From Candidatus Thiothrix anitrata (lineage in GTDB: Bacteria; Pseudomonadota; Gammaproteobacteria; Thiotrichales; Thiotrichaceae), in assembly GCF_017901155.1 (NCBI RefSeq), contig NZ_CP072800.1, positions 3,065,283 through 3,129,282 of the forward strand: a stretch of 64,000 nucleotides of DNA. Direction: 5' to 3'. The translations under genes and the position numbers were made by a program. Below are positions 1-64,000 of this stretch, piece after piece. The notes under the pieces are model-generated. The model searched no databases, had not been told where the DNA came from, and worked only from the letters and a program-made list of their open reading frames with translations. Within the stretch, counting starts at the first letter, position 1; the number at the start of each line of letters is the position of its first letter.

Positions 1-142
1 ATACCCGCGCCATGGTCGCCGCATTGCCTCCTAAATCGCTCCATTGTTCCAACGCTCGCAGCTCTTCGTCTTCGTGCGGGTAATGCGCGACGCAATTGAC
101 AAGATCCAGCGTGGCATTGCCGGTGATTAAAATAAAACTCAT
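1..142 (-). CDS. PfkB-family sugar kinase, N-terminal fragment (cut by window edge)
   Basis: Only the first 47 codons are inside the window. The ATG at 142 is preceded by an AGGA-type ribosome binding site. The peptide begins MSFILITGNATLDLVN and then carries DLGGNAATMARV. The GN-x-x-x-D start and the GGNAAT glycine-rich sugar-binding loop are typical of the PfkB (ribokinase/ketohexokinase-like) kinase N-terminus. The family phosphorylates sugars or nucleosides with ATP in the cytoplasm; the substrate cannot be told from this fragment. It is divergent from the protease gene at 229. Confidence 0.7.
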   Translation of the reverse strand, partial: MSFILITGNATLDLVNCVAHYPHEDEELRALEQWSDLGGNAATMARV

Positions 143-228
143 AAAATTTTCCTAATTAGATGCAGTAATTCGCCGCTTTCCGTGGTCGAAGGTCATGGGC
201 AACATGATAACGTGACAGGGGACACTGA

Positions 229-1254
229 ATGTATAAGGTATTGGGGATAATTTTTATCCTGCTTTTGCCATGGCAAGTAGCGGGCGCAAATACTGACAGA
301 ATGATGCGTATTGTGGGGGGGAATCCGGTTGGTCAAAATGCGTGGCCATCGGTGGTCGCGATAAAAACCACAGCAACGGGTGATGTGTTATGTGGTGGTA
401 ATTTAATTCATCCGCTTTGGGTGCTAACCGCTGCGCATTGTGTCAAAGGGGAAGCTGCTGGCCTAAGCTATGAATATACCCCGGCTGATATGGTCATTTT
501 TTCCGGTGCAATTGGGCTAGACTCCCCCAAAGGGCGGCACATGGAAGTCAAGCGAGTGGTGGTTCACCCCCATTATAACGCCAACAATGGTGCCAATGAC
601 CTTGCCCTATTAATGTTAACCGCCCCCCTAGAAGGTGCGACCATGCCGGTTTACGCCAATAATCCACCGCCCGGCACTGCCGCCACGGTGGTCGGTTGGG
701 GAGCACGCCAACCCAATGGCAGCGATGGCATTCCCGCCAATTACCCGCGCACTTTGCACCAAGTCACCATTCCAATTGTGGATAATGCAGTCTGCAATCG
801 CCCAACATCTTACGGCGGCAAGATACAAAGCAACATGCTGTGCGCGGGTTTGCCGCAAGGTGGCAAAGATGCCTGCGTCGGCGACAGTGGCGGGCCTTTG
901 ATGGTGCGTTTAAACGGGGTTTACCGTCAAGTCGGCATCGTCAGCCAAGGCGATGGTTGCGCCCGCCCCGGCAAATACGGCATTTATACCCGCGTTGCCA
1001 ATTACGCACCTTGGATTCAGCAATACGCACCACCACCGTATGCCGGAATGCCAATTACCTCACCCAACAATCCCAAAATGCTTTATCCCGGTGGTGCGGG
1101 CGGTATGGATTTGGCATGGTTAATGGGTATATTGAGCGCGATTCTAATCGCCGTCGGAATCAGGATGAGCGTAACACGTGCAAAGTATTGTCGAGTTCCA
1201 CCTGCTTGCGCAACAAACGCTTTACCCCGAAAGGCACGAACTGAAACAAGGTAA
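229..1254 (+). CDS. Secreted trypsin-like serine protease (S1 family) with C-terminal membrane anchor
   Basis: 341 residues. A signal peptide (about 1-20) is followed by the activation-like site RIVGG (27-31). The S1 triad is visible: His70 in TAAHC, Asp124 in NDLALL, Ser220 in GDSGGP. Asp214, six residues before the serine, is the S1 pocket position that gives Lys/Arg specificity. Cysteine pairs fit an oxidised extracytoplasmic fold. After the protease domain a Pro/Asn-rich linker leads to GGAGG, a hydrophobic helix (about 294-311) and basic residues, which resembles a GlyGly-CTERM sorting tail. Unusually, about 30 further residues follow the anchor, and the last 95 bases overlap the convergent TPR gene. 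The extension may be the result of a lost stop codon. The activity is well supported; the substrate is unknown. Confidence 0.85.
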   Translation: MYKVLGIIFILLLPWQVAGANTDRMMRIVGGNPVGQNAWPSVVAIKTTATGDVLCGGNLIHPLWVLTAAHCVKGEAAGLSYEYTPADMVIFSGAIGLDSPKGRHMEVKRVVVHPHYNANNGANDLALLMLTAPLEGATMPVYANNPPPGTAATVVGWGARQPNGSDGIPANYPRTLHQVTIPIVDNAVCNRPTSYGGKIQSNMLCAGLPQGGKDACVGDSGGPLMVRLNGVYRQVGIVSQGDGCARPGKYGIYTRVANYAPWIQQYAPPPYAGMPITSPNNPKMLYPGGAGGMDLAWLMGILSAILIAVGIRMSVTRAKYCRVPPACATNALPRKARTETR

Positions 1255-2575
1255 TTCCGGTCGCGCCCAGCAACAACATGCTTCCCAGCAGTTGGTTGAC
1301 AATCGCATCGGAACCCAATAAACCGCCAACACCGAAGAACCCGGAGATCATACGCAATAGGTAAAACATTAAGGCGGCGATTAACAACACGGCGGAAGCA
1401 TGAATCAGTGCCCCGCCAATTTGGTTAACCCAACCCCAGCGCGAACGTTGTTGCTCGACCACTTGCTCATAATGGCGCGAACGGTGCTGCACCTCGCGCA
1501 CAATGCGTTTTTGGGAAGCCTCCAGAATCAGCTTACCAATTTGCTGTTCACGTTGACTGAGGGTGACATACGGCAAATGCGACAATACCCGCACATGCTG
1601 ATGCACTACTTGTTTGAATAAATCGCCGCTATTGATTTGATCAGGTAAGGCTAATACCGCCATCGGGTGCTGTTGCCAGTGGGTTTGCACATAGGTTTGA
1701 ATGCGCTTGACCCGTACCGAACGCAAATCACGTAACATGCCGCGAATCTCGGTATTATCCGCAAAATCAGGTTCCATCTGCGCTTGCACGTAATACACCG
1801 GGGAACGTGCCACCACTTGCGCCAAGCGTTCAGCCGCTGCGTTATTTTCACCTTCAGCCGCCAGATAACGGGCGCATTCGTAAGCACCTTCCATATCTTC
1901 CAACCCTACCGCATGGGTTACCTGCAACGCCGCTTCTACCGCCGCGCTGAATTGCCCGTTGCTGTAATAAGCATCCGCCAGATGTCGCCGTGCAAATTGT
2001 GCAAAAACCGGATCCAGCAACTCCGCCTGTTGTGCAGCCGTCTGGAAATGCAGCGCGGCCTGATCCAACTTGCCCTGCAAAAACAAATACATCCAACCCA
2101 GCTCAAAATGAGCGCGATAATTGTCCGCATTCGCCGCCACTGCATCGCACAGCATGTGTTCCGCTAGCAATACCCGTTGCTGTGCTGTCTGCCCCTCGGT
2201 TACCAATGCTTCCGCGAGTTTTTTGCTGGCAAAATCTGCCCCCATACCAGCACGATACAAGGAAAAATTACCATGACTACGTGCCAGCAATTGCTTGCGT
2301 AAGTCTTCGCGCCCTTGCATTAAGCTCAAACCTTGCACAGAAACGTGAGAGGCTAGGGTTTCCAATTGCGGGCGTAAACTGTGCAACACATCCGTTGCCC
2401 CCCCCACTTTGCGCAAATTGCTGCGTAACCCCGCATCCAGCAAACTGTAAACGTGCTGACGACCCAATGCCTGTAACGGCACGAGGTATTCGAGGTTAAT
2501 CCGGTGGAAGGTTTGCTGTTTATGCGCAGGGAAAAAAACGCCCTGCAACTGACGCGCCACGAATGTTGTTGACAT
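1160..2575 (-). CDS. TPR-containing membrane protein
   Basis: 471 residues from the ATG at 2575; an ORF start 36 bases upstream is less likely because the sequence from MSTTFVARQL looks like the natural N-terminus. The middle (about 120-260) holds TPR-like helical repeats such as YRAHFELGWMYLFLQGKLDQ and FARRHLADAYYSNGQFSAAV. The C-terminal third has two hydrophobic segments (around 395-420 and 435-460), so the TPR part probably faces the cytoplasm or periplasm next to the membrane. I do not recognise a specific family. It is convergent with, and overlaps, the protease gene at 229-1254. TPR domains usually scaffold protein complexes; no partner can be named. Confidence 0.7.
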   Translation of the reverse strand: MSTTFVARQLQGVFFPAHKQQTFHRINLEYLVPLQALGRQHVYSLLDAGLRSNLRKVGGATDVLHSLRPQLETLASHVSVQGLSLMQGREDLRKQLLARSHGNFSLYRAGMGADFASKKLAEALVTEGQTAQQRVLLAEHMLCDAVAANADNYRAHFELGWMYLFLQGKLDQAALHFQTAAQQAELLDPVFAQFARRHLADAYYSNGQFSAAVEAALQVTHAVGLEDMEGAYECARYLAAEGENNAAAERLAQVVARSPVYYVQAQMEPDFADNTEIRGMLRDLRSVRVKRIQTYVQTHWQQHPMAVLALPDQINSGDLFKQVVHQHVRVLSHLPYVTLSQREQQIGKLILEASQKRIVREVQHRSRHYEQVVEQQRSRWGWVNQIGGALIHASAVLLIAALMFYLLRMISGFFGVGGLLGSDAIVNQLLGSMLLLGATGITLFQFVPFGVKRLLRKQVELDNTLHVLRSS

Positions 2576-2692
2576 GTTTTCAGAATCCGTTCTGACAATT
2601 AGGATATACAATGACGCGGATTATAGCCGAATTTTTGTAAATTGCCCGACTTAATTTTTATCTTAATCAACAGATTAGCTGATGCCACCCCA

Positions 2693-3586
2693 TTACGCGG
2701 GGAAAATTCCGGTGGAAATGTAACGATCACCCCGATCACAAATAATCGCCACAATCGTCGCATTTTGTAACGTTGCAGATAAACGTAACGCCGCCGCAAC
2801 CGCACCACCTGACGATACACCGCAGAAAATCCCCTCTTCTGCTGCCAGCCGATGCATGGTCTGCTCCGCCTCCGGCTGACTCATATCAATTTCCAGATCG
2901 ACTTCGTTACGGTGAAAAATTTCCGGTAAATATTCCAGTGTCCAACGACGAATACCGGGGATTTGATCGGTTTGCGTAGCAGGTTGCACCCCCACAATTT
3001 GCACTTGCGGATTTTGGGACTTAAGAAACCGCCCCGTTCCCATGATCGTTCCTGTAGTTCCCATGCTGCTGACAAAGTGGGTTATCTGCCCTTGCGTATC
3101 GCGCCAGATTTCCGGCCCCGTAGAATGAAAATGTGCCAACGGATTATCCTCATTGGCAAACTGATTCAGCACTGTTCCCTTGCCTTCGCGCTCCATTTGC
3201 AAGGCCAGATCACGCGCCCCCTCCATACTCGCTTCTTTAGAAACCAACACCAACTCGGCACCGTAAGCTTTCATCGAAGCGCGGCGTTCAGCACTCATGG
3301 TTTCCGGCATAATCAGCACCATTTTGTAACCTTTAATTGCCGCTGCCATCGCTAACGCAATACCGGTATTACCGCTGGTAGCTTCAATCAAAGTATCACC
3401 GGGTTTAATATCGCCACGAGCTTCGGCTCGCTGGATCATGCTTAATGCCGGACGGTCTTTGACTGAACCCGCTGGGTTATTGCCTTCGAGTTTCACCAAA
3501 ATAGTGTTAGTGGTTACACCCGGCAAACGTTGCAAGCGCACCAGCGGGGTATTGCCGATAAAATCTTCGATGGTGGGGTAAATCAT
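2693..3586 (-). CDS. cysM: Cysteine synthase B (O-acetylserine sulfhydrylase)
   Basis: 297 residues, the usual length. A PLP-dependent fold-type II enzyme that makes cysteine from O-acetylserine and sulfide (CysM can also use thiosulfate). The start MIYPTIEDFIGNTPLVRL is typical of CysM. The PLP lysine is in GSVKDRPA (Lys near 43), the substrate loop is EATSGNTG, and the phosphate-binding GTTGTIMG region follows. It is the last gene of the long minus-strand run, two bases after acpS. Cysteine synthase at the end of a pdxJ-acpS operon is reasonable because PdxJ supplies its PLP cofactor pathway. Confidence 0.93.
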   Translation of the reverse strand: MIYPTIEDFIGNTPLVRLQRLPGVTTNTILVKLEGNNPAGSVKDRPALSMIQRAEARGDIKPGDTLIEATSGNTGIALAMAAAIKGYKMVLIMPETMSAERRASMKAYGAELVLVSKEASMEGARDLALQMEREGKGTVLNQFANEDNPLAHFHSTGPEIWRDTQGQITHFVSSMGTTGTIMGTGRFLKSQNPQVQIVGVQPATQTDQIPGIRRWTLEYLPEIFHRNEVDLEIDMSQPEAEQTMHRLAAEEGIFCGVSSGGAVAAALRLSATLQNATIVAIICDRGDRYISTGIFPA

Positions 3587-3588
3587 GC

Positions 3589-3972
3589 TCAGTCTCCGCT
3601 CAAAATCACAAAAGCAACGGCATGAGTACGCTCATCCGCCACCGATAAATGCAGCGATGTTACACCCAAACCCGTGGCTGTCGCTAACGTCACTCCGTGC
3701 AATTGCAACAACGGTTTACCGCGTGAGTCGTGAGTCGTTTCGATTTCTTGCAAGCGCACAGCTTCGCCAATGCCAGTACCAATGGCTTTAGCAATGGCTT
3801 CTTTAGTGGCGAAGCGTTTCGCCAGCCATGCTGCCGGGTTGGCTTGACTGGCGAAACGTTCAAGTTCATTGGGGTGCAAAATACGGGCGGCTAAACGTTC
3901 GGGATGCCGCGCTAACATTTGTTCAATGCGGGCGATTTCCACGATGTCTGTGCCGATGCCAAGAATGGTCAT
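3589..3972 (-). CDS. acpS: Holo-[acyl-carrier-protein] synthase
   Basis: 127 residues. Transfers 4'-phosphopantetheine from CoA to apo-ACP, activating fatty acid synthesis. The N-terminal [15 protein letters not shown] contains the Mg-binding aspartate, and [17 protein letters not shown] is the AcpS signature with the second acidic residue. The ATG at 3972 overlaps the pdxJ stop by four bases (ATGA), indicating translational coupling, as in many proteobacteria. Confidence 0.95.
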
Positions 3973-4703
3973 GCACCCGCTCTGGCTGCTTGCATTAACG
4001 CCAACATTTCCAGCGTCGCTTGGCGGATACCGACAAACACTGCCCGCGCCACCATTGAATGCCCGATATTGAGTTCGCGGATATTGGCAATCGCCGCAAT
4101 CGCTTGGGTATTGTGGTAATCCAACCCATGCCCCGCGTTCACTTGAATACCAAGGTTGTGTGCAAACTCAGTGGCTTCTTGAATTCGTCGCAGTTCGCGC
4201 TGTTTCGCTTCGCCACTGGCATTCGCATACGTGCCAGTATGCAATTCAATCACAGGTGCGCCAATGTCCGGCACGCGACGGATTTGCTCAATATCCGGCT
4301 CAATAAACAGCGACACGCGGATATTCGCCGCATTCAAGCGTTGGGTCACGCTGCGCACCCGCTCGAATTGCCCGATAATATCTAAACCGCCTTCGGTGGT
4401 GAGTTCCTCACGCTTTTCGGGGACAACACAAGCATCATTCGGCAATACATCGCAGGCAATCCCAACCATTTCATCGGTTGCCGCCAGTTCCAGATTCAAG
4501 CGGCGCGTACACATTTGACGAATCGCGTACACATCCGCGTCCTGAATGTGGCGGCGGTCTTCGCGCAAATGGATGGTAATCGCGTGTGCGCCAGCGTCTT
4601 CCACCAGCCGCACTGCTTCCAGCAAATCGGGGTAAGCCGTACCACGTGCTTGGCGTAAGGTGGCGATGTGGTCAATATTGACACCGAGTTCGATCTTATT
4701 CAT
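3969..4703 (-). CDS. pdxJ: Pyridoxine 5'-phosphate synthase
   Basis: 244 residues from the ATG at 4703 ([20 protein letters not shown]). This start is preferred over an upstream in-frame one at 4721 because [17 protein letters not shown] is the conserved PdxJ N-terminus. The enzyme condenses 3-amino-2-oxopropyl phosphate with deoxyxylulose phosphate to form PNP in de novo vitamin B6 synthesis. [12 protein letters not shown] and the C-terminal [10 protein letters not shown] and [14 protein letters not shown] are family signatures. The start overlaps the recO stop by eight bases. Confidence 0.95.
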
Positions 4704-5385
4704 GGAACAATTTTCTCGCATTCAAGGTTTTGCCTTTCAGCAACATCTGGATCAGGTAATCAAGGGTATGGCGCAATTCCAACCGCTGGTCGGGGTTCAT
4801 CGCTTCGGGTTCGCGCAGGGCAATCAGCAAGTTGCCGGAAATCGGCACGCCCTTGCCCTCCTCTGCATCCGCATACAAACCCTGGTCGGGGTGGAAACGG
4901 TAACGCATTGCGGGTTCAATGTCATGTCCCTCTGCATCATCGTGCCACAGATTCAGAACATAGCCCGCCATTGCCAGCACGTCCAGTTCAAACAGCGGCA
5001 GTGCGAGTACGTCAGCGGGGTTTTCGAGGCGGAACAGCGTTTGTTGATATTGCGCGAATAATTCCGGCTGCGGCTGGTGTTGCCACAACGCCCGCAACAG
5101 CAATTCATTGGCGTATACCGCCCGAATCAGTCCAACCGCTTTCAGCGGGAAACGGCGTTTTTCTTCGGCATTGAACAGGGTGAAAACTTCGCCCTTGCCC
5201 GTCCAACTGGCATCGAGTTGGCGGAAAGGTTCGAGCATTCCTTTGGAGCGCGAGTTTTTGCCCTGCCCAAATTTGGCAACGCAGGTAATCTTGCCAGCTT
5301 CAAGGGTAAACAAATCCAGCAATACGCTAGTGTCGCGGTAGGGGTTACGGCGTAGGATGAAGGCTGGCGAAAGTGGGGGCAACAC
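4696..5385 (-). CDS. recO: DNA repair protein RecO
   Basis: 229 residues. RecO works with RecR to load RecA on SSB-coated single-stranded DNA in RecF-pathway repair. The N-terminal OB-fold contains [20 protein letters not shown] and the TLEAGK segment of the family. The start is a GTG directly after the era stop codon (TGA-GTG), consistent with coupled translation. It lacks the four-cysteine zinc motif of some RecO proteins, which is normal in gammaproteobacteria. Confidence 0.9.
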
Positions 5386-6285
5386 TCAGGTTGAAATCCC
5401 CAAACTTTGCAGATGCCGTGGGCTATTTTCCCAATTCTCTTCCACCCGCACCCACAATTTCAGCATCACTTTGCGCTCTAAAAAGGCTTCCAGTGCAATC
5501 CGTGCCGAGCTACCAATGCGTTTGAGGGTGTCGCCTTTACTCCCAATCACGATGCCTTTTTGGTTTTCGCGACTCACCCAAATTACCGCGTTTATTTCAG
5601 TAATGTGTGGTTTTTCGGTAAAGGTTTCGATTTCAACTGCGGTGGAATACGGCAATTCCTGATGCAAATACGTCATTAACTGCTCGCGGATCAATTCGCC
5701 GCAAATAAAGCGCGTTGATTGGTCGGTCACGTCATCTTCGGCGTAAATCCAGTCTTGCTGCGGCATGACTTTAGCCAGCGCGTTTTTAAGCTGTTCGGTA
5801 TTTGTGCCCTTAGTTGCCGACAGCGGAAAAATCTCTTTGAACGGGTATTTGCTCAATACTTCCGGCAACCAGCCAAACAGTTTTTCTTTTTTCTCAATCT
5901 TATCCACTTTATTGGCGATCAAAAATACCGGGCATTGGACGTGCGCAATACGCTCTAACACCAGATCATCTTCATCTTGCCAGCGCATCGCTTCAACAAT
6001 CATCACCACCGCATCGACACCTTCAATAGAGGCCACCGCTTCACGGTTAATGGTTTTATTGAGCAAACTTTTAGAAGTGCGGTGAATTCCCGGCGTATCG
6101 ACGAAAATCATCTGATAATCGCCTTCGGTGAGAATCCCCCGGATGCTGTGGCGCGTAGTTTGCGGTTTATTCGCAATCGCCGATACTTTGAAACCAATCA
6201 AATGGTTCATCAACGTGGATTTACCCACATTAGGTCGCCCAACAATCGCGACATAACCGCAACGTTGTGAAGATAATTCGGTCAT
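5386..6285 (-). CDS. era: GTPase Era
   Basis: 299 residues, the full family length. Essential Ras-like GTPase that binds the 3' end of 16S rRNA during 30S assembly. G1 GRPNVGKST (about 16-24), G2 region QTTRHSIRG, G3 DTPGIH, G4 NKVD and a C-terminal KH domain with GxxG (VIGSKGDTLKRIG, around 246-258) are all present. The ATG overlaps the rnc stop by four bases. The rnc-era-recO-pdxJ-acpS order is the conserved proteobacterial arrangement. Confidence 0.97.
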   Translation of the reverse strand: MTELSSQRCGYVAIVGRPNVGKSTLMNHLIGFKVSAIANKPQTTRHSIRGILTEGDYQMIFVDTPGIHRTSKSLLNKTINREAVASIEGVDAVVMIVEAMRWQDEDDLVLERIAHVQCPVFLIANKVDKIEKKEKLFGWLPEVLSKYPFKEIFPLSATKGTNTEQLKNALAKVMPQQDWIYAEDDVTDQSTRFICGELIREQLMTYLHQELPYSTAVEIETFTEKPHITEINAVIWVSRENQKGIVIGSKGDTLKRIGSSARIALEAFLERKVMLKLWVRVEENWENSPRHLQSLGIST

Positions 6286-6950
6286 TTTGTAGCCATTACC
6301 TGCTGAAAGGCAAGCGCGGCGGCTTCCTGCTCTGCCTTACGGCGGCTCCCGGATGTGCCTTGCGTGCGGATGTTTAAACTGTTGATTACACATTCAGCGG
6401 TAAACGTCTGTTTGTGCGCTTCACCGTGTACTTCAAGTAACTGATAGTCCGGTAAATCGTGACCACGTGACTGGAGGAATTCTTGCAAACGGCTTTTGGG
6501 GTCTTTGAGGCTATCTTCGGTGGGTAAATTGTTAAGGCGTTCGCCGTAAGCGGTCAATACAAATTGGCGTGCCGCATCCATGCCCTGTTCCAGATAAATG
6601 CAGCCAACCAATGCCTCAAATGCATCCGCAATAATCGACTTACGCCGAAACCCGCCACTTTTGAGTTCACCCGGCCCCAGCCGCAATAAATCGCCAATCG
6701 CTAATTCAACCGCAATCCCAGCCAAAGCATTTTCATTGACTAAAGACGCACGCAAACGGCTCAAGTACCCTTCGCTTGCCCGTGGAATCCGCTGATAAAG
6801 CTCCGTGGTGATAATTAGCCCAAGCACGCTATCACCAAGAAACTCCATGCGCTCGTTATGTTTACCATCCGCACTGCGGTGGGTAATGGCGCGGCTAAAC
6901 GTGTCCGTCGCCATCAGCTCGCTACCTAGTAGCTTTTTTAGTTTGCTCAA
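6282..6950 (-). CDS. rnc: Ribonuclease III
   Basis: 222 residues. Double-strand-specific endoribonuclease for rRNA and mRNA processing; it could also matter for structured RNAs in the window. The catalytic signature ERMEFLGDSVL is at about residues 34-44, a second acidic cluster IADAFEALVG is near 106-115, and a C-terminal dsRBD begins near PKSRLQEFLQ. The reading frame opens at a TTG overlapping the DUF4845 stop (TTGA). The first in-frame ATG is twelve codons later, so the TTG start is preferred on family length and coupling. Confidence 0.95.
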   Translation of the reverse strand: MSKLKKLLGSELMATDTFSRAITHRSADGKHNERMEFLGDSVLGLIITTELYQRIPRASEGYLSRLRASLVNENALAGIAVELAIGDLLRLGPGELKSGGFRRKSIIADAFEALVGCIYLEQGMDAARQFVLTAYGERLNNLPTEDSLKDPKSRLQEFLQSRGHDLPDYQLLEVHGEAHKQTFTAECVINSLNIRTQGTSGSRRKAEQEAAALAFQQVMATK

Positions 6951-7336
6951 GTATCTCCAGCCTTTCCCAATTCAACCGAATAATGGAACGTTGTCAAAAA
7001 ATCAATGTTCGCCAACCAGTTTTTGCGTGATTCGTAGTGTACTACCAATTCACGGACATTTTTCTTGCCTGCCACTGACTCTATTGAAAATGCATCCGAA
7101 GTCAGCGTATACAGGCCATTAATATTCAAATAATCATCAACTTTTGATATGATCTGCTGTTTACTAGCATTTTTCATGCTGGGGTTCGCAGCAATATCAT
7201 TGACCAACGACTTCACCGCTCGGAATTCCAAATAGCTAGGGACAAGCTTTACCACAGTCACCAGCGAAAAAATAATCACACTAGCCGTCGCCATCCAAGA
7301 CAGGAAGGTCGCACCTTTTTGCTTATGCATTGTCAT
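6947..7336 (-). CDS. DUF4845 family membrane protein
   Basis: 129 residues. N-terminal hydrophobic helix (about 11-30, FLSWMATASVIIFSLVTVVK) followed by a small extracytoplasmic domain. Position between lepB and rnc, with a four-base overlap into rnc, is the standard place for DUF4845 proteins in gammaproteobacteria. The function of the family is unknown. Its placement suggests a link with signal peptidase or envelope quality control, but that is inference. Confidence 0.85.
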   Translation of the reverse strand: MTMHKQKGATFLSWMATASVIIFSLVTVVKLVPSYLEFRAVKSLVNDIAANPSMKNASKQQIISKVDDYLNINGLYTLTSDAFSIESVAGKKNVRELVVHYESRKNWLANIDFLTTFHYSVELGKAGDT

Positions 7337-7373
7337 CTACCTTTATTGTTATACTTAATTACCCACAGGAACT

Positions 7374-8138
7374 TTAGTCGATCGCAATACCAATACGTGA
7401 CGGTTTAAAACCATCGCCACCAAAATTAGCGTGCATCCACACGTAAGTTGCCTTACCCACCAAATTCGCTTCCGGCACTAAACCCCAAGCACGCCCATCA
7501 TGGCTCATGTCACGGTTATCACCCATCATGAAATAGCTGCCTTCCGGCACTGTGATTGAACCACGCGATCCGGGAGTGTTGGGCACGATTAGCATATCAT
7601 GTGAAACACCCAATAAATCTTCCGTTAGACGGAAGGTGGCATGTACGCCATTGTGCTGATCCAACGCATTGTACTGCCCCACTGCCACACGCGGCAAATC
7701 CACACCGTTTACCCGTAATCCTTTGTTATCCCACTCCACTACATCGCCCGGCACACCCACCAAACGCTTGATGTAATCAATATCAGGATTTTCCGGAAAA
7801 CGGAATACCACTACATCACCGCGTTCTGGTTCATTCGTGTCCAGAATCTTAGTGTGCAGCACTGGCAAACGCACGCCATAAGCAAATTTATTCACCAAAA
7901 TAAAATCGCCGATTTCTAACGTTGGCAGCATAGAACCAGAAGGAATCCGAAACGGCTCTATCACAAACGAACGTAACACCAGTACCGCCAGTAATACCGG
8001 AAAAAAGGAGCGAGCGTATTCAACGATGATCGGTTCAGGTTTTTCAGATGCATTACGCACCAAAAGCCGATACAAACCCCAAATCACACCGCTAATCGCT
8101 GCTGCACTAACCAGCATTAACTCCAAATCAAAAGACAT
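7374..8138 (-). CDS. lepB: Signal peptidase I
   Basis: 254 residues. Membrane serine protease that removes signal peptides from exported proteins. Two N-terminal membrane segments (about 5-25 and 45-65), then box B PSGSMLPTL with the catalytic Ser, and box D YIKRLVGVPGD with the catalytic Lys general base. The C-terminal box E GDNRDMSHDGRAWG is also present. It is separated by 15 bases from lepA in the classic lepA-lepB pair. Confidence 0.96.
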   Translation of the reverse strand: MSFDLELMLVSAAAISGVIWGLYRLLVRNASEKPEPIIVEYARSFFPVLLAVLVLRSFVIEPFRIPSGSMLPTLEIGDFILVNKFAYGVRLPVLHTKILDTNEPERGDVVVFRFPENPDIDYIKRLVGVPGDVVEWDNKGLRVNGVDLPRVAVGQYNALDQHNGVHATFRLTEDLLGVSHDMLIVPNTPGSRGSITVPEGSYFMMGDNRDMSHDGRAWGLVPEANLVGKATYVWMHANFGGDGFKPSRIGIAID

Positions 8139-8153
8139 CTTGGTATTCCTATA

Positions 8154-9959
8154 TTACTTATCACTAACTCTTAGCACAGCGAGGAATGCTTCTTGCGGAA
8201 TTTCCACACTACCCACCTGTTTCATGCGCTTTTTGCCTTCTTTTTGCTTTTCCAGCAATTTGCGCTTACGGCTCACGTCACCACCGTAGCATTTTGCGGT
8301 CACGTCTTTGCGCATCGCTTTCACTGTGCTGCGGGCAATGATATTGCTGCCAATGGCTGCCTGAATCGCTACTTCGTACATTTGACGCGGAATTAGGTCT
8401 TTCATCTTTTCTACCAACATGCGCCCACGAGACTGCGCGAAGTCGCGGTGAATCATCAATGCCAGTGCATCAACTTTTTCACCATTTACCAACACATCAA
8501 CGCGCACCATTGGTGCTGGCTCAAACCGATCCATCGCGTAATCGAATGATGCATAACCACGACTACACGATTTCAGGCGGTCGAAAAAGTCCATGACCAC
8601 TTCAGCTAATGGCAATTCAAAAGTCAGCGATACTTGTGCGCCCATGTATTGCATATTTTTTTGCACGCCGCGCTTCTCCATACACAGGGTAATCACGTTG
8701 CCTACATACTCTTGCGGCACGAGAATAGTCCCCACAATAATAGGCTCACGGATTTCCGCCAACTTATTGATCGGTGGCAATTCAGACGGGCTATGGATGA
8801 AACTTTTCTCGCCATTGGTCAAGACGACTTCGTAAATTACCGTCGGTGCGGTGGAAATTAAATCAAGGTTGTATTCACGCTCTAAACGCTCTTGCACAAT
8901 TTCCATGTGCAACATGCCCAAGAAGCCGCAACGGAAACCAAAGCCAAGAGCTTGCGAAGTCTCTGGTTCATAGAAGAGTGCGGAATCATTTAACTTCAGT
9001 TTGGAAAGTGCGTCACGTAAGTTTTCGTACTGATCCGATTCAATCGGAAACAAACCGGCGAAAACACGTGGCTGAATTTCCTTAAAACCTTGCAATGCAA
9101 CGCTAGCGGGGCGTTGCGCATCGGTCAGTGTGTCGCCTACTTTTGCGACCGCGATTTCCTTGATGCCGGAAATCATGAAGCCCACCTCACCCGCCTTCAA
9201 GACATCTAAATCTCTCATTTTCGGAGTGTACACGCCAACACGCTCGACTTGGAAATCACGCCCGCTGGACATGAAACGGATTTTCATTTTCTTGCGGATT
9301 TCGCCATCAATCACCCGCACCAACACCACTACGCCAAGGTAGTTGTCAAACCACGAGTCAATGATCAAGGCTTTTAGCGGCGCATCGGGGTCGCCCACGG
9401 GGGGCGGAATGCGTTGTACTAACTGTTCGAGCAGGTCTTCAATGCCGATCCCACTTTTGGCACTGACGTGAATCGCTTCGGAGGCATCAATGCCGATAAT
9501 GTCTTCAATTTCCTGACACACGCGATCGGGGTCAGCCGCAGGCAAGTCGATTTTATTGAGGACTGGCACCACTTCCAGATTCAAATCAATCGCGGTGTAG
9601 CAATTGGCAACGCTTTGCGCTTCCACCCCTTGGGATGCATCCACCACCAACAATGCGCCATCACACGCTGCCAACGAACGTGAGACTTCATAGGAAAAAT
9701 CCACATGCCCCGGTGTGTCAATGAAATTTAAATGGTAGGTTTCGCCATTACGCGCTTTGTAATCCAATGAAACGCTTTGCGCCTTAATGGTAATGCCACG
9801 CTCACGCTCCAGATCCATCGAATCCAGCACCTGCGCTTCCATTTCTCGCTGCTCCAAACCGCCGCAATATTGGATAAAACGGTCAGATAATGTCGATTTA
9901 CCGTGGTCAATATGCGCAATGATCGAAAAGTTGCGGATATTTTTATTCGCCTCACCCAT
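8154..9959 (-). CDS. lepA: Elongation factor 4 (LepA)
   Basis: 601 residues. Ribosome-associated GTPase that acts in translation initiation or back-translocation. The N-terminus [20 protein letters not shown] contains G1 (AHIDHGKS); DTPGHVDF and NKIDLP are G3 and G4. The LepA-specific C-terminal domain ends with [17 protein letters not shown]. The ATG overlaps the end of the small glutaredoxin-like gene by eight bases. Confidence 0.97.
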
Positions 9960-10209
9960 GCTGTAATGCTTGCCTCAAAATCGCTTCATCGAAGAAATAC
10001 CGGAATAAAATCCGCTCTTCATATATCACCACCGGAACATCGGCGTTAAATCGCATTTTCAAATCTGCGTCCGCATCAATGTCAACCAGCACGAAGTTGA
10101 ATACCAACTCATCCTGATATTCAATCAAAAGTGCCACCATCTCCTCACACAAATGGCAGCCCACGCGATGATACACCGTCAAGCAAGGTTTTGCTTCATT
10201 GAGTTGCAT
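9952..10209 (-). CDS. Glutaredoxin-like protein (DUF836 family)
   Basis: 85 residues. A thioredoxin-fold mini-protein with a CxxC motif in VGCHLCEEM (about 16-24) and a cis-proline region in [10 protein letters not shown]. Family members are presumed thiol-disulfide oxidoreductases with unknown substrate. It overlaps the upstream periplasmic protease gene by 14 bases and lepA by eight, so it is translated as part of the rpoE-lepA run. Confidence 0.85.
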
Positions 10210-11311
10210 TCACGCCCTCTAATTCACCGTTATTGGGTAACTCGGCAATCGTCAATTGCACCATCCGCGCCTGCCCATCCCGTAAAATATGTACATTGAC
10301 CGTTTTACCAAGGGTAGTTGCTCCCACCAACAGCGGTAACGCCGCAGCATTGACAAGTGGTTTACCCTCATAGGCCATAATCACATCATTGGCTTGCAAC
10401 ACACCTATGGCAGAAGAAGCAGGCAACACCTCGGTAACCAATGCCCCTCTTGGACTCGGTAACTGCAACCGTTGCGCCAATGCCGCATCCACATCCCCAA
10501 TGTAAATACCCAACCAACCACGCGAAACCCTTCCCTTCGTTTTTAATTGCTGCATGACATCACGGGCAGTATCAATTGGAATCGCAAACGACACCCCGGC
10601 AAACCCGCCGGAACTGCTGTAAATCTGCGAGTTAATCCCCACCACTTGACCTTTTAAATTGAATAGCGGGCTGCCAGAATTACCGGGGTTAATTGCCACA
10701 TCCGTTTGAATAAACGGCACATAATTACCATTAGGCAAACTTCGCCCCTTAGCACTGACAATACCAGCGGTCGCGCTATGCTCAAAACCAAATGGAGAAC
10801 CAATAGCCAGTACCCATTCCCCCACCTCAAGCTTATTCGAGTTACCCAGTTTTAACACCGGCAACCCCTGTGCTTCCACCTTCAATAAAGCGAGATCGGT
10901 GCGCTCATCACTCCCCATCATGTGTGCCGGGAACTCACGCCCGTCACTCAACTTCACCTTAATATCAACAGCCTTATTAACCACATGGTGATTCGTGACA
11001 ATGTAACCATCCGCAGAATAAACAAACCCGGAACCATGCGCTTTGCCATCGAAACTAAACGGATTAGTCCCGCCACCCTCCTCCAATAAACGGCGCATCA
11101 ATTCATCGAATAAAGCATCAGCTTCGGGGGTTGAAGGTTTGTCTTGCAAAGTAGCAGGGACGGCGGGGAGAGGCATTTGACTGCTGATATTAACAACAGC
11201 CGAGCTATTAGCTTTTACTAAACGGGTAAAATCTGGCAGGTCACGCGCCTGAAGGTTGGTGACTGCTAAGCAGCACACCAACAACAGTGCGGATAAAAAC
11301 CGATGCGACAT
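10196..11311 (-). CDS. DegS/MucD-like periplasmic serine endoprotease with one PDZ domain
   Basis: 371 residues. Signal peptide (about 1-22), then a trypsin-like protease domain with His in VTNHHVV, Asp in RTDLALLKV and Ser in NPGNSGSPLF. One PDZ domain follows (about 265-355, starting RGWLGIYIGDV). DegS and AlgW have one PDZ and a membrane anchor, while MucD/DegQ have two PDZ domains, so this protein is intermediate in type. Located directly after rseC in the sigma-E operon, it probably degrades misfolded envelope proteins or cuts RseA during envelope stress. Confidence 0.9.
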   Translation of the reverse strand: MSHRFLSALLLVCCLAVTNLQARDLPDFTRLVKANSSAVVNISSQMPLPAVPATLQDKPSTPEADALFDELMRRLLEEGGGTNPFSFDGKAHGSGFVYSADGYIVTNHHVVNKAVDIKVKLSDGREFPAHMMGSDERTDLALLKVEAQGLPVLKLGNSNKLEVGEWVLAIGSPFGFEHSATAGIVSAKGRSLPNGNYVPFIQTDVAINPGNSGSPLFNLKGQVVGINSQIYSSSGGFAGVSFAIPIDTARDVMQQLKTKGRVSRGWLGIYIGDVDAALAQRLQLPSPRGALVTEVLPASSAIGVLQANDVIMAYEGKPLVNAAALPLLVGATTLGKTVNVHILRDGQARMVQLTIAELPNNGELEGVNATQ

Positions 11312-11375
11312 AAAGCCCTTTCTCCTGAGTGCGACCCAAAACAGGGCACACTATGCGGGAGAAAGTAACTAATAA

Positions 11376-11861
11376 TCAAGGGGAAGGAATAATCTGACCG
11401 TAAATCGGAGACTCTTTTGTACGTAAAATAACAGGCTGAAAATTAGCTGTATCCAAGGATCGCACACTCAATAAATTAGCAAAACGCAAGCCGCCCAGTA
11501 GCCCCGCCACGCCCGCTAACATTGCTCCTAACTCTGTATTAAAACCCAAGAAAGCAAACGCTTCGCGCCCAACAAATGCCGCAAACAACAAAGCTAATAA
11601 CGGCACCAAATACGCTAATAAGGAATAGACTACTAGTGCCTCACCCTGCATTCCCACCACAACCTGATCACCGGGTCGTGCATACAGTGGATTCAAGACA
11701 CGCATTTTCTGTGACTCTTTGCTTGACAAAAATGCCAACGGTGACGAGGTTGCGCACGAGCCACCAGACTTGCAAGCACCACAACCACCAGCCCTTTGTT
11801 GTGGAACCACCCACGCATAACCAGCCTCAACACTGACAACTGTTGCTGTTTGTTCAATCAT
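11376..11861 (-). CDS. rseC: SoxR-reducing system / sigma-E regulator RseC (MucC)
   Basis: 161 residues from the ATG at 11861 (MIEQTATVVSVEAGYAWV), chosen because the family N-terminus starts there; the open frame reaches further upstream. A cysteine-rich segment GGCGACKSGGSC (about 26-37) is the RseC iron-sulfur-like motif, followed by two membrane helices (about 80-125). RseC modulates RseA and contributes to reduction of SoxR in enterics. It sits between rseB and the protease gene, as expected. Confidence 0.88.
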   Translation of the reverse strand: MIEQTATVVSVEAGYAWVVPQQRAGGCGACKSGGSCATSSPLAFLSSKESQKMRVLNPLYARPGDQVVVGMQGEALVVYSLLAYLVPLLALLFAAFVGREAFAFLGFNTELGAMLAGVAGLLGGLRFANLLSVRSLDTANFQPVILRTKESPIYGQIIPSP

Positions 11862-11943
11862 TTTGTGCTCCCTCGTTATTGATGTTATATCACCATCATA
11901 CAAGGAAGAGCTTGCTTTAAACTTAATCACCTGATGTTTCTGA

Positions 11944-12837
11944 TCAACGGGCATGGCGCAAGCCCTTACTGATGCTTTCCAAGGTCGCCACAGGCACTTC
12001 ACCCACTAACGTCACCTTGTGACCAGCAACTTCCGTGGTGAAAATATTCATTGCCCCAGCCGATAAAGATAAGGCCTCCGACACACCGGGACTATCTGGA
12101 TTAGCAATAAATACCGACACGGAAGTCATGCCATCTGACAAAATCATTTGCCGTACAGGTACCTGCCCCGGCGAACCAGCCTGCTCTAAACTGCGGGTTT
12201 GCTGAAAGCCCGCAGGCAATTCGCTAAACGACCAAGCAGTAGTATTTTGTGCGGCCACCGGCAACAGCTCTGCCTGAACCACAGCACTGACAGGGCCAGC
12301 GGTAACCGCACCATCCGCTGGATTAATCGTCAATGCGGTAAACATTAATTGCTCGACGGTTTTATGCGAGCGATCCACCAAAGCGTACTTCAACAACATT
12401 CCGCTATTAGGATCAATACAGTAACGTTGCAAATAGCGCATGCGGTCACGTGGACGCGCAACTACAATGCGGCAAGTATGCCCAGCTACCGCTTCATCAC
12501 CCCCAACATCCAACGCGTACACCTGCTCCATTCGCGGTTGTACTTGCTCGAATTTTGCCAACGAAAAACTCTCTTGTGCCGGTAAATTCGCACCTTGGGC
12601 ATTTTGAGTTAAACGGATCACGCTATTTTTTTCCGCGCTACCCTCCAGAATATGATGAATCTGATAAGTGGAAAGCTCATTGCCCCGTGCGTACACCAGC
12701 GTTCCTTGGTAACTCAACGTATGCACAGCACTACGCATTTTTGCCAACAGATCACCAGCTTCATTAGCCATACTAACGGTAGGCAATGCCAGTAAACCCA
12801 GCATCAAGGATACTAACAGCGAATGTTTAACGTTCAT
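11944..12837 (-). CDS. rseB: Sigma-E factor regulatory protein RseB (MucB)
   Basis: About 297 residues. Start at the ATG at 12837, giving MNVKHSLLVSLML and a signal peptide cleaved near MANEAG; an ATG two codons earlier is also possible. RseB binds the periplasmic part of RseA and protects it from protease; it also senses lipids or lipopolysaccharide. LSYQGTLVYARGNELSTYQI near the mature N-terminus is a family hallmark (YxGTxVY). The start lies inside the rseA 3' end, so the two are coupled. Confidence 0.92.
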   Translation of the reverse strand: MNVKHSLLVSLMLGLLALPTVSMANEAGDLLAKMRSAVHTLSYQGTLVYARGNELSTYQIHHILEGSAEKNSVIRLTQNAQGANLPAQESFSLAKFEQVQPRMEQVYALDVGGDEAVAGHTCRIVVARPRDRMRYLQRYCIDPNSGMLLKYALVDRSHKTVEQLMFTALTINPADGAVTAGPVSAVVQAELLPVAAQNTTAWSFSELPAGFQQTRSLEQAGSPGQVPVRQMILSDGMTSVSVFIANPDSPGVSEALSLSAGAMNIFTTEVAGHKVTLVGEVPVATLESISKGLRHAR

Positions 12838-13417
12838 TGGCATAAGAAACCGCTCGAATTGAAGGAGCAATGGCTGTGGTCGATGCATATTTGACATGCT
12901 GTGCCACATATTGTTTAAGAATGTCACGGGTTTGCGGGTCAATCCGCCCAACTTGCTGAATCCGTGCATCCACATTATCAGTGACGGGCAATGCAGCCAC
13001 TGCTGGCATCGCTACAGTAGAGATTGTCGGAGCCATTGCCAGAGACTGAGTGTCACCACCGGGTGGTTGCAAAAATAATACACCACCTAATGTAAGAGCA
13101 CCAATCGCTGCCGCCATCCCCATACCTAAGGTTTTGTAAGAATACTTAGGCTTACTAACCGGCAATGGAATAACGTTTTCAGCGTATACTGGCTCAGCTT
13201 CCAACTCATCCTGAATACGTGCCAGCAACGACATACCCGAACCCATGCGCTGCCCACTATTACCCGCACGCATAGCCTCACCAATGAGTACGTAGCGTGA
13301 TAAAGTTTGCCCTAATTCAGCATCTTTATTGAGTTCGTTCAACAACCGGCGTTGCTCGAACTCTCCAGCCTCATCATCCAATAAGGCCGATAAGAATTCT
13401 GTTTTACTTGTATTCAT
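12827..13417 (-). CDS. rseA: Sigma-E anti-sigma factor RseA (MucA)
   Basis: 196 residues from the ATG at 13417. The N-terminal cytoplasmic domain (LSALLDDEAGEFEQRRLLNE) is the RseA_N sigma-binding domain; a single membrane helix lies near residues 95-118 (GMGMAAAIGALTLGGVLFL), with a periplasmic C-terminal domain. It should hold RpoE inactive until regulated proteolysis by the DegS-like protease and RseP. Confidence 0.92.
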   Translation of the reverse strand: MNTSKTEFLSALLDDEAGEFEQRRLLNELNKDAELGQTLSRYVLIGEAMRAGNSGQRMGSGMSLLARIQDELEAEPVYAENVIPLPVSKPKYSYKTLGMGMAAAIGALTLGGVLFLQPPGGDTQSLAMAPTISTVAMPAVAALPVTDNVDARIQQVGRIDPQTRDILKQYVAQHVKYASTTAIAPSIRAVSYANER

Positions 13418-13457
13418 TTGTTTCACCTGCACCTTGAGACACTATTCTCGTGGGGTT

Positions 13458-14033
13458 TTAACTCAGCAATGGCCTCAAGACCTTATCAATTGACTCACGC
13501 GCACGGAAAATCCGCGAACGCACAGTACCTATCGGACACTCCATTGTCACCGCAATTTCTTCGTAACTCATCCCTTCCAGTTCACGCAACATGATGGCTG
13601 TGCGCAAATCTTCGGGTAAATCGTCAATCGCCCGATTCACGACCCGCTGAATTTCCGCCGTCAATAATTCATGTTCTGGCGTTGCGTATTCCTTTAGAGC
13701 AGACTCACCTCCAAATTGTTCCGCTTCCCCTGCATCAATATCGGTATCCGGTATCCGACGACCCTGTGAAACCAGATGATTTTTCGCAGTATTGATCGCA
13801 ATGCGGTACAACCAAGTATAAAACGCACTCTCCCCTCGGAAGTTTTTGAGGCCACGGTAGGCTTTAATAAAGGCTTCCTGCGCGACATCCTGCGCAGTGT
13901 CGTGATCGTGAACATAGCGCAGCACCAAGCTTACAACTTTGTGCTGGTATTTAAGCACCAGAACGTCAAACGATTTTTTATCCCCGGATTGGATACGTTG
14001 AACCAATTCGAGATCGGTAGGCTTCTCGCCCAT
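13458..14033 (-). CDS. rpoE: RNA polymerase sigma factor RpoE (AlgU)
   Basis: 191 residues from the ATG at 14033 (MGEKPTDLELVQRIQSGDKK). ECF sigma factor of the envelope stress response. Region 2 (LVLKYQHKVVSLVLRYVHD, DVAQEAFIKAYRGL, FYTWLYRIAINTAKN) and region 4 (DLPEDLRTAIMLRELEGMSY, MECPIGTVRSRIFRAR) are intact. It heads the operon rpoE-rseA-rseB-rseC-protease. The upstream 150 bases probably hold an autoregulated promoter, but I could not identify a clear sigma-E promoter pair. Confidence 0.96.
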   Translation of the reverse strand: MGEKPTDLELVQRIQSGDKKSFDVLVLKYQHKVVSLVLRYVHDHDTAQDVAQEAFIKAYRGLKNFRGESAFYTWLYRIAINTAKNHLVSQGRRIPDTDIDAGEAEQFGGESALKEYATPEHELLTAEIQRVVNRAIDDLPEDLRTAIMLRELEGMSYEEIAVTMECPIGTVRSRIFRARESIDKVLRPLLS

Positions 14034-14067
14034 CAGGGCTGTACTCCATAGTTGTTTTCCACAGTGA

Positions 14068-14186
14068 TTATATCCTACCAAACGGGTCGTTTATACCACT
14101 GGCAAGCCGCAAGTCGACGGTGATTTTCGTCAGATCAGCAAAATACTCATCGCGGATGCGACCGATGATTTTGGCTCTATGTAAAC
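14068..14186 (-). pseudogene. Possible gene remnant cut by the IS3 element
   Basis: A minus-strand open frame of 38 codons ends with a TAA at 14068 and runs without a start into the left end of the IS element. The peptide (for example AKIIGRIRDEYFADLTKITV) has protein-like composition, but I do not recognise it. It may be the C-terminal tail of a gene separated from its 5' part by the insertion. Confidence 0.3.
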
Positions 14187-14216
14187 TGTAATGGTCAAGT
14201 AAATTCGGACAGTCCA

Positions 14217-15076
14217 TTAAGCCTGTTTCAAAAAAAGTTGCTCAAATTGGTTAGGTGTTTTCGCACCGATCACCGAATGCAAGCGTTTGGTGTTGTAAAA
14301 ATGGATATACTTTTTCACCGCCCAGGTAAGTTCATCGGCGGTTTGGTAGTGCTCACGGCTAATGGCTTCGACTTTGAGGCTTCGGAAAAAGCGTTCCATC
14401 ACCGCATTGTCCCAGCAGTTAGCACGTCGGCTCATGCTGGCTTTGATGCCAAGTTCGGTAAGCCTGTCTTGGTAAGCATGGCTGGTGTACTGGCAACCTT
14501 GATCGGAGTGGAAGAGCAGACCGGTGGATGCGGTCACTTGGCGTAAGATCACGGCTTGATTCAGGGCGGCAAGTATCAAGGCGGTGTCAGGCGTAGCGGA
14601 TAGTTGCCAACCCACGACTTTGCGTGAGAATAAATCCAGTACGACGGCTAAATACATCCAGCCGGATGCTGTCCACAAATAGGTGATGTCACCCACCCAT
14701 TTTTGGTTGGGTGCGCTGGCGTCAAATTCACGGTTGAGGTGGTTGTCTGCCACACGGGAGACCTCGCCTGCTGGATAGCGATGACGTTTCTTGGGTAGAT
14801 CGCCACGATGCCCGCTTCCTGCATCAGGCACCGGGCTTGATAACGTCCCACCTCCAGCCCCTTTTCCTTGAGCGCATCCGACATCCGGCGGCTACCGTAG
14901 GTTTGGTTCACTTCCGCATGGATGGCTTTGACCTGCACTTGCAGGTGAATACGTGCCGCTGGCGGTTCACGGTGGGCTTGCCAGTAGTAGTAACTGCTTT
15001 TATGCACGTCTAATACCTCACACAGTTGGGAAACAGGATGTGCCTTCTTTAGCGTGTCAATCACTCCATAGCTCAT
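14217..15076 (-). pseudogene. IS3-family transposase OrfB, frameshifted
   Basis: The frame starting at 15076 reads normally (helix-turn-helix-like start, YGSRRMSDALKEKG) up to about GIVAIYP and then continues out of frame. The natural continuation (PKKRHRYPAGEVSRV) is found in the neighbouring frame from about 14795, so one base is missing near there. The remaining integrase core has the DDE residues: Asp in WVGDITYLW, Asp in LFHSDQGCQY and Glu in NAVMERFFRSLK. The gene should be inactive unless the frameshift is a sequencing error. Confidence 0.85.
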
Positions 15077-15369
15077 GACATTTCCTTGGCAAAGAAGGCG
15101 CTGGCTTTTTTTAAGATTTCTCTCTCCGTTTCCAATTGCCTGATACGTTGTTTTAATTGTTGAATTTCCCGCTGTTCCTCGGTCAATGCCGATTTGTTTG
15201 GCAAGGGATTCCCTGCCTTTTCCGCCAGATATTGTTGCTTCCAGCGTTTCACCGCCGTTTCGCCCGCACCTGATGCTTCGCAGGCTTGTTTGATGCTGTA
15301 TTGCTCCTCCACCATCAGTTTGGCGATTTCCAACTTGAAGGCTGGGCTAAAATGTTTCTGTGTGGTCAT
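15073..15369 (-). CDS. IS3-family transposase OrfA
   Basis: 98 residues. N-terminal helix-turn-helix (FSPAFKLEIAKLMVEEQYSI, KQACEASGAGETAVKRWKQQ) and a C-terminal leucine-zipper-like helix (EIQQLKQRIRQLETEREILK). OrfA binds the terminal repeats. Its stop overlaps the OrfB start by four bases. Confidence 0.9.
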   Translation of the reverse strand: MTTQKHFSPAFKLEIAKLMVEEQYSIKQACEASGAGETAVKRWKQQYLAEKAGNPLPNKSALTEEQREIQQLKQRIRQLETEREILKKASAFFAKEMS

Positions 15370-15440
15370 GATGATCCTCTGTACCGTGCGCTGGAGTATA
15401 AGGGACTCTCTCGGCTGTCTGAAATCATTAGACCATTACA

Positions 15441-15562
15441 ATGTGGCACGGTTCGATGATCTGGAGCAGTCATTAATTCTACCCTGCCCTGACAGCACGC
15501 TGACACTGGCTGATATTTACGAAGGCGTGGATTTCACTCAACCGGCTGAATCTGATGCTTAG
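15441..15562 (+). pseudogene. C-terminal remnant of a Uma2-like (DUF820) protein
   Basis: The frame emerging from the right end of the IS encodes ARFDDLEQSLILP and LTLADIYEGVDF before a stop at 15560-15562. An ending of the form L-x-L-A-[DE]-I-Y-E-G-V is common in Uma2-family putative endonucleases, which are abundant in Thiotrichales and cyanobacteria. No N-terminal part is seen on the other side of the IS, so this is a leftover fragment. The family assignment is from memory of the motif and is tentative. Confidence 0.4.
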
Positions 15563-15605
15563 TCGTATCCATTTATCGCGAATGTGGCACATTATGGTAG
15601 ATTGT

Positions 15606-17240
15606 TTAATCCTTAGTGCGTGCCCACCATAATGCTAGGATAATAATCAAAACTAACGGTGAACCAACGAGTAGGAAAGTCCACAATTCACCTATACACT
15701 TTGCACCCCATTCCCAGAGTGAGCATTGGTAAAGCTCTTTTATCATGTCATTCAGTATAGGCAAAAACGCCAGATACAACGCACCGAAAGCAAATACCGC
15801 TCCAAAAAATGTCAAATTATTACTCAATTTACTGCTGCGAGCTTCTCGCTGCACATTCAGGTATTCATCCGTGCGGCTGATTTTTTCTTTGATGCGCTCA
15901 TAATGTAGCTGCAAGTTCAATCCCTGTTGCTGGAGGCGGCAAATCTCCTTGCCCTGCATTTGGTCGGTTAATTCCGAGAACCAATACTGATTGGTGAACC
16001 GAATGAAGTCTTTGAGTTGATTCTTAATGATCTGAATCTTGCTCGGATCGTCGAATAATTCCTTTGTGGTTGCCGTGATTTGGTGATCGTAATGGCGCAA
16101 AGATGCCTGATAGAACAGGGCTTGAATCAGCATCCGGTTATAGATTTGTGGAATGTGTTTTGGGGCAACAATATTATTGAAAAACCAACCATCGGACAGG
16201 TAGGCATTTACCTTGTCGGTGTAAACGTAATGCCCGCCGATAGCTGACCAAAACTCCATCCACTGATTTTGTAGATAGCGGTCAATGGCTGTTTTGGTGT
16301 AAGGATAACCTTGCAGATGTTCATCTTTTTTCTTACCAAAGCCTTGTGTATCACGGAAACGGTCAGTTAATGCAACCAATGCTTTGAGCCGTTCTTGCCA
16401 GTCATTTTTACCCGCATCTTGTTCTGGTTCGGGGAGTAGGGTGTCTTCTGGGAAGCCGTAAGCCACGCTGACAAACATGCGGTCATCGTAAAGGGCAATA
16501 CTTTCTTCCAGCCATTCGGCGGCTGTTGGTTGTGTTGTTGGTTTGAAAAATGATTTTACAAAGTGTTTGATGATAGGAGAAATGTCTGCTCCTGGTTGGT
16601 CGATTGGCGGGAGTTTGATGGGCATCTTTTGGTCGAATGCGCGAATAGGTTCGGCATGAGTTGCCAGATCAGACAGAACCAATGGGGCTAATTTTTTTTC
16701 ATACCGTTGTTCGGTGAAGGTGGGATAAAGCTGCCGCCCTAGACGAGTGAAATGCAGCCAATCTTCGAGTTCCATACCTTCGTTGCAGGCTGGCTTGACG
16801 GTATAGGCTAACAGGCATAGTCCATTGAAATAACGGTACAAGTGAACAGATTCAATCCTAACGTTCTTATCGGGTACAACGTATTTCGGTGTTTCACCTT
16901 CTTTTGGGGGATCTGGAGAAATGGCTTCTAAGGTCAAACACCAATGTTGAATAAGCTCTTTCGGTAAACGCCATTCTTGTATTGGGTCTAGTAGGTTTTT
17001 TTCCTGAGATTGATCTACTCGATGAAACAGAATGTTCCGTAGGGTTGGCGTGAAAAAGTGGTATGCCTCTGCCTCATCTTCCTCATATGCGTTTTCTGTG
17101 CTGCCATAGAGATATTCATTATAGGCATCAGGGAGAGGAGGCATCCTATGACCAAGAGCCGGAATCAACGGCAGGAAAAACGTGCAGTGATAATGATCCA
17201 GCAGCAGCATTTTGAGTTCATCGTTGGAAGGCGCAGACAT
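15606..17240 (-). CDS. CorA-like membrane protein adjacent to CRISPR array 1 (possible type III accessory effector)
   Basis: 544 residues. A large soluble N-terminal part (1-440), a helical segment with QGLNLQLHYERIKEKISRTD leading into the membrane, and two C-terminal TM helices (about 472-492 and 515-538). The topology, with a long stalk helix, SSKLSNNLT just before TM1 and a short tail, is like CorA-type channels. The GMN selectivity motif of Mg transporters is not present. CorA-like proteins are known partners of some type III-B systems, where they respond to a Cas10-made nucleotide. It starts only 50 bases from the trailer repeat of array 1 and is read in the same direction as that array. 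Function as a CRISPR effector is inference; a general membrane protein is the alternative. Confidence 0.5.
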   Translation of the reverse strand: MSAPSNDELKMLLLDHYHCTFFLPLIPALGHRMPPLPDAYNEYLYGSTENAYEEDEAEAYHFFTPTLRNILFHRVDQSQEKNLLDPIQEWRLPKELIQHWCLTLEAISPDPPKEGETPKYVVPDKNVRIESVHLYRYFNGLCLLAYTVKPACNEGMELEDWLHFTRLGRQLYPTFTEQRYEKKLAPLVLSDLATHAEPIRAFDQKMPIKLPPIDQPGADISPIIKHFVKSFFKPTTQPTAAEWLEESIALYDDRMFVSVAYGFPEDTLLPEPEQDAGKNDWQERLKALVALTDRFRDTQGFGKKKDEHLQGYPYTKTAIDRYLQNQWMEFWSAIGGHYVYTDKVNAYLSDGWFFNNIVAPKHIPQIYNRMLIQALFYQASLRHYDHQITATTKELFDDPSKIQIIKNQLKDFIRFTNQYWFSELTDQMQGKEICRLQQQGLNLQLHYERIKEKISRTDEYLNVQREARSSKLSNNLTFFGAVFAFGALYLAFLPILNDMIKELYQCSLWEWGAKCIGELWTFLLVGSPLVLIIILALWWARTKD

Positions 17241-17290
17241 GAGAGCATCCGGTAGCAGTAAAGGCTGAATAATGCCACAACTCGCCCCTC

Positions 17291-19330
17291 ATCTCACAGC
17301 CTAAACGGCATCCTGCCCCTACAACGCAGCAGACAAAAGTGAAAAAGACGCAGTTATCGTCTCACAGCCTAAACGGCATCCCGCCCCTGCAACCCATTAC
17401 CCTAGACAACGTTGCTGAGTACCAAAGTCTCACAGCCTAAACGGCATCCCGCCCCTGCAACTTACGGTACTTACTTTGATTTGCGCAGCACTATCCGTCT
17501 CACAGCCTAAACGGCATCCCGCCCCTGCAACAGCACCATTACTCGCCCCGCTAGAAATCAAGATAGTCTCACAGCCTAAACGGCATCCCGCCCCTGCAAC
17601 CTTCGGCACAGGCGACTACATTGGCACGAATATGTCTCACAGCCTAAACGGCATCCCGCCCCTGCAACACTTGTGGATGTACCAGTCAGACTCACATCAC
17701 CTGTCTCACAGCCTAAACGGCATCCCGCCCCTGCAACATACGGGCGCGTGATAGTAAATTGCAGTCTAGCGTCTCACAGCCTAAACGGCATCCCGCCCCT
17801 GCAACTGTGTGTCTGACACTGGCCACCCGTGGTCGTCGTGTTGTCTCACAGCCTAAACGGCATCCCGCCCCTGCAACAAAAATACGGCGTGCTTTCCGTG
17901 AGTGGTCGGTCTCACAGCCTAAACGGCATCCCGCCCCTGCAACTTCCGGAAAACCGGTGGCGGGTGTTTCAGCCTGATGTCTCACAGCCTAAACGGCATC
18001 CCGCCCCTGCAACCGTTGTCCGATTACCCGTGGAAGTTGGCGGATGTCTCACAGCCTAAACGGCATCCCGCCCCTGCAACCCAAACCTATTTCCCCCGCT
18101 GGCAAATCGACATCGGTCTCACAGCCTAAACGGCATCCCGCCCCTGCAACTGAGCGCGTCTGGAAAGATGGCCGTAAGATTTTTATTGTCTCACAGCCTA
18201 AACGGCATCCCGCCCCTGCAACCTATGCCGGATACAGTGCAGCGCATATGGCGTTGTCTCACAGCCTAAACGGCATCCCGCCCCTGCAACCCACGCCTTT
18301 GCGGTTCGAGTTCGTTTCTGGTGTCTCACAGCCTAAACGGCATCCCGCCCCTGCAACCCACGCCTTTGCGGTTCGAGTTCGTTTCTGGTGTCTCACAGCC
18401 TAAACGGCATCCCGCCCCTGCAACCCAACATAGTCAGTAATCTTAACCAATTCACAAGTCTCACAGCCTAAACGGCATCCCGCCCCTGCAACCTGGTATC
18501 ATCCTGCTGTCAATTTTTGCAGCCATTGTCTCACAGCCTAAACGGCATCCCGCCCCTGCAACGGTCAATGATTTCGCGGTGTTGCGTCCTGTCTGCGTCT
18601 CACAGCCTAAACGGCATCCCGCCCCTGCAACACATCAGCGGCGCATGGGTCGAAGATTACAACGCGTCTCACAGCCTAAACGGCATCCCGCCCCTGCAAC
18701 GAGAGCCTGCCGCCGGAACACAGTCGTTTAGTGTCTCACAGCCTAAACGGCATCCCGCCCCTGCAACGGCTATACGCAATCCAGCCGATTATGAAATCAT
18801 TGTGTCTCACAGCCTAAACGGCATCCCGCCCCTGCAACCAGTAGATCGTGACGGTGGGCATATCGTTGCTGTGTCTCACAGCCTAAACGGCATCCCGCCC
18901 CTGCAACCTCGAATCGCATATTCCAACTGTTGCGCAGCTTTGGGTCTCACAGCCTAAACGGCATCCCGCCCCTGCAACTTTCTCCGTTTGAACTGACAGA
19001 ATCTGAGGCCGGTGTCTCACAGCCTAAACGGCATCCCGCCCCTGCAACCGAACAGTTCCAGCAATCCATCCGGTTAACGGTAAAGTCTCACAGCCTAAAC
19101 GGCATCCCGCCCCTGCAACGTAATCTGTCATGTCGGTACTCCGGGCGGTTTATAGGGTCTCACAGCCTAAACGGCATCCCGCCCCTGCAACGCCAGCCTT
19201 ATGGTGATGATCAGCGCAAAGGCTTGTCTCACAGCCTAAACGGCATCCCGCCCCTGCAACCATAATCATCGCCCGTGTTAGCGGCGTGCATCACCGTCTC
19301 ACAGCCTAAACGGCATCCCGCCCCTGCAAC
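17291..19330 (-). CRISPR. CRISPR array 1: 30 repeats of 35 bp, 29 spacers
   Basis: On the plus strand each repeat begins GTCTCACAGC and ends CCCCTGCAAC. Repeats start at 17291, 17359, 17427, 17497 and so on to 19296, with spacers of about 31-36 bp. The leftmost repeat (17291-17325) is degenerate at its first base and at two later positions, which marks the old, trailer end. The leader is therefore expected at the right, next to the Cas6-RT-Cas1 gene, with transcription leftward. In that sense the repeat begins GTTGCAGGGG, ends TGTGAGAC and can form a GCC/GGC hairpin. Spacers at 18291-18322 and 18358-18389 are identical. Open frames across the array are translations of the repeat and are not genes. 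Confidence 0.97.
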
Positions 19331-19581
19331 AGCACCCCATTTTGCACCAATAGAATCAATGCCTTGGACGGCGATTTGGTGAACCTCGGCGGTGTGGGCA
19401 GAAAAGCGGTTAAACAGCATCCATTTTCACTCGTTGCAAATGCTCAAGTCGTTGATCACAAAGGGTTGGTGAAGCGGTTTTCATCCATTGCATTCACTGC
19501 CGCAGCTAACCCATTGATTAGTGCATTACGCCACAGCCAACCCTAATATTACGTTACAGGAGCGGGAGCAGAATTCTAACA
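19331..19581 (-). promoter_or_regulatory. Putative leader of array 1
   Basis: 251 bases between the last intact repeat and the stop of the Cas6-RT-Cas1 gene. It lies at the end opposite the degenerate repeat, so it should contain the array promoter and integration signals. It is not AT-rich, and short open frames cross it on both strands (for example plus 19364-19546), but none resembles a known protein. I see no clear promoter pair. Confidence 0.5.
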
Positions 19582-22500
19582 TTAGCGCATCCGAAAAGCA
19601 TGGAATGCCGTGCCTTTGGTCACAAATCCTTTGAGGGATAACGTCTGCGCCCGCAACTGATCCAGCCAGCTTTTCGCCGCCTCATCCCCGCGTGCTGTCA
19701 GCTTGTTTTCCCAACTCTGCATCAGCAACACCAGAAACTTGCGCCGCGCCGCATCGCTAATCAAACACGCCCGCTCCGGCGTATAGCGGAAATCCGCCGC
19801 CACGATCTCACCCCGCGCCACCATCGACAACGCGCTACGCTCCACCAAATGCCGGAACGGTTCCATCAAATCCGAAGCCAACACCGCGTGCCGCCCACGC
19901 GGCTGATGGTAAAAACCCTGCCAAGGCAACAGCCCCACCGTCCGCACCACACTTTCCGTCAAGCTATACAACTGCGTATACCCCAACGACAACAACACAT
20001 TGAACGGGTCACGCGGCGGGCGACGATTGCGCCCCTCAAACTGAAAATCCGCAGGCAGGATGCTGGCAATCCGCGCAAAATATTCCCGCGTACTGCTGCC
20101 CTCATACCCCAACAAACTCGCCAACGAATCCACCTTCGGCAACTTACGCAACGCCCCATTAATCACCGGCAATTCATCCGCTAACTGTCGATGCCGCAAG
20201 GTTTCCTTCATGTGAATCAACCGCGCTTGCACCACCTCTTTAGCACACGCCAACACCTTCGCCTCATCCTGAAACGCCAGAATCTGCTGCACCCACAAAC
20301 TCTGATGCTGGCTGCTCCGGTTATGGGTAATACAGCCTTTGTAATTGCCCTTGCCACTCGCCAAATGGATGGGGATGTCATGATCCAACGCCGTGTGCAT
20401 CGCCTGCGTCGTCACCTGATGATTACCCAGCAACAACACCATCTCGACACTGTTCCAAGGCAATTGCATCAGCAATTCATCCTTGCGGTAAACGTGTAAC
20501 TGCCCGTTCAACGTCGATAACACCGCCGGATCACCCGTTACCGTCACAAAGCTCCCAGTGCGTTCGCGCTGCCCAATATGGATTGCCTGCCGCTGCCCAA
20601 TGCGCTTGACCATTGCCTCCAACGACTGCGAGTCGGTGGCACACTGCGCCTCGCGTTCCCCCAACTGCGCCAGCCATGCCTCCCGCCCTACATGCAGTGC
20701 CATGTTACTGACAAACAAGTAATCAAGATGCTCAAACCCTTGTTCCAGCGATGCCAAACGGCTCTTGTCCGGGTGCAACTGCAAACCGTGTTCCGCCAAG
20801 GATGCTTGCGCCGCCTGCCGTGCGCGTGTCGCTTCTTCCGGGTCTTGGCACAACACCACAAACTTATCCTGTGTGCGTACCAACCGGAAACCCGCCGCCG
20901 CCATGTCATGATCAAAATCATCCAGCATCAATTCTGCCAGCAAGCCACTCAACGGCGACCCCAACGGCAAACCCCGCGCTCGCGCCACGGTTTCACCCGC
21001 ACACCTTACTTGCGCCTTTAACCAGCCCAGCACCGCCGCCACCACCGGATCATGGTGATACATTGCCACCAACCGCCCCTGTAGACGTTCCAGATCAATG
21101 CTGGGAAAAAAGTCCTGAATATCGCCCTCATACACCCAACGGTAGCCCGCCGCCCACGCCTGCCGGATTACCAGACTCGCGTCCTCCCCCCGGCTCTCAC
21201 GTTGCGCCATCAACAATGCCCGTAACGACTCCGCCAACACCTGTTGCACTGCCCGTTGCAACACCCGGTCATGGGTCGGGGCAACCGCTAATAAGTGCAT
21301 CCCGCCACGCGCTTTCGGCAACCAATAACCCTGTGTTACCGGATGCGGATAATCACCCAGCAACAGACGTTCCAAGTCCGCCTGCAACCCTGCCAACGGC
21401 AAGGCATCATCAGGCATGGTTTCCGCCGCATCCACGGCATCTTCCCCATCGTCGTCCTCATCTTCTGGCTGATACCACCGCGCCACTTCCGGCTCATCCT
21501 GCAAACCATCAGGAATGTCTTGCCCCGCCTGCACATAATCCCACGCTTGTGCGAGATTCTCCTGAGCCTGCGCCAGCATCAGCAACGAACTCGCCGGAAA
21601 CACCCGCCGATAACTCTGCCCACCGTCCGCATTCATCAGCAAATAACGACCCCAACCAAACGTAGTACGCTGCCCAATGCCTAGGTACTGCCCCAGCACT
21701 AACAACGCCCACCACGCCAACGGCAAATCAACCGGCAAATGCAAACCCAGTTGCCCGCTCACCCCGCCCATTTCCCGGTAATGGTGGTCTGCCCCGCGAT
21801 AACCTGCCGCCAACCAGAACAAATGTGCCGCCGTGATCTCCACCGCAGCAACCGTCGTCAACGGCACGACATCAGCCTCACCCCGACGACGCAACAAATC
21901 CGCCACCGCCGTATACACCCGGCTACACAACAATGCGCCACTCAAATCGGGCGCATCCCGCACATAACGTGCCTCCCCCTTCGCTTTACCTGCCGCTTCA
22001 CGCTGCTGCTTATCTTTCAGCAACAACGCCGGGGAAAGCCACTGCCATTGCACCTGTTGCTGCCCTGCCCACAACGCCACTTCAGCCTGCAAAGCCTCAG
22101 CATCATAACAACACGTTTCTGCCAAACAGCTCACCGGATTGCCCGTGAACATATCCTGCACCGACTCCAACCGCCAATTATCTGCAAACGGCAAACCTTC
22201 GCCCTGTTTCGGCGCACTATGCGGCAAACCTGCCAACCCGCTCAGCAACTTATCCAACAAATCATCACTGCCCGCCAACCCCAGCAACACAAAACGGTAA
22301 TGATCATCCGCCTGATAGCGCACCCGCCCACTTTCCGGCGCATCCACCCGAATCAACAACTCATAATCCGGTGGCGACCCCGCCAGAAACCGCAAAAACG
22401 CTGTCAACGCAGGCTGATGGAAAAAACTCAAACGAGCCGCCGCCACACACCTCAACGTAATCACCAGCCCACGCAGCGGCAACAAGGAACCCAGATTCAT
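19582..22500 (-). CDS. Cas6-RT-Cas1 fusion protein with degenerate RT active site
   Basis: 972 residues from the ATG at 22500, which overlaps the cas2 stop (ATGA). Three parts are visible. The first (1-290) is Cas6-like, ending in the glycine-rich LGIGQRTTFGWGRY. An acidic linker follows. The RT domain (about 370-600) has motif A EGDIQDFFPSID and motif B GLPLGSPLSG. The Cas1 domain (about 660-950) has Glu near 800 (GYEGSSTREYF), His near 865 (GFYHQPRGRH) and Asp/Glu near 877-880 (SDLMEPFRH). RT motif C, normally YADD, reads TQDK (543-546), so the second aspartate is lost. Cas1 residues look intact, so DNA spacer integration should be possible, while cDNA synthesis by this RT is doubtful. The adjacent array 1 is the likely target. 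Confidence 0.9.
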   Translation of the reverse strand: MNLGSLLPLRGLVITLRCVAAARLSFFHQPALTAFLRFLAGSPPDYELLIRVDAPESGRVRYQADDHYRFVLLGLAGSDDLLDKLLSGLAGLPHSAPKQGEGLPFADNWRLESVQDMFTGNPVSCLAETCCYDAEALQAEVALWAGQQQVQWQWLSPALLLKDKQQREAAGKAKGEARYVRDAPDLSGALLCSRVYTAVADLLRRRGEADVVPLTTVAAVEITAAHLFWLAAGYRGADHHYREMGGVSGQLGLHLPVDLPLAWWALLVLGQYLGIGQRTTFGWGRYLLMNADGGQSYRRVFPASSLLMLAQAQENLAQAWDYVQAGQDIPDGLQDEPEVARWYQPEDEDDDGEDAVDAAETMPDDALPLAGLQADLERLLLGDYPHPVTQGYWLPKARGGMHLLAVAPTHDRVLQRAVQQVLAESLRALLMAQRESRGEDASLVIRQAWAAGYRWVYEGDIQDFFPSIDLERLQGRLVAMYHHDPVVAAVLGWLKAQVRCAGETVARARGLPLGSPLSGLLAELMLDDFDHDMAAAGFRLVRTQDKFVVLCQDPEEATRARQAAQASLAEHGLQLHPDKSRLASLEQGFEHLDYLFVSNMALHVGREAWLAQLGEREAQCATDSQSLEAMVKRIGQRQAIHIGQRERTGSFVTVTGDPAVLSTLNGQLHVYRKDELLMQLPWNSVEMVLLLGNHQVTTQAMHTALDHDIPIHLASGKGNYKGCITHNRSSQHQSLWVQQILAFQDEAKVLACAKEVVQARLIHMKETLRHRQLADELPVINGALRKLPKVDSLASLLGYEGSSTREYFARIASILPADFQFEGRNRRPPRDPFNVLLSLGYTQLYSLTESVVRTVGLLPWQGFYHQPRGRHAVLASDLMEPFRHLVERSALSMVARGEIVAADFRYTPERACLISDAARRKFLVLLMQSWENKLTARGDEAAKSWLDQLRAQTLSLKGFVTKGTAFHAFRMR

Positions 22501-22775
22501 AACATAACCGCCAAAGGAAAATCCGCCACAGGCCGCGCATCCATCGCGTGCGATTTCTGACGACACTCGCAACACAAATGATAAAAGCGCAGATCATCAC
22601 CCTCCCCTAACCAACGCTGCGCCCGCGTATGCAGCTTCTGCAACTGCTCCGGCGAACGCACACTGATCTCAAACACCGACTTCTGCACCCGCAAGCCATG
22701 CTTGCCCAACAGCGCGGCGACGTGCCGCCGATGGCGGTCGTCTTGGATGTCGAAACAGGCGAGGTAGGTTTGCAT
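22497..22775 (-). CDS. cas2: Cas2 (module A)
   Basis: 92 residues from the ATG at 22775. The start MQTYLACFDIQDDRHRRHVA has the Cas2 beta-1 strand with the catalytic-position aspartate (DIQDD), and LRVQKSVFEISV is the second conserved strand. Cas2 is the dimeric bridge between Cas1 dimers during spacer integration. It is coupled to the Cas6-RT-Cas1 gene by a four-base overlap and lies 13 bases after the RAMP gene. It differs from both Cas2 proteins of module B. Confidence 0.92.
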   Translation of the reverse strand: MQTYLACFDIQDDRHRRHVAALLGKHGLRVQKSVFEISVRSPEQLQKLHTRAQRWLGEGDDLRFYHLCCECRQKSHAMDARPVADFPLAVML

Positions 22776-22788
22776 AAAGAAAACAGCC

Positions 22789-24696
22789 TCAGCTTGCGAG
22801 TGTTGGCAACCGCTTACCGGGGGCAACACTTTCTAACGACTGATGAATAGCCCGTTGGTTGCTGCTGTCATTTTTGCCAAACCACTTAAACCCTTTATCT
22901 TCGCTATACGCCTCTTGTCCATTTTTTGAGTCAAATGGGTAACACACAGGAATCTGTGTAGGTACATTGTTGAGATTGGCAAGCCAACATAATTCTTTTA
23001 GTGCTTTGGCATTGATTAGGCTGGTATCAAGTTGTTTTGACCATGTTTGATAACGCTCACCCTGCAAACCTAGACGTGAATAACGCTGCTGGCGATTAAT
23101 CGTTTCCACATCAGCTTCAAGTTGCACATGCCCAAGACCCAATGGCTTGCCTAGACCCAGCCGATGCACAAAGGTACTACTTGCTTCTGCGGGTTGTAAC
23201 GCGGTCAACAACAAACCCAGTTCTGCTTCACTCAAGTTTTCAAAGTGAACATAAAAACGCAATTCCACTTGAGCAGGGATAGGCTGGCAGCGCAGGTGCA
23301 TGTGAGGACGGTAGTCTTTATCCCCAGTTTCCCGCTGTGTTTCCCAGTCATTGCGTGGTAACTCAAAGAGTGAACGGGGGTGTGGCAGATACTGCTTGCG
23401 CCCGTTAGGCGTGTTGCTACCCAAATCAAGGTCGGTTTTGGCAACATACCGCCCATGACCGCTGAAATACAGCGCAGGCGATGGCGGTTTGGGAGAGTTA
23501 AGGATTTTTAAGATAACCGCATCTTGCAACTCAATCGGCTGGGTAACAATGGCATCGGTAAAACGTACTCGTGATGCCAGATTACGCGCACCGCCGCGTT
23601 TCTTTTCATCCGGTTGGTCTTCCACAACGCCAAACAAGGCTTCGGCTGGGGTGAGGGCATCCCGCTCAGCATTCCAGGGTAGACTGTTGATCCCCGCCGT
23701 TTTCTTGAACGCACCATGCAGATCACCGGGTATGGCTTTGCGCCAGATGGAGGAGTAGCTGATTTCTATCACTTCACCATTGGTTTCTCGGTAATACAAC
23801 AAGTCGCCATCCAATACCAAAGGCTTGTCATCCTTGACTTCCCAGCCACGCGGCTGGTTAGCATAACCTTTGGGTAACATTTGCTCGGATTTGGTTGCAC
23901 GATCTTTGGGATCTTTAATCGTGGCGTATAGTGTGCGCAGGATAGTTTCCAGTACTGTTACCCCATTAGACTTGATGGGCAACAGTTTGCCATCATCAAT
24001 TTTGCCATTCCACGGCAGGTAATATTCACGTCGTTTGCCCAGTTGTTTGTTTTCACCGCGTATGTGGTAAATGCCCGATGCGTGCGAACCGTAACTGTGA
24101 AATTGGCTATTATGATGACGCTGATAGCAATCATGTTTTCTCAAAAATTGAGTTTCTTTGTTGTCTTTCGTTTGATAATCCCCGACAGGGATAGCTTTAT
24201 TGTCTTCATCTGCCAATGGGTAAATGGCAAAACGACCATCAGCTTGTTTGCATAGCAAGCCAAGCTTTTTCAGGGGAGCATCTTCAATGCCCGCATTTTC
24301 AGCTTGTGCGGGTTTTCTGACCGAGTATTCCCCATTTTCCGCTTGTATCAGCACCCGCAAGCTGGATTGGCTGATGGTTTCGGCGATATTACCTACCATC
24401 CCTCGCAAACTGTTGCCGGGAATCGCTGGATTACCATCACGGTCACGGTAGGGTGTGACACTGCCCGGAACTCCCTTGTCTTTATTACTCGCCTGTTGTT
24501 CAGCACCCACCACCAGCGGACTGAGTGTTTTCAGTGTGCAGGTAATGCGCCCGGACAACCCATCTTTATGCCAGTAATCGTGACGAATAAAACGGTTTTC
24601 TACCCGTTCCAACCCATCCAGTGTTTTCCACTCATCGGTTTTGGTTTTACGGGTGTCGACCCGGATAAACTGATAAGGGTGATGGAATTCTGTCAT
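22789..24696 (-). CDS. Type III RAMP protein, TIGR03986-like (multi-domain Cas7 type)
   Basis: 635 residues from the ATG at 24696, overlapping the previous stop by four bases. The N-terminus has a RAMP signature: LSGRITCTLKTLSPLVVG followed by GNPAIPGNSLRGMVGNIAE (about 90-108). The C-terminal half has a second RAMP-like part with AELRF-type strands and a glycine-rich loop VHRLGLGKPLGLGHVQLEA (about 530-548). The arrangement matches what is called the TIGR03986 family in my memory. It is a presumed backbone subunit of the effector complex that binds crRNA. Exact subtype assignment is uncertain. Confidence 0.8.
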   Translation of the reverse strand: MTEFHHPYQFIRVDTRKTKTDEWKTLDGLERVENRFIRHDYWHKDGLSGRITCTLKTLSPLVVGAEQQASNKDKGVPGSVTPYRDRDGNPAIPGNSLRGMVGNIAETISQSSLRVLIQAENGEYSVRKPAQAENAGIEDAPLKKLGLLCKQADGRFAIYPLADEDNKAIPVGDYQTKDNKETQFLRKHDCYQRHHNSQFHSYGSHASGIYHIRGENKQLGKRREYYLPWNGKIDDGKLLPIKSNGVTVLETILRTLYATIKDPKDRATKSEQMLPKGYANQPRGWEVKDDKPLVLDGDLLYYRETNGEVIEISYSSIWRKAIPGDLHGAFKKTAGINSLPWNAERDALTPAEALFGVVEDQPDEKKRGGARNLASRVRFTDAIVTQPIELQDAVILKILNSPKPPSPALYFSGHGRYVAKTDLDLGSNTPNGRKQYLPHPRSLFELPRNDWETQRETGDKDYRPHMHLRCQPIPAQVELRFYVHFENLSEAELGLLLTALQPAEASSTFVHRLGLGKPLGLGHVQLEADVETINRQQRYSRLGLQGERYQTWSKQLDTSLINAKALKELCWLANLNNVPTQIPVCYPFDSKNGQEAYSEDKGFKWFGKNDSSNQRAIHQSLESVAPGKRLPTLAS

Positions 24697-26111
24697 GCTG
24701 CTTGCTCCTGTGTCATCACGCCCAATTGTTGCAACAACTCGTTTTCCCATTGCTGCAAGGTCTCATCGTCTAGCTTTGTCAGCCAAGCATTCCAGCCGCC
24801 GTGTTCAGATACCAGCCGTACCCGCCCATAGCCCTTGCTTTTGCCCCAGCCCAGCACTAAATCACCTTCTTGTGCATCCCGCCATGCAAACAGTAATAGC
24901 AACTGCATCCAGCCGGTTAGCTTGTCTTTGCGGTAAGCGATGCGCCCGCTGAACATTTCCCTGACCCACAATGCCCTGACTTTATACAAAGCTGAATCTT
25001 TGACCCCACCTGTGAAACGGTCAACCGCATTGAAGGTTTGCCAATGTTTGTCATCTTCGGTAAACGCTACTGTCGCATCGTAAAAACGCACATGCCCTTC
25101 ACCATCAGTGCTGCCAAACAGTTGCTTAAGCAATACGTCTACGTTCTGGTCATGGGTTTCTTGAGCCAACGTTAGCAGGATGCGGCGGCAATGCGCCCGA
25201 AACCAACCTTTGAGGGTAGACCCCGGAATCAGTGCGTATTCACCTCTCACCATGAAAGCATGATTAGGTAGAGATTTCCTGTCATCCGACTTTGCGTCGC
25301 TGGAATACTTCTTGAGTACATCCGGGTCATGTGGGTTGTTAATCAGTATCGGCGACTCAGGCTGCAAGCCAAAAGTTTCCTCTACCCATTCCCCACTGCG
25401 GATACCCGTCACCGTTAAAGCCGCAAGGTTATCCAGTGGAATAGGTTTGAAGCTGCTAGTGAGTGGCGTAGCATTTGGTCTGCCAACCCAAGAACAGAAA
25501 TCAACCTCACTCAGCCCCAGCACACTAACGGATTTCCAGCGCAGGCAACCCTGACCACTGCTTTTGCCTTTGCCTAATTGTCCACTAGGTTGTTCGCCAA
25601 AGGATTGCAACGCGAGCAGCAGCGTAGCAATGTCTTGCTCCGTGATTGGGGTGCGTTGGTTGCCTTCCAGCATTATTTCCACGTCAAACACACTGCCAAC
25701 CGGAACAGCTTCGTGAGTGGCAAGGTGGTGGCGTTTAGCTGTTCCGCTGACAGCATCAATACTGGTTCGACTGATCTTTGCCCTGTCTCCACCTGATGTT
25801 TTGAGTCGGGCATCATATACCCGCACAATACCTGCTTGCCCTTGTGCGATAGCATCGCTTGCTTGCCGTGCATCTCCAAACAGGAAAGCACGGGTATTGT
25901 CGTCTACGCTCAGGCTGCGCAAATAACCACGCAGTGTTGAAGCAGGGATATAAGGTTTTTTGTCTACATCCAGCAGCAAGGTATTGAATGAAAAAATTTC
26001 TTCCTTGTTGGTAGGGGTGGCACGGGTATAGGTGGCTTCATCCCCCGTGCCAATGTGCAGTTCTGAACAGGTAGTGAGGGTTCCGCTAAGGGTTACACGA
26101 CGATAGCTCAT
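24693..26111 (-). CDS. Type III RAMP protein with two Csm3/Cas7-like domains
   Basis: 472 residues. Two tandem RAMP modules: the first with SELHIGTGDE and YIPASTLRGYLRSL (about 16-65), the second with ALIPGSTLKGWFRAHCRR (about 293-310) and the glycine-rich LGWGKSKGYGRVRL near the C-terminus. DGEGHVRFYDATVAF between them resembles the Csm3 segment containing the target-RNA cleavage aspartate, and VRVYDARLK is its counterpart in domain 1. So both domains could carry a slicing aspartate. It overlaps both neighbours by four bases. Confidence 0.82.
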   Translation of the reverse strand: MSYRRVTLSGTLTTCSELHIGTGDEATYTRATPTNKEEIFSFNTLLLDVDKKPYIPASTLRGYLRSLSVDDNTRAFLFGDARQASDAIAQGQAGIVRVYDARLKTSGGDRAKISRTSIDAVSGTAKRHHLATHEAVPVGSVFDVEIMLEGNQRTPITEQDIATLLLALQSFGEQPSGQLGKGKSSGQGCLRWKSVSVLGLSEVDFCSWVGRPNATPLTSSFKPIPLDNLAALTVTGIRSGEWVEETFGLQPESPILINNPHDPDVLKKYSSDAKSDDRKSLPNHAFMVRGEYALIPGSTLKGWFRAHCRRILLTLAQETHDQNVDVLLKQLFGSTDGEGHVRFYDATVAFTEDDKHWQTFNAVDRFTGGVKDSALYKVRALWVREMFSGRIAYRKDKLTGWMQLLLLFAWRDAQEGDLVLGWGKSKGYGRVRLVSEHGGWNAWLTKLDDETLQQWENELLQQLGVMTQEQAA

Positions 26112-27916
26112 GCGTTGTCACCTCCGTTTTGCAATGGGCGTTCGGTTTGAGCAGACCAGTTAATACAAATTTCCCCAAAACCGTGTTCAGGTAGATAGGG
26201 AGTATCCTTCCACGTCGCAGGCTGACCCTTTGCCTCCGTATAGGTAGGTAAACCTGTCTGCATCCATTGTTGAAGTTTCTCCAGACCTGCATTGGTTTCC
26301 ACGGTGAGGACAAACACACTTCCGGCAACCGTCAACCATTCCGGGGCATAAGCATCCTGATTCTGGAAATGTCGGTGCTGATAAGCACCACCCCGGCGTT
26401 TTTGTTGAGCAAAATGGCGTTGTAAGCTCAAACCATTCTCTGCAACACTTTCCCAATAAGCCGCATACAAGGAATGCAGGATGCTGTCTGATTGCGTTCC
26501 AGCTCTCCATTGATTCGCCAATACCTGTTCGAGATGTGCAGGCAACAAAAGGGCATCACTCATCAGTGTGACTATTGCTGTCTCACCGATTTGTGGTGTT
26601 GCTCCATGCGGTGTGGCAAATGCTTGCGGGTAAACGTCCACTTGTGCATAAGCTTTGGTTTTGCCGATACCGTCCAACCCTTGTTGCAGGCAAGCCACCA
26701 AGTTTTTCAGCACTTGCGGGCGGCGTTCATCAGCAACCAAGCTCAAATCAACATTGCCGTACCAAGCAAAATCATGCGGGTCAACACACTCCACACTAAA
26801 CAGGCGACCCTCTTCAGCCGTACCGCTATCACGGGAAATTTCTGTCCTAACCAGCAGCAGGCGTTCGGGGTAGGCAGGGCTTAGACCACAGTCCTCGCTT
26901 GCCTTACTCCAGTCTGCATCTTTCCAGTCTGGTTGGAAGGCAGGGATGTCTTGCCAGACAAAATCTTGTGGTTTATCCAAACCCGACATATCCACCAGCT
27001 TACCCTGATAAAACGCAAGGCTCAGCGGTAGCGACGGTTGGCGTGTTGCGGTTTTGGCAGGCAGGGCATGGCTAAAGACCAGTTGGTCAAAGCACAACGC
27101 ATCTTCTCGCTCCTGTTCGCTGGCATATTGCTTAGCAATGACTGCTTTGATCACATTGCCACTGATGAACTCGTCAGACACGACTCGGTTGCTGTCCGGT
27201 GTGCGTGGTTTGCCAATACAGAAGGGGCGATCCAAGTGAAGGCTGATACCGAAGCGAACAGTATTTGCCGGTAATGAGATGGGCGTTTTCTTTCCAGTCG
27301 CAGTCATTGATGCTGGTTTGAGTTCGGCTTTCAATAACCGACCATAACCAATACCTTTCAGACTCCCCATTGCCGGGATAAAGCTAAGCGTTTTGTTAAT
27401 CCATTTCTCGAACCGTTGGCGTTCTTCCTGATCTTTGAACGTGGCGCGTAATTTTCCGCTAAATACGGGTTTGGTTCCTGTGGGGAAACAGTCTTCAATC
27501 GTCTGCAACGCACCCGATTCGACACTTCCCTGTTCACCCAATTGAATACGGGTGCGATGCCCACCTTGAAAATCCTTGCCTTGCAACAGCCAGAACAGAT
27601 CAAAACGAACATTACCCCGTTGTGGTTCCATGTTGCTTTCACTGGATGGTTTCCCAAACCAGTCCAAACTGGCATTGAGCAGAGACTGACTTTTGTTCTC
27701 TGGCAAGGCTTCGACAAGCTGCCCCAAATAATCGCGGATATTTCCCCGAACCAGACTGCCATTGATAGCGGGTTGTTCACGGTAACGCTGCATAGCCGTG
27801 TCCACGCCAAGCCTGAGCGTACCAGACTGTTGTGACAGCAATGGCCCGGCAAATGTTAGACGTAACTCGTATACAATGTTTTGGACAGGGTTTGTCTTGG
27901 GTTTTTTATTACTCAT
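26108..27916 (-). CDS. Large type III RAMP protein (Cas7-like plus Csx10/Cas5-like regions)
   Basis: 602 residues. The first domain has a RAMP N-terminus (LRLTFAGPLLSQQSGTLRLG, AINGSLVRGNIRDYLG) and the glycine-rich GSLKGIGYGRLLKAEL (about 188-203). A second begins VRFGISLHLDRPFCIGKPR, with the LDGIGKTKAYAQVDV loop near 420. The C-terminus has PYLPEHGFGEICINW, which resembles the glycine-rich ending of Csx10 (type III-D Cas5-like). The division into Cas7 and Csx10-like parts is inference from these motifs. Starts overlap stops by four bases on both sides. Confidence 0.7.
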   Translation of the reverse strand: MSNKKPKTNPVQNIVYELRLTFAGPLLSQQSGTLRLGVDTAMQRYREQPAINGSLVRGNIRDYLGQLVEALPENKSQSLLNASLDWFGKPSSESNMEPQRGNVRFDLFWLLQGKDFQGGHRTRIQLGEQGSVESGALQTIEDCFPTGTKPVFSGKLRATFKDQEERQRFEKWINKTLSFIPAMGSLKGIGYGRLLKAELKPASMTATGKKTPISLPANTVRFGISLHLDRPFCIGKPRTPDSNRVVSDEFISGNVIKAVIAKQYASEQEREDALCFDQLVFSHALPAKTATRQPSLPLSLAFYQGKLVDMSGLDKPQDFVWQDIPAFQPDWKDADWSKASEDCGLSPAYPERLLLVRTEISRDSGTAEEGRLFSVECVDPHDFAWYGNVDLSLVADERRPQVLKNLVACLQQGLDGIGKTKAYAQVDVYPQAFATPHGATPQIGETAIVTLMSDALLLPAHLEQVLANQWRAGTQSDSILHSLYAAYWESVAENGLSLQRHFAQQKRRGGAYQHRHFQNQDAYAPEWLTVAGSVFVLTVETNAGLEKLQQWMQTGLPTYTEAKGQPATWKDTPYLPEHGFGEICINWSAQTERPLQNGGDNA

Positions 27917-29559
27917 GGCTTAGCCCCCTTGGCAGGTATCAGGTAGTCCCACAGTTCCAGCAAATGTAACCAACACCAAGCGCGTTCTTCCGCCTTATCC
28001 ATGTCCAAGGCAAATAACTGTTCAATCATGACAGGAAGCTCTTGCTCGACAGTTGTCCTGTTTGCACCGTCCAAGGTACGCAACATCTGGAACTCTGCCT
28101 GTTCCTGAAGACTGGCTTCTTGGATAGATTCTTGCGTGGCATCACATAAGCCATTCCAATCCAGCGTTCCCTGTGGTTCGTTACTATTAAACGTGTCAAC
28201 GATGCGGTAAAGCTGGCGAATCGGTAACATGCCATCCCCCAATAAGCGGTGCAAACTGGCCTCGGCTACTTGCCAATTTGGAGCGGCTGGGTGTCCGGCT
28301 GGGCGTGATTGCTGGAGAGCCATACCGTAGCGTTTCCCAAAATAAGCATCCAGATCATCACGGGTTGGGTAATCGACCGATTCCAACACCAGATAATCCC
28401 AGCCATCTTTGTCCCTCCCGTACTTGTCCTTTACCCGTTCTGCCAATTTGCGGGCAAGGTTTTGGATAATACGTATCGGGGTTTTCGCTTTGCAGAATAC
28501 AACTCCCGCTGCATGGGTGAATTGCTCCTGCTGCTGGTCATCCAGCTCCCATAAACGGGTATGTGTAAAGAACTGTTGCAAAAAGCTGGTTCCTAACCAT
28601 GCGGGTAAGACAAACAGCATTTCATCGCCGCCCCAGAGTAATGTTTCCAGACGAATTGCGGGAAAGTTTCCACCACCGTCTTCTTCATCTTCACTGAAAC
28701 GTGTCACTGCATCGGGTAATTTGCCGTCCAGCATTTTGGTTATGATGTCCTCCAAGAACTGGTTGCGCCAAGTCTGGATACAATCATCAAAGGCTTGCTG
28801 TGCGGCAATACCATCTGTTTTGGCATCAATCGCTTTTTGTAGGTAGCTGTCTTGACGTTTGCCGAAGCCATTCCCATCAATATAGATGACAGCCATTTTA
28901 CCATTGAGATTGCCGTAGGCTGGGTTTTCACAGAGTGTTTCAATATCAGGCACAAAACGGTACTCCGCCAGCCTGTTTTGCAAGTCATCGCTCAATCCAT
29001 TCAGATAATAATCCTGTTTCTGCTGCCGCCCGTATTCACGGCGTTGAAAAACAGACAGGGATAAGTGGCGTTTGGGCTTATCCAGCGTCGCTTGGACTTT
29101 GCGTTGTGTGCGGTTAGCCGCAATACGGATACCTTCCAGTTCGCATGGCTCATCCCGGCTGGTGTGTTTGCCTTCAAATACATCAGGGGTAAGTGTCAAA
29201 GCGCGTAACTGGCGGAAATGCAATTGTGCCCATAGCTGCCGTTTGGCTTGCAAGATGTCCCCAGCTTGACAATGTTCCACCAGAAAAGTCAGGTGGCGAA
29301 ACTGCGGATGAGTCCGCAAGCTCTGCGTCACAGCTTCAGCAATACCCTCGATAGCTTTCGTTGAAGCTATTTTCAGGCAGAACAACCCAGACGATGCCCC
29401 CGTAGAAACGGGTTCTAAATACTCCGTAAACTCTTTTTGGATATGCGTGACCGCATCCTTATACAAAAAGCTGCTGCCACGAATCACACTGAGTTGGTCA
29501 GTGTCGTAGATATTGGCGTAGAGGTTGACCCCTTCCACCAACAGAAAATGATGCCCCAT
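27913..29559 (-). CDS. cas10: Cas10, small form without HD nuclease domain
   Basis: 548 residues, short for Cas10. The N-terminal region has a palm-like start with DTDQLSVIRGSSFLYKDA (about 20-36). The catalytic palm has YIDGNGFGK (226-234) and WGGDEMLFVLP (309-319), the equivalent of the GGDD cyclase motif with GGDE instead. No HD nuclease motif is seen at the N-terminus, so it probably does not cut single-stranded DNA. It could make a cyclic oligoadenylate or another nucleotide signal upon target RNA binding. It lies next to a SLATT membrane gene, which is a candidate receiver of that signal. Confidence 0.88.
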   Translation of the reverse strand: MGHHFLLVEGVNLYANIYDTDQLSVIRGSSFLYKDAVTHIQKEFTEYLEPVSTGASSGLFCLKIASTKAIEGIAEAVTQSLRTHPQFRHLTFLVEHCQAGDILQAKRQLWAQLHFRQLRALTLTPDVFEGKHTSRDEPCELEGIRIAANRTQRKVQATLDKPKRHLSLSVFQRREYGRQQKQDYYLNGLSDDLQNRLAEYRFVPDIETLCENPAYGNLNGKMAVIYIDGNGFGKRQDSYLQKAIDAKTDGIAAQQAFDDCIQTWRNQFLEDIITKMLDGKLPDAVTRFSEDEEDGGGNFPAIRLETLLWGGDEMLFVLPAWLGTSFLQQFFTHTRLWELDDQQQEQFTHAAGVVFCKAKTPIRIIQNLARKLAERVKDKYGRDKDGWDYLVLESVDYPTRDDLDAYFGKRYGMALQQSRPAGHPAAPNWQVAEASLHRLLGDGMLPIRQLYRIVDTFNSNEPQGTLDWNGLCDATQESIQEASLQEQAEFQMLRTLDGANRTTVEQELPVMIEQLFALDMDKAEERAWCWLHLLELWDYLIPAKGAKP

Positions 29560-29577
29560 AACCTTAATCCTTACCGT

Positions 29578-30093
29578 TTATTGATCAACCGCGTGCTGAT
29601 GCCGCCCTTCTTCAATGTCTTTGCGTGCTAGTTCATAGGCTTTGCGCGGTATCACTGGTGCAGTTTGATTCAACTCATCCTTACGGATAGATAACTCCAG
29701 CAAACGTTTTTTCAAAGCTTGCGGGTCTTGCCCTTCAATACCAATCAACTCTATTTCGCGGAAAATTCGTGCTGCGTTGCGTAAGGCAAGAAATTGGTCG
29801 CCAAACGATTTATGGGTAGACGCATGATCAGAGGGTTTTAAAAAGGTCAATGTTGCCGTCAAGGCTGTGCCGATGCTGGCTAAAATTCCAGCCCAGAAGG
29901 CTTGATCCGCAAAGGCGGTAGCTCCGGCAATGGCTGTTACTACTGCGGCTGGAAGCCCCAAAACAAGGTTCCAACTTTTCCAGTCTTCCGCTGCATTGAA
30001 ATGCCCTTTGTAGGAATAAGTGCAGTCTTCTTCAATGCGTTGGATTTCCAACACCATCTTTTGCAGCAATTCGGTCGTTTCCGATGATGGCAT
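29578..30093 (-). CDS. SLATT-domain two-TM protein (putative pore-forming effector)
   Basis: 171 residues. N-terminal helix with CTYSYKGHFNAAEDWKSWN, two membrane helices (about 43-65 and 68-86: LVLGLPAAVVTAIAGATAFA and FWAGILASIGTALTATLTFL), then KPSDHASTHKSFGDQFLALR and a C-terminal helix ending in APVIPRKAYELA. The Y-x(n)-W start, the two short helices, the P-x-x-H-x-x-x-H segment and the L-x-x-x-A-R helix match the SLATT family (DUF4231-like). Burroughs and Aravind predicted this family to form membrane pores in nucleotide-signal conflict systems. It sits 11 bases after cas6 and 18 bases before cas10 in the same operon, without a CARF domain. A role as type III membrane effector is inference but well supported by position. 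Confidence 0.75.
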   Translation of the reverse strand: MPSSETTELLQKMVLEIQRIEEDCTYSYKGHFNAAEDWKSWNLVLGLPAAVVTAIAGATAFADQAFWAGILASIGTALTATLTFLKPSDHASTHKSFGDQFLALRNAARIFREIELIGIEGQDPQALKKRLLELSIRKDELNQTAPVIPRKAYELARKDIEEGRHQHAVDQ

Positions 30094-30104
30094 GTAGCCT
30101 CCTT

Positions 30105-31043
30105 TTATGTATCCAGTAAAACCCGTTGCAACTCATAACGCCCCAACCCCATGTTGGTACTTTTACCCGTGTGCAACCATTGTCCAAGGTATAAGTATGA
30201 CCAAAAGTCCGCCAAATTTCCGCCTTGTAAAAAAATATCACCCAACCAACCCCGCACTGGCTGTTCCCGCTGTTGGCGTGAGGAGTAACGCTGCCAGCCA
30301 CCCGACCAAACATTGGCTTTATGACGGATATGAGGTGCTTGATGCTTGAGTTCACTGAAATCCGCAGCCAATGGCGCATCGGTGTAAAACTGATGTAGCA
30401 AGGAAACGCGCCGCACCACACCCATCAAAAAGCGTTCCACCACAAAGCTGTCGCCGTGATCGCCAAGGTTAACGGGGGTAATAAAGTGAATACGGGCGGA
30501 AGTCGCCGGTTCAGGGCAAATCACCGCTTCCAAGGGGGCTGCACGGAAGAAAATATCATCAGCGTAAATCACACTGGCATTGCCACTCACTGGCAATTGC
30601 ACGACTTCTTGCAACATTGCCCGACCATAGCCCTTACCCAAACCACCCTGCCCCGCTAGTTGCATGGCTTCAATGATCGGGCGTACATAATGATTCGCGT
30701 GTGCCACCAACAACAGTTTGACGGAAAACCAATCGCCGGGGTTGAGCCGACGTGCTTGCTGGCGTTGCACTCGAAACACATAAGGCACGGGAAAAGTGGC
30801 AATGGTTTTTAAAATACCTGCGTCTTCGCGCACTTCCGGCATTTGTGGCTCGAAAATTCGTGCATACAAGCAATCATCGGTATGGGGTTCTTGCCCACAG
30901 CAATGCAGGTGGCGCAACGCATGACCGAATGCACCGCGCCATAACGAACCTGTAAACTCAGGAAAATCAATAACATCTACCGCTCTAAACAAAAAACGGT
31001 ATTCAGCGAACGTGAGTCTGGATGCGGTGGTTTCAGCAAGCAT
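30105..31043 (-). CDS. cas6: Cas6 endoribonuclease (stand-alone)
   Basis: 312 residues from the ATG at 31043 (an upstream TTG at 31049 is less likely). The N-terminus FTGSLWRGAFGHALRHLHCC and the later DCLYARIFEP are typical of one Cas6 group, and the protein ends with GQWLHTGKSTNMGLGRYEL, the glycine-rich loop. Cas6 cuts the pre-crRNA within repeats. It is distinct from the Cas6-like domain of the RT-Cas1 fusion, so the two Cas6 domains may each match one of the two repeat types. First gene of the minus-strand run SLATT-cas10-RAMPs-cas2-RT-cas1. Confidence 0.85.
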   Translation of the reverse strand: MLAETTASRLTFAEYRFLFRAVDVIDFPEFTGSLWRGAFGHALRHLHCCGQEPHTDDCLYARIFEPQMPEVREDAGILKTIATFPVPYVFRVQRQQARRLNPGDWFSVKLLLVAHANHYVRPIIEAMQLAGQGGLGKGYGRAMLQEVVQLPVSGNASVIYADDIFFRAAPLEAVICPEPATSARIHFITPVNLGDHGDSFVVERFLMGVVRRVSLLHQFYTDAPLAADFSELKHQAPHIRHKANVWSGGWQRYSSRQQREQPVRGWLGDIFLQGGNLADFWSYLYLGQWLHTGKSTNMGLGRYELQRVLLDT

Positions 31044-31114
31044 CAACAACAGTCCAATAGGTGTTTAAGGGAGTGTAGCCGATGCGGCTTGTGAAAAAAA
31101 GCAGCTATTTGCAG

Positions 31115-31831
31115 CTATTTAATGGCGTTATCACAGTCATGACGCAGAATATCTACCACACCCTCTGTCGTTGGGTAAGGGCTGATATAATCGGCAATCA
31201 TTTTGACGACATCACTGGCATTGGCAGGGCAAGCTGTTTTACCAGATAGCTTCATGAACGGTAAATCACCGGAAGAATCACCAACAGCTAATACATCAGA
31301 TAGGTTAAAACCTACTATCTGAGCCAATAATTTCAAACCGGTGCCTTTATCTACACCTTTTGGTGTGATGTCCACCGCAGATGCAGAGTGATTAACATAC
31401 AAAAGATTAGGGTCACTTTCCTTGGCGACCATTTCAAACAATGCCTCAACTGAAATATTCAACGGATTTAAGCTAATACAAACTTCTTTACCTAATTCTA
31501 TTTTACAAACATTTCTATATTGCTCTTGACGAAAAAGCTGATTGAGCAAGAGCAATGCAGCCAAGGCTTCGCTCTTTATTAAAGGGTTATAAATAATCTC
31601 ATCCGTTTTTGGATGATATAAATACGCCCCATTTTCGCAAACACACCACTGATCTATACCAATCACTTGCGCTATAGCTTCTACATACGGAGCCGAACGA
31701 CCAGTGCAGAGCGTATAAATTTTTTCTTTGCTCAACACCTCATCACTAAGTGCGGCAAGCAAAAGAGAAGATGTAACACATCCTTTCCCACTTGTAATGC
31801 AACCATCTATATCAAAAACAACAACATCCAT
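31115..31831 (-). CDS. HAD-superfamily hydrolase between array 2 and cas6
   Basis: 238 residues. Motif I VFDIDGCITSG with both nucleophile aspartates, motif II Thr/Ser in LCTGRSAPY, motif III Lys in GVDKGTG and motif IV AVGDSSGDLPFMKL. The cap fits the Cof/phosphoglycolate phosphatase-like IIB group. It is a soluble phosphatase with unknown substrate. It starts 18 bases from the trailer repeat of array 2 and reads the same way, so it may be transcribed from the array. It ends 72 bases before cas6. A link to CRISPR is by position only; it may be a passenger. Confidence 0.85.
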   Translation of the reverse strand: MDVVVFDIDGCITSGKGCVTSSLLLAALSDEVLSKEKIYTLCTGRSAPYVEAIAQVIGIDQWCVCENGAYLYHPKTDEIIYNPLIKSEALAALLLLNQLFRQEQYRNVCKIELGKEVCISLNPLNISVEALFEMVAKESDPNLLYVNHSASAVDITPKGVDKGTGLKLLAQIVGFNLSDVLAVGDSSGDLPFMKLSGKTACPANASDVVKMIADYISPYPTTEGVVDILRHDCDNAIK

Positions 31832-31848
31832 AATAAAGCTCTTTCAAA

Positions 31849-34429
31849 AAAGTAACGCCTTCTAAATCAGGCTGCCATTCAAACTTGTGTTTGCAATTTT
31901 TGCAGCACTTGGATTCCAGTCTTAACGCCTTCTAAATCAGGCTGCCATTCAAACCAGATTACATGCTGTTACAGTTAGAGAAAGCAAGTCTTAATGCCTT
32001 CTAAATCAGGCTGCCATTCAAACTATAGCTATGTGCTTGAGCTCAACCTTGAGCATGTCTTAACGCCTTCTAAATCAGGCTGCCATTCACACTATGAATT
32101 TCTAGGAAAAGGTACGGGCGACACCGTCTTAACGCCTTCTAAATCAGGCTGCCATTCAAACCTTATTGACTCACAGGTAGTTACTGGGCGTGAAGTCTTA
32201 ACGCCTTCTAAATCAGGCTGCCATTCAAACTCTCGTACCTTTTCTCTTGAAACAAGAAAAGGGTCTTAACGCCTTCTAAATCAGGCTGCCATTCAAACTC
32301 ATCTACAAAATTTAGAGAGCTAAAGCCAGTGTCTTAACGCCTTCTAAATCAGGCTGCCATTCAAACAATCGTAACAGGCTTCTATCTTTAGTTATAAGTC
32401 TTAACGCCTTCTAAATCAGGCTGCCATTCAAACCAATACCAGACTTTAAAAGGTATTATAAGCCCTGTCTTAACGCCTTCTAAATCAGGCTGCCATTCAA
32501 ACACAGTGGCTCAGTCGTTGCCTGCTAAGGCAACCGTGTCTTAACGCCTTCTAAATCAGGCTGCCATTCAAACCCTAATAAGGTGAGAGTGAGTTTTTTG
32601 TCACTGGTCTTAACGCCTTCTAAATCAGGCTGCCATTCAAACTCATCTACAAAATTTAGAGAGCTAAAGCCAGTGTCTTAACGCCTTCTAAATCAGGCTG
32701 CCATTCAAACAATCGTAACAGGCTTCTATCTTTAGTTATAAGTCTTAACGCCTTCTAAATCAGGCTGCCATTCAAACCAATACCAGACTTTAAAAGGTAT
32801 TATAAGCCCTGTCTTAACGCCTTCTAAATCAGGCTGCCATTCAAACACAGTGGCTCAGTCGTTGCCTGCTAAGGCAACCGTGTCTTAACGCCTTCTAAAT
32901 CAGGCTGCCATTCAAACGCTGTTTCGGCCTGTGGCCTCGCGACGCCTTTGTCTTAACGCCTTCTAAATCAGGCTGCCATTCAAACGCTGCCATTGCGGCT
33001 GCTGCAACTGAGGCTGAGTCTTAACGCCTTCTAAATCAGGCTGCCATTCAAACATGACGTTCTTAGTAATCCTAGGTTGTATCCTGTCTTAACGCCTTCT
33101 AAATCAGGCTGCCATTCAAACCAACTCAAAAATCTTAGTTGTTTATTTTGGCATGTCTTAACGCCTTCTAAATCAGGCTGCCATTCAAACAAAAAACATC
33201 AACTCAAAAATCTTAGTTGTTTAGTCTTAACGCCTTCTAAATCAGGCTGCCATTCAAACCCTTCCTTCGGGAATGGTATTTTTCGCAATGTCGTCTTAAC
33301 GCCTTCTAAATCAGGCTGCCATTCAAACGGTCAATTGCCGCTTTTGCATCAAGCAATTCCTGTCTTAACGCCTTCTAAATCAGGCTGCCATTCAAACGAT
33401 ATTGCCGCCTTGTTGCGACAAAACGAGTCGTCTTAACGCCTTCTAAATCAGGCTGCCATTCAAACTCATAGCCGCCTTGTGACCGGCGCAACACCAAAGT
33501 CTTAACGCCTTCTAAATCAGGCTGCCATTCAAACCGGCATGAGCACTATCAGAGTCGTGCGCGGGTGTCTTAACGCCTTCTAAATCAGGCTGCCATTCAA
33601 ACTGCTTGCCCTTGCTTATCAATCGCAACATAGGTCTTAACGCCTTCTAAATCAGGCTGCCATTCAAACACTCGAACAAGGCTATCATGTCGAAGGATCG
33701 ACACGTCTTAACGCCTTCTAAATCAGGCTGCCATTCAAACAAAAAGACGCGGAAGCCAAGGGCGTAGACCTGTTCGTCTTAACGCCTTCTAAATCAGGCT
33801 GCCATTCAAACCAAACGTTGCCGCTGCTCGCGCATGGATTGACAGTCTTAACGCCTTCTAAATCAGGCTGCCATTCAAACCGGCGAATCGGCGATCCCAG
33901 TGCCGTCGATGGTCTTAACGCCTTCTAAATCAGGCTGCCATTCAAACCTATACGCGCTATAGAGGCCGGTTACGTCAGGGTCTTAACGCCTTCTAAATCA
34001 GGCTGCCATTCAAACGCAGCGCGGGCAAGCCGCCACCGCCGCCGCGCCGGTCTTAACGCCTTCTAAATCAGGCTGCCATTCAAACGCGCACAACACTTTA
34101 TTCTGACACCTCTAAAAAGTCTTAACGCCTTCTAAATCAGGCTGCCATTCAAACCTATCGCCGCGCCACGACCGCGAAGACATTTGGTCTTAACGCCTTC
34201 TAAATCAGGCTGCCATTCAAACATCTCTAGCAGAAGTAGCGGTTGTATTTGTGGGTCTTAACGCCTTCTAAATCAGGCTGCCATTCAAACATATGCCTAG
34301 CTACTATCTGGGTAATTCGGTTTCTGTCTTAACGCCTTCTAAATCAGGCTGCCATTCAAACCCAAAACCGCCAACGGTTGCCTGCTGCTCACCGTCTTAA
34401 CGCCTTCTAAATCAGGCTGCCATTCAAAC
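31849..34429 (-). CRISPR. CRISPR array 2: 38 repeats of 36 bp, 37 spacers
   Basis: Plus-strand repeats begin GTCTTAACGCC and end CCATTCAAAC. Starts run from 31849 (degenerate in its first four bases) and 31919 to 34394. The third repeat (31988) has a T for C, and the fourth ends CACAC. Variation concentrated at the left marks the trailer end, so the leader is on the right beside the RT gene and transcription is leftward; in that sense repeats start GTTTGAATGG and end GTTAAGAC. Spacers are about 31-36 bp. Four consecutive spacers are present twice (32299-32537 and 32643-32881). Two spacers overlap each other by 24 bases (33122-33154 and 33191-33223). Confidence 0.97.
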
Positions 34430-34541
34430 CGCGGATGTCGAAAATTTCTGTTTAGGATCAATAGCTTGCAAGGCACTTTTTTCTATATCAAAAGGGATAG
34501 ATCGAGTTAGCCCGATAAGACCATGAAAACCGTATGGGTTT
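34430..34541 (-). promoter_or_regulatory. Putative leader of array 2
   Basis: 112 bases between the last repeat and the stop of the stand-alone RT. It is at the end opposite the degenerate repeat and next to the adaptation genes, so it should contain the array promoter. A minus-strand open frame crosses it by chance; I see no gene and no certain promoter. Confidence 0.5.
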
Positions 34542-35387
34542 TCACTGCTTCGGATTCGGCAAGCGTTCCCCAAGGAACACCAATTCAGGGCTGGAACGCG
34601 CCACACGGGTTTTCCCGCTATGCAATTCCAAATCCAGTTTTGCCAAAATGCCACGAACATGATCCAGTGCCTTCTCCGCTAATGCCTTGCTTGATGTAAA
34701 CAACAGAAAATCATCTGCATACCGCACAAACGGTATATTAGCCTTTTCCAGCGCAATGTCAAAATCGTGCAAGTACAAATTACACATCAGCGGCGACAAA
34801 ATCGCCCCTTGCGAAATCCCACGGTCACTCCCCAACAAACTGGTGTGGTGCGCACCCTGTTTCAGCCACAAATCTATGATTTTCAATAAAGCACGGTCAT
34901 CCACAAACCCTTTGAGCTTTTTCTTCAACGGTGTCTGCGGAATTTGGTCAAAGAAACTGCGGATGTCTGCATCCACCAGCCAATCAAGCCCACAACCAAT
35001 TCGCTCCCGCGCCTTTTTCAACGCATCATAAACACCCCGGTTAGGGCGATAAGCGTAACTGTCGGCATGGAACAAGCGTTCTGCCTTCGGCTCCAGCACA
35101 ATCAAAATCGCCCGTTGCAGCAGCTTATCCCGCAAGTATTGCGCCGAGATCACCCGTTTGCTTCCATCCGTTTTGGGCACAGTGAATTGGCGCAATGGCT
35201 CAGGGCGGTAACGGTTGCTCCGCAAATCCTCCAGCAGCCGCAAAATATGCCGCAGCAAATGTTGCTCCAACTGGTCACGGTCAACCCCCTTTGACCAGGG
35301 CGTATGTTCCGTGCGAACCCGCCGCCACGCCTCATCCATCACATCCGGGTGTAGCACCTGTTCCAACACTTCGTCTTTACCCAGCAT
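34542..35387 (-). CDS. Stand-alone CRISPR-associated reverse transcriptase with intact YADD
   Basis: 281 residues. Palm and finger motifs: LRQFTVPKTDGSKRVISAQY, motif A DADIRSFFDQIP, motif B GISQGAILSPLMCNLYL and motif C FVRYADDFLLFT. It ends shortly after FLGERLPNPK and has no maturase or endonuclease domain, so it is not a complete group II intron protein. The ATG at 35387 overlaps the cas1 stop by 11 bases, so RT and Cas1 act here as separate chains of what is a fusion in other systems. It probably makes cDNA from RNA during spacer capture from transcripts. Confidence 0.9.
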   Translation of the reverse strand: MLGKDEVLEQVLHPDVMDEAWRRVRTEHTPWSKGVDRDQLEQHLLRHILRLLEDLRSNRYRPEPLRQFTVPKTDGSKRVISAQYLRDKLLQRAILIVLEPKAERLFHADSYAYRPNRGVYDALKKARERIGCGLDWLVDADIRSFFDQIPQTPLKKKLKGFVDDRALLKIIDLWLKQGAHHTSLLGSDRGISQGAILSPLMCNLYLHDFDIALEKANIPFVRYADDFLLFTSSKALAEKALDHVRGILAKLDLELHSGKTRVARSSPELVFLGERLPNPKQ

Positions 35388-36363
35388 CTTTCACCTCCTC
35401 CAGCACCTGCCGCAACAACCGCAATTGCCCACGTACCTGCTCCTGCAACGGTGCAGTTTCCAACTGCCCACCACGATTGCCAGCCAAAGGGCGAGGCCAG
35501 TTATCGCGGTAAATAGCCCATTCCCGATAAAACAACGGTCTTGCCGCCTTGCTCAAACGGCAACCTTCCGACTCCCGGTAATAGAACGATTCCGGGGTCA
35601 GTTCCGCCAACAGGTTGAGTGCAAACAAATCAACCCCACTACGGAAAATCTCCAGCACATCCAACGCTAACGCCTCCCGCGCCGGATAAGGCTGGTGCAA
35701 AAACCCAAATGCTGGGTCAAACCCTTCCGCAATTACCATCTGGCGAATGTCCGCCAATGCCAAGGTATACCCCAGCGACAACAACGCATTCAGAGGATCA
35801 CGCGGCGGCTGACGGTTACGCCCAGTAAATTTCCACTGTTCCGGCAACACCGCCGCCAATAGCTGAAACCACTCACGGGACATGATTCCCTCAAGCCCCA
35901 GAAATACATCTACACTCTGTGCCTGATGCAGCTTGCCCAATTGTTGCTGCTGGGTTTCCCGAAAACGACCCGCAAGCACACTATCAAGATGCGGCTCTAA
36001 TACTAGAAAAGGCAACTGATAGCTCAACACCTTGCGCACCAACACCCAGCGGGCAAGCTGCACCGCCAGCACATCGCTTTCCGCACACGCATATTGCAGC
36101 CGTCGGGCTGGCAATTGTGTTGCCAACCCTTCCGCCAATAACGCCGTCGTTTGCATCCCGCGTGAAGCAAGGATGACAGCAGGAACGCCCGCTTGTGCCA
36201 ATGCCCGCCACACACTGCTTTCCACCAGCGGGTTGCCATACACCACCAGCATTTCCAGCAAGTTGGTGGCAGCACGTTGCAGCAGGCTTTCCCCGTGATA
36301 AACCTGCACCACGCCATCCACCAAACGCACCGTCAATTCACTGCGGTCGAGTACCATTAACAT
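35377..36363 (-). CDS. cas1: Cas1 integrase (module B)
   Basis: 328 residues from the ATG at 36363, directly after the cas2 stop. Catalytic residues visible: Glu in GLEGIMSREWF, His in FGFLHQPYPA and Asp/Glu in ALDVLEIFR. GRNRQPPRDPLNALLSLGYT is the Cas1 core and is very similar to the matching part of the fused Cas1 of module A (GRNRRPPRDPFNVLLSLGYT), so the two are paralogues. It works with the two following or preceding Cas2 proteins and the RT. Confidence 0.95.
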   Translation of the reverse strand: MLMVLDRSELTVRLVDGVVQVYHGESLLQRAATNLLEMLVVYGNPLVESSVWRALAQAGVPAVILASRGMQTTALLAEGLATQLPARRLQYACAESDVLAVQLARWVLVRKVLSYQLPFLVLEPHLDSVLAGRFRETQQQQLGKLHQAQSVDVFLGLEGIMSREWFQLLAAVLPEQWKFTGRNRQPPRDPLNALLSLGYTLALADIRQMVIAEGFDPAFGFLHQPYPAREALALDVLEIFRSGVDLFALNLLAELTPESFYYRESEGCRLSKAARPLFYREWAIYRDNWPRPLAGNRGGQLETAPLQEQVRGQLRLLRQVLEEVKDAG

Positions 36364-36365
36364 GC

Positions 36366-36698
36366 TCACCTCCCAAACAGATTCCGAATCCGTTGCAGCA
36401 CCGTGACACTGGCTGTGCCTGTTTCCTTGCCCGCAAACAGCCCTGACATCGTGGCCTGCTGACAGCCCGCCATCCACATATCGTTGGGATGCCGTAGCGG
36501 ATAAATCCGCACGTCATCTTCCCGCGTATGGGTGCGATCTTTGACAATCGCCAAGATAGTCTTGAGCTTCGCTGCATCCGCATGAACCAGAAACACCGAC
36601 TCCTGCATCGGCAACGCCTTCTTTTTCAGGGCGTAATGCAGACGGCTTAAGCGTTTCGGGTCACGCACGTCATACGCCAACAAGTACCACTGTTTCAT
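36366..36698 (-). CDS. cas2: Cas2 (module B, first of a tandem pair)
   Basis: 110 residues from the ATG at 36698. MKQWYLLAYDVRDPKRLSRL has the Cas2 beta-1 aspartate, and MQESVFLVHAD the second strand. DVRIYPL precedes an extension of about 35 residues that is not usual for Cas2 and ends in a basic helix (RIRNLFGR). It overlaps the other Cas2 by four bases and lies two bases from cas1. Confidence 0.9.
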   Translation of the reverse strand: MKQWYLLAYDVRDPKRLSRLHYALKKKALPMQESVFLVHADAAKLKTILAIVKDRTHTREDDVRIYPLRHPNDMWMAGCQQATMSGLFAGKETGTASVTVLQRIRNLFGR

Positions 36699-36982
36699 GC
36701 TGCCACGTACCACACAGGTTGGAGGAAACCGATGCTGGCAGCCTGCGTCAGGGCTTGGGCATCCCGCCCCGCATCCAGCCACATCAGCAACAACTTATCG
36801 GTTTCCGGGTCAATGATTTCGGTGAGTTGCATGAACAGTTCCTTGGCTTCAAAACTGGAGAGCTGGCATTCAAACACCGAATACTGGCTATCCAGCCGCC
36901 ATGCTTGCAGGCGGCGGTGAACTTGCCGCCTGCGTTTGTTGGAACTGATGTCATAAGCAATCACCGCCGCACGGCGTTTCAT
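36695..36982 (-). CDS. cas2: Cas2 (module B, second of a tandem pair)
   Basis: 95 residues. MKRRAAVIAYDISSNKRRRQ has the beta-1 aspartate, and DSQYSVFECQLSS is the second conserved strand; TDKLLLMWLD follows. Sequence is clearly different from its neighbour at 36366-36698, so this is not a recent duplication. The two could form a heterodimer. It starts three bases after the stop of the periplasmic coiled-coil gene, so it is in the same operon as the membrane cassette. Confidence 0.9.
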   Translation of the reverse strand: MKRRAAVIAYDISSNKRRRQVHRRLQAWRLDSQYSVFECQLSSFEAKELFMQLTEIIDPETDKLLLMWLDAGRDAQALTQAASIGFLQPVWYVAA

Positions 36983-36985
36983 GCT

Positions 36986-37768
36986 TTACCCCCCGCCACC
37001 GGAAAACAGACGGCTGAACCAGCCGGAAGGTTTCGCAGGGCTGTCGGCAGTAACGGGAGCAGGCAACGAATTGCAATCCGCCAGCAAGTTGCTGACATCT
37101 GCTTCAGTACCGGGCTGCTGTTCCTTGAGCAACACCTCGCCCAACAGTTCCTCCAAGGTTTCCGTTGGAGCGGTCTCCAGCAATTCATCACCTGCTTTAG
37201 CAGCAATGCAGGCGGTTTGTACAAAACGCTCCGCTTCCGGCACTGTGCCGCCCATGCCTTGTAAGGGGCGGGCTTGTTGTTCCAGTACCGCCAACTCGTT
37301 GTACTTGGCGGACATCGCGGTAGCTAATGCCTGTTGTTCGGCAATTCGCTGCTGCAAGGTTTGCTCCACTTTGTGTTGCGCTTGATACAACCCCAGATTC
37401 AAACGCAATTGCGCCCGGAACTGCTCCACATCCTGCAAGCTGACTGCCCCGTATTGCAGCGGGTAAGGGGCATCACGCCCATTGCGGCACAATTGGCTGG
37501 TATCGTCATACAAGCGTTGCTTTTCAAGCTGGATTTTCTGCATCAACCGGGTACGGTTGGCTTCCACATCCAGCTTCATCCGGGTAGCCGCGTCCTGTAA
37601 GTCCTTTTGCAAACTATCCAATGCATCGGTGGCTTTATTCACCCGGTCAGATAACTTCATTTCCACAAAGGGAACCCAAGTGCCGCTGCACCAATCGGCG
37701 TGGGCGGGGAACGTCACGGACAACAATGCAGTGGCAATCACTGCTCGGCATGTGATGTTGGTTTTCAT
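36986..37768 (-). CDS. Unknown exported coiled-coil protein, operonic with cas2-cas2-cas1-RT
   Basis: 260 residues. A signal peptide (about 1-24, ATALLSVTFPAHA) predicts export to the periplasm. The mature part begins DWCSGTWVPF and has four cysteines spread over the protein (for example SQLCRNGRD and QTACIAAK), fitting disulfide bonds. Long helical regions (about 40-80 and 115-165) look coiled-coil; the tail is Gly-rich (GWFSRLFSGGGG). A strong ribosome site (AGGAGGTG) precedes the ATG. Three bases separate it from cas2. I do not recognise the family. Confidence 0.7.
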   Translation of the reverse strand: MKTNITCRAVIATALLSVTFPAHADWCSGTWVPFVEMKLSDRVNKATDALDSLQKDLQDAATRMKLDVEANRTRLMQKIQLEKQRLYDDTSQLCRNGRDAPYPLQYGAVSLQDVEQFRAQLRLNLGLYQAQHKVEQTLQQRIAEQQALATAMSAKYNELAVLEQQARPLQGMGGTVPEAERFVQTACIAAKAGDELLETAPTETLEELLGEVLLKEQQPGTEADVSNLLADCNSLPAPVTADSPAKPSGWFSRLFSGGGG

Positions 37769-37778
37769 CTTGCACCTC

Positions 37779-38315
37779 CTATCGGCTTACTTGGCTGTGG
37801 AAAATCGCTTTGAAGTCATCCATCAGGGCATCCAGAGTGTCCATGAAATCGTCGATGGACTTTTCCAACCGCTCCTGTTCGCGACGTTGCAAATGGCTGC
37901 TTTGGTAGCTGTCCAGTTTCTGCAAACGCTGGTCAACCCCGTGGTTGAACTTCTCTGCCAACCCATCCATTTGCTGCTGCAACTCCACCAATTGGTTGGC
38001 AAAAAAGCTGTTGCGCTCGCGCCGGTATTGCGCCTTGCCCGTCACCAGCACATGGTTGCAATGTTCCTCCATTGCTTGCAGGCGGGTATCCAATGCCATG
38101 CTCAAGGCTTGTTGGCGGTATTTAAAACCTTGGCGTAATTCATCAATAACATTGCTCTGTACCACTTGACGTTGTTCTCGTCGCATCAAAAAGGAAGGCT
38201 CGTCACCGTGTTTCTCAATCGCCCGGATAGTCAATAACTCATGATTTTTGCCAATCGGGTTTGCATCCAGCGGCAAGTTACGGTTCAAGCTGCTGTGTTT
38301 GATAGTCTCGTTCAT
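37779..38315 (-). CDS. Unknown coiled-coil protein of the cas2-linked cassette
   Basis: 178 residues, no signal peptide and no membrane helix. From about residue 60 it is almost all helical and rich in Gln, Glu and Arg (QLVELQQQMDGLAEKFNHGV, SSHLQRREQERLEKSIDDF), so it is probably a long cytoplasmic coiled coil that could join membrane partners. An upstream GAGGTG site supports the start. Ten bases separate it from the exported protein gene. Function unknown. Confidence 0.7.
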   Translation of the reverse strand: MNETIKHSSLNRNLPLDANPIGKNHELLTIRAIEKHGDEPSFLMRREQRQVVQSNVIDELRQGFKYRQQALSMALDTRLQAMEEHCNHVLVTGKAQYRRERNSFFANQLVELQQQMDGLAEKFNHGVDQRLQKLDSYQSSHLQRREQERLEKSIDDFMDTLDALMDDFKAIFHSQVSR

Positions 38316-38359
38316 ATTGCACCTCGTTGGTTTCAGGGGTTGGTATCGGGGTTGAGTTA

Positions 38360-39229
38360 TCAGGCTTTAAAAATGCCCTCCTCAACATAAGTCTTGGCTT
38401 TTTCTACCGTTTGCCCTGCCTTGCGGCGAATAGCATCCAGTGCTGCCTCATGTTGAATGTCTTGAATATCCTGCTCACCTTGCAAATTGGTTTTAAGCAT
38501 TTCCTGCTGTAAGCCATGCGCAAGTTTCATTCTCAATAATGGAGCCAAAGCCACGACGGTATTTTCAAAAGCCACCATAATTCCTAACTCAATCAGCACT
38601 GCCAGTAGTAAGGAAAAGGCAAAAATGAACTGCGAAGCAGTCGGTACACCAATCGCCACAAAAGACTCCAATGCCGCAAGAAAAGAGCGCACCATTTTAT
38701 TGTCCGAATTTGGGTCATCCAGTAATAATGGTACGGCTGCTTTTTTGGTTTCTTCCTCTTGTCGGATACTGGTTTCAGCTACATGGAATGCGTTATTGCG
38801 TTCCTCACTATAACGGCGCAAATCCTGTTGCTGCCGCTCTTGCAACTGGAGTAATGTTGACCGTAATTTGTCTTGACGGTCTTGTAATTCCAGATAACGT
38901 TTCCCTTTGAATTCACCGTTGACACGGTTATCCATTTCACGGGTTAGTAATTCATCCAACGCCTTGATCTGTTTTTCTAACTGCTCCCGCTCATAAGCTT
39001 GATTACGGGTAAAGTCACTGCGCTCCGTTTCCAGCTTGCCTTTCAACTCCCGCACACGGTTTTCAGCTTGCTGCTGAATGGCTTGCTGTTTTTGTGTCTG
39101 CACCGCCAACTTGCTATCAATATTATTGGTATGTTCAGTCAATAACAGGGCAGCGGAGGCAATGGATAAGGCAATCAATCCCACACGAAATGAATGAGAG
39201 ATGATGCGTGTAGTTAATGGGTATTTCAT
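38360..39229 (-). CDS. Unknown membrane protein with long coiled coil
   Basis: 289 residues from the ATG at 39229, which overlaps the small upstream gene by four bases. TM1 near 15-33 (GLIALSIASAALLLT), a charged coiled-coil stretch (about 40-160, for example NRVRELKGKLETERSDFTRN), then a long hydrophobic segment near 200-232 (IFAFSLLLAVLIELGIMVAF) with a buried Glu and a helical tail. Topology suggests the coiled coil lies on one face of the inner membrane. Family not recognised. Confidence 0.7.
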   Translation of the reverse strand: MKYPLTTRIISHSFRVGLIALSIASAALLLTEHTNNIDSKLAVQTQKQQAIQQQAENRVRELKGKLETERSDFTRNQAYEREQLEKQIKALDELLTREMDNRVNGEFKGKRYLELQDRQDKLRSTLLQLQERQQQDLRRYSEERNNAFHVAETSIRQEEETKKAAVPLLLDDPNSDNKMVRSFLAALESFVAIGVPTASQFIFAFSLLLAVLIELGIMVAFENTVVALAPLLRMKLAHGLQQEMLKTNLQGEQDIQDIQHEAALDAIRRKAGQTVEKAKTYVEEGIFKA

Positions 39230-39438
39230 ACGGACTCCTCCTCCAGCTTCAAGAAACGATTCCAAATAATGGCGAGTGCCTTACTGACTTCTAAGGCAAT
39301 AGCAAGCACCGTGGCAACGGTGGCACTTTCCATGAAATTCTTTAAGACTTCGATTTGAACCCAGCACGAGAGAGAAAACAGCGTAATGCCGACAGTAATT
39401 TGGGCTACCCAGATGGTATGGAAGAAGAAACGGTGCAT
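39226..39438 (-). CDS. Small two-TM membrane protein heading the cas2-linked operon
   Basis: 70 residues with two predicted membrane helices (about 8-28 and 40-58, including ATVLAIALEVSKALAIIWNR with a Glu inside the helix). The ATG is preceded by a strong ribosome site (AAAGGAGGT). It is the first gene of a run that passes through three coiled-coil genes into cas2-cas2-cas1-RT with gaps of at most 44 bases. Function unknown. Confidence 0.7.
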   Translation of the reverse strand: MHRFFFHTIWVAQITVGITLFSLSCWVQIEVLKNFMESATVATVLAIALEVSKALAIIWNRFLKLEEESV

Positions 39439-39634
39439 GGCGTGACCTCCTTTAGTTTATCCAGCAGCTGTCACCTTAAGGCATTGACAATGTATGAATA
39501 GACTAAAATGATCAGCAAAAAATGTCAACATTCGACAATTACATAATGTATGAAAAAACGATTGACTCTAATGAATATCATCCAATACACTAATGTCAAT
39601 CTCTTACCATGACTCAGTAAAGGGGGGAATTGCC
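39439..39634. promoter_or_regulatory. Divergent promoter region between the cassette and the four-TM gene
   Basis: AT-rich. On the plus strand TTGACT (39562-39567) and TACACT (39586-39591) with 18-base spacing form a sigma-70-like promoter for the gene at 39635. On the minus strand TTGACA (39528-39523) and TAGTCT (39505-39500) with 17-base spacing could serve the cassette. The ten-base word AATGTATGAA occurs twice (39489 and 39545), and an inverted TGTC-N7-GACA lies at 39523-39537. These look like operator sites for a shared regulator. Confidence 0.45.
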
Positions 39635-40117
39635 ATGAAACAGCAAATATTGTTTCTCACGTTATCCACTATCTCCAGCACGTTATTCTTGGGTGTATTT
39701 GGGTATATTGGCTGGGAGGCTCTATACGCAGTGTTTGCGTCTAAAACCAAGGCGAGCATCGCAATCCTAATTCTACTGCTTGAGGGAGCCATGATCCTGT
39801 GGTTGCGGTTTATGTGCAGTAAGCTGATTGATTGCAGAAAATTTGTGGATTGGTTGACGGGGATTTTTCTGCTACTGATCGTGGTGCTGTGTCTGGTTGA
39901 CTCAACCCTGTTGATGACAGACCCAGAGGCATTGAACACCCCCTTCTACAGCACACTAAATGCCCTATTATTTGCCTGTCTGCTCATCATTGGTTTCTTG
40001 CTGGCGTGGGAAAGTCTTAACGTAACATTCAACTGGCTGCGCGGCACGGATGAACTTGTAGCAAAACCAACTGCCCCTGCCATCGAACAAAAATACGGGA
40101 AAACAGGTTACAATTAA
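39635..40117 (+). CDS. Unknown four-TM membrane protein divergent from the cassette
   Basis: 160 residues from the ATG at 39635, preceded by AGGGGGGAA; an upstream in-frame start at 39593 would overlap the promoter. Four hydrophobic segments (about 5-30, 38-58, 72-95, 112-138). The second, AILILLLEGAMILWLRF, has a Glu in mid-helix at a place similar to the small TM protein at 39226-39438 (LAIALEVSKALAIIWNRF). It is followed by a terminator at 40138. Function unknown; it may belong with the divergent membrane cassette. Confidence 0.65.
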   Translation: MKQQILFLTLSTISSTLFLGVFGYIGWEALYAVFASKTKASIAILILLLEGAMILWLRFMCSKLIDCRKFVDWLTGIFLLLIVVLCLVDSTLLMTDPEALNTPFYSTLNALLFACLLIIGFLLAWESLNVTFNWLRGTDELVAKPTAPAIEQKYGKTGYN

Positions 40118-40137
40118 CCACACATCCCTTTTTGATT

Positions 40138-40170
40138 AAAGCCGCTGCACCTCACACTGCTGCGGCTTTA
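40138..40170. terminator. Bidirectional hairpin terminator
   Basis: AAAGCCGC and GCGGCTTTA are inverted repeats around a 16-base loop, with A and T runs outside. It closes the plus-strand membrane gene and the convergent minus-strand gene, whose stop lies within the hairpin. Confidence 0.7.
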
Positions 40171-40886
40171 TGTTGTTGCCTACGCCAGCGTGCACTGCTG
40201 AGGCGGGATGTATCATGAAAATCCAATGGCACATCTTTATTTTTAGCCAATAGCTCATCAATCTCATCTTTTTTATTATCTAGCAGTTTCCTTCCCGTGC
40301 GCTTTTGCCACTGAACTAAAGCCTGATAAAGTTTCGGATTGATAGTCCGTAGATCAAAAAGATAGAGTTTGCCAAATTTCTCTTCATCATACAGCTTTTC
40401 ATCGAATAGCCGTTGGATGAACTGACCTGCATTTTCCAGACGCGCCGAACCTTCATCAACAAGTTTTCGACGCTCAGGCCAATCCTGCAACGCAACGCAG
40501 TCTTTCGGATGAAAATCTATTGGTTTGGCAAAAGCAATAAGATACTCTCGCGGAATCTTCCGATCCTCGAAGGCTTCTATTACAAGCTTTTGGTCACGTA
40601 GAAGTTGAAAATCACGATAAGTTTGCAGGTGTTTCAGATACTCTAAGCCGTCTAGAACAATTTTACGCTGGAGAGGAAGGGTAAGCGATTCAGGTGAGAT
40701 GGGATAAGTTTTGAGAAAATAAGCAGTTAACTCATTGTGATCTCGGTGAGATAAGATAAAGTCTTCAAATCCCTCCTCACACTTTATTAAATCCACAATA
40801 AATTCAATTATTTCACCAAATGCATCAGCCTGACCGCGATCGTCAGGCATAACATTTTTTACATTATTCATATTTAAATCATCCAT
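40152..40886 (-). CDS. Hypothetical protein, partner of the 664-residue gene
   Basis: About 244 residues from the ATG at 40886 (a TTG at 40892 opens the frame). Soluble, mixed charge, mostly helical; no signal peptide or TM. The C-terminus is basic (RLSSARWRRQQHKAA), which could bind nucleic acid. No catalytic motif is seen and I do not recognise a family. It follows the large gene by 84 bases on the same strand, so the two probably form a unit. Confidence 0.55.
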   Translation of the reverse strand: MDDLNMNNVKNVMPDDRGQADAFGEIIEFIVDLIKCEEGFEDFILSHRDHNELTAYFLKTYPISPESLTLPLQRKIVLDGLEYLKHLQTYRDFQLLRDQKLVIEAFEDRKIPREYLIAFAKPIDFHPKDCVALQDWPERRKLVDEGSARLENAGQFIQRLFDEKLYDEEKFGKLYLFDLRTINPKLYQALVQWQKRTGRKLLDNKKDEIDELLAKNKDVPLDFHDTSRLSSARWRRQQHKAAAV

Positions 40887-40970
40887 CCCCAAGCGGTAAC
40901 GTTCTGGAACAGATACCCCACTTAACGCCTATTTCTAGCGAAACACAGGGACTACAGAAAGTCAGCACTA

Positions 40971-42965
40971 TTACTTTTTGAACGGAACAACATTATCCTT
41001 TACGGTCACGTCACACCTGATGTCGGTGGAAGTTTCACCGCTATCCAGCGTACTTTTCCAACCTTTCTCGGCGGCGTACTCCCGCCAGCCATTTTTACTG
41101 AAAGGTGAAACCTTGAACTTTTCACGATGCCAAAAGAAGAATGCCTGCCACTCCCTTCTTTCCTTCTCTGATGATGCAACGCTACGAGCGATACCAGAAC
41201 TAAATTTACGTGCAACATGCTCTGTCGAAATGAAAGGTTTTTCCGAGAACGAACGCCAGTAGGGATTAAGCTCTAATGATATTTGGAGCACAATTCCTTC
41301 TGGTGTCTCAATGATGTCTCGTCTCTCTCTTTTTATGACATTTTCAGTGCTTTTGGCAAGTACTATTTTATGATACGGATAAATCTTGGACAAATCGTCC
41401 AACTCAGCATTAGCCTGTTTCAAAAACTGTGTCTCGGCCTCAATATCACAATAGGGGAACTTCTCAATACTGGAACGATAGGCTTCATAAACTCCTTGAA
41501 TCATATTGGTAGCGGAATTGAGATACGCTTTGCGTGCCGACTCCTTCAAACGGCTAGCCATGAATTGGAAAACCATGCCTGCAAAACGGTATGCACGTCG
41601 CCATTCGCTAAGCGTGCTATTCAAAGATTCTGGCAATTGCGCATTTACCACAGTTGCAGCCAATACAAACGGAGCTGCCCCAGCATAAATGGGGACGTAC
41701 ATAATTTGCGGAATGTTATCTTCTTGATGGGTATCATGTTGAGTATCAGGAGAAGCCACCATGCGGAAGGTAATGCAGGCACTGATACGGTCACGCTTTG
41801 TCGTACCACTTACAACGCCCTTACCACCCTCCTCTAAAAGCTGTTGTTGGCGACGGTCAAACACGATGCTGCTACTACGAAAAGCAACCTCAGACTTGGA
41901 GTAATCTGAATTGGACGCTACGGTGAGCTGATCCCAAAGTGGCGCGTAATGCTTATCCAGCAAATGATCATCAGTAACAGATTCAGATAAACCTGCCCAA
42001 TAGTCCGTGAACAGACATTGCCCCATACCACCGATTTTACACTCCCCACTTTCATGCCAATTACACGTTTGCCCACGATATTTATGGTAAAAATGGCTTA
42101 ATTGCCTGCGTTGCTGAGGAGGACATACTAGCTTGACCTTAAAACCGGCATCTGTGTGATCCTGTTTGTCTTTGGCATCATTGATTCTCATGAAAAAGAA
42201 CAGATTACTAAAACCAGTGTCTGTACTTGGTTGTCCCGGCAATGCGACTTGTACTAAGGGTATGCCATGATTTTGTTCATATACGTATTCAATCCATCGT
42301 TTGATGGGTTTGAGTAACGCTTCATTCGATTCGTTACGCGATGACATCACATCCGCTTGCAGACTGTTTTGTAACTCAGGCGCACCCAGCTTTTGTGAAG
42401 GAGACAACTTGCATATCCTTTTATCAGGATCACTGTTAAAGCAAGCGTACAACTCAGCAGGCATGTCTAACCCCCAAGTTTTTGAACCCTCAGTCAGTAA
42501 CCGCAGCAACGTTGTTAAACGATGGTAAGCCTCCTTACTACGGTAACGACCAATGACAACCTTCTGCTCTTCAGGATATACCCTAGCAAGACAGATATAA
42601 AAACATCCATTCTTGTGGTCAAGCCGCTCACACTCCCTCTCCAGAAATTCCCCACCGTATTTATGCAGCCGAGAGACAAGCTGTTCAAGAAATGCACGGT
42701 ACACTTCCTGTTTGCGAAATGTGGCAAACACCACCAGCTTATCCACTTCTTCAAGAGAAAATACGTTACCATGTCCTAAGGTTGGTTTCCGCAAGACACA
42801 AATCCTAGTACGAGCCGATTGAAACAAAAGCTCTAATAAATTTGCAATGTAAATATACGGCATTTCTCCTGTCTTGTATGACAAGAGAAGTTGCTCCATT
42901 GAGGAACAAATGTGCACAATATCCTGTAATGTCCCATCGCGTAAATCAGGTGGACGATAATTCAT
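40971..42965 (-). CDS. Large hypothetical protein with cysteine cluster
   Basis: 664 residues with an ATG preceded by GGGAGGAG. Soluble. A possible metal-binding segment lies near 305-325 (GQTCNWHESGECKIGGMGQC has three Cys and one His). A central region, IPQIMYVPIYAGAAPFVLAA (about 420-440), has the alternating hydrophobic pattern of a GAF- or PAS-like sensor fold, but this is only an impression. No ATPase or nuclease motif is evident. Together with the smaller downstream gene it is a two-gene unit of unknown function in an accessory region. Confidence 0.55.
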   Translation of the reverse strand: MNYRPPDLRDGTLQDIVHICSSMEQLLLSYKTGEMPYIYIANLLELLFQSARTRICVLRKPTLGHGNVFSLEEVDKLVVFATFRKQEVYRAFLEQLVSRLHKYGGEFLERECERLDHKNGCFYICLARVYPEEQKVVIGRYRSKEAYHRLTTLLRLLTEGSKTWGLDMPAELYACFNSDPDKRICKLSPSQKLGAPELQNSLQADVMSSRNESNEALLKPIKRWIEYVYEQNHGIPLVQVALPGQPSTDTGFSNLFFFMRINDAKDKQDHTDAGFKVKLVCPPQQRRQLSHFYHKYRGQTCNWHESGECKIGGMGQCLFTDYWAGLSESVTDDHLLDKHYAPLWDQLTVASNSDYSKSEVAFRSSSIVFDRRQQQLLEEGGKGVVSGTTKRDRISACITFRMVASPDTQHDTHQEDNIPQIMYVPIYAGAAPFVLAATVVNAQLPESLNSTLSEWRRAYRFAGMVFQFMASRLKESARKAYLNSATNMIQGVYEAYRSSIEKFPYCDIEAETQFLKQANAELDDLSKIYPYHKIVLAKSTENVIKRERRDIIETPEGIVLQISLELNPYWRSFSEKPFISTEHVARKFSSGIARSVASSEKERREWQAFFFWHREKFKVSPFSKNGWREYAAEKGWKSTLDSGETSTDIRCDVTVKDNVVPFKK

Positions 42966-43033
42966 GTGAACTCCTCCCTATTTGTGCCAATTATAGGCAG
43001 AAATAAAAAATAGTCGAATGCTTATTTGTCAAT

Positions 43034-43131
43034 CCCTTTTTAACCCTTTCGGATAAGTCCATTCCCTTATCTTCCCATTGCCCTTAACAGCCCTTTTGCC
43101 GTTTAGCCCTTTGTGCCCTTTTTACCCTTTC
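43034..43131. repeat. Cluster of CCCTT words (AAGGG on the minus strand)
   Basis: In about 98 bases the word CCCTT occurs eight times and CCCATT once, spaced roughly 8-17 bases (first at 43034, last at 43126). On the minus strand it reads as repeated AAAGGG or AAGGGC just after the traG stop codon. It is not a hairpin terminator. It could be a protein-binding or slippage-derived tract. Confidence 0.5.
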
Positions 43132-43135
43132 GCAC

Positions 43136-45832
43136 TCATACCGCCGTTGCTCCACGTCGTTCTGTCAGCCCCGCTTTCCAGCCTTCATGTTGCGCCATTT
43201 TGTCTACCATGCTGGAGAATTGTTGGTCGCTTAACTCGCTGATCCGGGCAGATGGCGCAACCCCAGCAGCGGTGGCAATCACGGTGGCGTAACGCCCGGT
43301 ATCGTTTTCATGCGGTGGGGCATACGCTGCCACCATACTGGCGATGGAGTGATCGCCGTACTTCCCGCGCAATAAGGCGACTCTCGCGGCATCACCCGTG
43401 GCTTTATCAGGGAACACTGCAAAGCGACCATCCGTACCAATCGCGCCATGTTGTTTAGCGAATTTGCCGTATTCCAAGTTGCCGGGGTTGTTGTTGCGCC
43501 AAGAGCGAGACCCACCAATACGGGTTTCACCATCGGGGTAAGACACTTCTTTGCCCCTGCTAGTGGATACCACCGATGCAGCCCCTCCATGATTACTCCC
43601 ACCATTGCCACCTTGTCCTGCTTCACTCAGGGAGCTTTTTTTTTGAGCCTCGGCTTCGTCTTTGCCGTACAGCTCGTTATAGATGTCTTTGGTTGAGCCG
43701 TTCTGTGAGGGGGTGAGCATTTCACTTTGGGCAACGCGGTTAAACCCGGCACTGAAATCGGTGTTCCAGTCTTGCTCACGTCCGGTAGCAACCCGCTCCA
43801 CCGCCCCGGCAATGCCTTGCGATAAGCCAGAACCGGTGGCAACGATGTCTGTTATGCCTTTATTGGCAAACTGGGCGACAGTAGAAAAAGGTTCCGGGGT
43901 TACAGACAGTATGTTGTCCGAGGTGCGTTCTAATCCGGCATCAGCGACATTACGGGTTGCCATGTCGGTCACTAACGCTTTGCGCTGATCAGCGGTTTCC
44001 TGAACTCCCTCCTGCGCTGCACTCATGTCGGTGCGTGTCTGTGCCATGCCTGCTTGTGCGCCATCGACTATGCCTTGATAGCCAGCCGGTACGGTACGGT
44101 TAATGTCCAATCCAGCATTACCGGATGCACCACTGATCGCACCTGCCCCGGTGTGTTGTAACCCCTGAACACCCGCATGACCTTGTTGGGTAATGTCCGC
44201 ACGGTTAGCTGCATTAAATTCATTAACGCCAGTGGCCGTGGGTGCAGCCTGCACCCCTACCAATGCTGCGGCCCCGCCTTGGTTCACAAAGCTGTCGACC
44301 CAACCCTGCATTTTCTGGATAGCCGCTGCGGCAACCGCTGGGTCATTGGTTTGGTAAGCCATTGCTTGGGTGGAGGTAAACTCATTCGGGCTAACCCCTA
44401 AACGGTTACGCATGAAGTCGCTGATGCCCCCCCCAAAGCTGATCCCGTGTTCCTCCAACCGCGCCCTGACGGTTTCAAAGGCTTGCGCACGCTGGTAAGA
44501 AGCCGCTGCCTTTTCTGCCAAGGCGTTGTTTTGCTGTAACCCGGCTTGCAGGTTACGTGCGGTGGAGTCAGATACCCCATCCTGACGGGTAGCCGAGAGC
44601 TGAGTGGATAGCTGCTCGGCAGTTTGCATTGCGTTCTTAAAGCCAGAGGATTCTGCCACCTTAACCGCTTCTTTGTAATCCTCTTGGGATTTGGCATCAG
44701 CACCAGAGCTTATACCGATTGACTTTCCAGCCGACGCAAGCAAACCCAAACCGGTTTGGTAGCTTAAGCCCCGGCTGGATGCAAAATCACGCCCAATGTT
44801 TTCCATTTTATCCACGGATTGCGCCAATTGTGCCGATTTTTGCTGAGTGGCGGTGTCGGTCGTACCGGTGGATTGCTGTACCTGATGGCTGAAGGACTTC
44901 ATGTCGCTCAACAAGGACGAGGTGGAAGCCATGTATTCAGCGGAATCCATGCGTGCAGCAGTCACGGATTCCCGCGCACTGGCACTGACCGACGACTTAA
45001 TCGCGGAGTCCATCTGCGTGCCGTAGGCGTAATTGCTTTTCATCATGCTGGTGATTGTGCCACCGGTTGATGTGGTCGTGGTGGTCGTACCATCACCACC
45101 AGCGGTCACGGAGGTCATGCCAGCAGCCATGCTGCGGTTAATGTCCATCTTGTTGGCATTCATGTTACCCCATGAGGCCGTGTCCATTGTCAGGGTGTTC
45201 ATGCTCATGGCTCCGCTGGTTTGCTCACCGGCTGCGGCAGAGGCGGTACTGTTAGCCGGTTGCATCAAGCTGCTGTAGACCGCGCCACCGGCTGCCATCC
45301 CACCTTTGAGCAACATGTAGGAGATCATCGGGATGCTGATTGCCATGTAACCCGCCAATGCCACCATGTCGGCATTGACGGCATTGACCGAGTTCATGCT
45401 TTCAAGGGTTAAGCCGTGCGCACCGTTGGAAAGCAGTGCGGCATTCAGGCTGCTTTGGGAGCCGTACCAGTACATTACTGAGTTGATTACCGCGTACAAG
45501 ATAGGCCACATTTGCAGCCATACCATGAACATCGCGTATTGTCCGAGTGCGGTAACGCCACCGGGCATTAAAATAAACAGGAACACCAGTGGCGCAATCG
45601 CGTAGGCAATGGCCTCCATCACCGCTTTCATCACCGGCAAGGTACGTGAGGCGGTATTGCCCATCATAATGTAGGTATTGCGTTGCTGGGATTCGGCCTT
45701 GGCTTGGTAAATGGCTTGTGCCATTGATTGGTTGTCTGAGTCAATGCTCGCGCCTTCCAATGCCCCGGACACGGCTTTGATCATCATCGCTTGGCGGGTG
45801 AGGTCAGCTCTGGTTAAACCGCAGTTGCTAAT
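43136..45832 (-). pseudogene. traG: TraG-type conjugation protein, 5'-truncated, with C-terminal lysozyme-like domain
   Basis: The open frame runs from 45832 with no suitable start at the true N-terminus; the first ATG is at 45787. The beginning (GLTRADLTRQAMMIKAVSG) and the hydrophobic part (IAPLVFLFILMPGGVTALGQ, MWPILYAVINSVMYWYGSQ) match the middle of F-type TraG, which lacks its upstream TM region here. A long Ser/Ala/Thr/Gln-rich middle follows, and the C-terminus (RNNNPGNLEYGKFAKQHGAI) is a peptidoglycan-hydrolase-like domain common in such proteins. It ends where the zeta-toxin-like gene begins, so recombination removed the 5' part. No other tra gene is present. Confidence 0.75.
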
Positions 45833-46419
45833 CTAGCCACGACCTGTTGCCCCCACGGATGAAGCTGTAACGCACTGTATTGCTTTGCAACGCCACCCTC
45901 CACGGTACGGAACAATAAAGCTGGGGCATGATCATCAACCGAGTTATCCCAAAAATAAGCCCGGTCAGCAATCCTTGCCCCTTCCACCCCATTAGCAATG
46001 GAGCGGAAGTAACGGGCAACAATCTTATCCGTCGGTACGCTATGCCCACCTTCCACAACACGTTGAACAATACGCGCCACATTAATGTATGGCGTATCGG
46101 TCGCAATGAAGAAGAAACGGATGAAGAAACCAGCATCCTTGGCACGCTGCATGAATTGCACTTTATCAGGTACGGAAAGTACCGTTTCAAACACAAAATC
46201 ACGCTTTTCAGCCAAACAACGGTTACGCCAATCTTCAGCATACTGAGCAGCTTTTATGACGGTTTCATGATCATTCCAATCACCAAACACATCACGGGCA
46301 ATATTGTCAGGGTTGATGTAATCACATCCTTTTGCCCAGTCATCCAGCAGAATTTCACTTGTTACCGAAGTCTTGCCTGAGCCGTTAGGCCCGGCAATGA
46401 CGATCAACCTTGGTTTCAT
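45814..46419 (-). CDS. Zeta-toxin-like P-loop kinase
   Basis: 201 residues. Walker A in IVIAGPNGSGKTSVTSEI (about 5-22), then YINPDNIARDVFGD and FVFETVLS, which fit the zeta-toxin/UDP-GlcNAc kinase family. RDFVFETVLSVPDK has the acidic residue that contacts the sugar nucleotide in zeta toxins. Such toxins phosphorylate UDP-GlcNAc and block cell wall synthesis. Eight bases after the small upstream gene, so probably a toxin-antitoxin pair. Its 3' end overlaps the truncated traG frame. Confidence 0.8.
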   Translation of the reverse strand: MKPRLIVIAGPNGSGKTSVTSEILLDDWAKGCDYINPDNIARDVFGDWNDHETVIKAAQYAEDWRNRCLAEKRDFVFETVLSVPDKVQFMQRAKDAGFFIRFFFIATDTPYINVARIVQRVVEGGHSVPTDKIVARYFRSIANGVEGARIADRAYFWDNSVDDHAPALLFRTVEGGVAKQYSALQLHPWGQQVVARLATAV

Positions 46420-46427
46420 ACTAGACC

Positions 46428-46625
46428 TCAGCTTGCTTTCGGCTGGTTGAAATAGGTTTCGGCTTGCAACATGGCGGCAGCAAGTTCATCGTTCAACTTG
46501 CGTTGGGCAATGGCTTTACGCGCCATAACTGCTTTAATCATCCGGTGAGTAATAGCTTCTAACTGTTCGTCAGAAATATCATCCGTAGCACCGATGGGAT
46601 ATATGGGTTGTTTGGTATCAGTCAT
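46428..46625 (-). CDS. Small protein upstream of zeta-like toxin, putative antitoxin
   Basis: 65 residues from the ATG at 46625. Acidic N-terminal half (TDDISDEQLEAITHRMIKAV) followed by a helix rich in Ala, Lys and Glu. Size, composition and position, directly before the kinase gene, fit a type II antitoxin, but it is not similar to epsilon by eye. Confidence 0.6.
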   Translation of the reverse strand: MTDTKQPIYPIGATDDISDEQLEAITHRMIKAVMARKAIAQRKLNDELAAAMLQAETYFNQPKAS

Positions 46626-46730
46626 CGTTGTCACCAATAGGGTTAAGTCCCCCTAGTATAACAAGATTTATATGGTATACCGGGACTTCCACCCCGCTGG
46701 GTTTTGGATAAGCGACGACACCCCTGCCCT

Positions 46731-47124
46731 TTAATCCCCATGCGGCGACGGTGCAGCGAACAGCGTTAACAACAGTTCCGCATCATCAATCATTCGGTAA
46801 ACCGGATGTTTACCTGCTAATTGCTCACTTTCTGAGAGGATGATAGGAACGCCTTCGCCGCGCTTGTCCATGATGAAATTGCGTTGTGAACCCATCGCAT
46901 CCACGTTCATAGGGCATTTCGCTAGCAATGAACACAGCAGTTCATTCCGTGCCGATTGCCGTTCGAGCAGGCTGTCCACGGTCATGGTGTTGGGGATCGC
47001 GCCCGGTGAAAACAGGTCGAGACGATCAGCAAGCAGGTGTAGGCGGATTGTTGAGTGCCAATTCAAGCACGGAATCTTCGCCAAGGGCGATTTGCTTGAA
47101 CAGGTTGTTGGTTAAACCTGGCAT
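46731..47124 (-). pseudogene. Remnant of an AlbA_2/RecG-like ATP-binding regulator with large internal deletion
   Basis: The ATG at 47124 gives MPGLTNNLFKQIALGEDSVL, the usual start of AlbA_2-domain ATP-binding proteins. After about 22 codons the frame meets, in another phase, a C-terminal segment with LLADRLDLFSPGAIPNTMTV and RRNFIMDKRG-like sequence (SQRNFIMDKRGEGVPIIL), which belongs some 300 residues later in intact relatives. So most of the middle has been lost. The junction lies near 47060. Confidence 0.65.
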
Positions 47125-47245
47125 GGCGGCATCCTTTAGGGCTGACTGGAACGCCAAGTACGGGAATAGCACAACCGTGTTTTCCCGCCGCTCCAGTCAA
47201 GACAGCCGAGCACCATCCTAACTCGGCTTGGTGTTTCTGTTTTTA

Positions 47246-47400
47246 TTAGCCACTGTTTCCATCCCCCACTGCGGGTGCATTGTCCCATTCAACAACGATT
47301 GATGGCAGCAGTGCGTTGGGGTCACACTTCGCCAGCAAGTCTGAAAGCTTGTATTTTTGCGCAGCGCTGTAAACTCTATCCTCAAACAACCAAGGACAGA
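47246..47400 (-). pseudogene. MazE/AbrB-like antitoxin C-terminal remnant
   Basis: A minus-strand frame ending at a TAA (47246-47248) encodes KYKLSDLLAKCDPNALLP and WDNAPAVGDG. The YxLxxLLAxCDPNA pattern with a following APVG-like end is typical of MazE/ChpB-type antitoxin tails. The DNA-binding N-terminus is missing, and no MazF toxin follows. Tentative. Confidence 0.35.
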
Positions 47401-47427
47401 GTAACGCACAGATGTTTTTCAATGGAG

Positions 47428-47781
47428 TTAACCCACTTGATCTGAGTCAAGGTTGACACGCACCTTGCCGTGGACATGCACAGCCGTGTAGTTCCAAGTG
47501 GGCACGCCTGCGCCTTGGTACCATGTGGGTGAAACGTAGGCGTGTGCACCTTGGAACATTGCCAACACCTGCGGGTTTGTCGCGAGGTGCTGCCATTGCG
47601 GATTGGCTTTGGCAAGATGACCGGACAACGTGAGTGTGTCGCCCTGTTCCAACAAAAACGGAATGTGGCTGGCGAAGGGAGCGCCTGCATCAACCGTAAC
47701 CAGCGTACCAAATGCATTGGCGGCGATGAAGCGCAAGATTTCAGCTTGGTCGTGTTCGGCAAAGTGTTTTGGGATGTACAT
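47428..47781 (-). pseudogene. PaiB-like FMN-binding regulator, truncated
   Basis: 117 residues starting MYIPKHFAEHDQAEILRFIA, then GTLVTVDAGAPFASHIPFLL, WQHLATNPQVLAMFQGAHAY and PTWNYTAVHVHGKVRV, all typical of PaiB-family flavin-binding proteins. Relatives are about 200 residues, so the C-terminal part is missing. Surrounded by other gene fragments, it is probably not functional. Confidence 0.75.
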
Positions 47782-47797
47782 CAGAACTCCAATATCG

Positions 47798-47920
47798 CTA
47801 GAGCAATGTTTTCAACTTACGTCCGCCAGTGATGGCAAAGCCTTCACTCCCATAAAATGCGAGAGTACGCTCAAATGCAGGTAAGGGTGGCGTGGTCACC
47901 AAAATATGAGAACCGAATTC
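47798..47920 (-). pseudogene. Possible acetyltransferase (GNAT) C-terminal fragment
   Basis: A short minus-strand frame encodes PAFERTLAFYGSEGFAITG followed by GRKLKTLL and a TAG at 47798-47800. The A-x-x-F-Y-x-x-x-G-F pattern is the GNAT C-terminal helix-strand. A VOC-fold tail is an alternative. It is upstream of the PaiB remnant, as PaiA (GNAT) and PaiB are often together. Weak. Confidence 0.3.
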
Positions 47921-47980
47921 TCAATTGCCGACGGTATAGGTGACAGAAACTGAATAACAGACCCATTCTAAAAATCACGG

Positions 47981-48005
47981 AGGATAGAGGATAGAGGATA
48001 GAGGA
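47981..48005. repeat. Heptanucleotide tandem repeat AGGATAG, 3.6 copies
   Basis: AGGATAG is repeated three times, followed by AGGAT. It lies in non-coding DNA between gene remnants and the tRNA gene. The interval 47930-48108 otherwise shows no gene. Confidence 0.8.
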
Positions 48006-48108
48006 TTTTAGCGTAGCACCAAAAAAATAGAGATTCAGCACAATGCTTTGACAAAAAAGCAGTCATTGGCTAAACTACTGATTTACAAGCATTCATTTGC
48101 AACAAAAG

Positions 48109-48195
48109 TGGTGCCCGGAGCCGGACTCGAACCGGCACAGCGTTACCGCCGAGAGATTTTAAGTCTCTTGTGTCTACCGATTTCACCATCCGGGC
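48109..48195 (-). tRNA. tRNA-Leu (anticodon TAA)
   Basis: On the minus strand the gene starts GCCCGGATGGTG and ends CTCCGGGCACCA, so the acceptor stem pairs and CCA is encoded. The anticodon loop ACTTAAAAT has TAA. A variable arm with CTCGGCGGTAACGCTG and the T loop GGTTCGAGTCC are typical of a class II tRNA. Its 3' end faces the accessory region, a common integration site, but no second copy of the 3' sequence was noticed. Confidence 0.95.
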
Positions 48196-48268
48196 ATGGA
48201 TGCGGGAGTCGATAAAAGCGAGGGAGGATTATAAGACGCTTCATCAACCAACGCAACGCGTTTAGCAC

Positions 48269-48829
48269 TTACTTCTCAGTTTTTGCCGTATCGACTGTTG
48301 AAACCAAAGGCTTGGCTGAACTGCTAGCGGATGTCGGTACCTTGCCGGAAGCACTACCAAACATTTCAGGACGGCACATGGTGTCAAGATTTTTACTAAT
48401 TAACGCCATTTTTTCCTGTTTTTCAGCCGCAGTAAGAAAACGTTCGCCTTTGTCATCACTGAATTTCACCAACGAATTGATCGTCAGCTTCTGAAATGCC
48501 TCCTTTTGCTGGTCGCAATAACTGCGATGTTGCTTTTCACTCGCTGCGGCCGTATCTTCCGACTTTAGTGGTTTATCTGGTGTAGTTTCAGGCGGGGCTT
48601 GCTCGGTTGTTGCAGAGACATCGGGTACTTCCACCGCCTTAGGCTTACCTGTAGACAATTTAATCTCAGCCTCAATGTTTTTAGCATTTACATCAGCTGG
48701 CGGCGGCGTGGCACTGTAATGTGTTTTACCGTTGCTATCTGTCCATTTATACATCTCTGCGCTGGCGGAACTTGCCCAACCCACGACACCTGCCACTAAA
48801 ATTGGCATCAAGATTGCCTGTTTAATCAT
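48269..48829 (-). CDS. DUF4124 domain-containing exported protein
   Basis: 186 residues. Signal peptide (about 1-24, ending SASA) followed by EMYKWTDSNGKTHYSATPPP, the DUF4124 signature (YKWxDxxGxxHYSDxPP). The rest is low-complexity Pro/Thr/Glu-rich sequence plus a helical segment. Function of the domain is unknown; such proteins are periplasmic and common in gammaproteobacteria. Confidence 0.85.
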   Translation of the reverse strand: MIKQAILMPILVAGVVGWASSASAEMYKWTDSNGKTHYSATPPPADVNAKNIEAEIKLSTGKPKAVEVPDVSATTEQAPPETTPDKPLKSEDTAAASEKQHRSYCDQQKEAFQKLTINSLVKFSDDKGERFLTAAEKQEKMALISKNLDTMCRPEMFGSASGKVPTSASSSAKPLVSTVDTAKTEK

Positions 48830-48888
48830 GTCATCACCTTAATTTTGTTATCTGGACAAGTCGGATTTACTCTCTCGGTCAGTATGCC

Positions 48889-49047
48889 ATGAAAACCTTG
48901 CAGCTAGGATTACTGGTCGTCGGATTGTTCAGCTCAGAGCATACTTTCTGTACATACCCCCGCAAAATTCAGCTCGGATATGGTTCAAATGGTAATAATT
49001 ACGCAACTTTGCTGGGCAACGGCAATTTTATGATCGGTGTTGTATGA
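48889..49047 (+). CDS. Possible small exported peptide (52 residues)
   Basis: ATG at 48889, with a hydrophobic start (MKTLQLGLLVVGLFSSEH) like a short signal or membrane segment and a Gly/Asn-rich remainder. It overlaps the next small ORF by four bases (ATGA). The ribosome site is weak. A terminator lies downstream at 49224, supporting a plus-strand transcript here, which could also be non-coding. Confidence 0.35.
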   Translation: MKTLQLGLLVVGLFSSEHTFCTYPRKIQLGYGSNGNNYATLLGNGNFMIGVV

Positions 49048-49193
49048 AGCATAGCGTTTGCTGCATTCACCATGATCGGTATAATCACGCCGCTGAAGGA
49101 GTATTTACCGCGCTAACGCTGGTACTGGCTGCCCTGATGTACTATATGTATACACGTAACCGCCTCACACTCATTACGGGGCGCGTTGCGTAA
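49044..49193 (+). CDS. Possible small membrane peptide (49 residues)
   Basis: ATG overlaps the preceding small ORF stop. It has one membrane-helix-like segment (GVFTALTLVLAALMYYMYTR) after a Cys/His-rich start (MKHSVCCIHHDRYNHA). Thirty bases before a terminator hairpin. Not recognised; it might be part of a small-peptide operon or chance. Confidence 0.35.
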   Translation: MKHSVCCIHHDRYNHAAEGVFTALTLVLAALMYYMYTRNRLTLITGRVA

Positions 49194-49223
49194 CGTTGAT
49201 TTAAACTGTGTTCAATCTGACGA

Positions 49224-49266
49224 AGCCTCTGGATTTGCATGAGCTAACCAGAGGCTTTCGTTTTTT
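49224..49266 (+). terminator. Rho-independent terminator before tex
   Basis: AGCCTCTGG and CCAGAGGCT form a nine-pair stem with a 15-base loop, followed by TTCGTTTTTT. It ends a plus-strand transcript from the 48840-49200 interval, about 13 bases before the tex start. Confidence 0.85.
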
Positions 49267-49278
49267 AATGAGTTCTGT

Positions 49279-51630
49279 ATGCAAAGTATCCTGACCCGAA
49301 TCGCCACCGAATTAGCAGTGAATGAAAAACAAGTCGCGGCGACTGTCGAACTATTAGACGAAGGTGCTACCGTCCCGTTTATTGCGCGTTACCGCAAAGA
49401 AAAAACCGGCGGGCTGGATGACACCCAATTACGTTACCTTGAAACCCGCCTGAGCAGCTTACGCGAGTTGGAAAAACGCCGCGAAACCGTGCTGCACAGC
49501 ATCCGCGAACAAGGTAAATTAACCCCGGAACTGGAACAACAAATTCTCGCGTTGAATACGCGCACCGAACTCGAAGACATTTACCTGCCCTACAAGCCCA
49601 AACGCCGCACCAAAGCGCAGATTGCACGCGAAGCCGGAATCGAGCCACTAGCACAAGCGTTACTGACTAATCCGCAACTCAACCCGGAAAGCGAAGCTGC
49701 TAACTACCTCAACCCTGCGATGGAATTTGCCGACAGCAAAGCGGTGTTAGACGGTGCGCGGCAAATTTTGATGGAAGATTTCGCTGAGAATGCTGAATTA
49801 TCCGGGCGATTGCGCGAATACTTGTGGGAACAGGGGCATTTAGCCTCCAGTGTGATTGAAGGCAAAACCCAAGAAGGGCAAAAATTTGCCGACTATTTTG
49901 ACTACAGCGAAGCACTCCACAAAATCCCGTCACACCGCGCACTGGCACTGTTTCGTGGGCGCAATGAAGGCATTCTCGACTTAAAACTCGATGTCAGTGT
50001 CGCCGATGGCATGAGCCACCCTTGCGAAGACGCGATTGCTACTGCTTTTAATATTCGTGATCAAGGGCGTGCGGCGGATCGTTGGTTATTGGACTGCGTG
50101 CGCTGGGCATGGAAGGTCAAATTACACAGCCGTCTTAGCACCGATTTGAACTTACGCTTACGCGAAACGGCTGAAGCTGAAGCCATCCGCGTGTTTGCTG
50201 CTAACCTCAAAGATTTGTTACTCGCCGCACCTGCGGGCGCACGCACTACCTTAGGTTTAGACCCCGGTTTACGCACCGGTGTCAAAGTAGCCATCGTTGA
50301 TGCCACCGGTAAATTGCTGGATTTCGCCACCATTTACCCGCACGTTCCCAAAAAACAATGGGAACAATCCATCGCAGTATTAGCTGATTTATGCAGCAAA
50401 TACCAAGTGGGGTTAATCAGCATCGGTAACGGCACGGCTTCACGCGAAACTGACCAGTTAGCCAGCGATTTAATCAAACGCCACCCGGAACTCAAACTCG
50501 CTAAAATCGTGGTATCAGAAGCCGGAGCGTCAGTGTATTCCGCATCCGAATTGGCGGCGAAAGAATTCCCGCTGCTGGATGTGTCGATTCGTGGGGCGGT
50601 ATCCATTGCCCGCCGCTTGCAAGACCCGTTAGCCGAACTGGTTAAAATTGACCCTAAATCCATCGGGGTTGGTCAATACCAGCACGATGTTAATCAACCG
50701 GAACTGGCGCGTTCACTGGATGCCGTAGTGGAAGACTGCGTTAATGCCGTGGGTGTCGATGTCAATATGGCTTCAGCCGCATTACTTGCACGGGTTTCTG
50801 GTTTGAATCAAGGCATTGCCGACAATATCGTGGCATTTCGCGATGACAATGGGCCATTCCGCAATCGTAATCAGTTAAAAAAAGTATCGCGTTTAGGGGC
50901 AAAAACCTTTGAACAAGCCGCTGGTTTCTTGCGCATTCGTGACGGCGAACACCCACTGGATGCGTCTGCTGTCCACCCGGAAACCTACACTTTAGTCGAA
51001 CAAATCGCTGCCGTTAATCGCCAACCGTTAGTGGAATTAATCGGCAATAGCAGCTTTATTCACAGCCTCAAACCCAGTGATTACGTCACCGAACAATTCG
51101 GTTTGCCGACGATTCGCGATATTTTGGCGGAACTCGAAAAGCCGGGACGTGACCCGCGCCCTGAACTCGTTACCGCTACCTTCCGCGAAGGTGTTAATGA
51201 AATTAGTGACTTACAACCGGGCATGATCCTCGAAGGTGTAGTCACGAATGTGGCAAATTTTGGTGCATTCGTTGACATTGGCGTGCATCAGGATGGCTTA
51301 GTACATATTTCCCAAATCACCAGCAAATTCATCAAAGATCCGCGTGAAGTGGTGCGTACCGGCGATATTGTCAAAGTGCGTGTGGAAGAAGTCGATGTGC
51401 AACGCAAACGCATTTCCCTCACCATGCGTCTGGAGGATGATGGGCAAAAAGTTCCAGCCCAAAAGCCCGCAGCACGCACAGAACGTCAAACACCCAAGCC
51501 GCCATCAGAGCCGCAACAAACACGCGGTAAGTTCAATAACCCGAAAAAGCCAGCTAAAGCCACTCCACCCGCTGCTAATTCCGCAATGGGTGATGCACTC
51601 GCGGCTGCTTTCGGTAAATTCCGTAAGTAG
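49279..51630 (+). CDS. tex: Tex, S1-domain RNA-binding transcription accessory protein
   Basis: 783 residues, full length. Tex_N region ([20 protein letters not shown]), YqgF-like domain ([19 protein letters not shown]), helix-hairpin-helix segments (SVDVNMAS-like [20 protein letters not shown]) and a C-terminal S1 domain ([20 protein letters not shown], then LVHISQI). Cytoplasmic protein implicated in transcription and RNA metabolism. The C-terminal tail is basic and Pro/Lys-rich. Confidence 0.97.
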
Positions 51631-51735
51631 CTGTAAATTCAAGCTTGTTAATATTAGAATTTCCTTATAAACTTGTCGGAGTGTGTGATTTTCACAACAC
51701 ACTTCGCGCATCACAAGGGGTCGAGGGAACACATA

Positions 51736-52512
51736 ATGAAGACACTGAAAACACCAAAGAATCTGTTTAAACCTAAGCCAACTGCCACTAAAACCATCGA
51801 CGTAGGCATTGATGTGTTTGGCAATGCTATTCCCGACAATGTTACTGCCCAAATTGAAGCCAGTGGCAAAGCCTTGCGCGTAGTCAAACGTCAGCAAGTA
51901 GCACTCAAACCCAGCCGCAAAAAATCCACCAAAAAACTAGCTGTCGTCGCCCCCCAATCACCGAGCTTACTCACGCGCTTACTGCCAGCAACATGGACAA
52001 AACCTAGCGTAAAAACCGTTGCTCACGATGGCATTTCCGAACGTCTTGAAGTCGCATTTAAACGCTTACACCACGAATTCAACGAGCGCGAACAGCAACT
52101 TGAAGTGAAAATGCACGCAATTCAGCAACAGCATTTAGCACTGGCAAACCTCAAACAACAAAAACGTGGTCTGTTACTTTCATTGGTCGCAGCGGGCATG
52201 TTGGCGGGCGGTTATATGCTCTACGTCTTAACCAATATGCAAAACTCGATGACATCCATGTCCGGCAACATTAGCACCATGAACGGTCACATGGGTGCAA
52301 TGGCGACTGACACCCAGAACATGACGCAAAACATTCAGGCGATGAATGAATCCATGTATTACATGAACCATAACGTGGGCTATATGAGCGGTAATGTTGC
52401 GCAAATGAACCAAAAAGTAGGGACGCTGGCACAAGCTGCCGCGCCAATGGGTGAAGCTGCTGCTACCATGAATCCGGTGATGAAAGCCTTTAAATCGTTC
52501 ATGCCGTTTTAA
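51736..52512 (+). CDS. Unknown one-TM protein with methionine-rich heptad tail
   Basis: 258 residues from the ATG at 51736. The N-terminal third is basic (SRKKSTKKLAVV), followed by a coiled coil (about 108-145), one TM helix (about 152-172, LLLSLVAAGMLAGGYMLYVL) and an extracytoplasmic part in which Met recurs about every 3-4 residues: MQNSMTSMSGNISTMNGHMG and later units. The pattern suggests a Met-lined helix bundle, perhaps binding metal such as copper, but this is inference. Family not recognised. Confidence 0.65.
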   Translation: MKTLKTPKNLFKPKPTATKTIDVGIDVFGNAIPDNVTAQIEASGKALRVVKRQQVALKPSRKKSTKKLAVVAPQSPSLLTRLLPATWTKPSVKTVAHDGISERLEVAFKRLHHEFNEREQQLEVKMHAIQQQHLALANLKQQKRGLLLSLVAAGMLAGGYMLYVLTNMQNSMTSMSGNISTMNGHMGAMATDTQNMTQNIQAMNESMYYMNHNVGYMSGNVAQMNQKVGTLAQAAAPMGEAAATMNPVMKAFKSFMPF

Positions 52513-52514
52513 CG

Positions 52515-53207
52515 CTACGGCAACATCCGGGAATGGATAATTTGATAAGTCTGCTTACTTAGCAACGTATCCCAAAAAGCGGCTGACTCTGGCGTTACGG
52601 CCCAAGCAATCAAAGTAACGCACACCAGAGCGGTCGCTTTCATGTGATTTCTTGTATCCAAAAACTTTAAAGCTGTGCCAAATGAACGCTTGATTCTGCT
52701 ATTCATAAAATCGACGCTATACAACTCATCCAAGACTAAATGCAGAATAAATCCGCAAAAAATGAACAAACCATTAAGCCAAGCGACAAAAGAATTTTTC
52801 CCCATCACATGATGACTAAAAATTACCGCCAAAAACATAAATAGTAAGGCTGCCACAACCGAGTGAATGGATCCCCGATGATGCGTATATTGATGAAATA
52901 TCGTCCAAACTGGCCAGCGAATCACTGCAAACGTCACCAAACCAATCAGCCATAACTCCACAATGGAGAGATCGTTTTCAGCAGAAAAAATCACCAAGAA
53001 CGCTGCCATAATCCCAAACAGGGCAAACATAATGCGACTAGGGTAAGCGTGTTCCAAATCCACATCGGGCAAAATGCCACCGATAGTCCCCATCAAAGCC
53101 AGAATCAAAGCTTCACGCGGCTGCACCAAGCCAACTTGCAGACACAATACGGACAGCAAACCCGCACCCGCCGCCGCGACTGTAATGTGAGTACTAAAAT
53201 TTGCCAT
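52515..53207 (-). CDS. Inner-membrane YdjM-like putative metal-dependent hydrolase (DUF457 type)
   Basis: 230 residues with several TM helices. MANFSTHITVAAAGAGLLSV at the start, GGILPDVDLEHAYPS with acidic residues and THHRGSIHS with histidines are the conserved motifs of the LexA-regulated YdjM/DUF457 membrane protein family. Catalytic function has not been shown for close relatives to my knowledge. It is convergent with the Met-rich gene (two-base gap). Confidence 0.8.
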   Translation of the reverse strand: MANFSTHITVAAAGAGLLSVLCLQVGLVQPREALILALMGTIGGILPDVDLEHAYPSRIMFALFGIMAAFLVIFSAENDLSIVELWLIGLVTFAVIRWPVWTIFHQYTHHRGSIHSVVAALLFMFLAVIFSHHVMGKNSFVAWLNGLFIFCGFILHLVLDELYSVDFMNSRIKRSFGTALKFLDTRNHMKATALVCVTLIAWAVTPESAAFWDTLLSKQTYQIIHSRMLP

Positions 53208-53226
53208 CAGTATGGTGTCATTGTGC

Positions 53227-53742
53227 CTATTGGTAAGAATAGTAGGAGGTATTATTACCGCCGGTATAGGGCGTGTACGGATGCGTGGTCACGCTGCTGC
53301 TTGCGCTGCCATGGCCTCCCGAACAGTTGGTACGTTGCGCTTCCGGTAAATTACTCAACAGCATGAATCCCTGTCCCATTGCCGCTTGCGCCGCATCGCT
53401 AGGGATACTCAGGATATTAATTTTACCGTCCGAAGCACCACAAACCGCCGGATACATGCGTCCATCCATCCCACAAGCACTACTTACCACCGGAATACGC
53501 ATGGATTGTAATTGACGTTGCATTTCTGCCAATGGCACACCACCACCCTCGCATTGGCGCGATCCTTGATATTTGTAAACATCGACGTAAGAAACGGGTG
53601 CGGGTATAGGCGCAGGTACTGGTGCGGGATACGGTGAAACCCAAGGACTCCCTAAGCCACCATTAACCATATTGGGAGGTACACATCCGCTCAATAATAC
53701 ACTGGAAAGCAGGGCTAAGCCCCCAAGACGAAAAAATGACAT
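53227..53742 (-). CDS. Lipoprotein of unknown function
   Basis: 171 residues with a lipobox (SSVLLSGC, Cys20), a Pro/Ala/Val repeat linker (YPAPVPAPIPAPVSY) and a globular part with paired cysteines (RQCEGGGVPL, VVSSACGMDGRMYPAVCGAS). QCEGGG with LAEMQRQLQSMRIPVVSSAC resembles small cysteine-containing periplasmic domains; no named family. Located in the outer membrane or periplasm. Confidence 0.7.
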   Translation of the reverse strand: MSFFRLGGLALLSSVLLSGCVPPNMVNGGLGSPWVSPYPAPVPAPIPAPVSYVDVYKYQGSRQCEGGGVPLAEMQRQLQSMRIPVVSSACGMDGRMYPAVCGASDGKINILSIPSDAAQAAMGQGFMLLSNLPEAQRTNCSGGHGSASSSVTTHPYTPYTGGNNTSYYSYQ

Positions 53743-53927
53743 AGACAGCTCCTTATTGCGTTGTTAGTTAGCTGTTTGACTTTAAATCGGTGTTTCGGTT
53801 CGTTCAGGCACAAAAAAACCAGCCCTAAGCTGATTCCAATATTGTCCTGTAGTTGTATACCTGCCCGTATACCTATTTGAAAACCATACCGCCCCATACT
53901 AACAATTTGTCACGAATGCGCCAACAT

Positions 53928-53956
53928 AAAAAAGTCGGGACATGCCCGACTTTTTT
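53928..53956. terminator. Bidirectional terminator hairpin
   Basis: AAAAAAGTCGGG and CCCGACTTTTTT pair around a short ACATG loop; A and T runs on both sides allow use in both directions. It is in the 354-base interval between the lipoprotein gene and the histidine kinase, where no other gene is seen. Confidence 0.85.
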
Positions 53957-54096
53957 CATACTGAATGCCGCATCTTCACTTCGTCGGGCAATTGTTGCCA
54001 TTCATCCTTTATCCTACTATCGTTACACTCGACTAAACTTCCAATCACTACTGAATCAAACATAACTACACAATAAGATCAGGATGCGCACCGATA

Positions 54097-55974
54097 ATGA
54101 CCGCCAACCAACCACCACGCCTAAACAGGCATAACCTGAAGCGCATACACTGGTTACAGCGTCTTGATAATTTTTTACTGGTGACGCTGCTGTCGATTAT
54201 CGCCACCATGATGTGGCTAATGGAACAAAACCATGCCCTTAATACCAGCAACACGCATCTAGAGGAAAACTTGGCGTGGGTGACATTGTTCATCAGTGTT
54301 TTGCTGGCAGGCAGCCGCTTTTACCTCCGGCAGCAATTAGCGCATATTAACCAATTACTGCAAGATGCCGTCACCGCCCAACACATTGCGGAAGATGCAG
54401 TAAAAACCAAAGCGCGGTTTCTTGCCACCATGAGTCATGAAATCCGCACCCCGATGAACGGAGTCATTGGTATGACACGCCTGCTAATGAATACGCCGAT
54501 GAGCAAGAAGCAATCAGAATTTGTGGAAAGCATTCATCTCAGCGGCGAACATTTGCTGACGGTCATTAATGACGTGCTGGATTTTTCCAAAATGGAAGCG
54601 GGCAAGCTGGATCTAAAACGTGAACCGCTCGAACTCCGCGCCTGTATTGAAGACGTACTCAACCTGCTCACCTCCAAAGCCTTGGAAAAAAATTTAGAGC
54701 TGGCCTATATCGTGGAACCATCCATTCCACTATTCGTTGAAGGGGACATGGTGCGGCTTCGCCAAATTCTCACCAATCTGATCGGCAATGCCATTAAATT
54801 TACCGACAAAGGCGAAATTACGGTATTTGTCAGGCTGTATACGCAACCAGATGGTGAATACGAGCTGGAATTCCAGATCAATGACACCGGCTCCGGTATT
54901 CCGGCAGAACGCTTGGAAAGCATTTTTGAGCAATTCAGCCGCGCCGAAGAAACCCTGTCCCACCGTCACGAAGGCACCGGTTTAGGTTTAGCCATTTCGC
55001 GGCGTTTGGTGGAAATGATGGAAGGACGCATCTGGGCAGAAAGCACCCTCGGTGTCGGTAGCCGTTTCCACTTCACCCTCAAAACCCGCCAAGCCGCTGG
55101 CAAGCTCAAGCCGTTTTTACACCCCAATATCCCCGAAATTGTCGGCAAACGCATTTTGGTGGTGGAAAACAATCCTGCCACTAGTCAGGCACTGAGCGAC
55201 TTTTGTTCCGGTTGGGGCGCGAAAGTGGATAACGTGAAATCTGTCAGTGATGCGATTGGCTGGATTGCCGTCGGGCGCACTTATGACATCGCACTGGTGG
55301 ATAGCAATTTACCGGGGGATACGCCGTTAGAATTTGCTAAATACGTGCGCAACCGTTACGACAAACAGACATTACCGTTGATTCTGATTGCGCCACCGAA
55401 TGATCGCCACCCCAAAGACACGGTGCGCGAATTATACAATCTGTATTTGACCAAACCGATTACCCGCAGCCGCTTGTTCGACAGCTTAATGACGGTATTG
55501 GGTGAACTCAATTTACTCACCATTCGCCCTGAAATCACCCAAAACAAACTGGGCGAACGCCTGCCATTACGCATCTTACTGGCGGAAGACAATCCGATTA
55601 ACCAAATTGTCGCCACCTCCATCCTTGATGAAATGGCTTACAAAGCCGACGTGGCGGAAAACGGGCGCGAAGTCATTGAGATGTTGCGCAAAAAACCTTA
55701 TCACGTCATTTTCATGGATATGCAAATGCCCGAAATGGATGGCTTGGAAGCCACGCGCCGCATCCGTGAGGAATTCCCGGCGGATCGCCAACCGGTGATT
55801 ATCGCCATGACCGCGAATGCGATGGACTCCGGTAAACAGGAATGCCTCGCTGCGGGTATGAACGATTACATTAGTAAACCCATCTTGCCCGAAACCGTGG
55901 AAGCCGCACTGCAACACTGGTGCAGCAAAACCGCTATCGCCACAGGAAACCACCATGCAACTGCTCACGCCTGA
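54097..55974 (+). CDS. Hybrid sensor histidine kinase with two receiver domains
   Basis: 625 residues. Two N-terminal TM helices with a very short periplasmic loop (about 25-43 and 58-76), HisKA domain with His114 in TMSHEIRTPMNGVIGMTRLL, HATPase with NAIKFTDKG, DTGSGI and GTGLGLAISRRL, a first receiver (from KRILVVENNP) and a second (LRILLAEDNPINQ, with phospho-Asp in IFMDMQMPEMDG). BarA-like, but its HPt domain is encoded by the next, overlapping gene. The signal is unknown. Its 3' two-thirds is duplicated at 61233-62785. Confidence 0.93.
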   Translation: MTANQPPRLNRHNLKRIHWLQRLDNFLLVTLLSIIATMMWLMEQNHALNTSNTHLEENLAWVTLFISVLLAGSRFYLRQQLAHINQLLQDAVTAQHIAEDAVKTKARFLATMSHEIRTPMNGVIGMTRLLMNTPMSKKQSEFVESIHLSGEHLLTVINDVLDFSKMEAGKLDLKREPLELRACIEDVLNLLTSKALEKNLELAYIVEPSIPLFVEGDMVRLRQILTNLIGNAIKFTDKGEITVFVRLYTQPDGEYELEFQINDTGSGIPAERLESIFEQFSRAEETLSHRHEGTGLGLAISRRLVEMMEGRIWAESTLGVGSRFHFTLKTRQAAGKLKPFLHPNIPEIVGKRILVVENNPATSQALSDFCSGWGAKVDNVKSVSDAIGWIAVGRTYDIALVDSNLPGDTPLEFAKYVRNRYDKQTLPLILIAPPNDRHPKDTVRELYNLYLTKPITRSRLFDSLMTVLGELNLLTIRPEITQNKLGERLPLRILLAEDNPINQIVATSILDEMAYKADVAENGREVIEMLRKKPYHVIFMDMQMPEMDGLEATRRIREEFPADRQPVIIAMTANAMDSGKQECLAAGMNDYISKPILPETVEAALQHWCSKTAIATGNHHATAHA

Positions 55975-56275
55975 AACTTTACGCAGCTTACCGGCTGTTA
56001 TTTTACCCAAACTGATCAGCTTGTTTAGTAGCACGACTCCGCCATTACTGACAGAAATCCGTCAACATGCCACGCAAGGCGAATGGCAAGCAATGGCGCA
56101 AGCGGCTCACAAGCTCAAAGGTTCATGCGTCAGTTTAGGAGCGGAACCGATGGCAAACATCTGTAAATCGTTGCAGCACAAAGGTGAAGCAAACGATTCC
56201 AGCGGTGTTGATGAAGAGATCACCACGTTAACGGCGTTGTATCCGTTAACGTTGGCAGCTTTGCAGTCGATGTGA
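55955..56275 (+). CDS. HPt domain protein, phosphorelay partner of the hybrid kinase
   Basis: 106 residues, starts within the last 20 bases of the kinase gene. The phospho-His is in AHKLKGSCVSLGA (HxxKGS motif). It likely passes phosphate from the receiver to an unlinked response regulator. Its stop lies one base from the convergent argS stop. Confidence 0.88.
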   Translation: MQLLTPETLRSLPAVILPKLISLFSSTTPPLLTEIRQHATQGEWQAMAQAAHKLKGSCVSLGAEPMANICKSLQHKGEANDSSGVDEEITTLTALYPLTLAALQSM

Positions 56276-58024
56276 TTACATCCGCTCCATCACTTCGATA
56301 CCCAAGAGCGCAAGCCCGGTTTGCAAGGTTTGCGCGGTCACTTGCGCTAGGTGCAAGCGGCTGTCGCGCACCTCAGCATCCACGCCCTCTTTCAGGATAG
56401 GGCAAGCCTCGTAAAAGCTCATAAAGTTACCCGCCAGTTCGTACAAATAGGCACACAAATGGTTGGGCAAACCTTCTTTCGCCACGCTATCAGTGACTTC
56501 GGTAAATTGCAGTAACTTCACCGCCAACACCCGCTCGGCTGACGCTTGCAGCACGATTGACGCATTACCCGTTTCCAATTGCGCTCGTCTGAAAATACTT
56601 TTAATCCGGGCGTAAGCGTATTGCAGATACGGCGCGGTATTACCCTCGAAACTGAGCATGGTTTCCCAGTTAAAAATGTAATCAGAATTACGGTTTTTCG
56701 ACAAATCCGCGTATTTGACCGCGCCAATGCCCACGGTATGCGCAATCGCACGGCGTTCCGTTTCGTCTAATGTTGGGTTCTTTTCTGTCACCAGCGCGAA
56801 CGCACGTTCTTCAGCCTCCGTTAGCAACTCCACCAATTTCACTGTGCCGCCCGTGCGGGTTTTAAACGGCTTGCCATCTTCGCCGAGCATATTGCCAAAC
56901 GGCATGTGTTCCAGTGCAATATCCGTGCGCACAAAGCCTGCTTTGCGTGCCAAGGTAAACACTTGCTGAAAATGCAACGACTGACGCGCATCGGTGAAAT
57001 ACAAGGCACGGTCAATATTCAGCACACTACTGCGATAACGCAGTGCTGCCAAATCGGTGGTGGCGTACAAATAACCACCACCTGTTTTCTGCACAATAAT
57101 TGGCGTAATGCTGCCGTCCTTGTTTTTGAACTCCTCAAGGAAAACGCACTGCGCACCTTGGTCTTCCACCAACAAACCGCTGGTCTGCAAATCACTGACC
57201 ACTTGCGCTAAATCCGCGTTGTAAGCACTTTCTGGTTTCACATCTGCCCGCGTCAGACTTACCCCTAAACGCTCATACACCGCCTCGCAATGGTGCAGGG
57301 AAATGTCGATAAACTGCTGCCACCAAGCCAAACATTCCGCATCACCGGATTGCAGCTTCACCACGTAATCACGCGCTGTATTGGCAAATTGCGGTTCATC
57401 ATCGAAACGCTTTTTAGCCTCGCGGTAAAAGGTTTCAAGGTCAGCCAATTGCGGGGCAACACCACTCACCCCACCGTGTTGTTCCGCCATGCTCACCATG
57501 TGCGCAATTAGCATCCCGAACTGCGTTCCCCAATCCCCAACGTGATTTTGACGAATCACCTTATGGCCTTGGAATTCCAGCACCCGCGCCACCGCATCGC
57601 CGATAATGGTGGAACGCAAATGACCGACGTGCATTTCTTTCGCCAGATTCGGGCCGGAATAGTCGATCACAATGGTTTGGGCTTCGACTTCGCTCAGCCT
57701 ACGAGCCACAGATCCCTGAGCGGAGCCGAAGGGAACAAGCATTTCTGCCAGCCACGCATTCTTCAAATGAATATTGATGAAACCCGGCCCCGCCACTTCC
57801 AACTTTTCCGCCAGATCGGATAAATCCAGCGTTTCCAGCAAGCGGGTAGCGAGTTCACGCGGATTCAGTTTCAACTGCTTGGCAGCCGCCATTACCCCGT
57901 TGGCCTGATAATCGCCAAATTCCGGGCGTGCGGAAGGTTTCACAATGGCGGTGACATTGGCAGGTGCGCCGAGGGCGTGCAGCGCGGCGGTTATACGATC
58001 ATCAAGCAGTTGGCGAATATTCAT
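56276..58024 (-). CDS. argS: Arginyl-tRNA synthetase
   Basis: 582 residues from the ATG at 58024 (a GTG three codons upstream opens the frame). Class I synthetase with [17 protein letters not shown] as the HIGH-type motif and [11 protein letters not shown] in place of KMSKS, as usual for ArgRS. The C-terminal DALR anticodon-binding domain ends with [10 protein letters not shown] second, nearly identical argS 3' part is at 63087-64000. Confidence 0.97.
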
Positions 58025-58087
58025 CTGGCTCACAACAGTGGAATCAAAACGGGGATTTTATGCGGCTTGCCGCGTAGAATCCACCTT

Positions 58088-58819
58088 ATGAACACTGCAC
58101 ATCTCCATCTAGCTGACGGTCGCCGCGTGGATTACCTGATCCAGACATCGGCGCGGGCGCGTTGTGTACGCATGAAGCTCTCCGCACAGCAAGGTTTAGT
58201 CGTGATAAAACCCGCCACAACGCCACACCATTACGTCACCGAATGGGTCAATAGCAAAGCCGCGTGGATTGCCAAACACTGGCAGCCTCAAGTTATTGCT
58301 CCTGCTACTCCACAAGATTTACCCGAACGCATTGAGTTATTGGCACTGGGTGAAACCTTTCAGGTAATTTATCAAGCAGAAGCCAGTAATGGCGTAACCT
58401 TACGCAGCGAACCTGAGCGCGTATTACGTATCAGCGGCTTAATAGAGGAACACACATTGTGCCACCAAGTATTACGACGGTGGTTACAACGTTATGCCAA
58501 ACAGCGTTTAGGGGAATGGTTGACGCAATTAGCGCAGGAAACCGGGCTGAGTTATCAAGCATGCAGCGTGAAGGGGCAGCGCAGCCGTTGGGGAAGTTGT
58601 TCTAACCAAGGCAATATCAATCTCAATTACAAGCTGCTGTTATTGCCGCCTGCATGGGCGCGTTACACCATGATTCATGAGTTGTGCCACACTGTCGAGT
58701 TAAATCATTCCAAACGGTTTTGGGCATTAGTGACGCAATTCGCGCCGGATTACCCGGAGATTCACCACGCAATGCGCGGCGCAATGGCAGAGTTACCGCA
58801 TTGGGTACAAGTGGATTAA
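58088..58819 (+). CDS. YgjP-like (DUF45, M48-type) metallopeptidase-domain protein
   Basis: 243 residues from the ATG at 58088 (MNTAHLHLADGRRVDYLI); the frame opens earlier inside argS. MIHELCHTVELNHSKRFWAL has the HExxH zinc site with the further His, and QRSRWGSCSNQGNINLN is the YgjP/SprT family signature. Predicted cytoplasmic metal-dependent protease or hydrolase of unknown substrate. Confidence 0.9.
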   Translation: MNTAHLHLADGRRVDYLIQTSARARCVRMKLSAQQGLVVIKPATTPHHYVTEWVNSKAAWIAKHWQPQVIAPATPQDLPERIELLALGETFQVIYQAEASNGVTLRSEPERVLRISGLIEEHTLCHQVLRRWLQRYAKQRLGEWLTQLAQETGLSYQACSVKGQRSRWGSCSNQGNINLNYKLLLLPPAWARYTMIHELCHTVELNHSKRFWALVTQFAPDYPEIHHAMRGAMAELPHWVQVD

Positions 58820-58834
58820 ACGGAAATCGCCTGA

Positions 58835-59206
58835 TTAGGCATTGTCGTTATCGACTAACATGACTCGTGCATTTGCGGTTTCGCGGTCAATTTCAAAGCG
58901 TAATGTGCAATATTCCAGCTGCTCACACATGGGGGTCGGGTCATCTGAACAACAGCTTCCGGCAATCACACCGCTGTAAAAAACACCGGCCTTGACCTGC
59001 AATTGAGTCGCGGTAGCGGCGGTTTCCATCACCAAAACGGTAAGCGTCGTTTCAGCACTGACATGACTGCTGTGTGCCAGCCCCGCCTGAAGCGGTAGCT
59101 GGCTGGGATCCAAGGCTTGCACCTCAGCAGCAAACGTTACGGCGAAAGCAGGCGTTCCCCAAGCGGCGACACTGTTACTTAACACCATAACGTTACTATC
59201 CACCAT
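58835..59206 (-). CDS. Hypothetical protein downstream of the DEAD-box helicase gene
   Basis: 123 residues from the ATG at 59206, overlapping the helicase stop (ATGA), so it is translated with it. Beta-rich, no signal peptide, with a Cys-Cys plus Cys pair segment (GSCCSDDPTPMCEQLEYC). No family recognised. The cysteine group could bind metal. Confidence 0.6.
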   Translation of the reverse strand: MVDSNVMVLSNSVAAWGTPAFAVTFAAEVQALDPSQLPLQAGLAHSSHVSAETTLTVLVMETAATATQLQVKAGVFYSGVIAGSCCSDDPTPMCEQLEYCTLRFEIDRETANARVMLVDNDNA

Positions 59207-61167
59207 CAATCGTTACGCTTCGGCTTACCCTTGTCTTTATCAGACGCAGGTTTTCTGCTAATCGTAGACGGTTTCGGACGACTAGGCGGACGCTCACCAC
59301 CCGCAGATTTTTCAGCACGAGGGCGGCGATCTGGGCGTTCACCCATTTTACCTGAGTCACGACGACGCGGCGGCGCAGAACCGCTACCACCACCGAACGA
59401 ACGACCACGCCCGCCACCGTCACGTTCTGGACGACGACCGCCGCCACCACCGCTGGTACGACTTGGTGAATAATCCGCAGCCGACTCACCCGCCGGTTCA
59501 ATATTAAGCATTTGCCCTGCAACACGCGTGCGGCGCAAATCGCCCAGAATATCTTTCGGCATTCCTGCTGGCAAATCCACCAAGCTAAAATCGTCCTGAA
59601 TGTCGATATGCCCAATGTAACGGCTATCCAAACCCGCTTCGTTCGCAATCGCACCAACGATATTGCCCGGTTTCACCCCGTGAGTGCGCCCAACAGCAAT
59701 GCGGAAACGTTCCATTGGAATGGTTTCTTCATCGCTGCTAAAGGCCGAATTGGCTTTACGCTTACCCGGTTTACGCTGATCTTGCTCACGTTCACGCACG
59801 GAATCCGGGTTGTAAGCCGGGTGATTTTTCTTCTCTTCAAGCAACAACGGCGCATCACCTTGCACCAGTTTCGCCAGTGCTGCTGCAATCTCAATCGCGG
59901 GAACATTGTGTTCGCGCTCATAAGCTTCCAACAGTTGCGAGAAGAAATCCAAACCCTCTTCCGCCAAGGTATCGGTAATACGTTGATTGAACAGTGAAAT
60001 CCGCCGATTATTGATAATCTCGGTGGAAGGTAATTCCATCAAGTCAATCGGTTTGCGGGTAGCACGTTCAATCGCACGCAGCAAATGACGCTCACGCGGG
60101 GACACGAACAAAATCGCATCACCACTACGCCCTGCACGCCCGGTACGCCCGATACGGTGGACGTAGGATTCGGTATCCGTCGGAATGTCATAGTTAATGA
60201 CGTGGCTAATGCGTTCCACATCCAAACCACGCGCAGCAACGTCGGTAGCGATCAGGATGTCGATTTTGCCTTTCTTCAACTGATCAATGGTACGTTCACG
60301 CACATTCTGCGGAATATCTCCATTGAGCGCGACCGCACTGTAACCGCGTGCTTGCAGGCGATCAGCCAGCTCCACGGTTTCCGTTTTGGTACGCACGAAA
60401 ATAATCACGGCATCAAATGGCTCGGCTTCGAGGATGCGGGTGAGCGCGTCCAACTTGTGCAAGCCGCTGACCAACCAATAACGCTGACGAATAGTGTCCG
60501 CCGTCGTGGTTTTGACCTTGATTTTGACTTCCGCCGGGTTGGTCAGATAACTCTGCGCAATGCGGTGAATCGCAGGCGGCATGGTCGCCGAGAACAGCGC
60601 GATTTGGCGATTCGGCGGGGTTTGCTCCATGATCCATTCGATGTCTTCGATGAAGCCCATGCGCAACATTTCGTCGGCTTCGTCCAGCACCAAAGCTTGC
60701 AAACCATCGAGTTTCAGTGAGCCACGACGCAGGTGATCCATCACGCGCCCCGGTGTACCGACGACGACTTGCACGCCACGCTCCAGTTGACGGAATTGAG
60801 TACGGTAATCTTGCCCACCGTAAATCGGCATAACGTGGAAACCGGGGAGCTTACCCGCGTATTTCTGGAACGCTTCCGCCACCTGAATCGCAAGTTCGCG
60901 AGTTGGTGCAAGCACCAGAATTTGTGGCCCGGTTTTGCTCATGTCCAAACGTGAGAGCAACGGCAGGGCGAAGGCGGCAGTTTTGCCGGTGCCGGTTTGC
61001 GCTTGACCTAATACGTCGCGCCCCTCCAGCAAATAAGGAATGGTTTCAGCCTGAATAGCTGAAGGTGTTTCATAGCCGAGGTCTTGAACTGCTTGCAGGA
61101 CAGGGGCGGCGAGGCCGAAATCGGCGAAAATGGGGGAAGTATTTATTTCTGGGGACATGGGACGCAT
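59206..61167 (-). CDS. deaD: DEAD-box RNA helicase (DeaD/CsdA-like)
   Basis: 653 residues. Q motif (FADFGLAAPVLQAVQDLGYE), motif I AQTGTGKTAAF, DEAD box VLDEADEML, SAT in FSATMPP and motif VI HRIGRTGRAG. A DbpA-type RNA-binding domain (FRIAVGRTHGVKPGNIVGAI) and an Arg/Gly/Ser-rich tail follow, as in CsdA. Acts in ribosome assembly and cold-adapted RNA unwinding. An in-frame ATG four codons in (61158) is an alternative start. Confidence 0.95.
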   Translation of the reverse strand: MRPMSPEINTSPIFADFGLAAPVLQAVQDLGYETPSAIQAETIPYLLEGRDVLGQAQTGTGKTAAFALPLLSRLDMSKTGPQILVLAPTRELAIQVAEAFQKYAGKLPGFHVMPIYGGQDYRTQFRQLERGVQVVVGTPGRVMDHLRRGSLKLDGLQALVLDEADEMLRMGFIEDIEWIMEQTPPNRQIALFSATMPPAIHRIAQSYLTNPAEVKIKVKTTTADTIRQRYWLVSGLHKLDALTRILEAEPFDAVIIFVRTKTETVELADRLQARGYSAVALNGDIPQNVRERTIDQLKKGKIDILIATDVAARGLDVERISHVINYDIPTDTESYVHRIGRTGRAGRSGDAILFVSPRERHLLRAIERATRKPIDLMELPSTEIINNRRISLFNQRITDTLAEEGLDFFSQLLEAYEREHNVPAIEIAAALAKLVQGDAPLLLEEKKNHPAYNPDSVREREQDQRKPGKRKANSAFSSDEETIPMERFRIAVGRTHGVKPGNIVGAIANEAGLDSRYIGHIDIQDDFSLVDLPAGMPKDILGDLRRTRVAGQMLNIEPAGESAADYSPSRTSGGGGGRRPERDGGGRGRSFGGGSGSAPPRRRDSGKMGERPDRRPRAEKSAGGERPPSRPKPSTISRKPASDKDKGKPKRND

Positions 61168-61232
61168 AAAGTCAAGAGGAAACCGGGCATTATGCGGTAG
61201 TTGGCGATTTAGATAAACCTTTATTTCGTTTT

Positions 61233-62785
61233 CTTGCCACCATGAGCCATGAAATCCGCACCCCGATGAACGGAGTCATTGGCATGACACGTTTGCTAAT
61301 GAATACGCCGATGAGCAAGAAGCAGTCAGAGTTTGTGGAAAGCATTCATCTCAGCGGCGAACATTTGCTTACGGTCATTAATGACGTGCTGGATTTTTCC
61401 AAAATGGAAGCGGGCAAGCTGGATCTGAAACGTGAACCGCTCGAACTCCGTGCCTGTATTGAAGACGTACTCAACCTGCTCACCTCCAAAGCCTTGGAGA
61501 AAGATTTAGAGCTGGCTTACGCCGTGGGACCATCCATTCCGCTGTTTATTGAAGGGGACATGGTGCGCCTGCGCCAGGTTCTCACCAATCTGCTCGGCAA
61601 TGCTATCAAGTTTACCGACAGCGGTGAAATCACCGTATTTGTCATGTTACGCAACCAAGTCGATGGTGAATACGAGCTGGAATTCCAGATCAATGACACC
61701 GGCTCCGGTATTCCGGCAGAACGCTTGGAAAGCATTTTTGAGCAATTCAGCCGCGCCGAAGAAACCCTGTCCACCGTCACGAAGGCACCGGTTTAGGTTT
61801 AGCCATTTCGCGGCGTTTGGTGGAAATGATGGAAGGACGCATCTGGGCAGAAAGCACCCTCGGTGTCGGTAGCCGTTTCCACTTCACCCTCAAAACCCGT
61901 CAAGCCGCAGGCAAGCTCAAACCGTTTTTACACCCCAATATCCCCGAAATTGTCGGCAAACGCATTTTGGTGGTGGAAAACAATCCTGCCAGTAGTCAGG
62001 CACTGAGCGACTTTTGTTCCGGCTGGGGCGCGAAAGTGGATAGCGTGAAATCTGTCAGCGATGCGATTGGCTGGATCGCCGTCGGGCGCACTTATGACAT
62101 CGCACTGGTGGATAGCAATTTACCGGGGGATACGCCGTTAGAATTTGCTAAATACGTGCGCAACCGTTACGACAAACAGACATTACCGTTGATTCTGATT
62201 GCGCCACCAAATGATCGCCACCCCAAAGACACGGTGCGCGAATTATACAATCTGTATTTGACCAAACCCATTACCCGCAGCCGCTTGTTTGACAGCTTAA
62301 TGACGGTATTGGGCGAACTCAATTTACTCACCATTCGCCCTGAAATCACCCAAAACAAACTGGGCGAACGCCTGCCATTACGCATCTTACTCGCGGAAGA
62401 CAATCCGATTAACCAAATTGTCGCCACCTCCATCCTTGATGAAATGGCTTACAAAGCCGACGTGGCGGAAAATGGGCGCGAAGTCATTGAGATGTTGCGC
62501 AAAAAACCTTATCACGTCATTTTCATGGATATGCAAATGCCCGAAATGGATGGCTTGGAAGCCACGCGCCGCATCCGTGAGGAATTCCCGGCGGATCGCC
62601 AACCGGTGATTATTGCCATGACCGCGAATGCGATGGACTCCGGCAAACAGGAATGCCTCGCTGCGGGTATGAACGACTACATTAGTAAACCCATCTTGCC
62701 CGAAACCGTGGAAGCCGCACTGCAACACTGGTGCAGCAAAACCGCTATCGCCACAGGAAACCACCATGCAACTGCTCACGCCTGA
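61233..62785 (+). pseudogene. Second, truncated and frameshifted copy of the hybrid kinase gene
   Basis: Matches the kinase gene from FLATMSHEIRTP onward but lacks the TM region. One C is missing near 61771 (GTCCACC in place of GTCCCACC at the original), so the first frame (61242-61796) stops and the rest continues from 61817 in another frame. Both receiver domains remain open. A block near 61643-61665 is more divergent than the rest. Loss of the sensor region and the frameshift make it a pseudogene. Confidence 0.85.
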
Positions 62786-63086
62786 AACTTTACGCAGCTT
62801 ACCGCCTGTTATTTTACCCAAACTGATCAGCTTATTTAGTAGCACAACTCCGCCATTACTGACAGAAATCCGTCAACATGCCACGCAAGGCGAATGGCAG
62901 GCAATGGCGCAGGCGGCTCACAAACTCAAAGGTTCATGCGTCAGTTTAGGGGCGGAACCGATGGCAAACATCTGTAAATCGTTGCAGCACAAAGGTGAAG
63001 CAAACGATTCCAGCGGTGTTGATGAAGAGATCGCCACGTTAACGGCGTTGTATCCGTTAACGTTGGCAGCTTTGCAGTCGATGTGA
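62766..63086 (+). CDS. HPt domain protein, second copy
   Basis: 106 residues, differing from the copy at 55955-56275 at a few positions (for example LPPVILPKL for LPAVILPKL and EEIATLTAL for EEITTLTAL). The HKLKGS phospho-site is kept. Whether it is expressed is unclear because the upstream kinase copy is broken. Confidence 0.8.
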   Translation: MQLLTPETLRSLPPVILPKLISLFSSTTPPLLTEIRQHATQGEWQAMAQAAHKLKGSCVSLGAEPMANICKSLQHKGEANDSSGVDEEIATLTALYPLTLAALQSM

Positions 63087-64000
63087 TTACATCCGCTCCA
63101 TCACTTCGATACCCAAGAGCGCAAGCCCGGTTTGCAAGGTTTGCGCGGTCACTTGCGCTAAATGCAAGCGGCTGTCGCGCACCTCAGCATCCACGCCCTC
63201 TTTCAGGATGGGGCAAGCCTCGTAAAAGCTCATAAAGTTACCCGCCAGTTCGTACAAATAGGTACACAAATGGTTGGGCAAACCTTCTTTCGCCACGCTA
63301 TCAGTGACTTCGGTAAATTGCAGTAACTTCACTGCCAACACCCGCTCGGCTGACGCTTGCAGCACGATTGATGCATTACCCGTTTCCAATTGCGCACGCC
63401 GGAAAATACTTTTAATCCGGGCGTAAGCGTATTGCAGATACGGCGCGGTATTGCCCTCGAAACTGAGCATGGTTTCCCAGTTAAAAATGTAATCAGAGTT
63501 ACGGTTTTTCGACAAATCCGCGTATTTGACCGCACCAATGCCCACAGTATGCGCAATCGCACGGCGTTCCGTTTCGTCTAATGTTGGGTTCTTTTCTGTC
63601 ACCAGCGCGAAAGCACGTTCTTCAGCCTCTGTTAGCAACTCCACCAATTTCACTGTGCCGCCCGTGCGGGTTTTAAACGGCTTGCCATCTTCGCCGAGCA
63701 TATTGCCAAACGGCATGTGTTCCAGTGCAATATCCGTGCGCACAAAGCCTGCTTTGCGTGCCAAGGTAAACACTTGCTGAAAATGCAACGACTGACGCGC
63801 ATCGGTGAAATACAAGGCACGGTCAATATTCAGCGCACTACTGCGATAACGCAATGCTGCCAAATCGGTAGTGGCGTACAAATAACCACCACCTGTTTTC
63901 TGCACAATAATTGGCGTAATGCTGCCGTCCTTGTTTTTGAACTCCTCAAGGAAAACGCACTGCGCACCTTGGTCTTCCACCAACAAACCGCTGGTCTGCA
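63087..64000 (-). CDS. argS: Arginyl-tRNA synthetase, second copy (cut by window edge)
   Basis: 304 codons of the 3' part are inside the window and match 56276-57188 with few changes (RSSALNI for [17 protein letters not shown] for [10 protein letters not shown]). The frame is open to the window end, so a full second argS may follow. See the duplication finding. Confidence 0.85.

Follow-up and report, generated by a model that had tools for sequence, protein, structure and literature searches.

The gene cluster and the adjacent array

The window, by which we mean the whole analysed stretch of 64,000 nucleotides, contains a run of eight minus-strand open reading frames, in which four genes (m1-m2-cc3-ex4) lead head-to-tail into cas2a-cas2b-cas1-RT. 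The genes and features of the locus are as follows:

m1, 39226..39438, minus strand: N-terminal part of m12 (TM1-TM2), split off in the window
m2, 38360..39229, minus strand: TM3, a long coiled-coil hairpin with a conserved tip, TM4 and a putative cytoplasmic tail
cc3, 37779..38315, minus strand: soluble helical coiled-coil protein, with no TM window in the hydropathy scan
ex4, 36986..37768, minus strand: exported helical protein, signal peptide recognised by eye
cas2a, 36695..36982, minus strand: Pfam CRISPR_Cas2, E 5.9e-15
cas2b, 36366..36698, minus strand: Pfam CRISPR_Cas2, E 1.8e-12 (scanned as 36366-36704, the start at 36698 being read from the sequence); ATGA overlap with cas2a
cas1, 35377..36363, minus strand: Pfam Cas_Cas1, E 2.5e-52
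RT, 34542..35387, minus strand: reverse transcriptase unfused to Cas1, Pfam RVT_1, E 5e-34
CRISPR array, 31849..34430, no strand assigned: 38 repeats of 36 nt, 37 spacers of 31-35 nt
cas6, 30105..31049, minus strand: Pfam CRISPR_Cas6, E 4.9e-12; PADLOC Cas6, E 2.8e-76
type III-D-like effector genes (Csm3/Cas7-like, Csm4-like, Cas10-like), 22789..29559, minus strand: PADLOC matches

The eight-gene layout described in an earlier note on this DNA was recovered in full, with every reading frame and gap as given there: the junctions measure, in order, -4 (ATGA), 44, 10, 3, -4 (ATGA), 2 and -11. The operon-like arrangement of the four genes with cas2-cas2-cas1-RT likewise stands. The ribosome sites, all called strong in that note, are purine-rich before m1, m2, cc3 and ex4 but weaker before cas2a, as judged by eye. 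Scans returned 4 promoter-like sites against 5.5 in shuffled sequences, and 13 terminator-like sites against 7.4, the latter mostly within genes.

Cas2 is encoded twice, both copies scoring above the Pfam cut-off. The RT contains YADD, and its best NCBIfam model is TIGR04416 (group II intron RT) with 239.9 bits, below the cut-off of 300. The altered repeats of the array sit at the end distal to RT, which places its leader at the RT side. With Cas1, Cas2, RT, an adjacent array and type III effectors in one locus, the cluster has the gene content of an RT-associated CRISPR adaptation module, and the type III-D-like effector genes are a possible user of the array. Homologues of cas6 were found in loci L006, L025, L026 and L049, and repeats resembling those of the array lie next to RT or cas2a in L007, L019, L026, L048 and L050; in L025 there was no similar repeat with three or more copies. 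No spacer of the array matched the phages searched. One plasmid match of the array (71% identity, 12% of the query, three pieces), situated in an intergenic stretch, looks like related repeats, and the incomplete gene table of that plasmid lists no cas gene.

The window also holds a TraG-like gene 3.7 kb upstream of the cluster, a zeta-like toxin gene and tRNA-Leu, and it encodes CorA-like and SLATT-type membrane effectors. In character the region resembles a mobile/defence island; an att duplication of tRNA-Leu was sought in the window and not found.

Membrane, coiled-coil and exported families

The four genes represent three families, namely m12 (split in the window as m1 and m2), cc3 and ex4. 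Over their first ~65 residues, the fused m12 proteins of relatives share 38-43% identity with the m1 product, and m1 and m2 form a single gene in all eight relatives with a complete, unbroken copy. In a hydropathy scan, m1 has the two TM windows noted earlier; m2, which had been credited with one TM segment, has two predicted ones (residues 13-31 and 201-219). By the same scan m12 is a four-TM protein, and a fifth window adjoins TM4 in three of six members. In an AF2 model of a fused relative (mean pLDDT 82, pTM 0.50), the predicted coiled-coil hairpin is ~100 Å long and mostly at pLDDT 91-97, the TM part being at 61-84; conservation within m12, taken over 12 residues at a time, peaks at the hairpin turn. 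Fold comparison of the model returned common helical arrangements only. The loop between TM2 and TM3 carries 3-6 K/R versus 0-3 D/E in the six complete fused proteins scanned, and the residues around the split in the window show a weak positive-inside signal (4 K/R versus 3 D/E). Because of the positive-inside rule, we infer an inner-membrane protein whose hairpin, conserved tip included, projects into the periplasm, while the C-terminal helix is on the cytoplasmic side.

The cc3 family has a conserved core, ELxxGF...ExCNxxLVxGKxxxRxxR (alignment A9, 13 members). The description of ex4 as exported and cysteine-bearing holds in that a signal peptide is recognisable by eye and four cysteines are identical in both known members, although the hydropathy scan flags no segment at the threshold used. 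The single other known ex4 (L024:1072-1845, E 8.5e-33) likewise occupies the slot between cc3 and cas2a.

None of the four window proteins had a Pfam or NCBIfam match above the curated cut-off (the NCBIfam search for cc3 covered the window's member alone), in agreement with the earlier view that none belongs to a known cas family. The weak profile matches are of coil type: HpsJ in 1/13 (E 9e-4), LeoBC in 2/13 (E 6e-5) and LmuB in 1/13 m12 members; ZorA and DruG in 3/13 each (E 2e-4 each) and SIKE in 2/9 (E 1e-4) cc3 members. For the window's m2, LMBR1 reached E 0.02, below the cut-off, and in a sequence search of solved structures the best values, 0.034 for m12 and 0.14 for cc3, were coil noise. 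DUF4407 has a look-alike architecture, a TM hairpin followed by TM-coil-TM, but the family (PF14362) did not appear for nine m12 members in Pfam results admitted up to an E of 1; 25 genomes held no over-cut-off DUF4407 member, so no profile was available from these. MotA_ExbB was not among the Pfam matches listed for the same number of m12 members. The identification of cc3 as ZorA was rejected, since the window's match covers only positions 360-474 of 780 in the profile and leaves the motor domain uncovered.

Distribution and co-conservation

Our searches yielded 14 distinct cc3 loci, all gammaproteobacterial, with cas2 downstream in 13, m12 upstream in 12 and RT present in 12. The carriers include Leucothrix pacifica JCM 18388 and Thiocapsa imhoffii DSM 21303. 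In the class sample of 369 genomes, the 5 that have m12 are also the 5 that have cc3, with every copy inside the module, and RT matches at E 1e-60 in 8 of 369; the Fisher p of 1e-9 takes genomes as independent and so overstates the association. Beyond the window's own genome, m12 homologues turned up in 3 of 62 genomes of its order and in 4 of the remaining 368 in the class sample. In the phylum sample (393 genomes) m12 had, besides the window's own, two short coil matches (39 and 64 profile positions, E 3e-4 and 8e-4), which we took as noise.

The association of m12-cc3 with RT-containing adaptation genes is, by these sequence comparisons, almost certainly real. The order cc3-cas2a, or cc3-ex4-cas2a, is kept in 12 distinct loci beyond the window, which excludes chance adjacency. 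Third codon positions were the most variable in 18/18 gene comparisons, indicating that the module genes are under constraint. Moreover, the distances of m12 and cc3 track those of Cas1 and RT (r 0.62-0.67 in 10 of the 14 loci, values reached by 0-1 of 1000 permutations); the correlation with cas2a is moderate for cc3 (r 0.48, reached by 18/1000) and weak for m12 (r 0.34, reached by 87/1000). The earlier proposal that membrane and exported parts are linked to adaptation genes is borne out by the cas2 gene downstream of cc3 in 13 of 14 loci, while its four-gene assembly shrinks to a core of m12 and cc3, ex4 being rare (2 of 14 loci).

There are departures in both directions. In L049 and L050, one of them nested among the carriers, cas2a-cas2b-cas1-RT lacks both m12 and cc3, so these proteins are not needed for integration as such; in L028, cc3 has no cas genes downstream. 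Type III effector-like genes also lie near the module in L015, L019, L026 and L031, and the linkage is therefore not to adaptation alone. In the sequence around the module of L007 (15 kb) and of L025 (13 kb), BLAST found no homologue of the window's own effector genes.

The island-like surroundings (TraG-like gene, zeta-like toxin, tRNA-Leu) could mean that m12-cc3 is unrelated cargo of an island or conjugative element, abutting the cas genes by accident. The earlier note had named just such an outcome, the genes occurring mostly without cas genes or in conjugative elements, as fatal to its proposal. We consider this explanation extremely unlikely, given the 12 further loci with cc3 beside cas2a or ex4-cas2a and the confinement of both families to the module in the class sample, with just the two coil matches of m12 in the phylum sample. 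Searches of plasmids gave no relative of m2, ex4, cc3, m12 or RT (RT at E 1e-60), those of phages none of cc3 or m12, and those of viral contigs none of ex4, cc3 or RT. At E 1e-3, BLAST with the window's TraG-like, zeta-like, 40152 and 40971 products found homologues of none of them in the m12/cc3 neighbourhoods compared, several of which are contigs of only 4-6 kb. Conjugative or island cargo was rejected on this ground, the module being conserved without tra genes in the neighbourhoods compared. At the level of sequence, m12-cc3 is a conserved, adaptation-linked membrane part.

The same neighbourhoods bear on the idea that m12-cc3 belongs to a route for the uptake or export of nucleic acid, be it competence, vesicles or conjugation, which would supply the integrase. 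The TraG-like gene upstream and the export of ex4 fit this idea, but conservation with the module was seen for no gene of a channel, ATPase or pilus, and neither the window's TraG-like product nor its other upstream products had a homologue there; we give it little credence.

Possible roles and relation to known systems

There is about an even chance, judging from sequence and model, that m12-cc3 acts at the inner membrane as a tether or a gate for spacer capture. In this proposal m12 and cc3, with ex4 where present, would serve an RT-containing CRISPR adaptation machine as its membrane arm. The cc3 protein would join the cytoplasmic tail of m12 to the Cas2a/Cas2b-Cas1-RT integrase, and the assembly would either keep the capture complex at the membrane or activate it there. 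Phage nucleic acid shows up at this site on injection, as do the earliest transcripts made from it, which would allow early capture of fragments. In some loci ex4 might bind or cap the hairpin from the periplasmic side. A more specific version is tentative: the m12 tip, reaching ~100 Å into the periplasm, would sense phage contact or nucleic-acid entry, and the coiled-coil adaptor would license RT-Cas1-Cas2-Cas2 to capture DNA as it comes in, or the first transcripts, at the point of entry.

Membrane effectors belong to type III and VI-B systems, and m12-cc3 could be an adaptation-wired analogue, a membrane-acting effector or fail-safe that forms a pore or depolarises the cell upon infection or a miscapture signal from the adaptation complex. 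Conserved acidic residues in TM2 and TM4 of m12 (E51 and E291 in the numbering of the Leucothrix protein) are in line with this, as are the CorA-like and SLATT-type effectors of the window itself and the membrane proteins known as CRISPR effectors from the available text of PMC12669027. However, Pfam and PADLOC scans of m12 gave no CARF-type sensor match, the window's effectors have no homologue beside the module in L007 and L025, and m12-cc3 is missing from two adaptation modules; such a role seems unlikely to us. We regard as somewhat less likely still a sequestering regulator, in which m12-cc3 would keep Cas1-Cas2-RT inactive at the membrane and free it on envelope stress, limiting self-acquisition, with the place of capture irrelevant. 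The conserved hairpin turn, if periplasmic, would suggest a ligand for it, and it shares the genetic evidence with tethered or gated capture, from which no datum in the analysis separates it.

In some sulfur bacteria and relatives of theirs, the genes for a predicted long-armed inner-membrane protein and its coiled-coil partner are clustered with those of the spacer-writing enzymes, an arrangement suggestive of a link between CRISPR memory formation and the envelope. A family such as m12, which the sampled genomes showed only alongside a single lineage of Cas2-Cas2-Cas1-RT modules, offers a genetically testable handle on two open questions, the early encounter of adaptation complexes with invading nucleic acid and the choice of RNA by RT modules. 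There may also be relevance to transcript-recording tools built on RT-Cas1.

Among envelope defence proteins, ZorA of Zorya combines TM helices with a long coil. Matches of cc3 to ZorA models are weak and of coil type, and even the best of these models reaches only 3 of 13 members; the match of the window's cc3 lies outside the N-terminal region of the model, and no ZorB-like partner was seen.

As far as their available text goes, RT-associated type III modules (Silas 2017; Toro 2017, 2018) share with the window cas1, cas2, a group II-intron-like RT, an array and type III effectors; the window differs in its unfused RT and Cas1, its two cas2 genes and the addition of m12-cc3. That text (PMC5513706, PMC5541045, PMC6013744) does not mention m12-cc3; the legend of Fig. 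2 in Silas 2017 (PMC5513706) has unknown genes drawn in grey, and in clades 9 and 13 of Toro 2018 (PMC6013744) the RT is unfused to Cas1. Altae-Tran 2023 (PMC10910872) notes in general terms that proteins with transmembrane domains can occur in linkage with adaptation modules, and RVT appears in the legend of its Fig. 6B, but the available text gives no sequence, topology or partner for these proteins. This module is undescribed in the available text of the RT-CRISPR and adaptation literature compared (PMC6013744, PMC5541045, PMC5513706, PMC12669027, PMC10910872, PMC8102632, PMC9048733, PMC5728499). Finally, CorA, Csx28 and others are likewise membrane proteins encoded in cas loci; effectors of that type act in interference, after target recognition, whereas m12-cc3 lies beside the adaptation genes in 12/12 loci with m12.

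The operon and its surroundings

Eight minus-strand open reading frames run from 39438 to 34542, separated by junctions of -4, 44, 10, 3, -4, 2 and -11 bases, as described in the earlier note. The last four are cas2a, cas2b, cas1 and a reverse transcriptase (RT) unfused to Cas1. The first four, said there to belong to no known cas family, gave no match above the cut-off in Pfam or NCBIfam, and only weak ones in PADLOC and PHROGs.

Features of the locus and its neighbourhood
39226-39438, minus strand: gene 1, first part of the membrane protein m12
38360-39229, minus strand: gene 2, second part of m12
37779-38315, minus strand: gene 3, cc3
36986-37768, minus strand: gene 4, ex4
31849-34430: CRISPR array 1, beyond RT; 38 repeats, 37 spacers
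29578-30093: SLATT-type two-TM effector adjoining a Cas10-like gene (PADLOC 2TM effector, E 2e-63)
15606-17240: CorA-like protein (PADLOC CorA, E 4e-71), a kind of membrane effector known in type III loci
39593-40117, strand opposite to the operon: membrane-like protein, upstream of the operon
40152-40892: 246-aa product, upstream of the operon, no family
40971-42965: 664-aa product, upstream of the operon, no family
43136-48195: TraG-like gene, zeta-toxin-like gene, tRNA-Leu

The altered repeats of array 1 lie at its end far from RT, and the leader is therefore placed on the RT side; beyond the array follow cas6 and a type III-D-like effector set. None of 50,697 phage records matched array 1. 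It contains a tandem duplication (32262-32905; 300 identical bases at a 344-base offset) in which four spacers are repeated. A stretch of a Methylocaldum szegediense plasmid (L053, NZ_OX458334.1, 9843-10648) resembles this array, perhaps through related repeats; the incomplete gene table of the plasmid holds no cas gene.

Across one III-D-like effector set from the operon lies a second RT adaptation module (19582-22575 and 17289-19361), with a Cas6-RT-Cas1 fusion, its own Cas2 match at about 22554-22766 and a distinct array, about 30 repeats long. The genome as a whole (contig of 3.55 Mb; same family as Leucothrix pacifica) has six Cas2 and five Cas1 matches, one Cas1 being partial, and a further cas locus (G000:C1:1832223-1834496) carries two Cas2, one full Cas1 and one partial Cas1 match. 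None of the three genes at 39593-42965 was found beside the module in relatives. The region 43136-48195 is possibly a remnant of an integrated element; the match of its TraG-like gene to the TraG_N profile is confined to the profile's end, and no repeat of the tRNA-Leu 3' end was found within the window.

Conservation with the adaptation genes

The earlier count of four genes holds for the reading frames of the window, but these represent three families, since genes 1 and 2 correspond to one gene in Leucothrix pacifica and in two Thiotrichaceae MAGs, the first three relatives to be found. There the fused m12 is followed by cc3 and then by the cas genes; two copies have 365 and 373 codons, and the third is cut by a contig end. 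The split in the window looks like gene fission and not decay, because it falls in the predicted cytoplasmic loop between TM2 and TM3, with an ATGA overlap and little conserved sequence lost.

We searched for cc3 in 369 genomes of the class (5 positive) and by a pattern scan of 84,980 genomes, which detects recognisable relatives only (12 loci); together with the three first loci, and minus seven duplicates, this gave 14 distinct loci in 13 genomes. The co-occurrence survey suggested earlier bore out the linkage: of the 14 loci, 13 have cas2a after cc3 (or ex4), 13 have cas1 (a partial one in L006), and cas2b, RT and m12 are present in 12 each. The L024 contig stops before the RT position; m12 runs into the contig end in L008 and L018 and is interrupted by a frame change in L025. 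Three loci depart from the pattern. In L024 no m12 was seen within the 466 bases available. L028 has cc3 but lacks a downstream cas gene, on a contig that begins 191 bases upstream. L006 is a degraded module, in which cas2a is short, cas2b is missing and cas1 is truncated; a pair of small genes between its m12 and cc3 (L006:10760-11400) is toxin-antitoxin-like by appearance only.

The m12 profile found the same five positives as cc3 among the class genomes, all copies being within the module, and among 393 genomes of the phylum only the window's own and two short coil matches. For 10 of the 14 cc3 loci (1000 permutations), pairwise distances of m12 and cc3 track those of Cas1 and RT (r 0.62-0.67; 0 or 1 permutation as high) and of cas2b (r 0.51 and 0.54; 0 and 3), while the correlation of m12 with cas2a is weak (r 0.34; 87).

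Eight of the 369 class genomes hold an RT at E 1e-60 or better; three of them (L048, L049, L050) are without m12 and cc3. In L048, RT and an array were seen with neither cas1 nor cas2 within 14 kb. Because L049 and L050 have cas2a-cas2b-cas1-RT, m12-cc3 is, judging from gene content, accessory and dispensable for the integrase. In the RT tree L049 pairs with the carrier L019 (98/96), nested in a clade with another carrier, L031 (97/94), and Cas1 places L049, L050, L019 and L031 in one 100/100 clade; m12-cc3 thus looks lost in L049 at least. In the RT tree L050 sits on a long branch, and its placement is unsure. Fisher's test gave p 1e-9, an overstated value because genomes were treated as independent.

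Predicted architecture and a possible membrane arm

Four TM segments of m12 are predicted from hydropathy; in three of the six complete fused members scanned, a fifth, adjoining window appears near TM4. The TM2-TM3 loop carries 3-6 K/R against 0-3 D/E in all six, so this loop and the C-terminus are predicted to be cytoplasmic and the long TM3-TM4 segment periplasmic; the charge sign is weak in the window's split m12 (4 K/R against 3 D/E). The Leucothrix protein as modelled with AlphaFold2 (mean pLDDT 82.4, pTM 0.50) has helices at 2-36, 40-65 and 74-103, then an antiparallel hairpin (108-171 and 184-244) whose turn includes a short strand, and finally a helix at 275-361. Hairpin pLDDT is mostly 91-97, and 70-85 near the turn; by arithmetic, a 64-residue helix would reach about 96 Å. 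Fold comparison returned common helical arrangements and nothing else. Among 12-residue windows, conservation across the family peaks at 170-181 (EMNNVVNGTFKG in Leucothrix), which lies at the hairpin turn and is followed by conserved R183 and Y184. This turn, as the best-conserved part of m12, is the strongest pointer to a putative role in sensing or binding outside the cytoplasm.

No TM segment was found in cc3, whose conserved core in the alignment comprises L60, G63, F64, R67, E84, C86, N87, G93, K94, R98 and R101. The one known homologue of ex4 is in L024 (30% identity over 258 residues, E 8.5e-33), likewise between cc3 and cas2a, and four cysteines (window residues 27, 94, 187 and 232) are identical in both. 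Visual inspection suggests a signal peptide; no segment passes the threshold of the hydropathy scan. A profile built from both members, run on 62 genomes of the order and 335 of the class, was positive only in the genome of the window.

The predicted topology, together with the shared conservation, the gene order and the linkage with adaptation genes, leads us to propose that m12-cc3 forms a membrane arm, which would hold the hairpin tip outside and the cytoplasmic tail with cc3 inside, and would keep or switch on a Cas2a/Cas2b-Cas1-RT complex at the membrane. Its role may also be that of a membrane effector, or pure sequestration. The strongest caution against the arm is that two related modules do without m12-cc3.

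Relation to known systems

The 2025 classification treats membrane proteins as effectors in the sections cited (PMC12669027). Type III effector-like genes lie near the module in L015, L019, L026 and L031; BLAST with the window's effectors as the only queries found no homologue in L007 and L025.

As for the proposed arm, the RT-CRISPR papers describe, in the text available, RTs adjoining Cas1 and variable ancillary genes (Silas 2017, PMC5513706; Toro 2017, PMC5541045; Toro 2018, PMC6013744), and that text names no membrane pair like m12-cc3. Altae-Tran 2023 (PMC10910872) states in the portion cited that adaptation modules can link with transmembrane domain proteins, and lists a reverse transcriptase in the legend of Fig. 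6B; the m12-cc3 module may be among its systems. We therefore rate the module, as far as these excerpts reach, a variation on a known theme and not categorically new.
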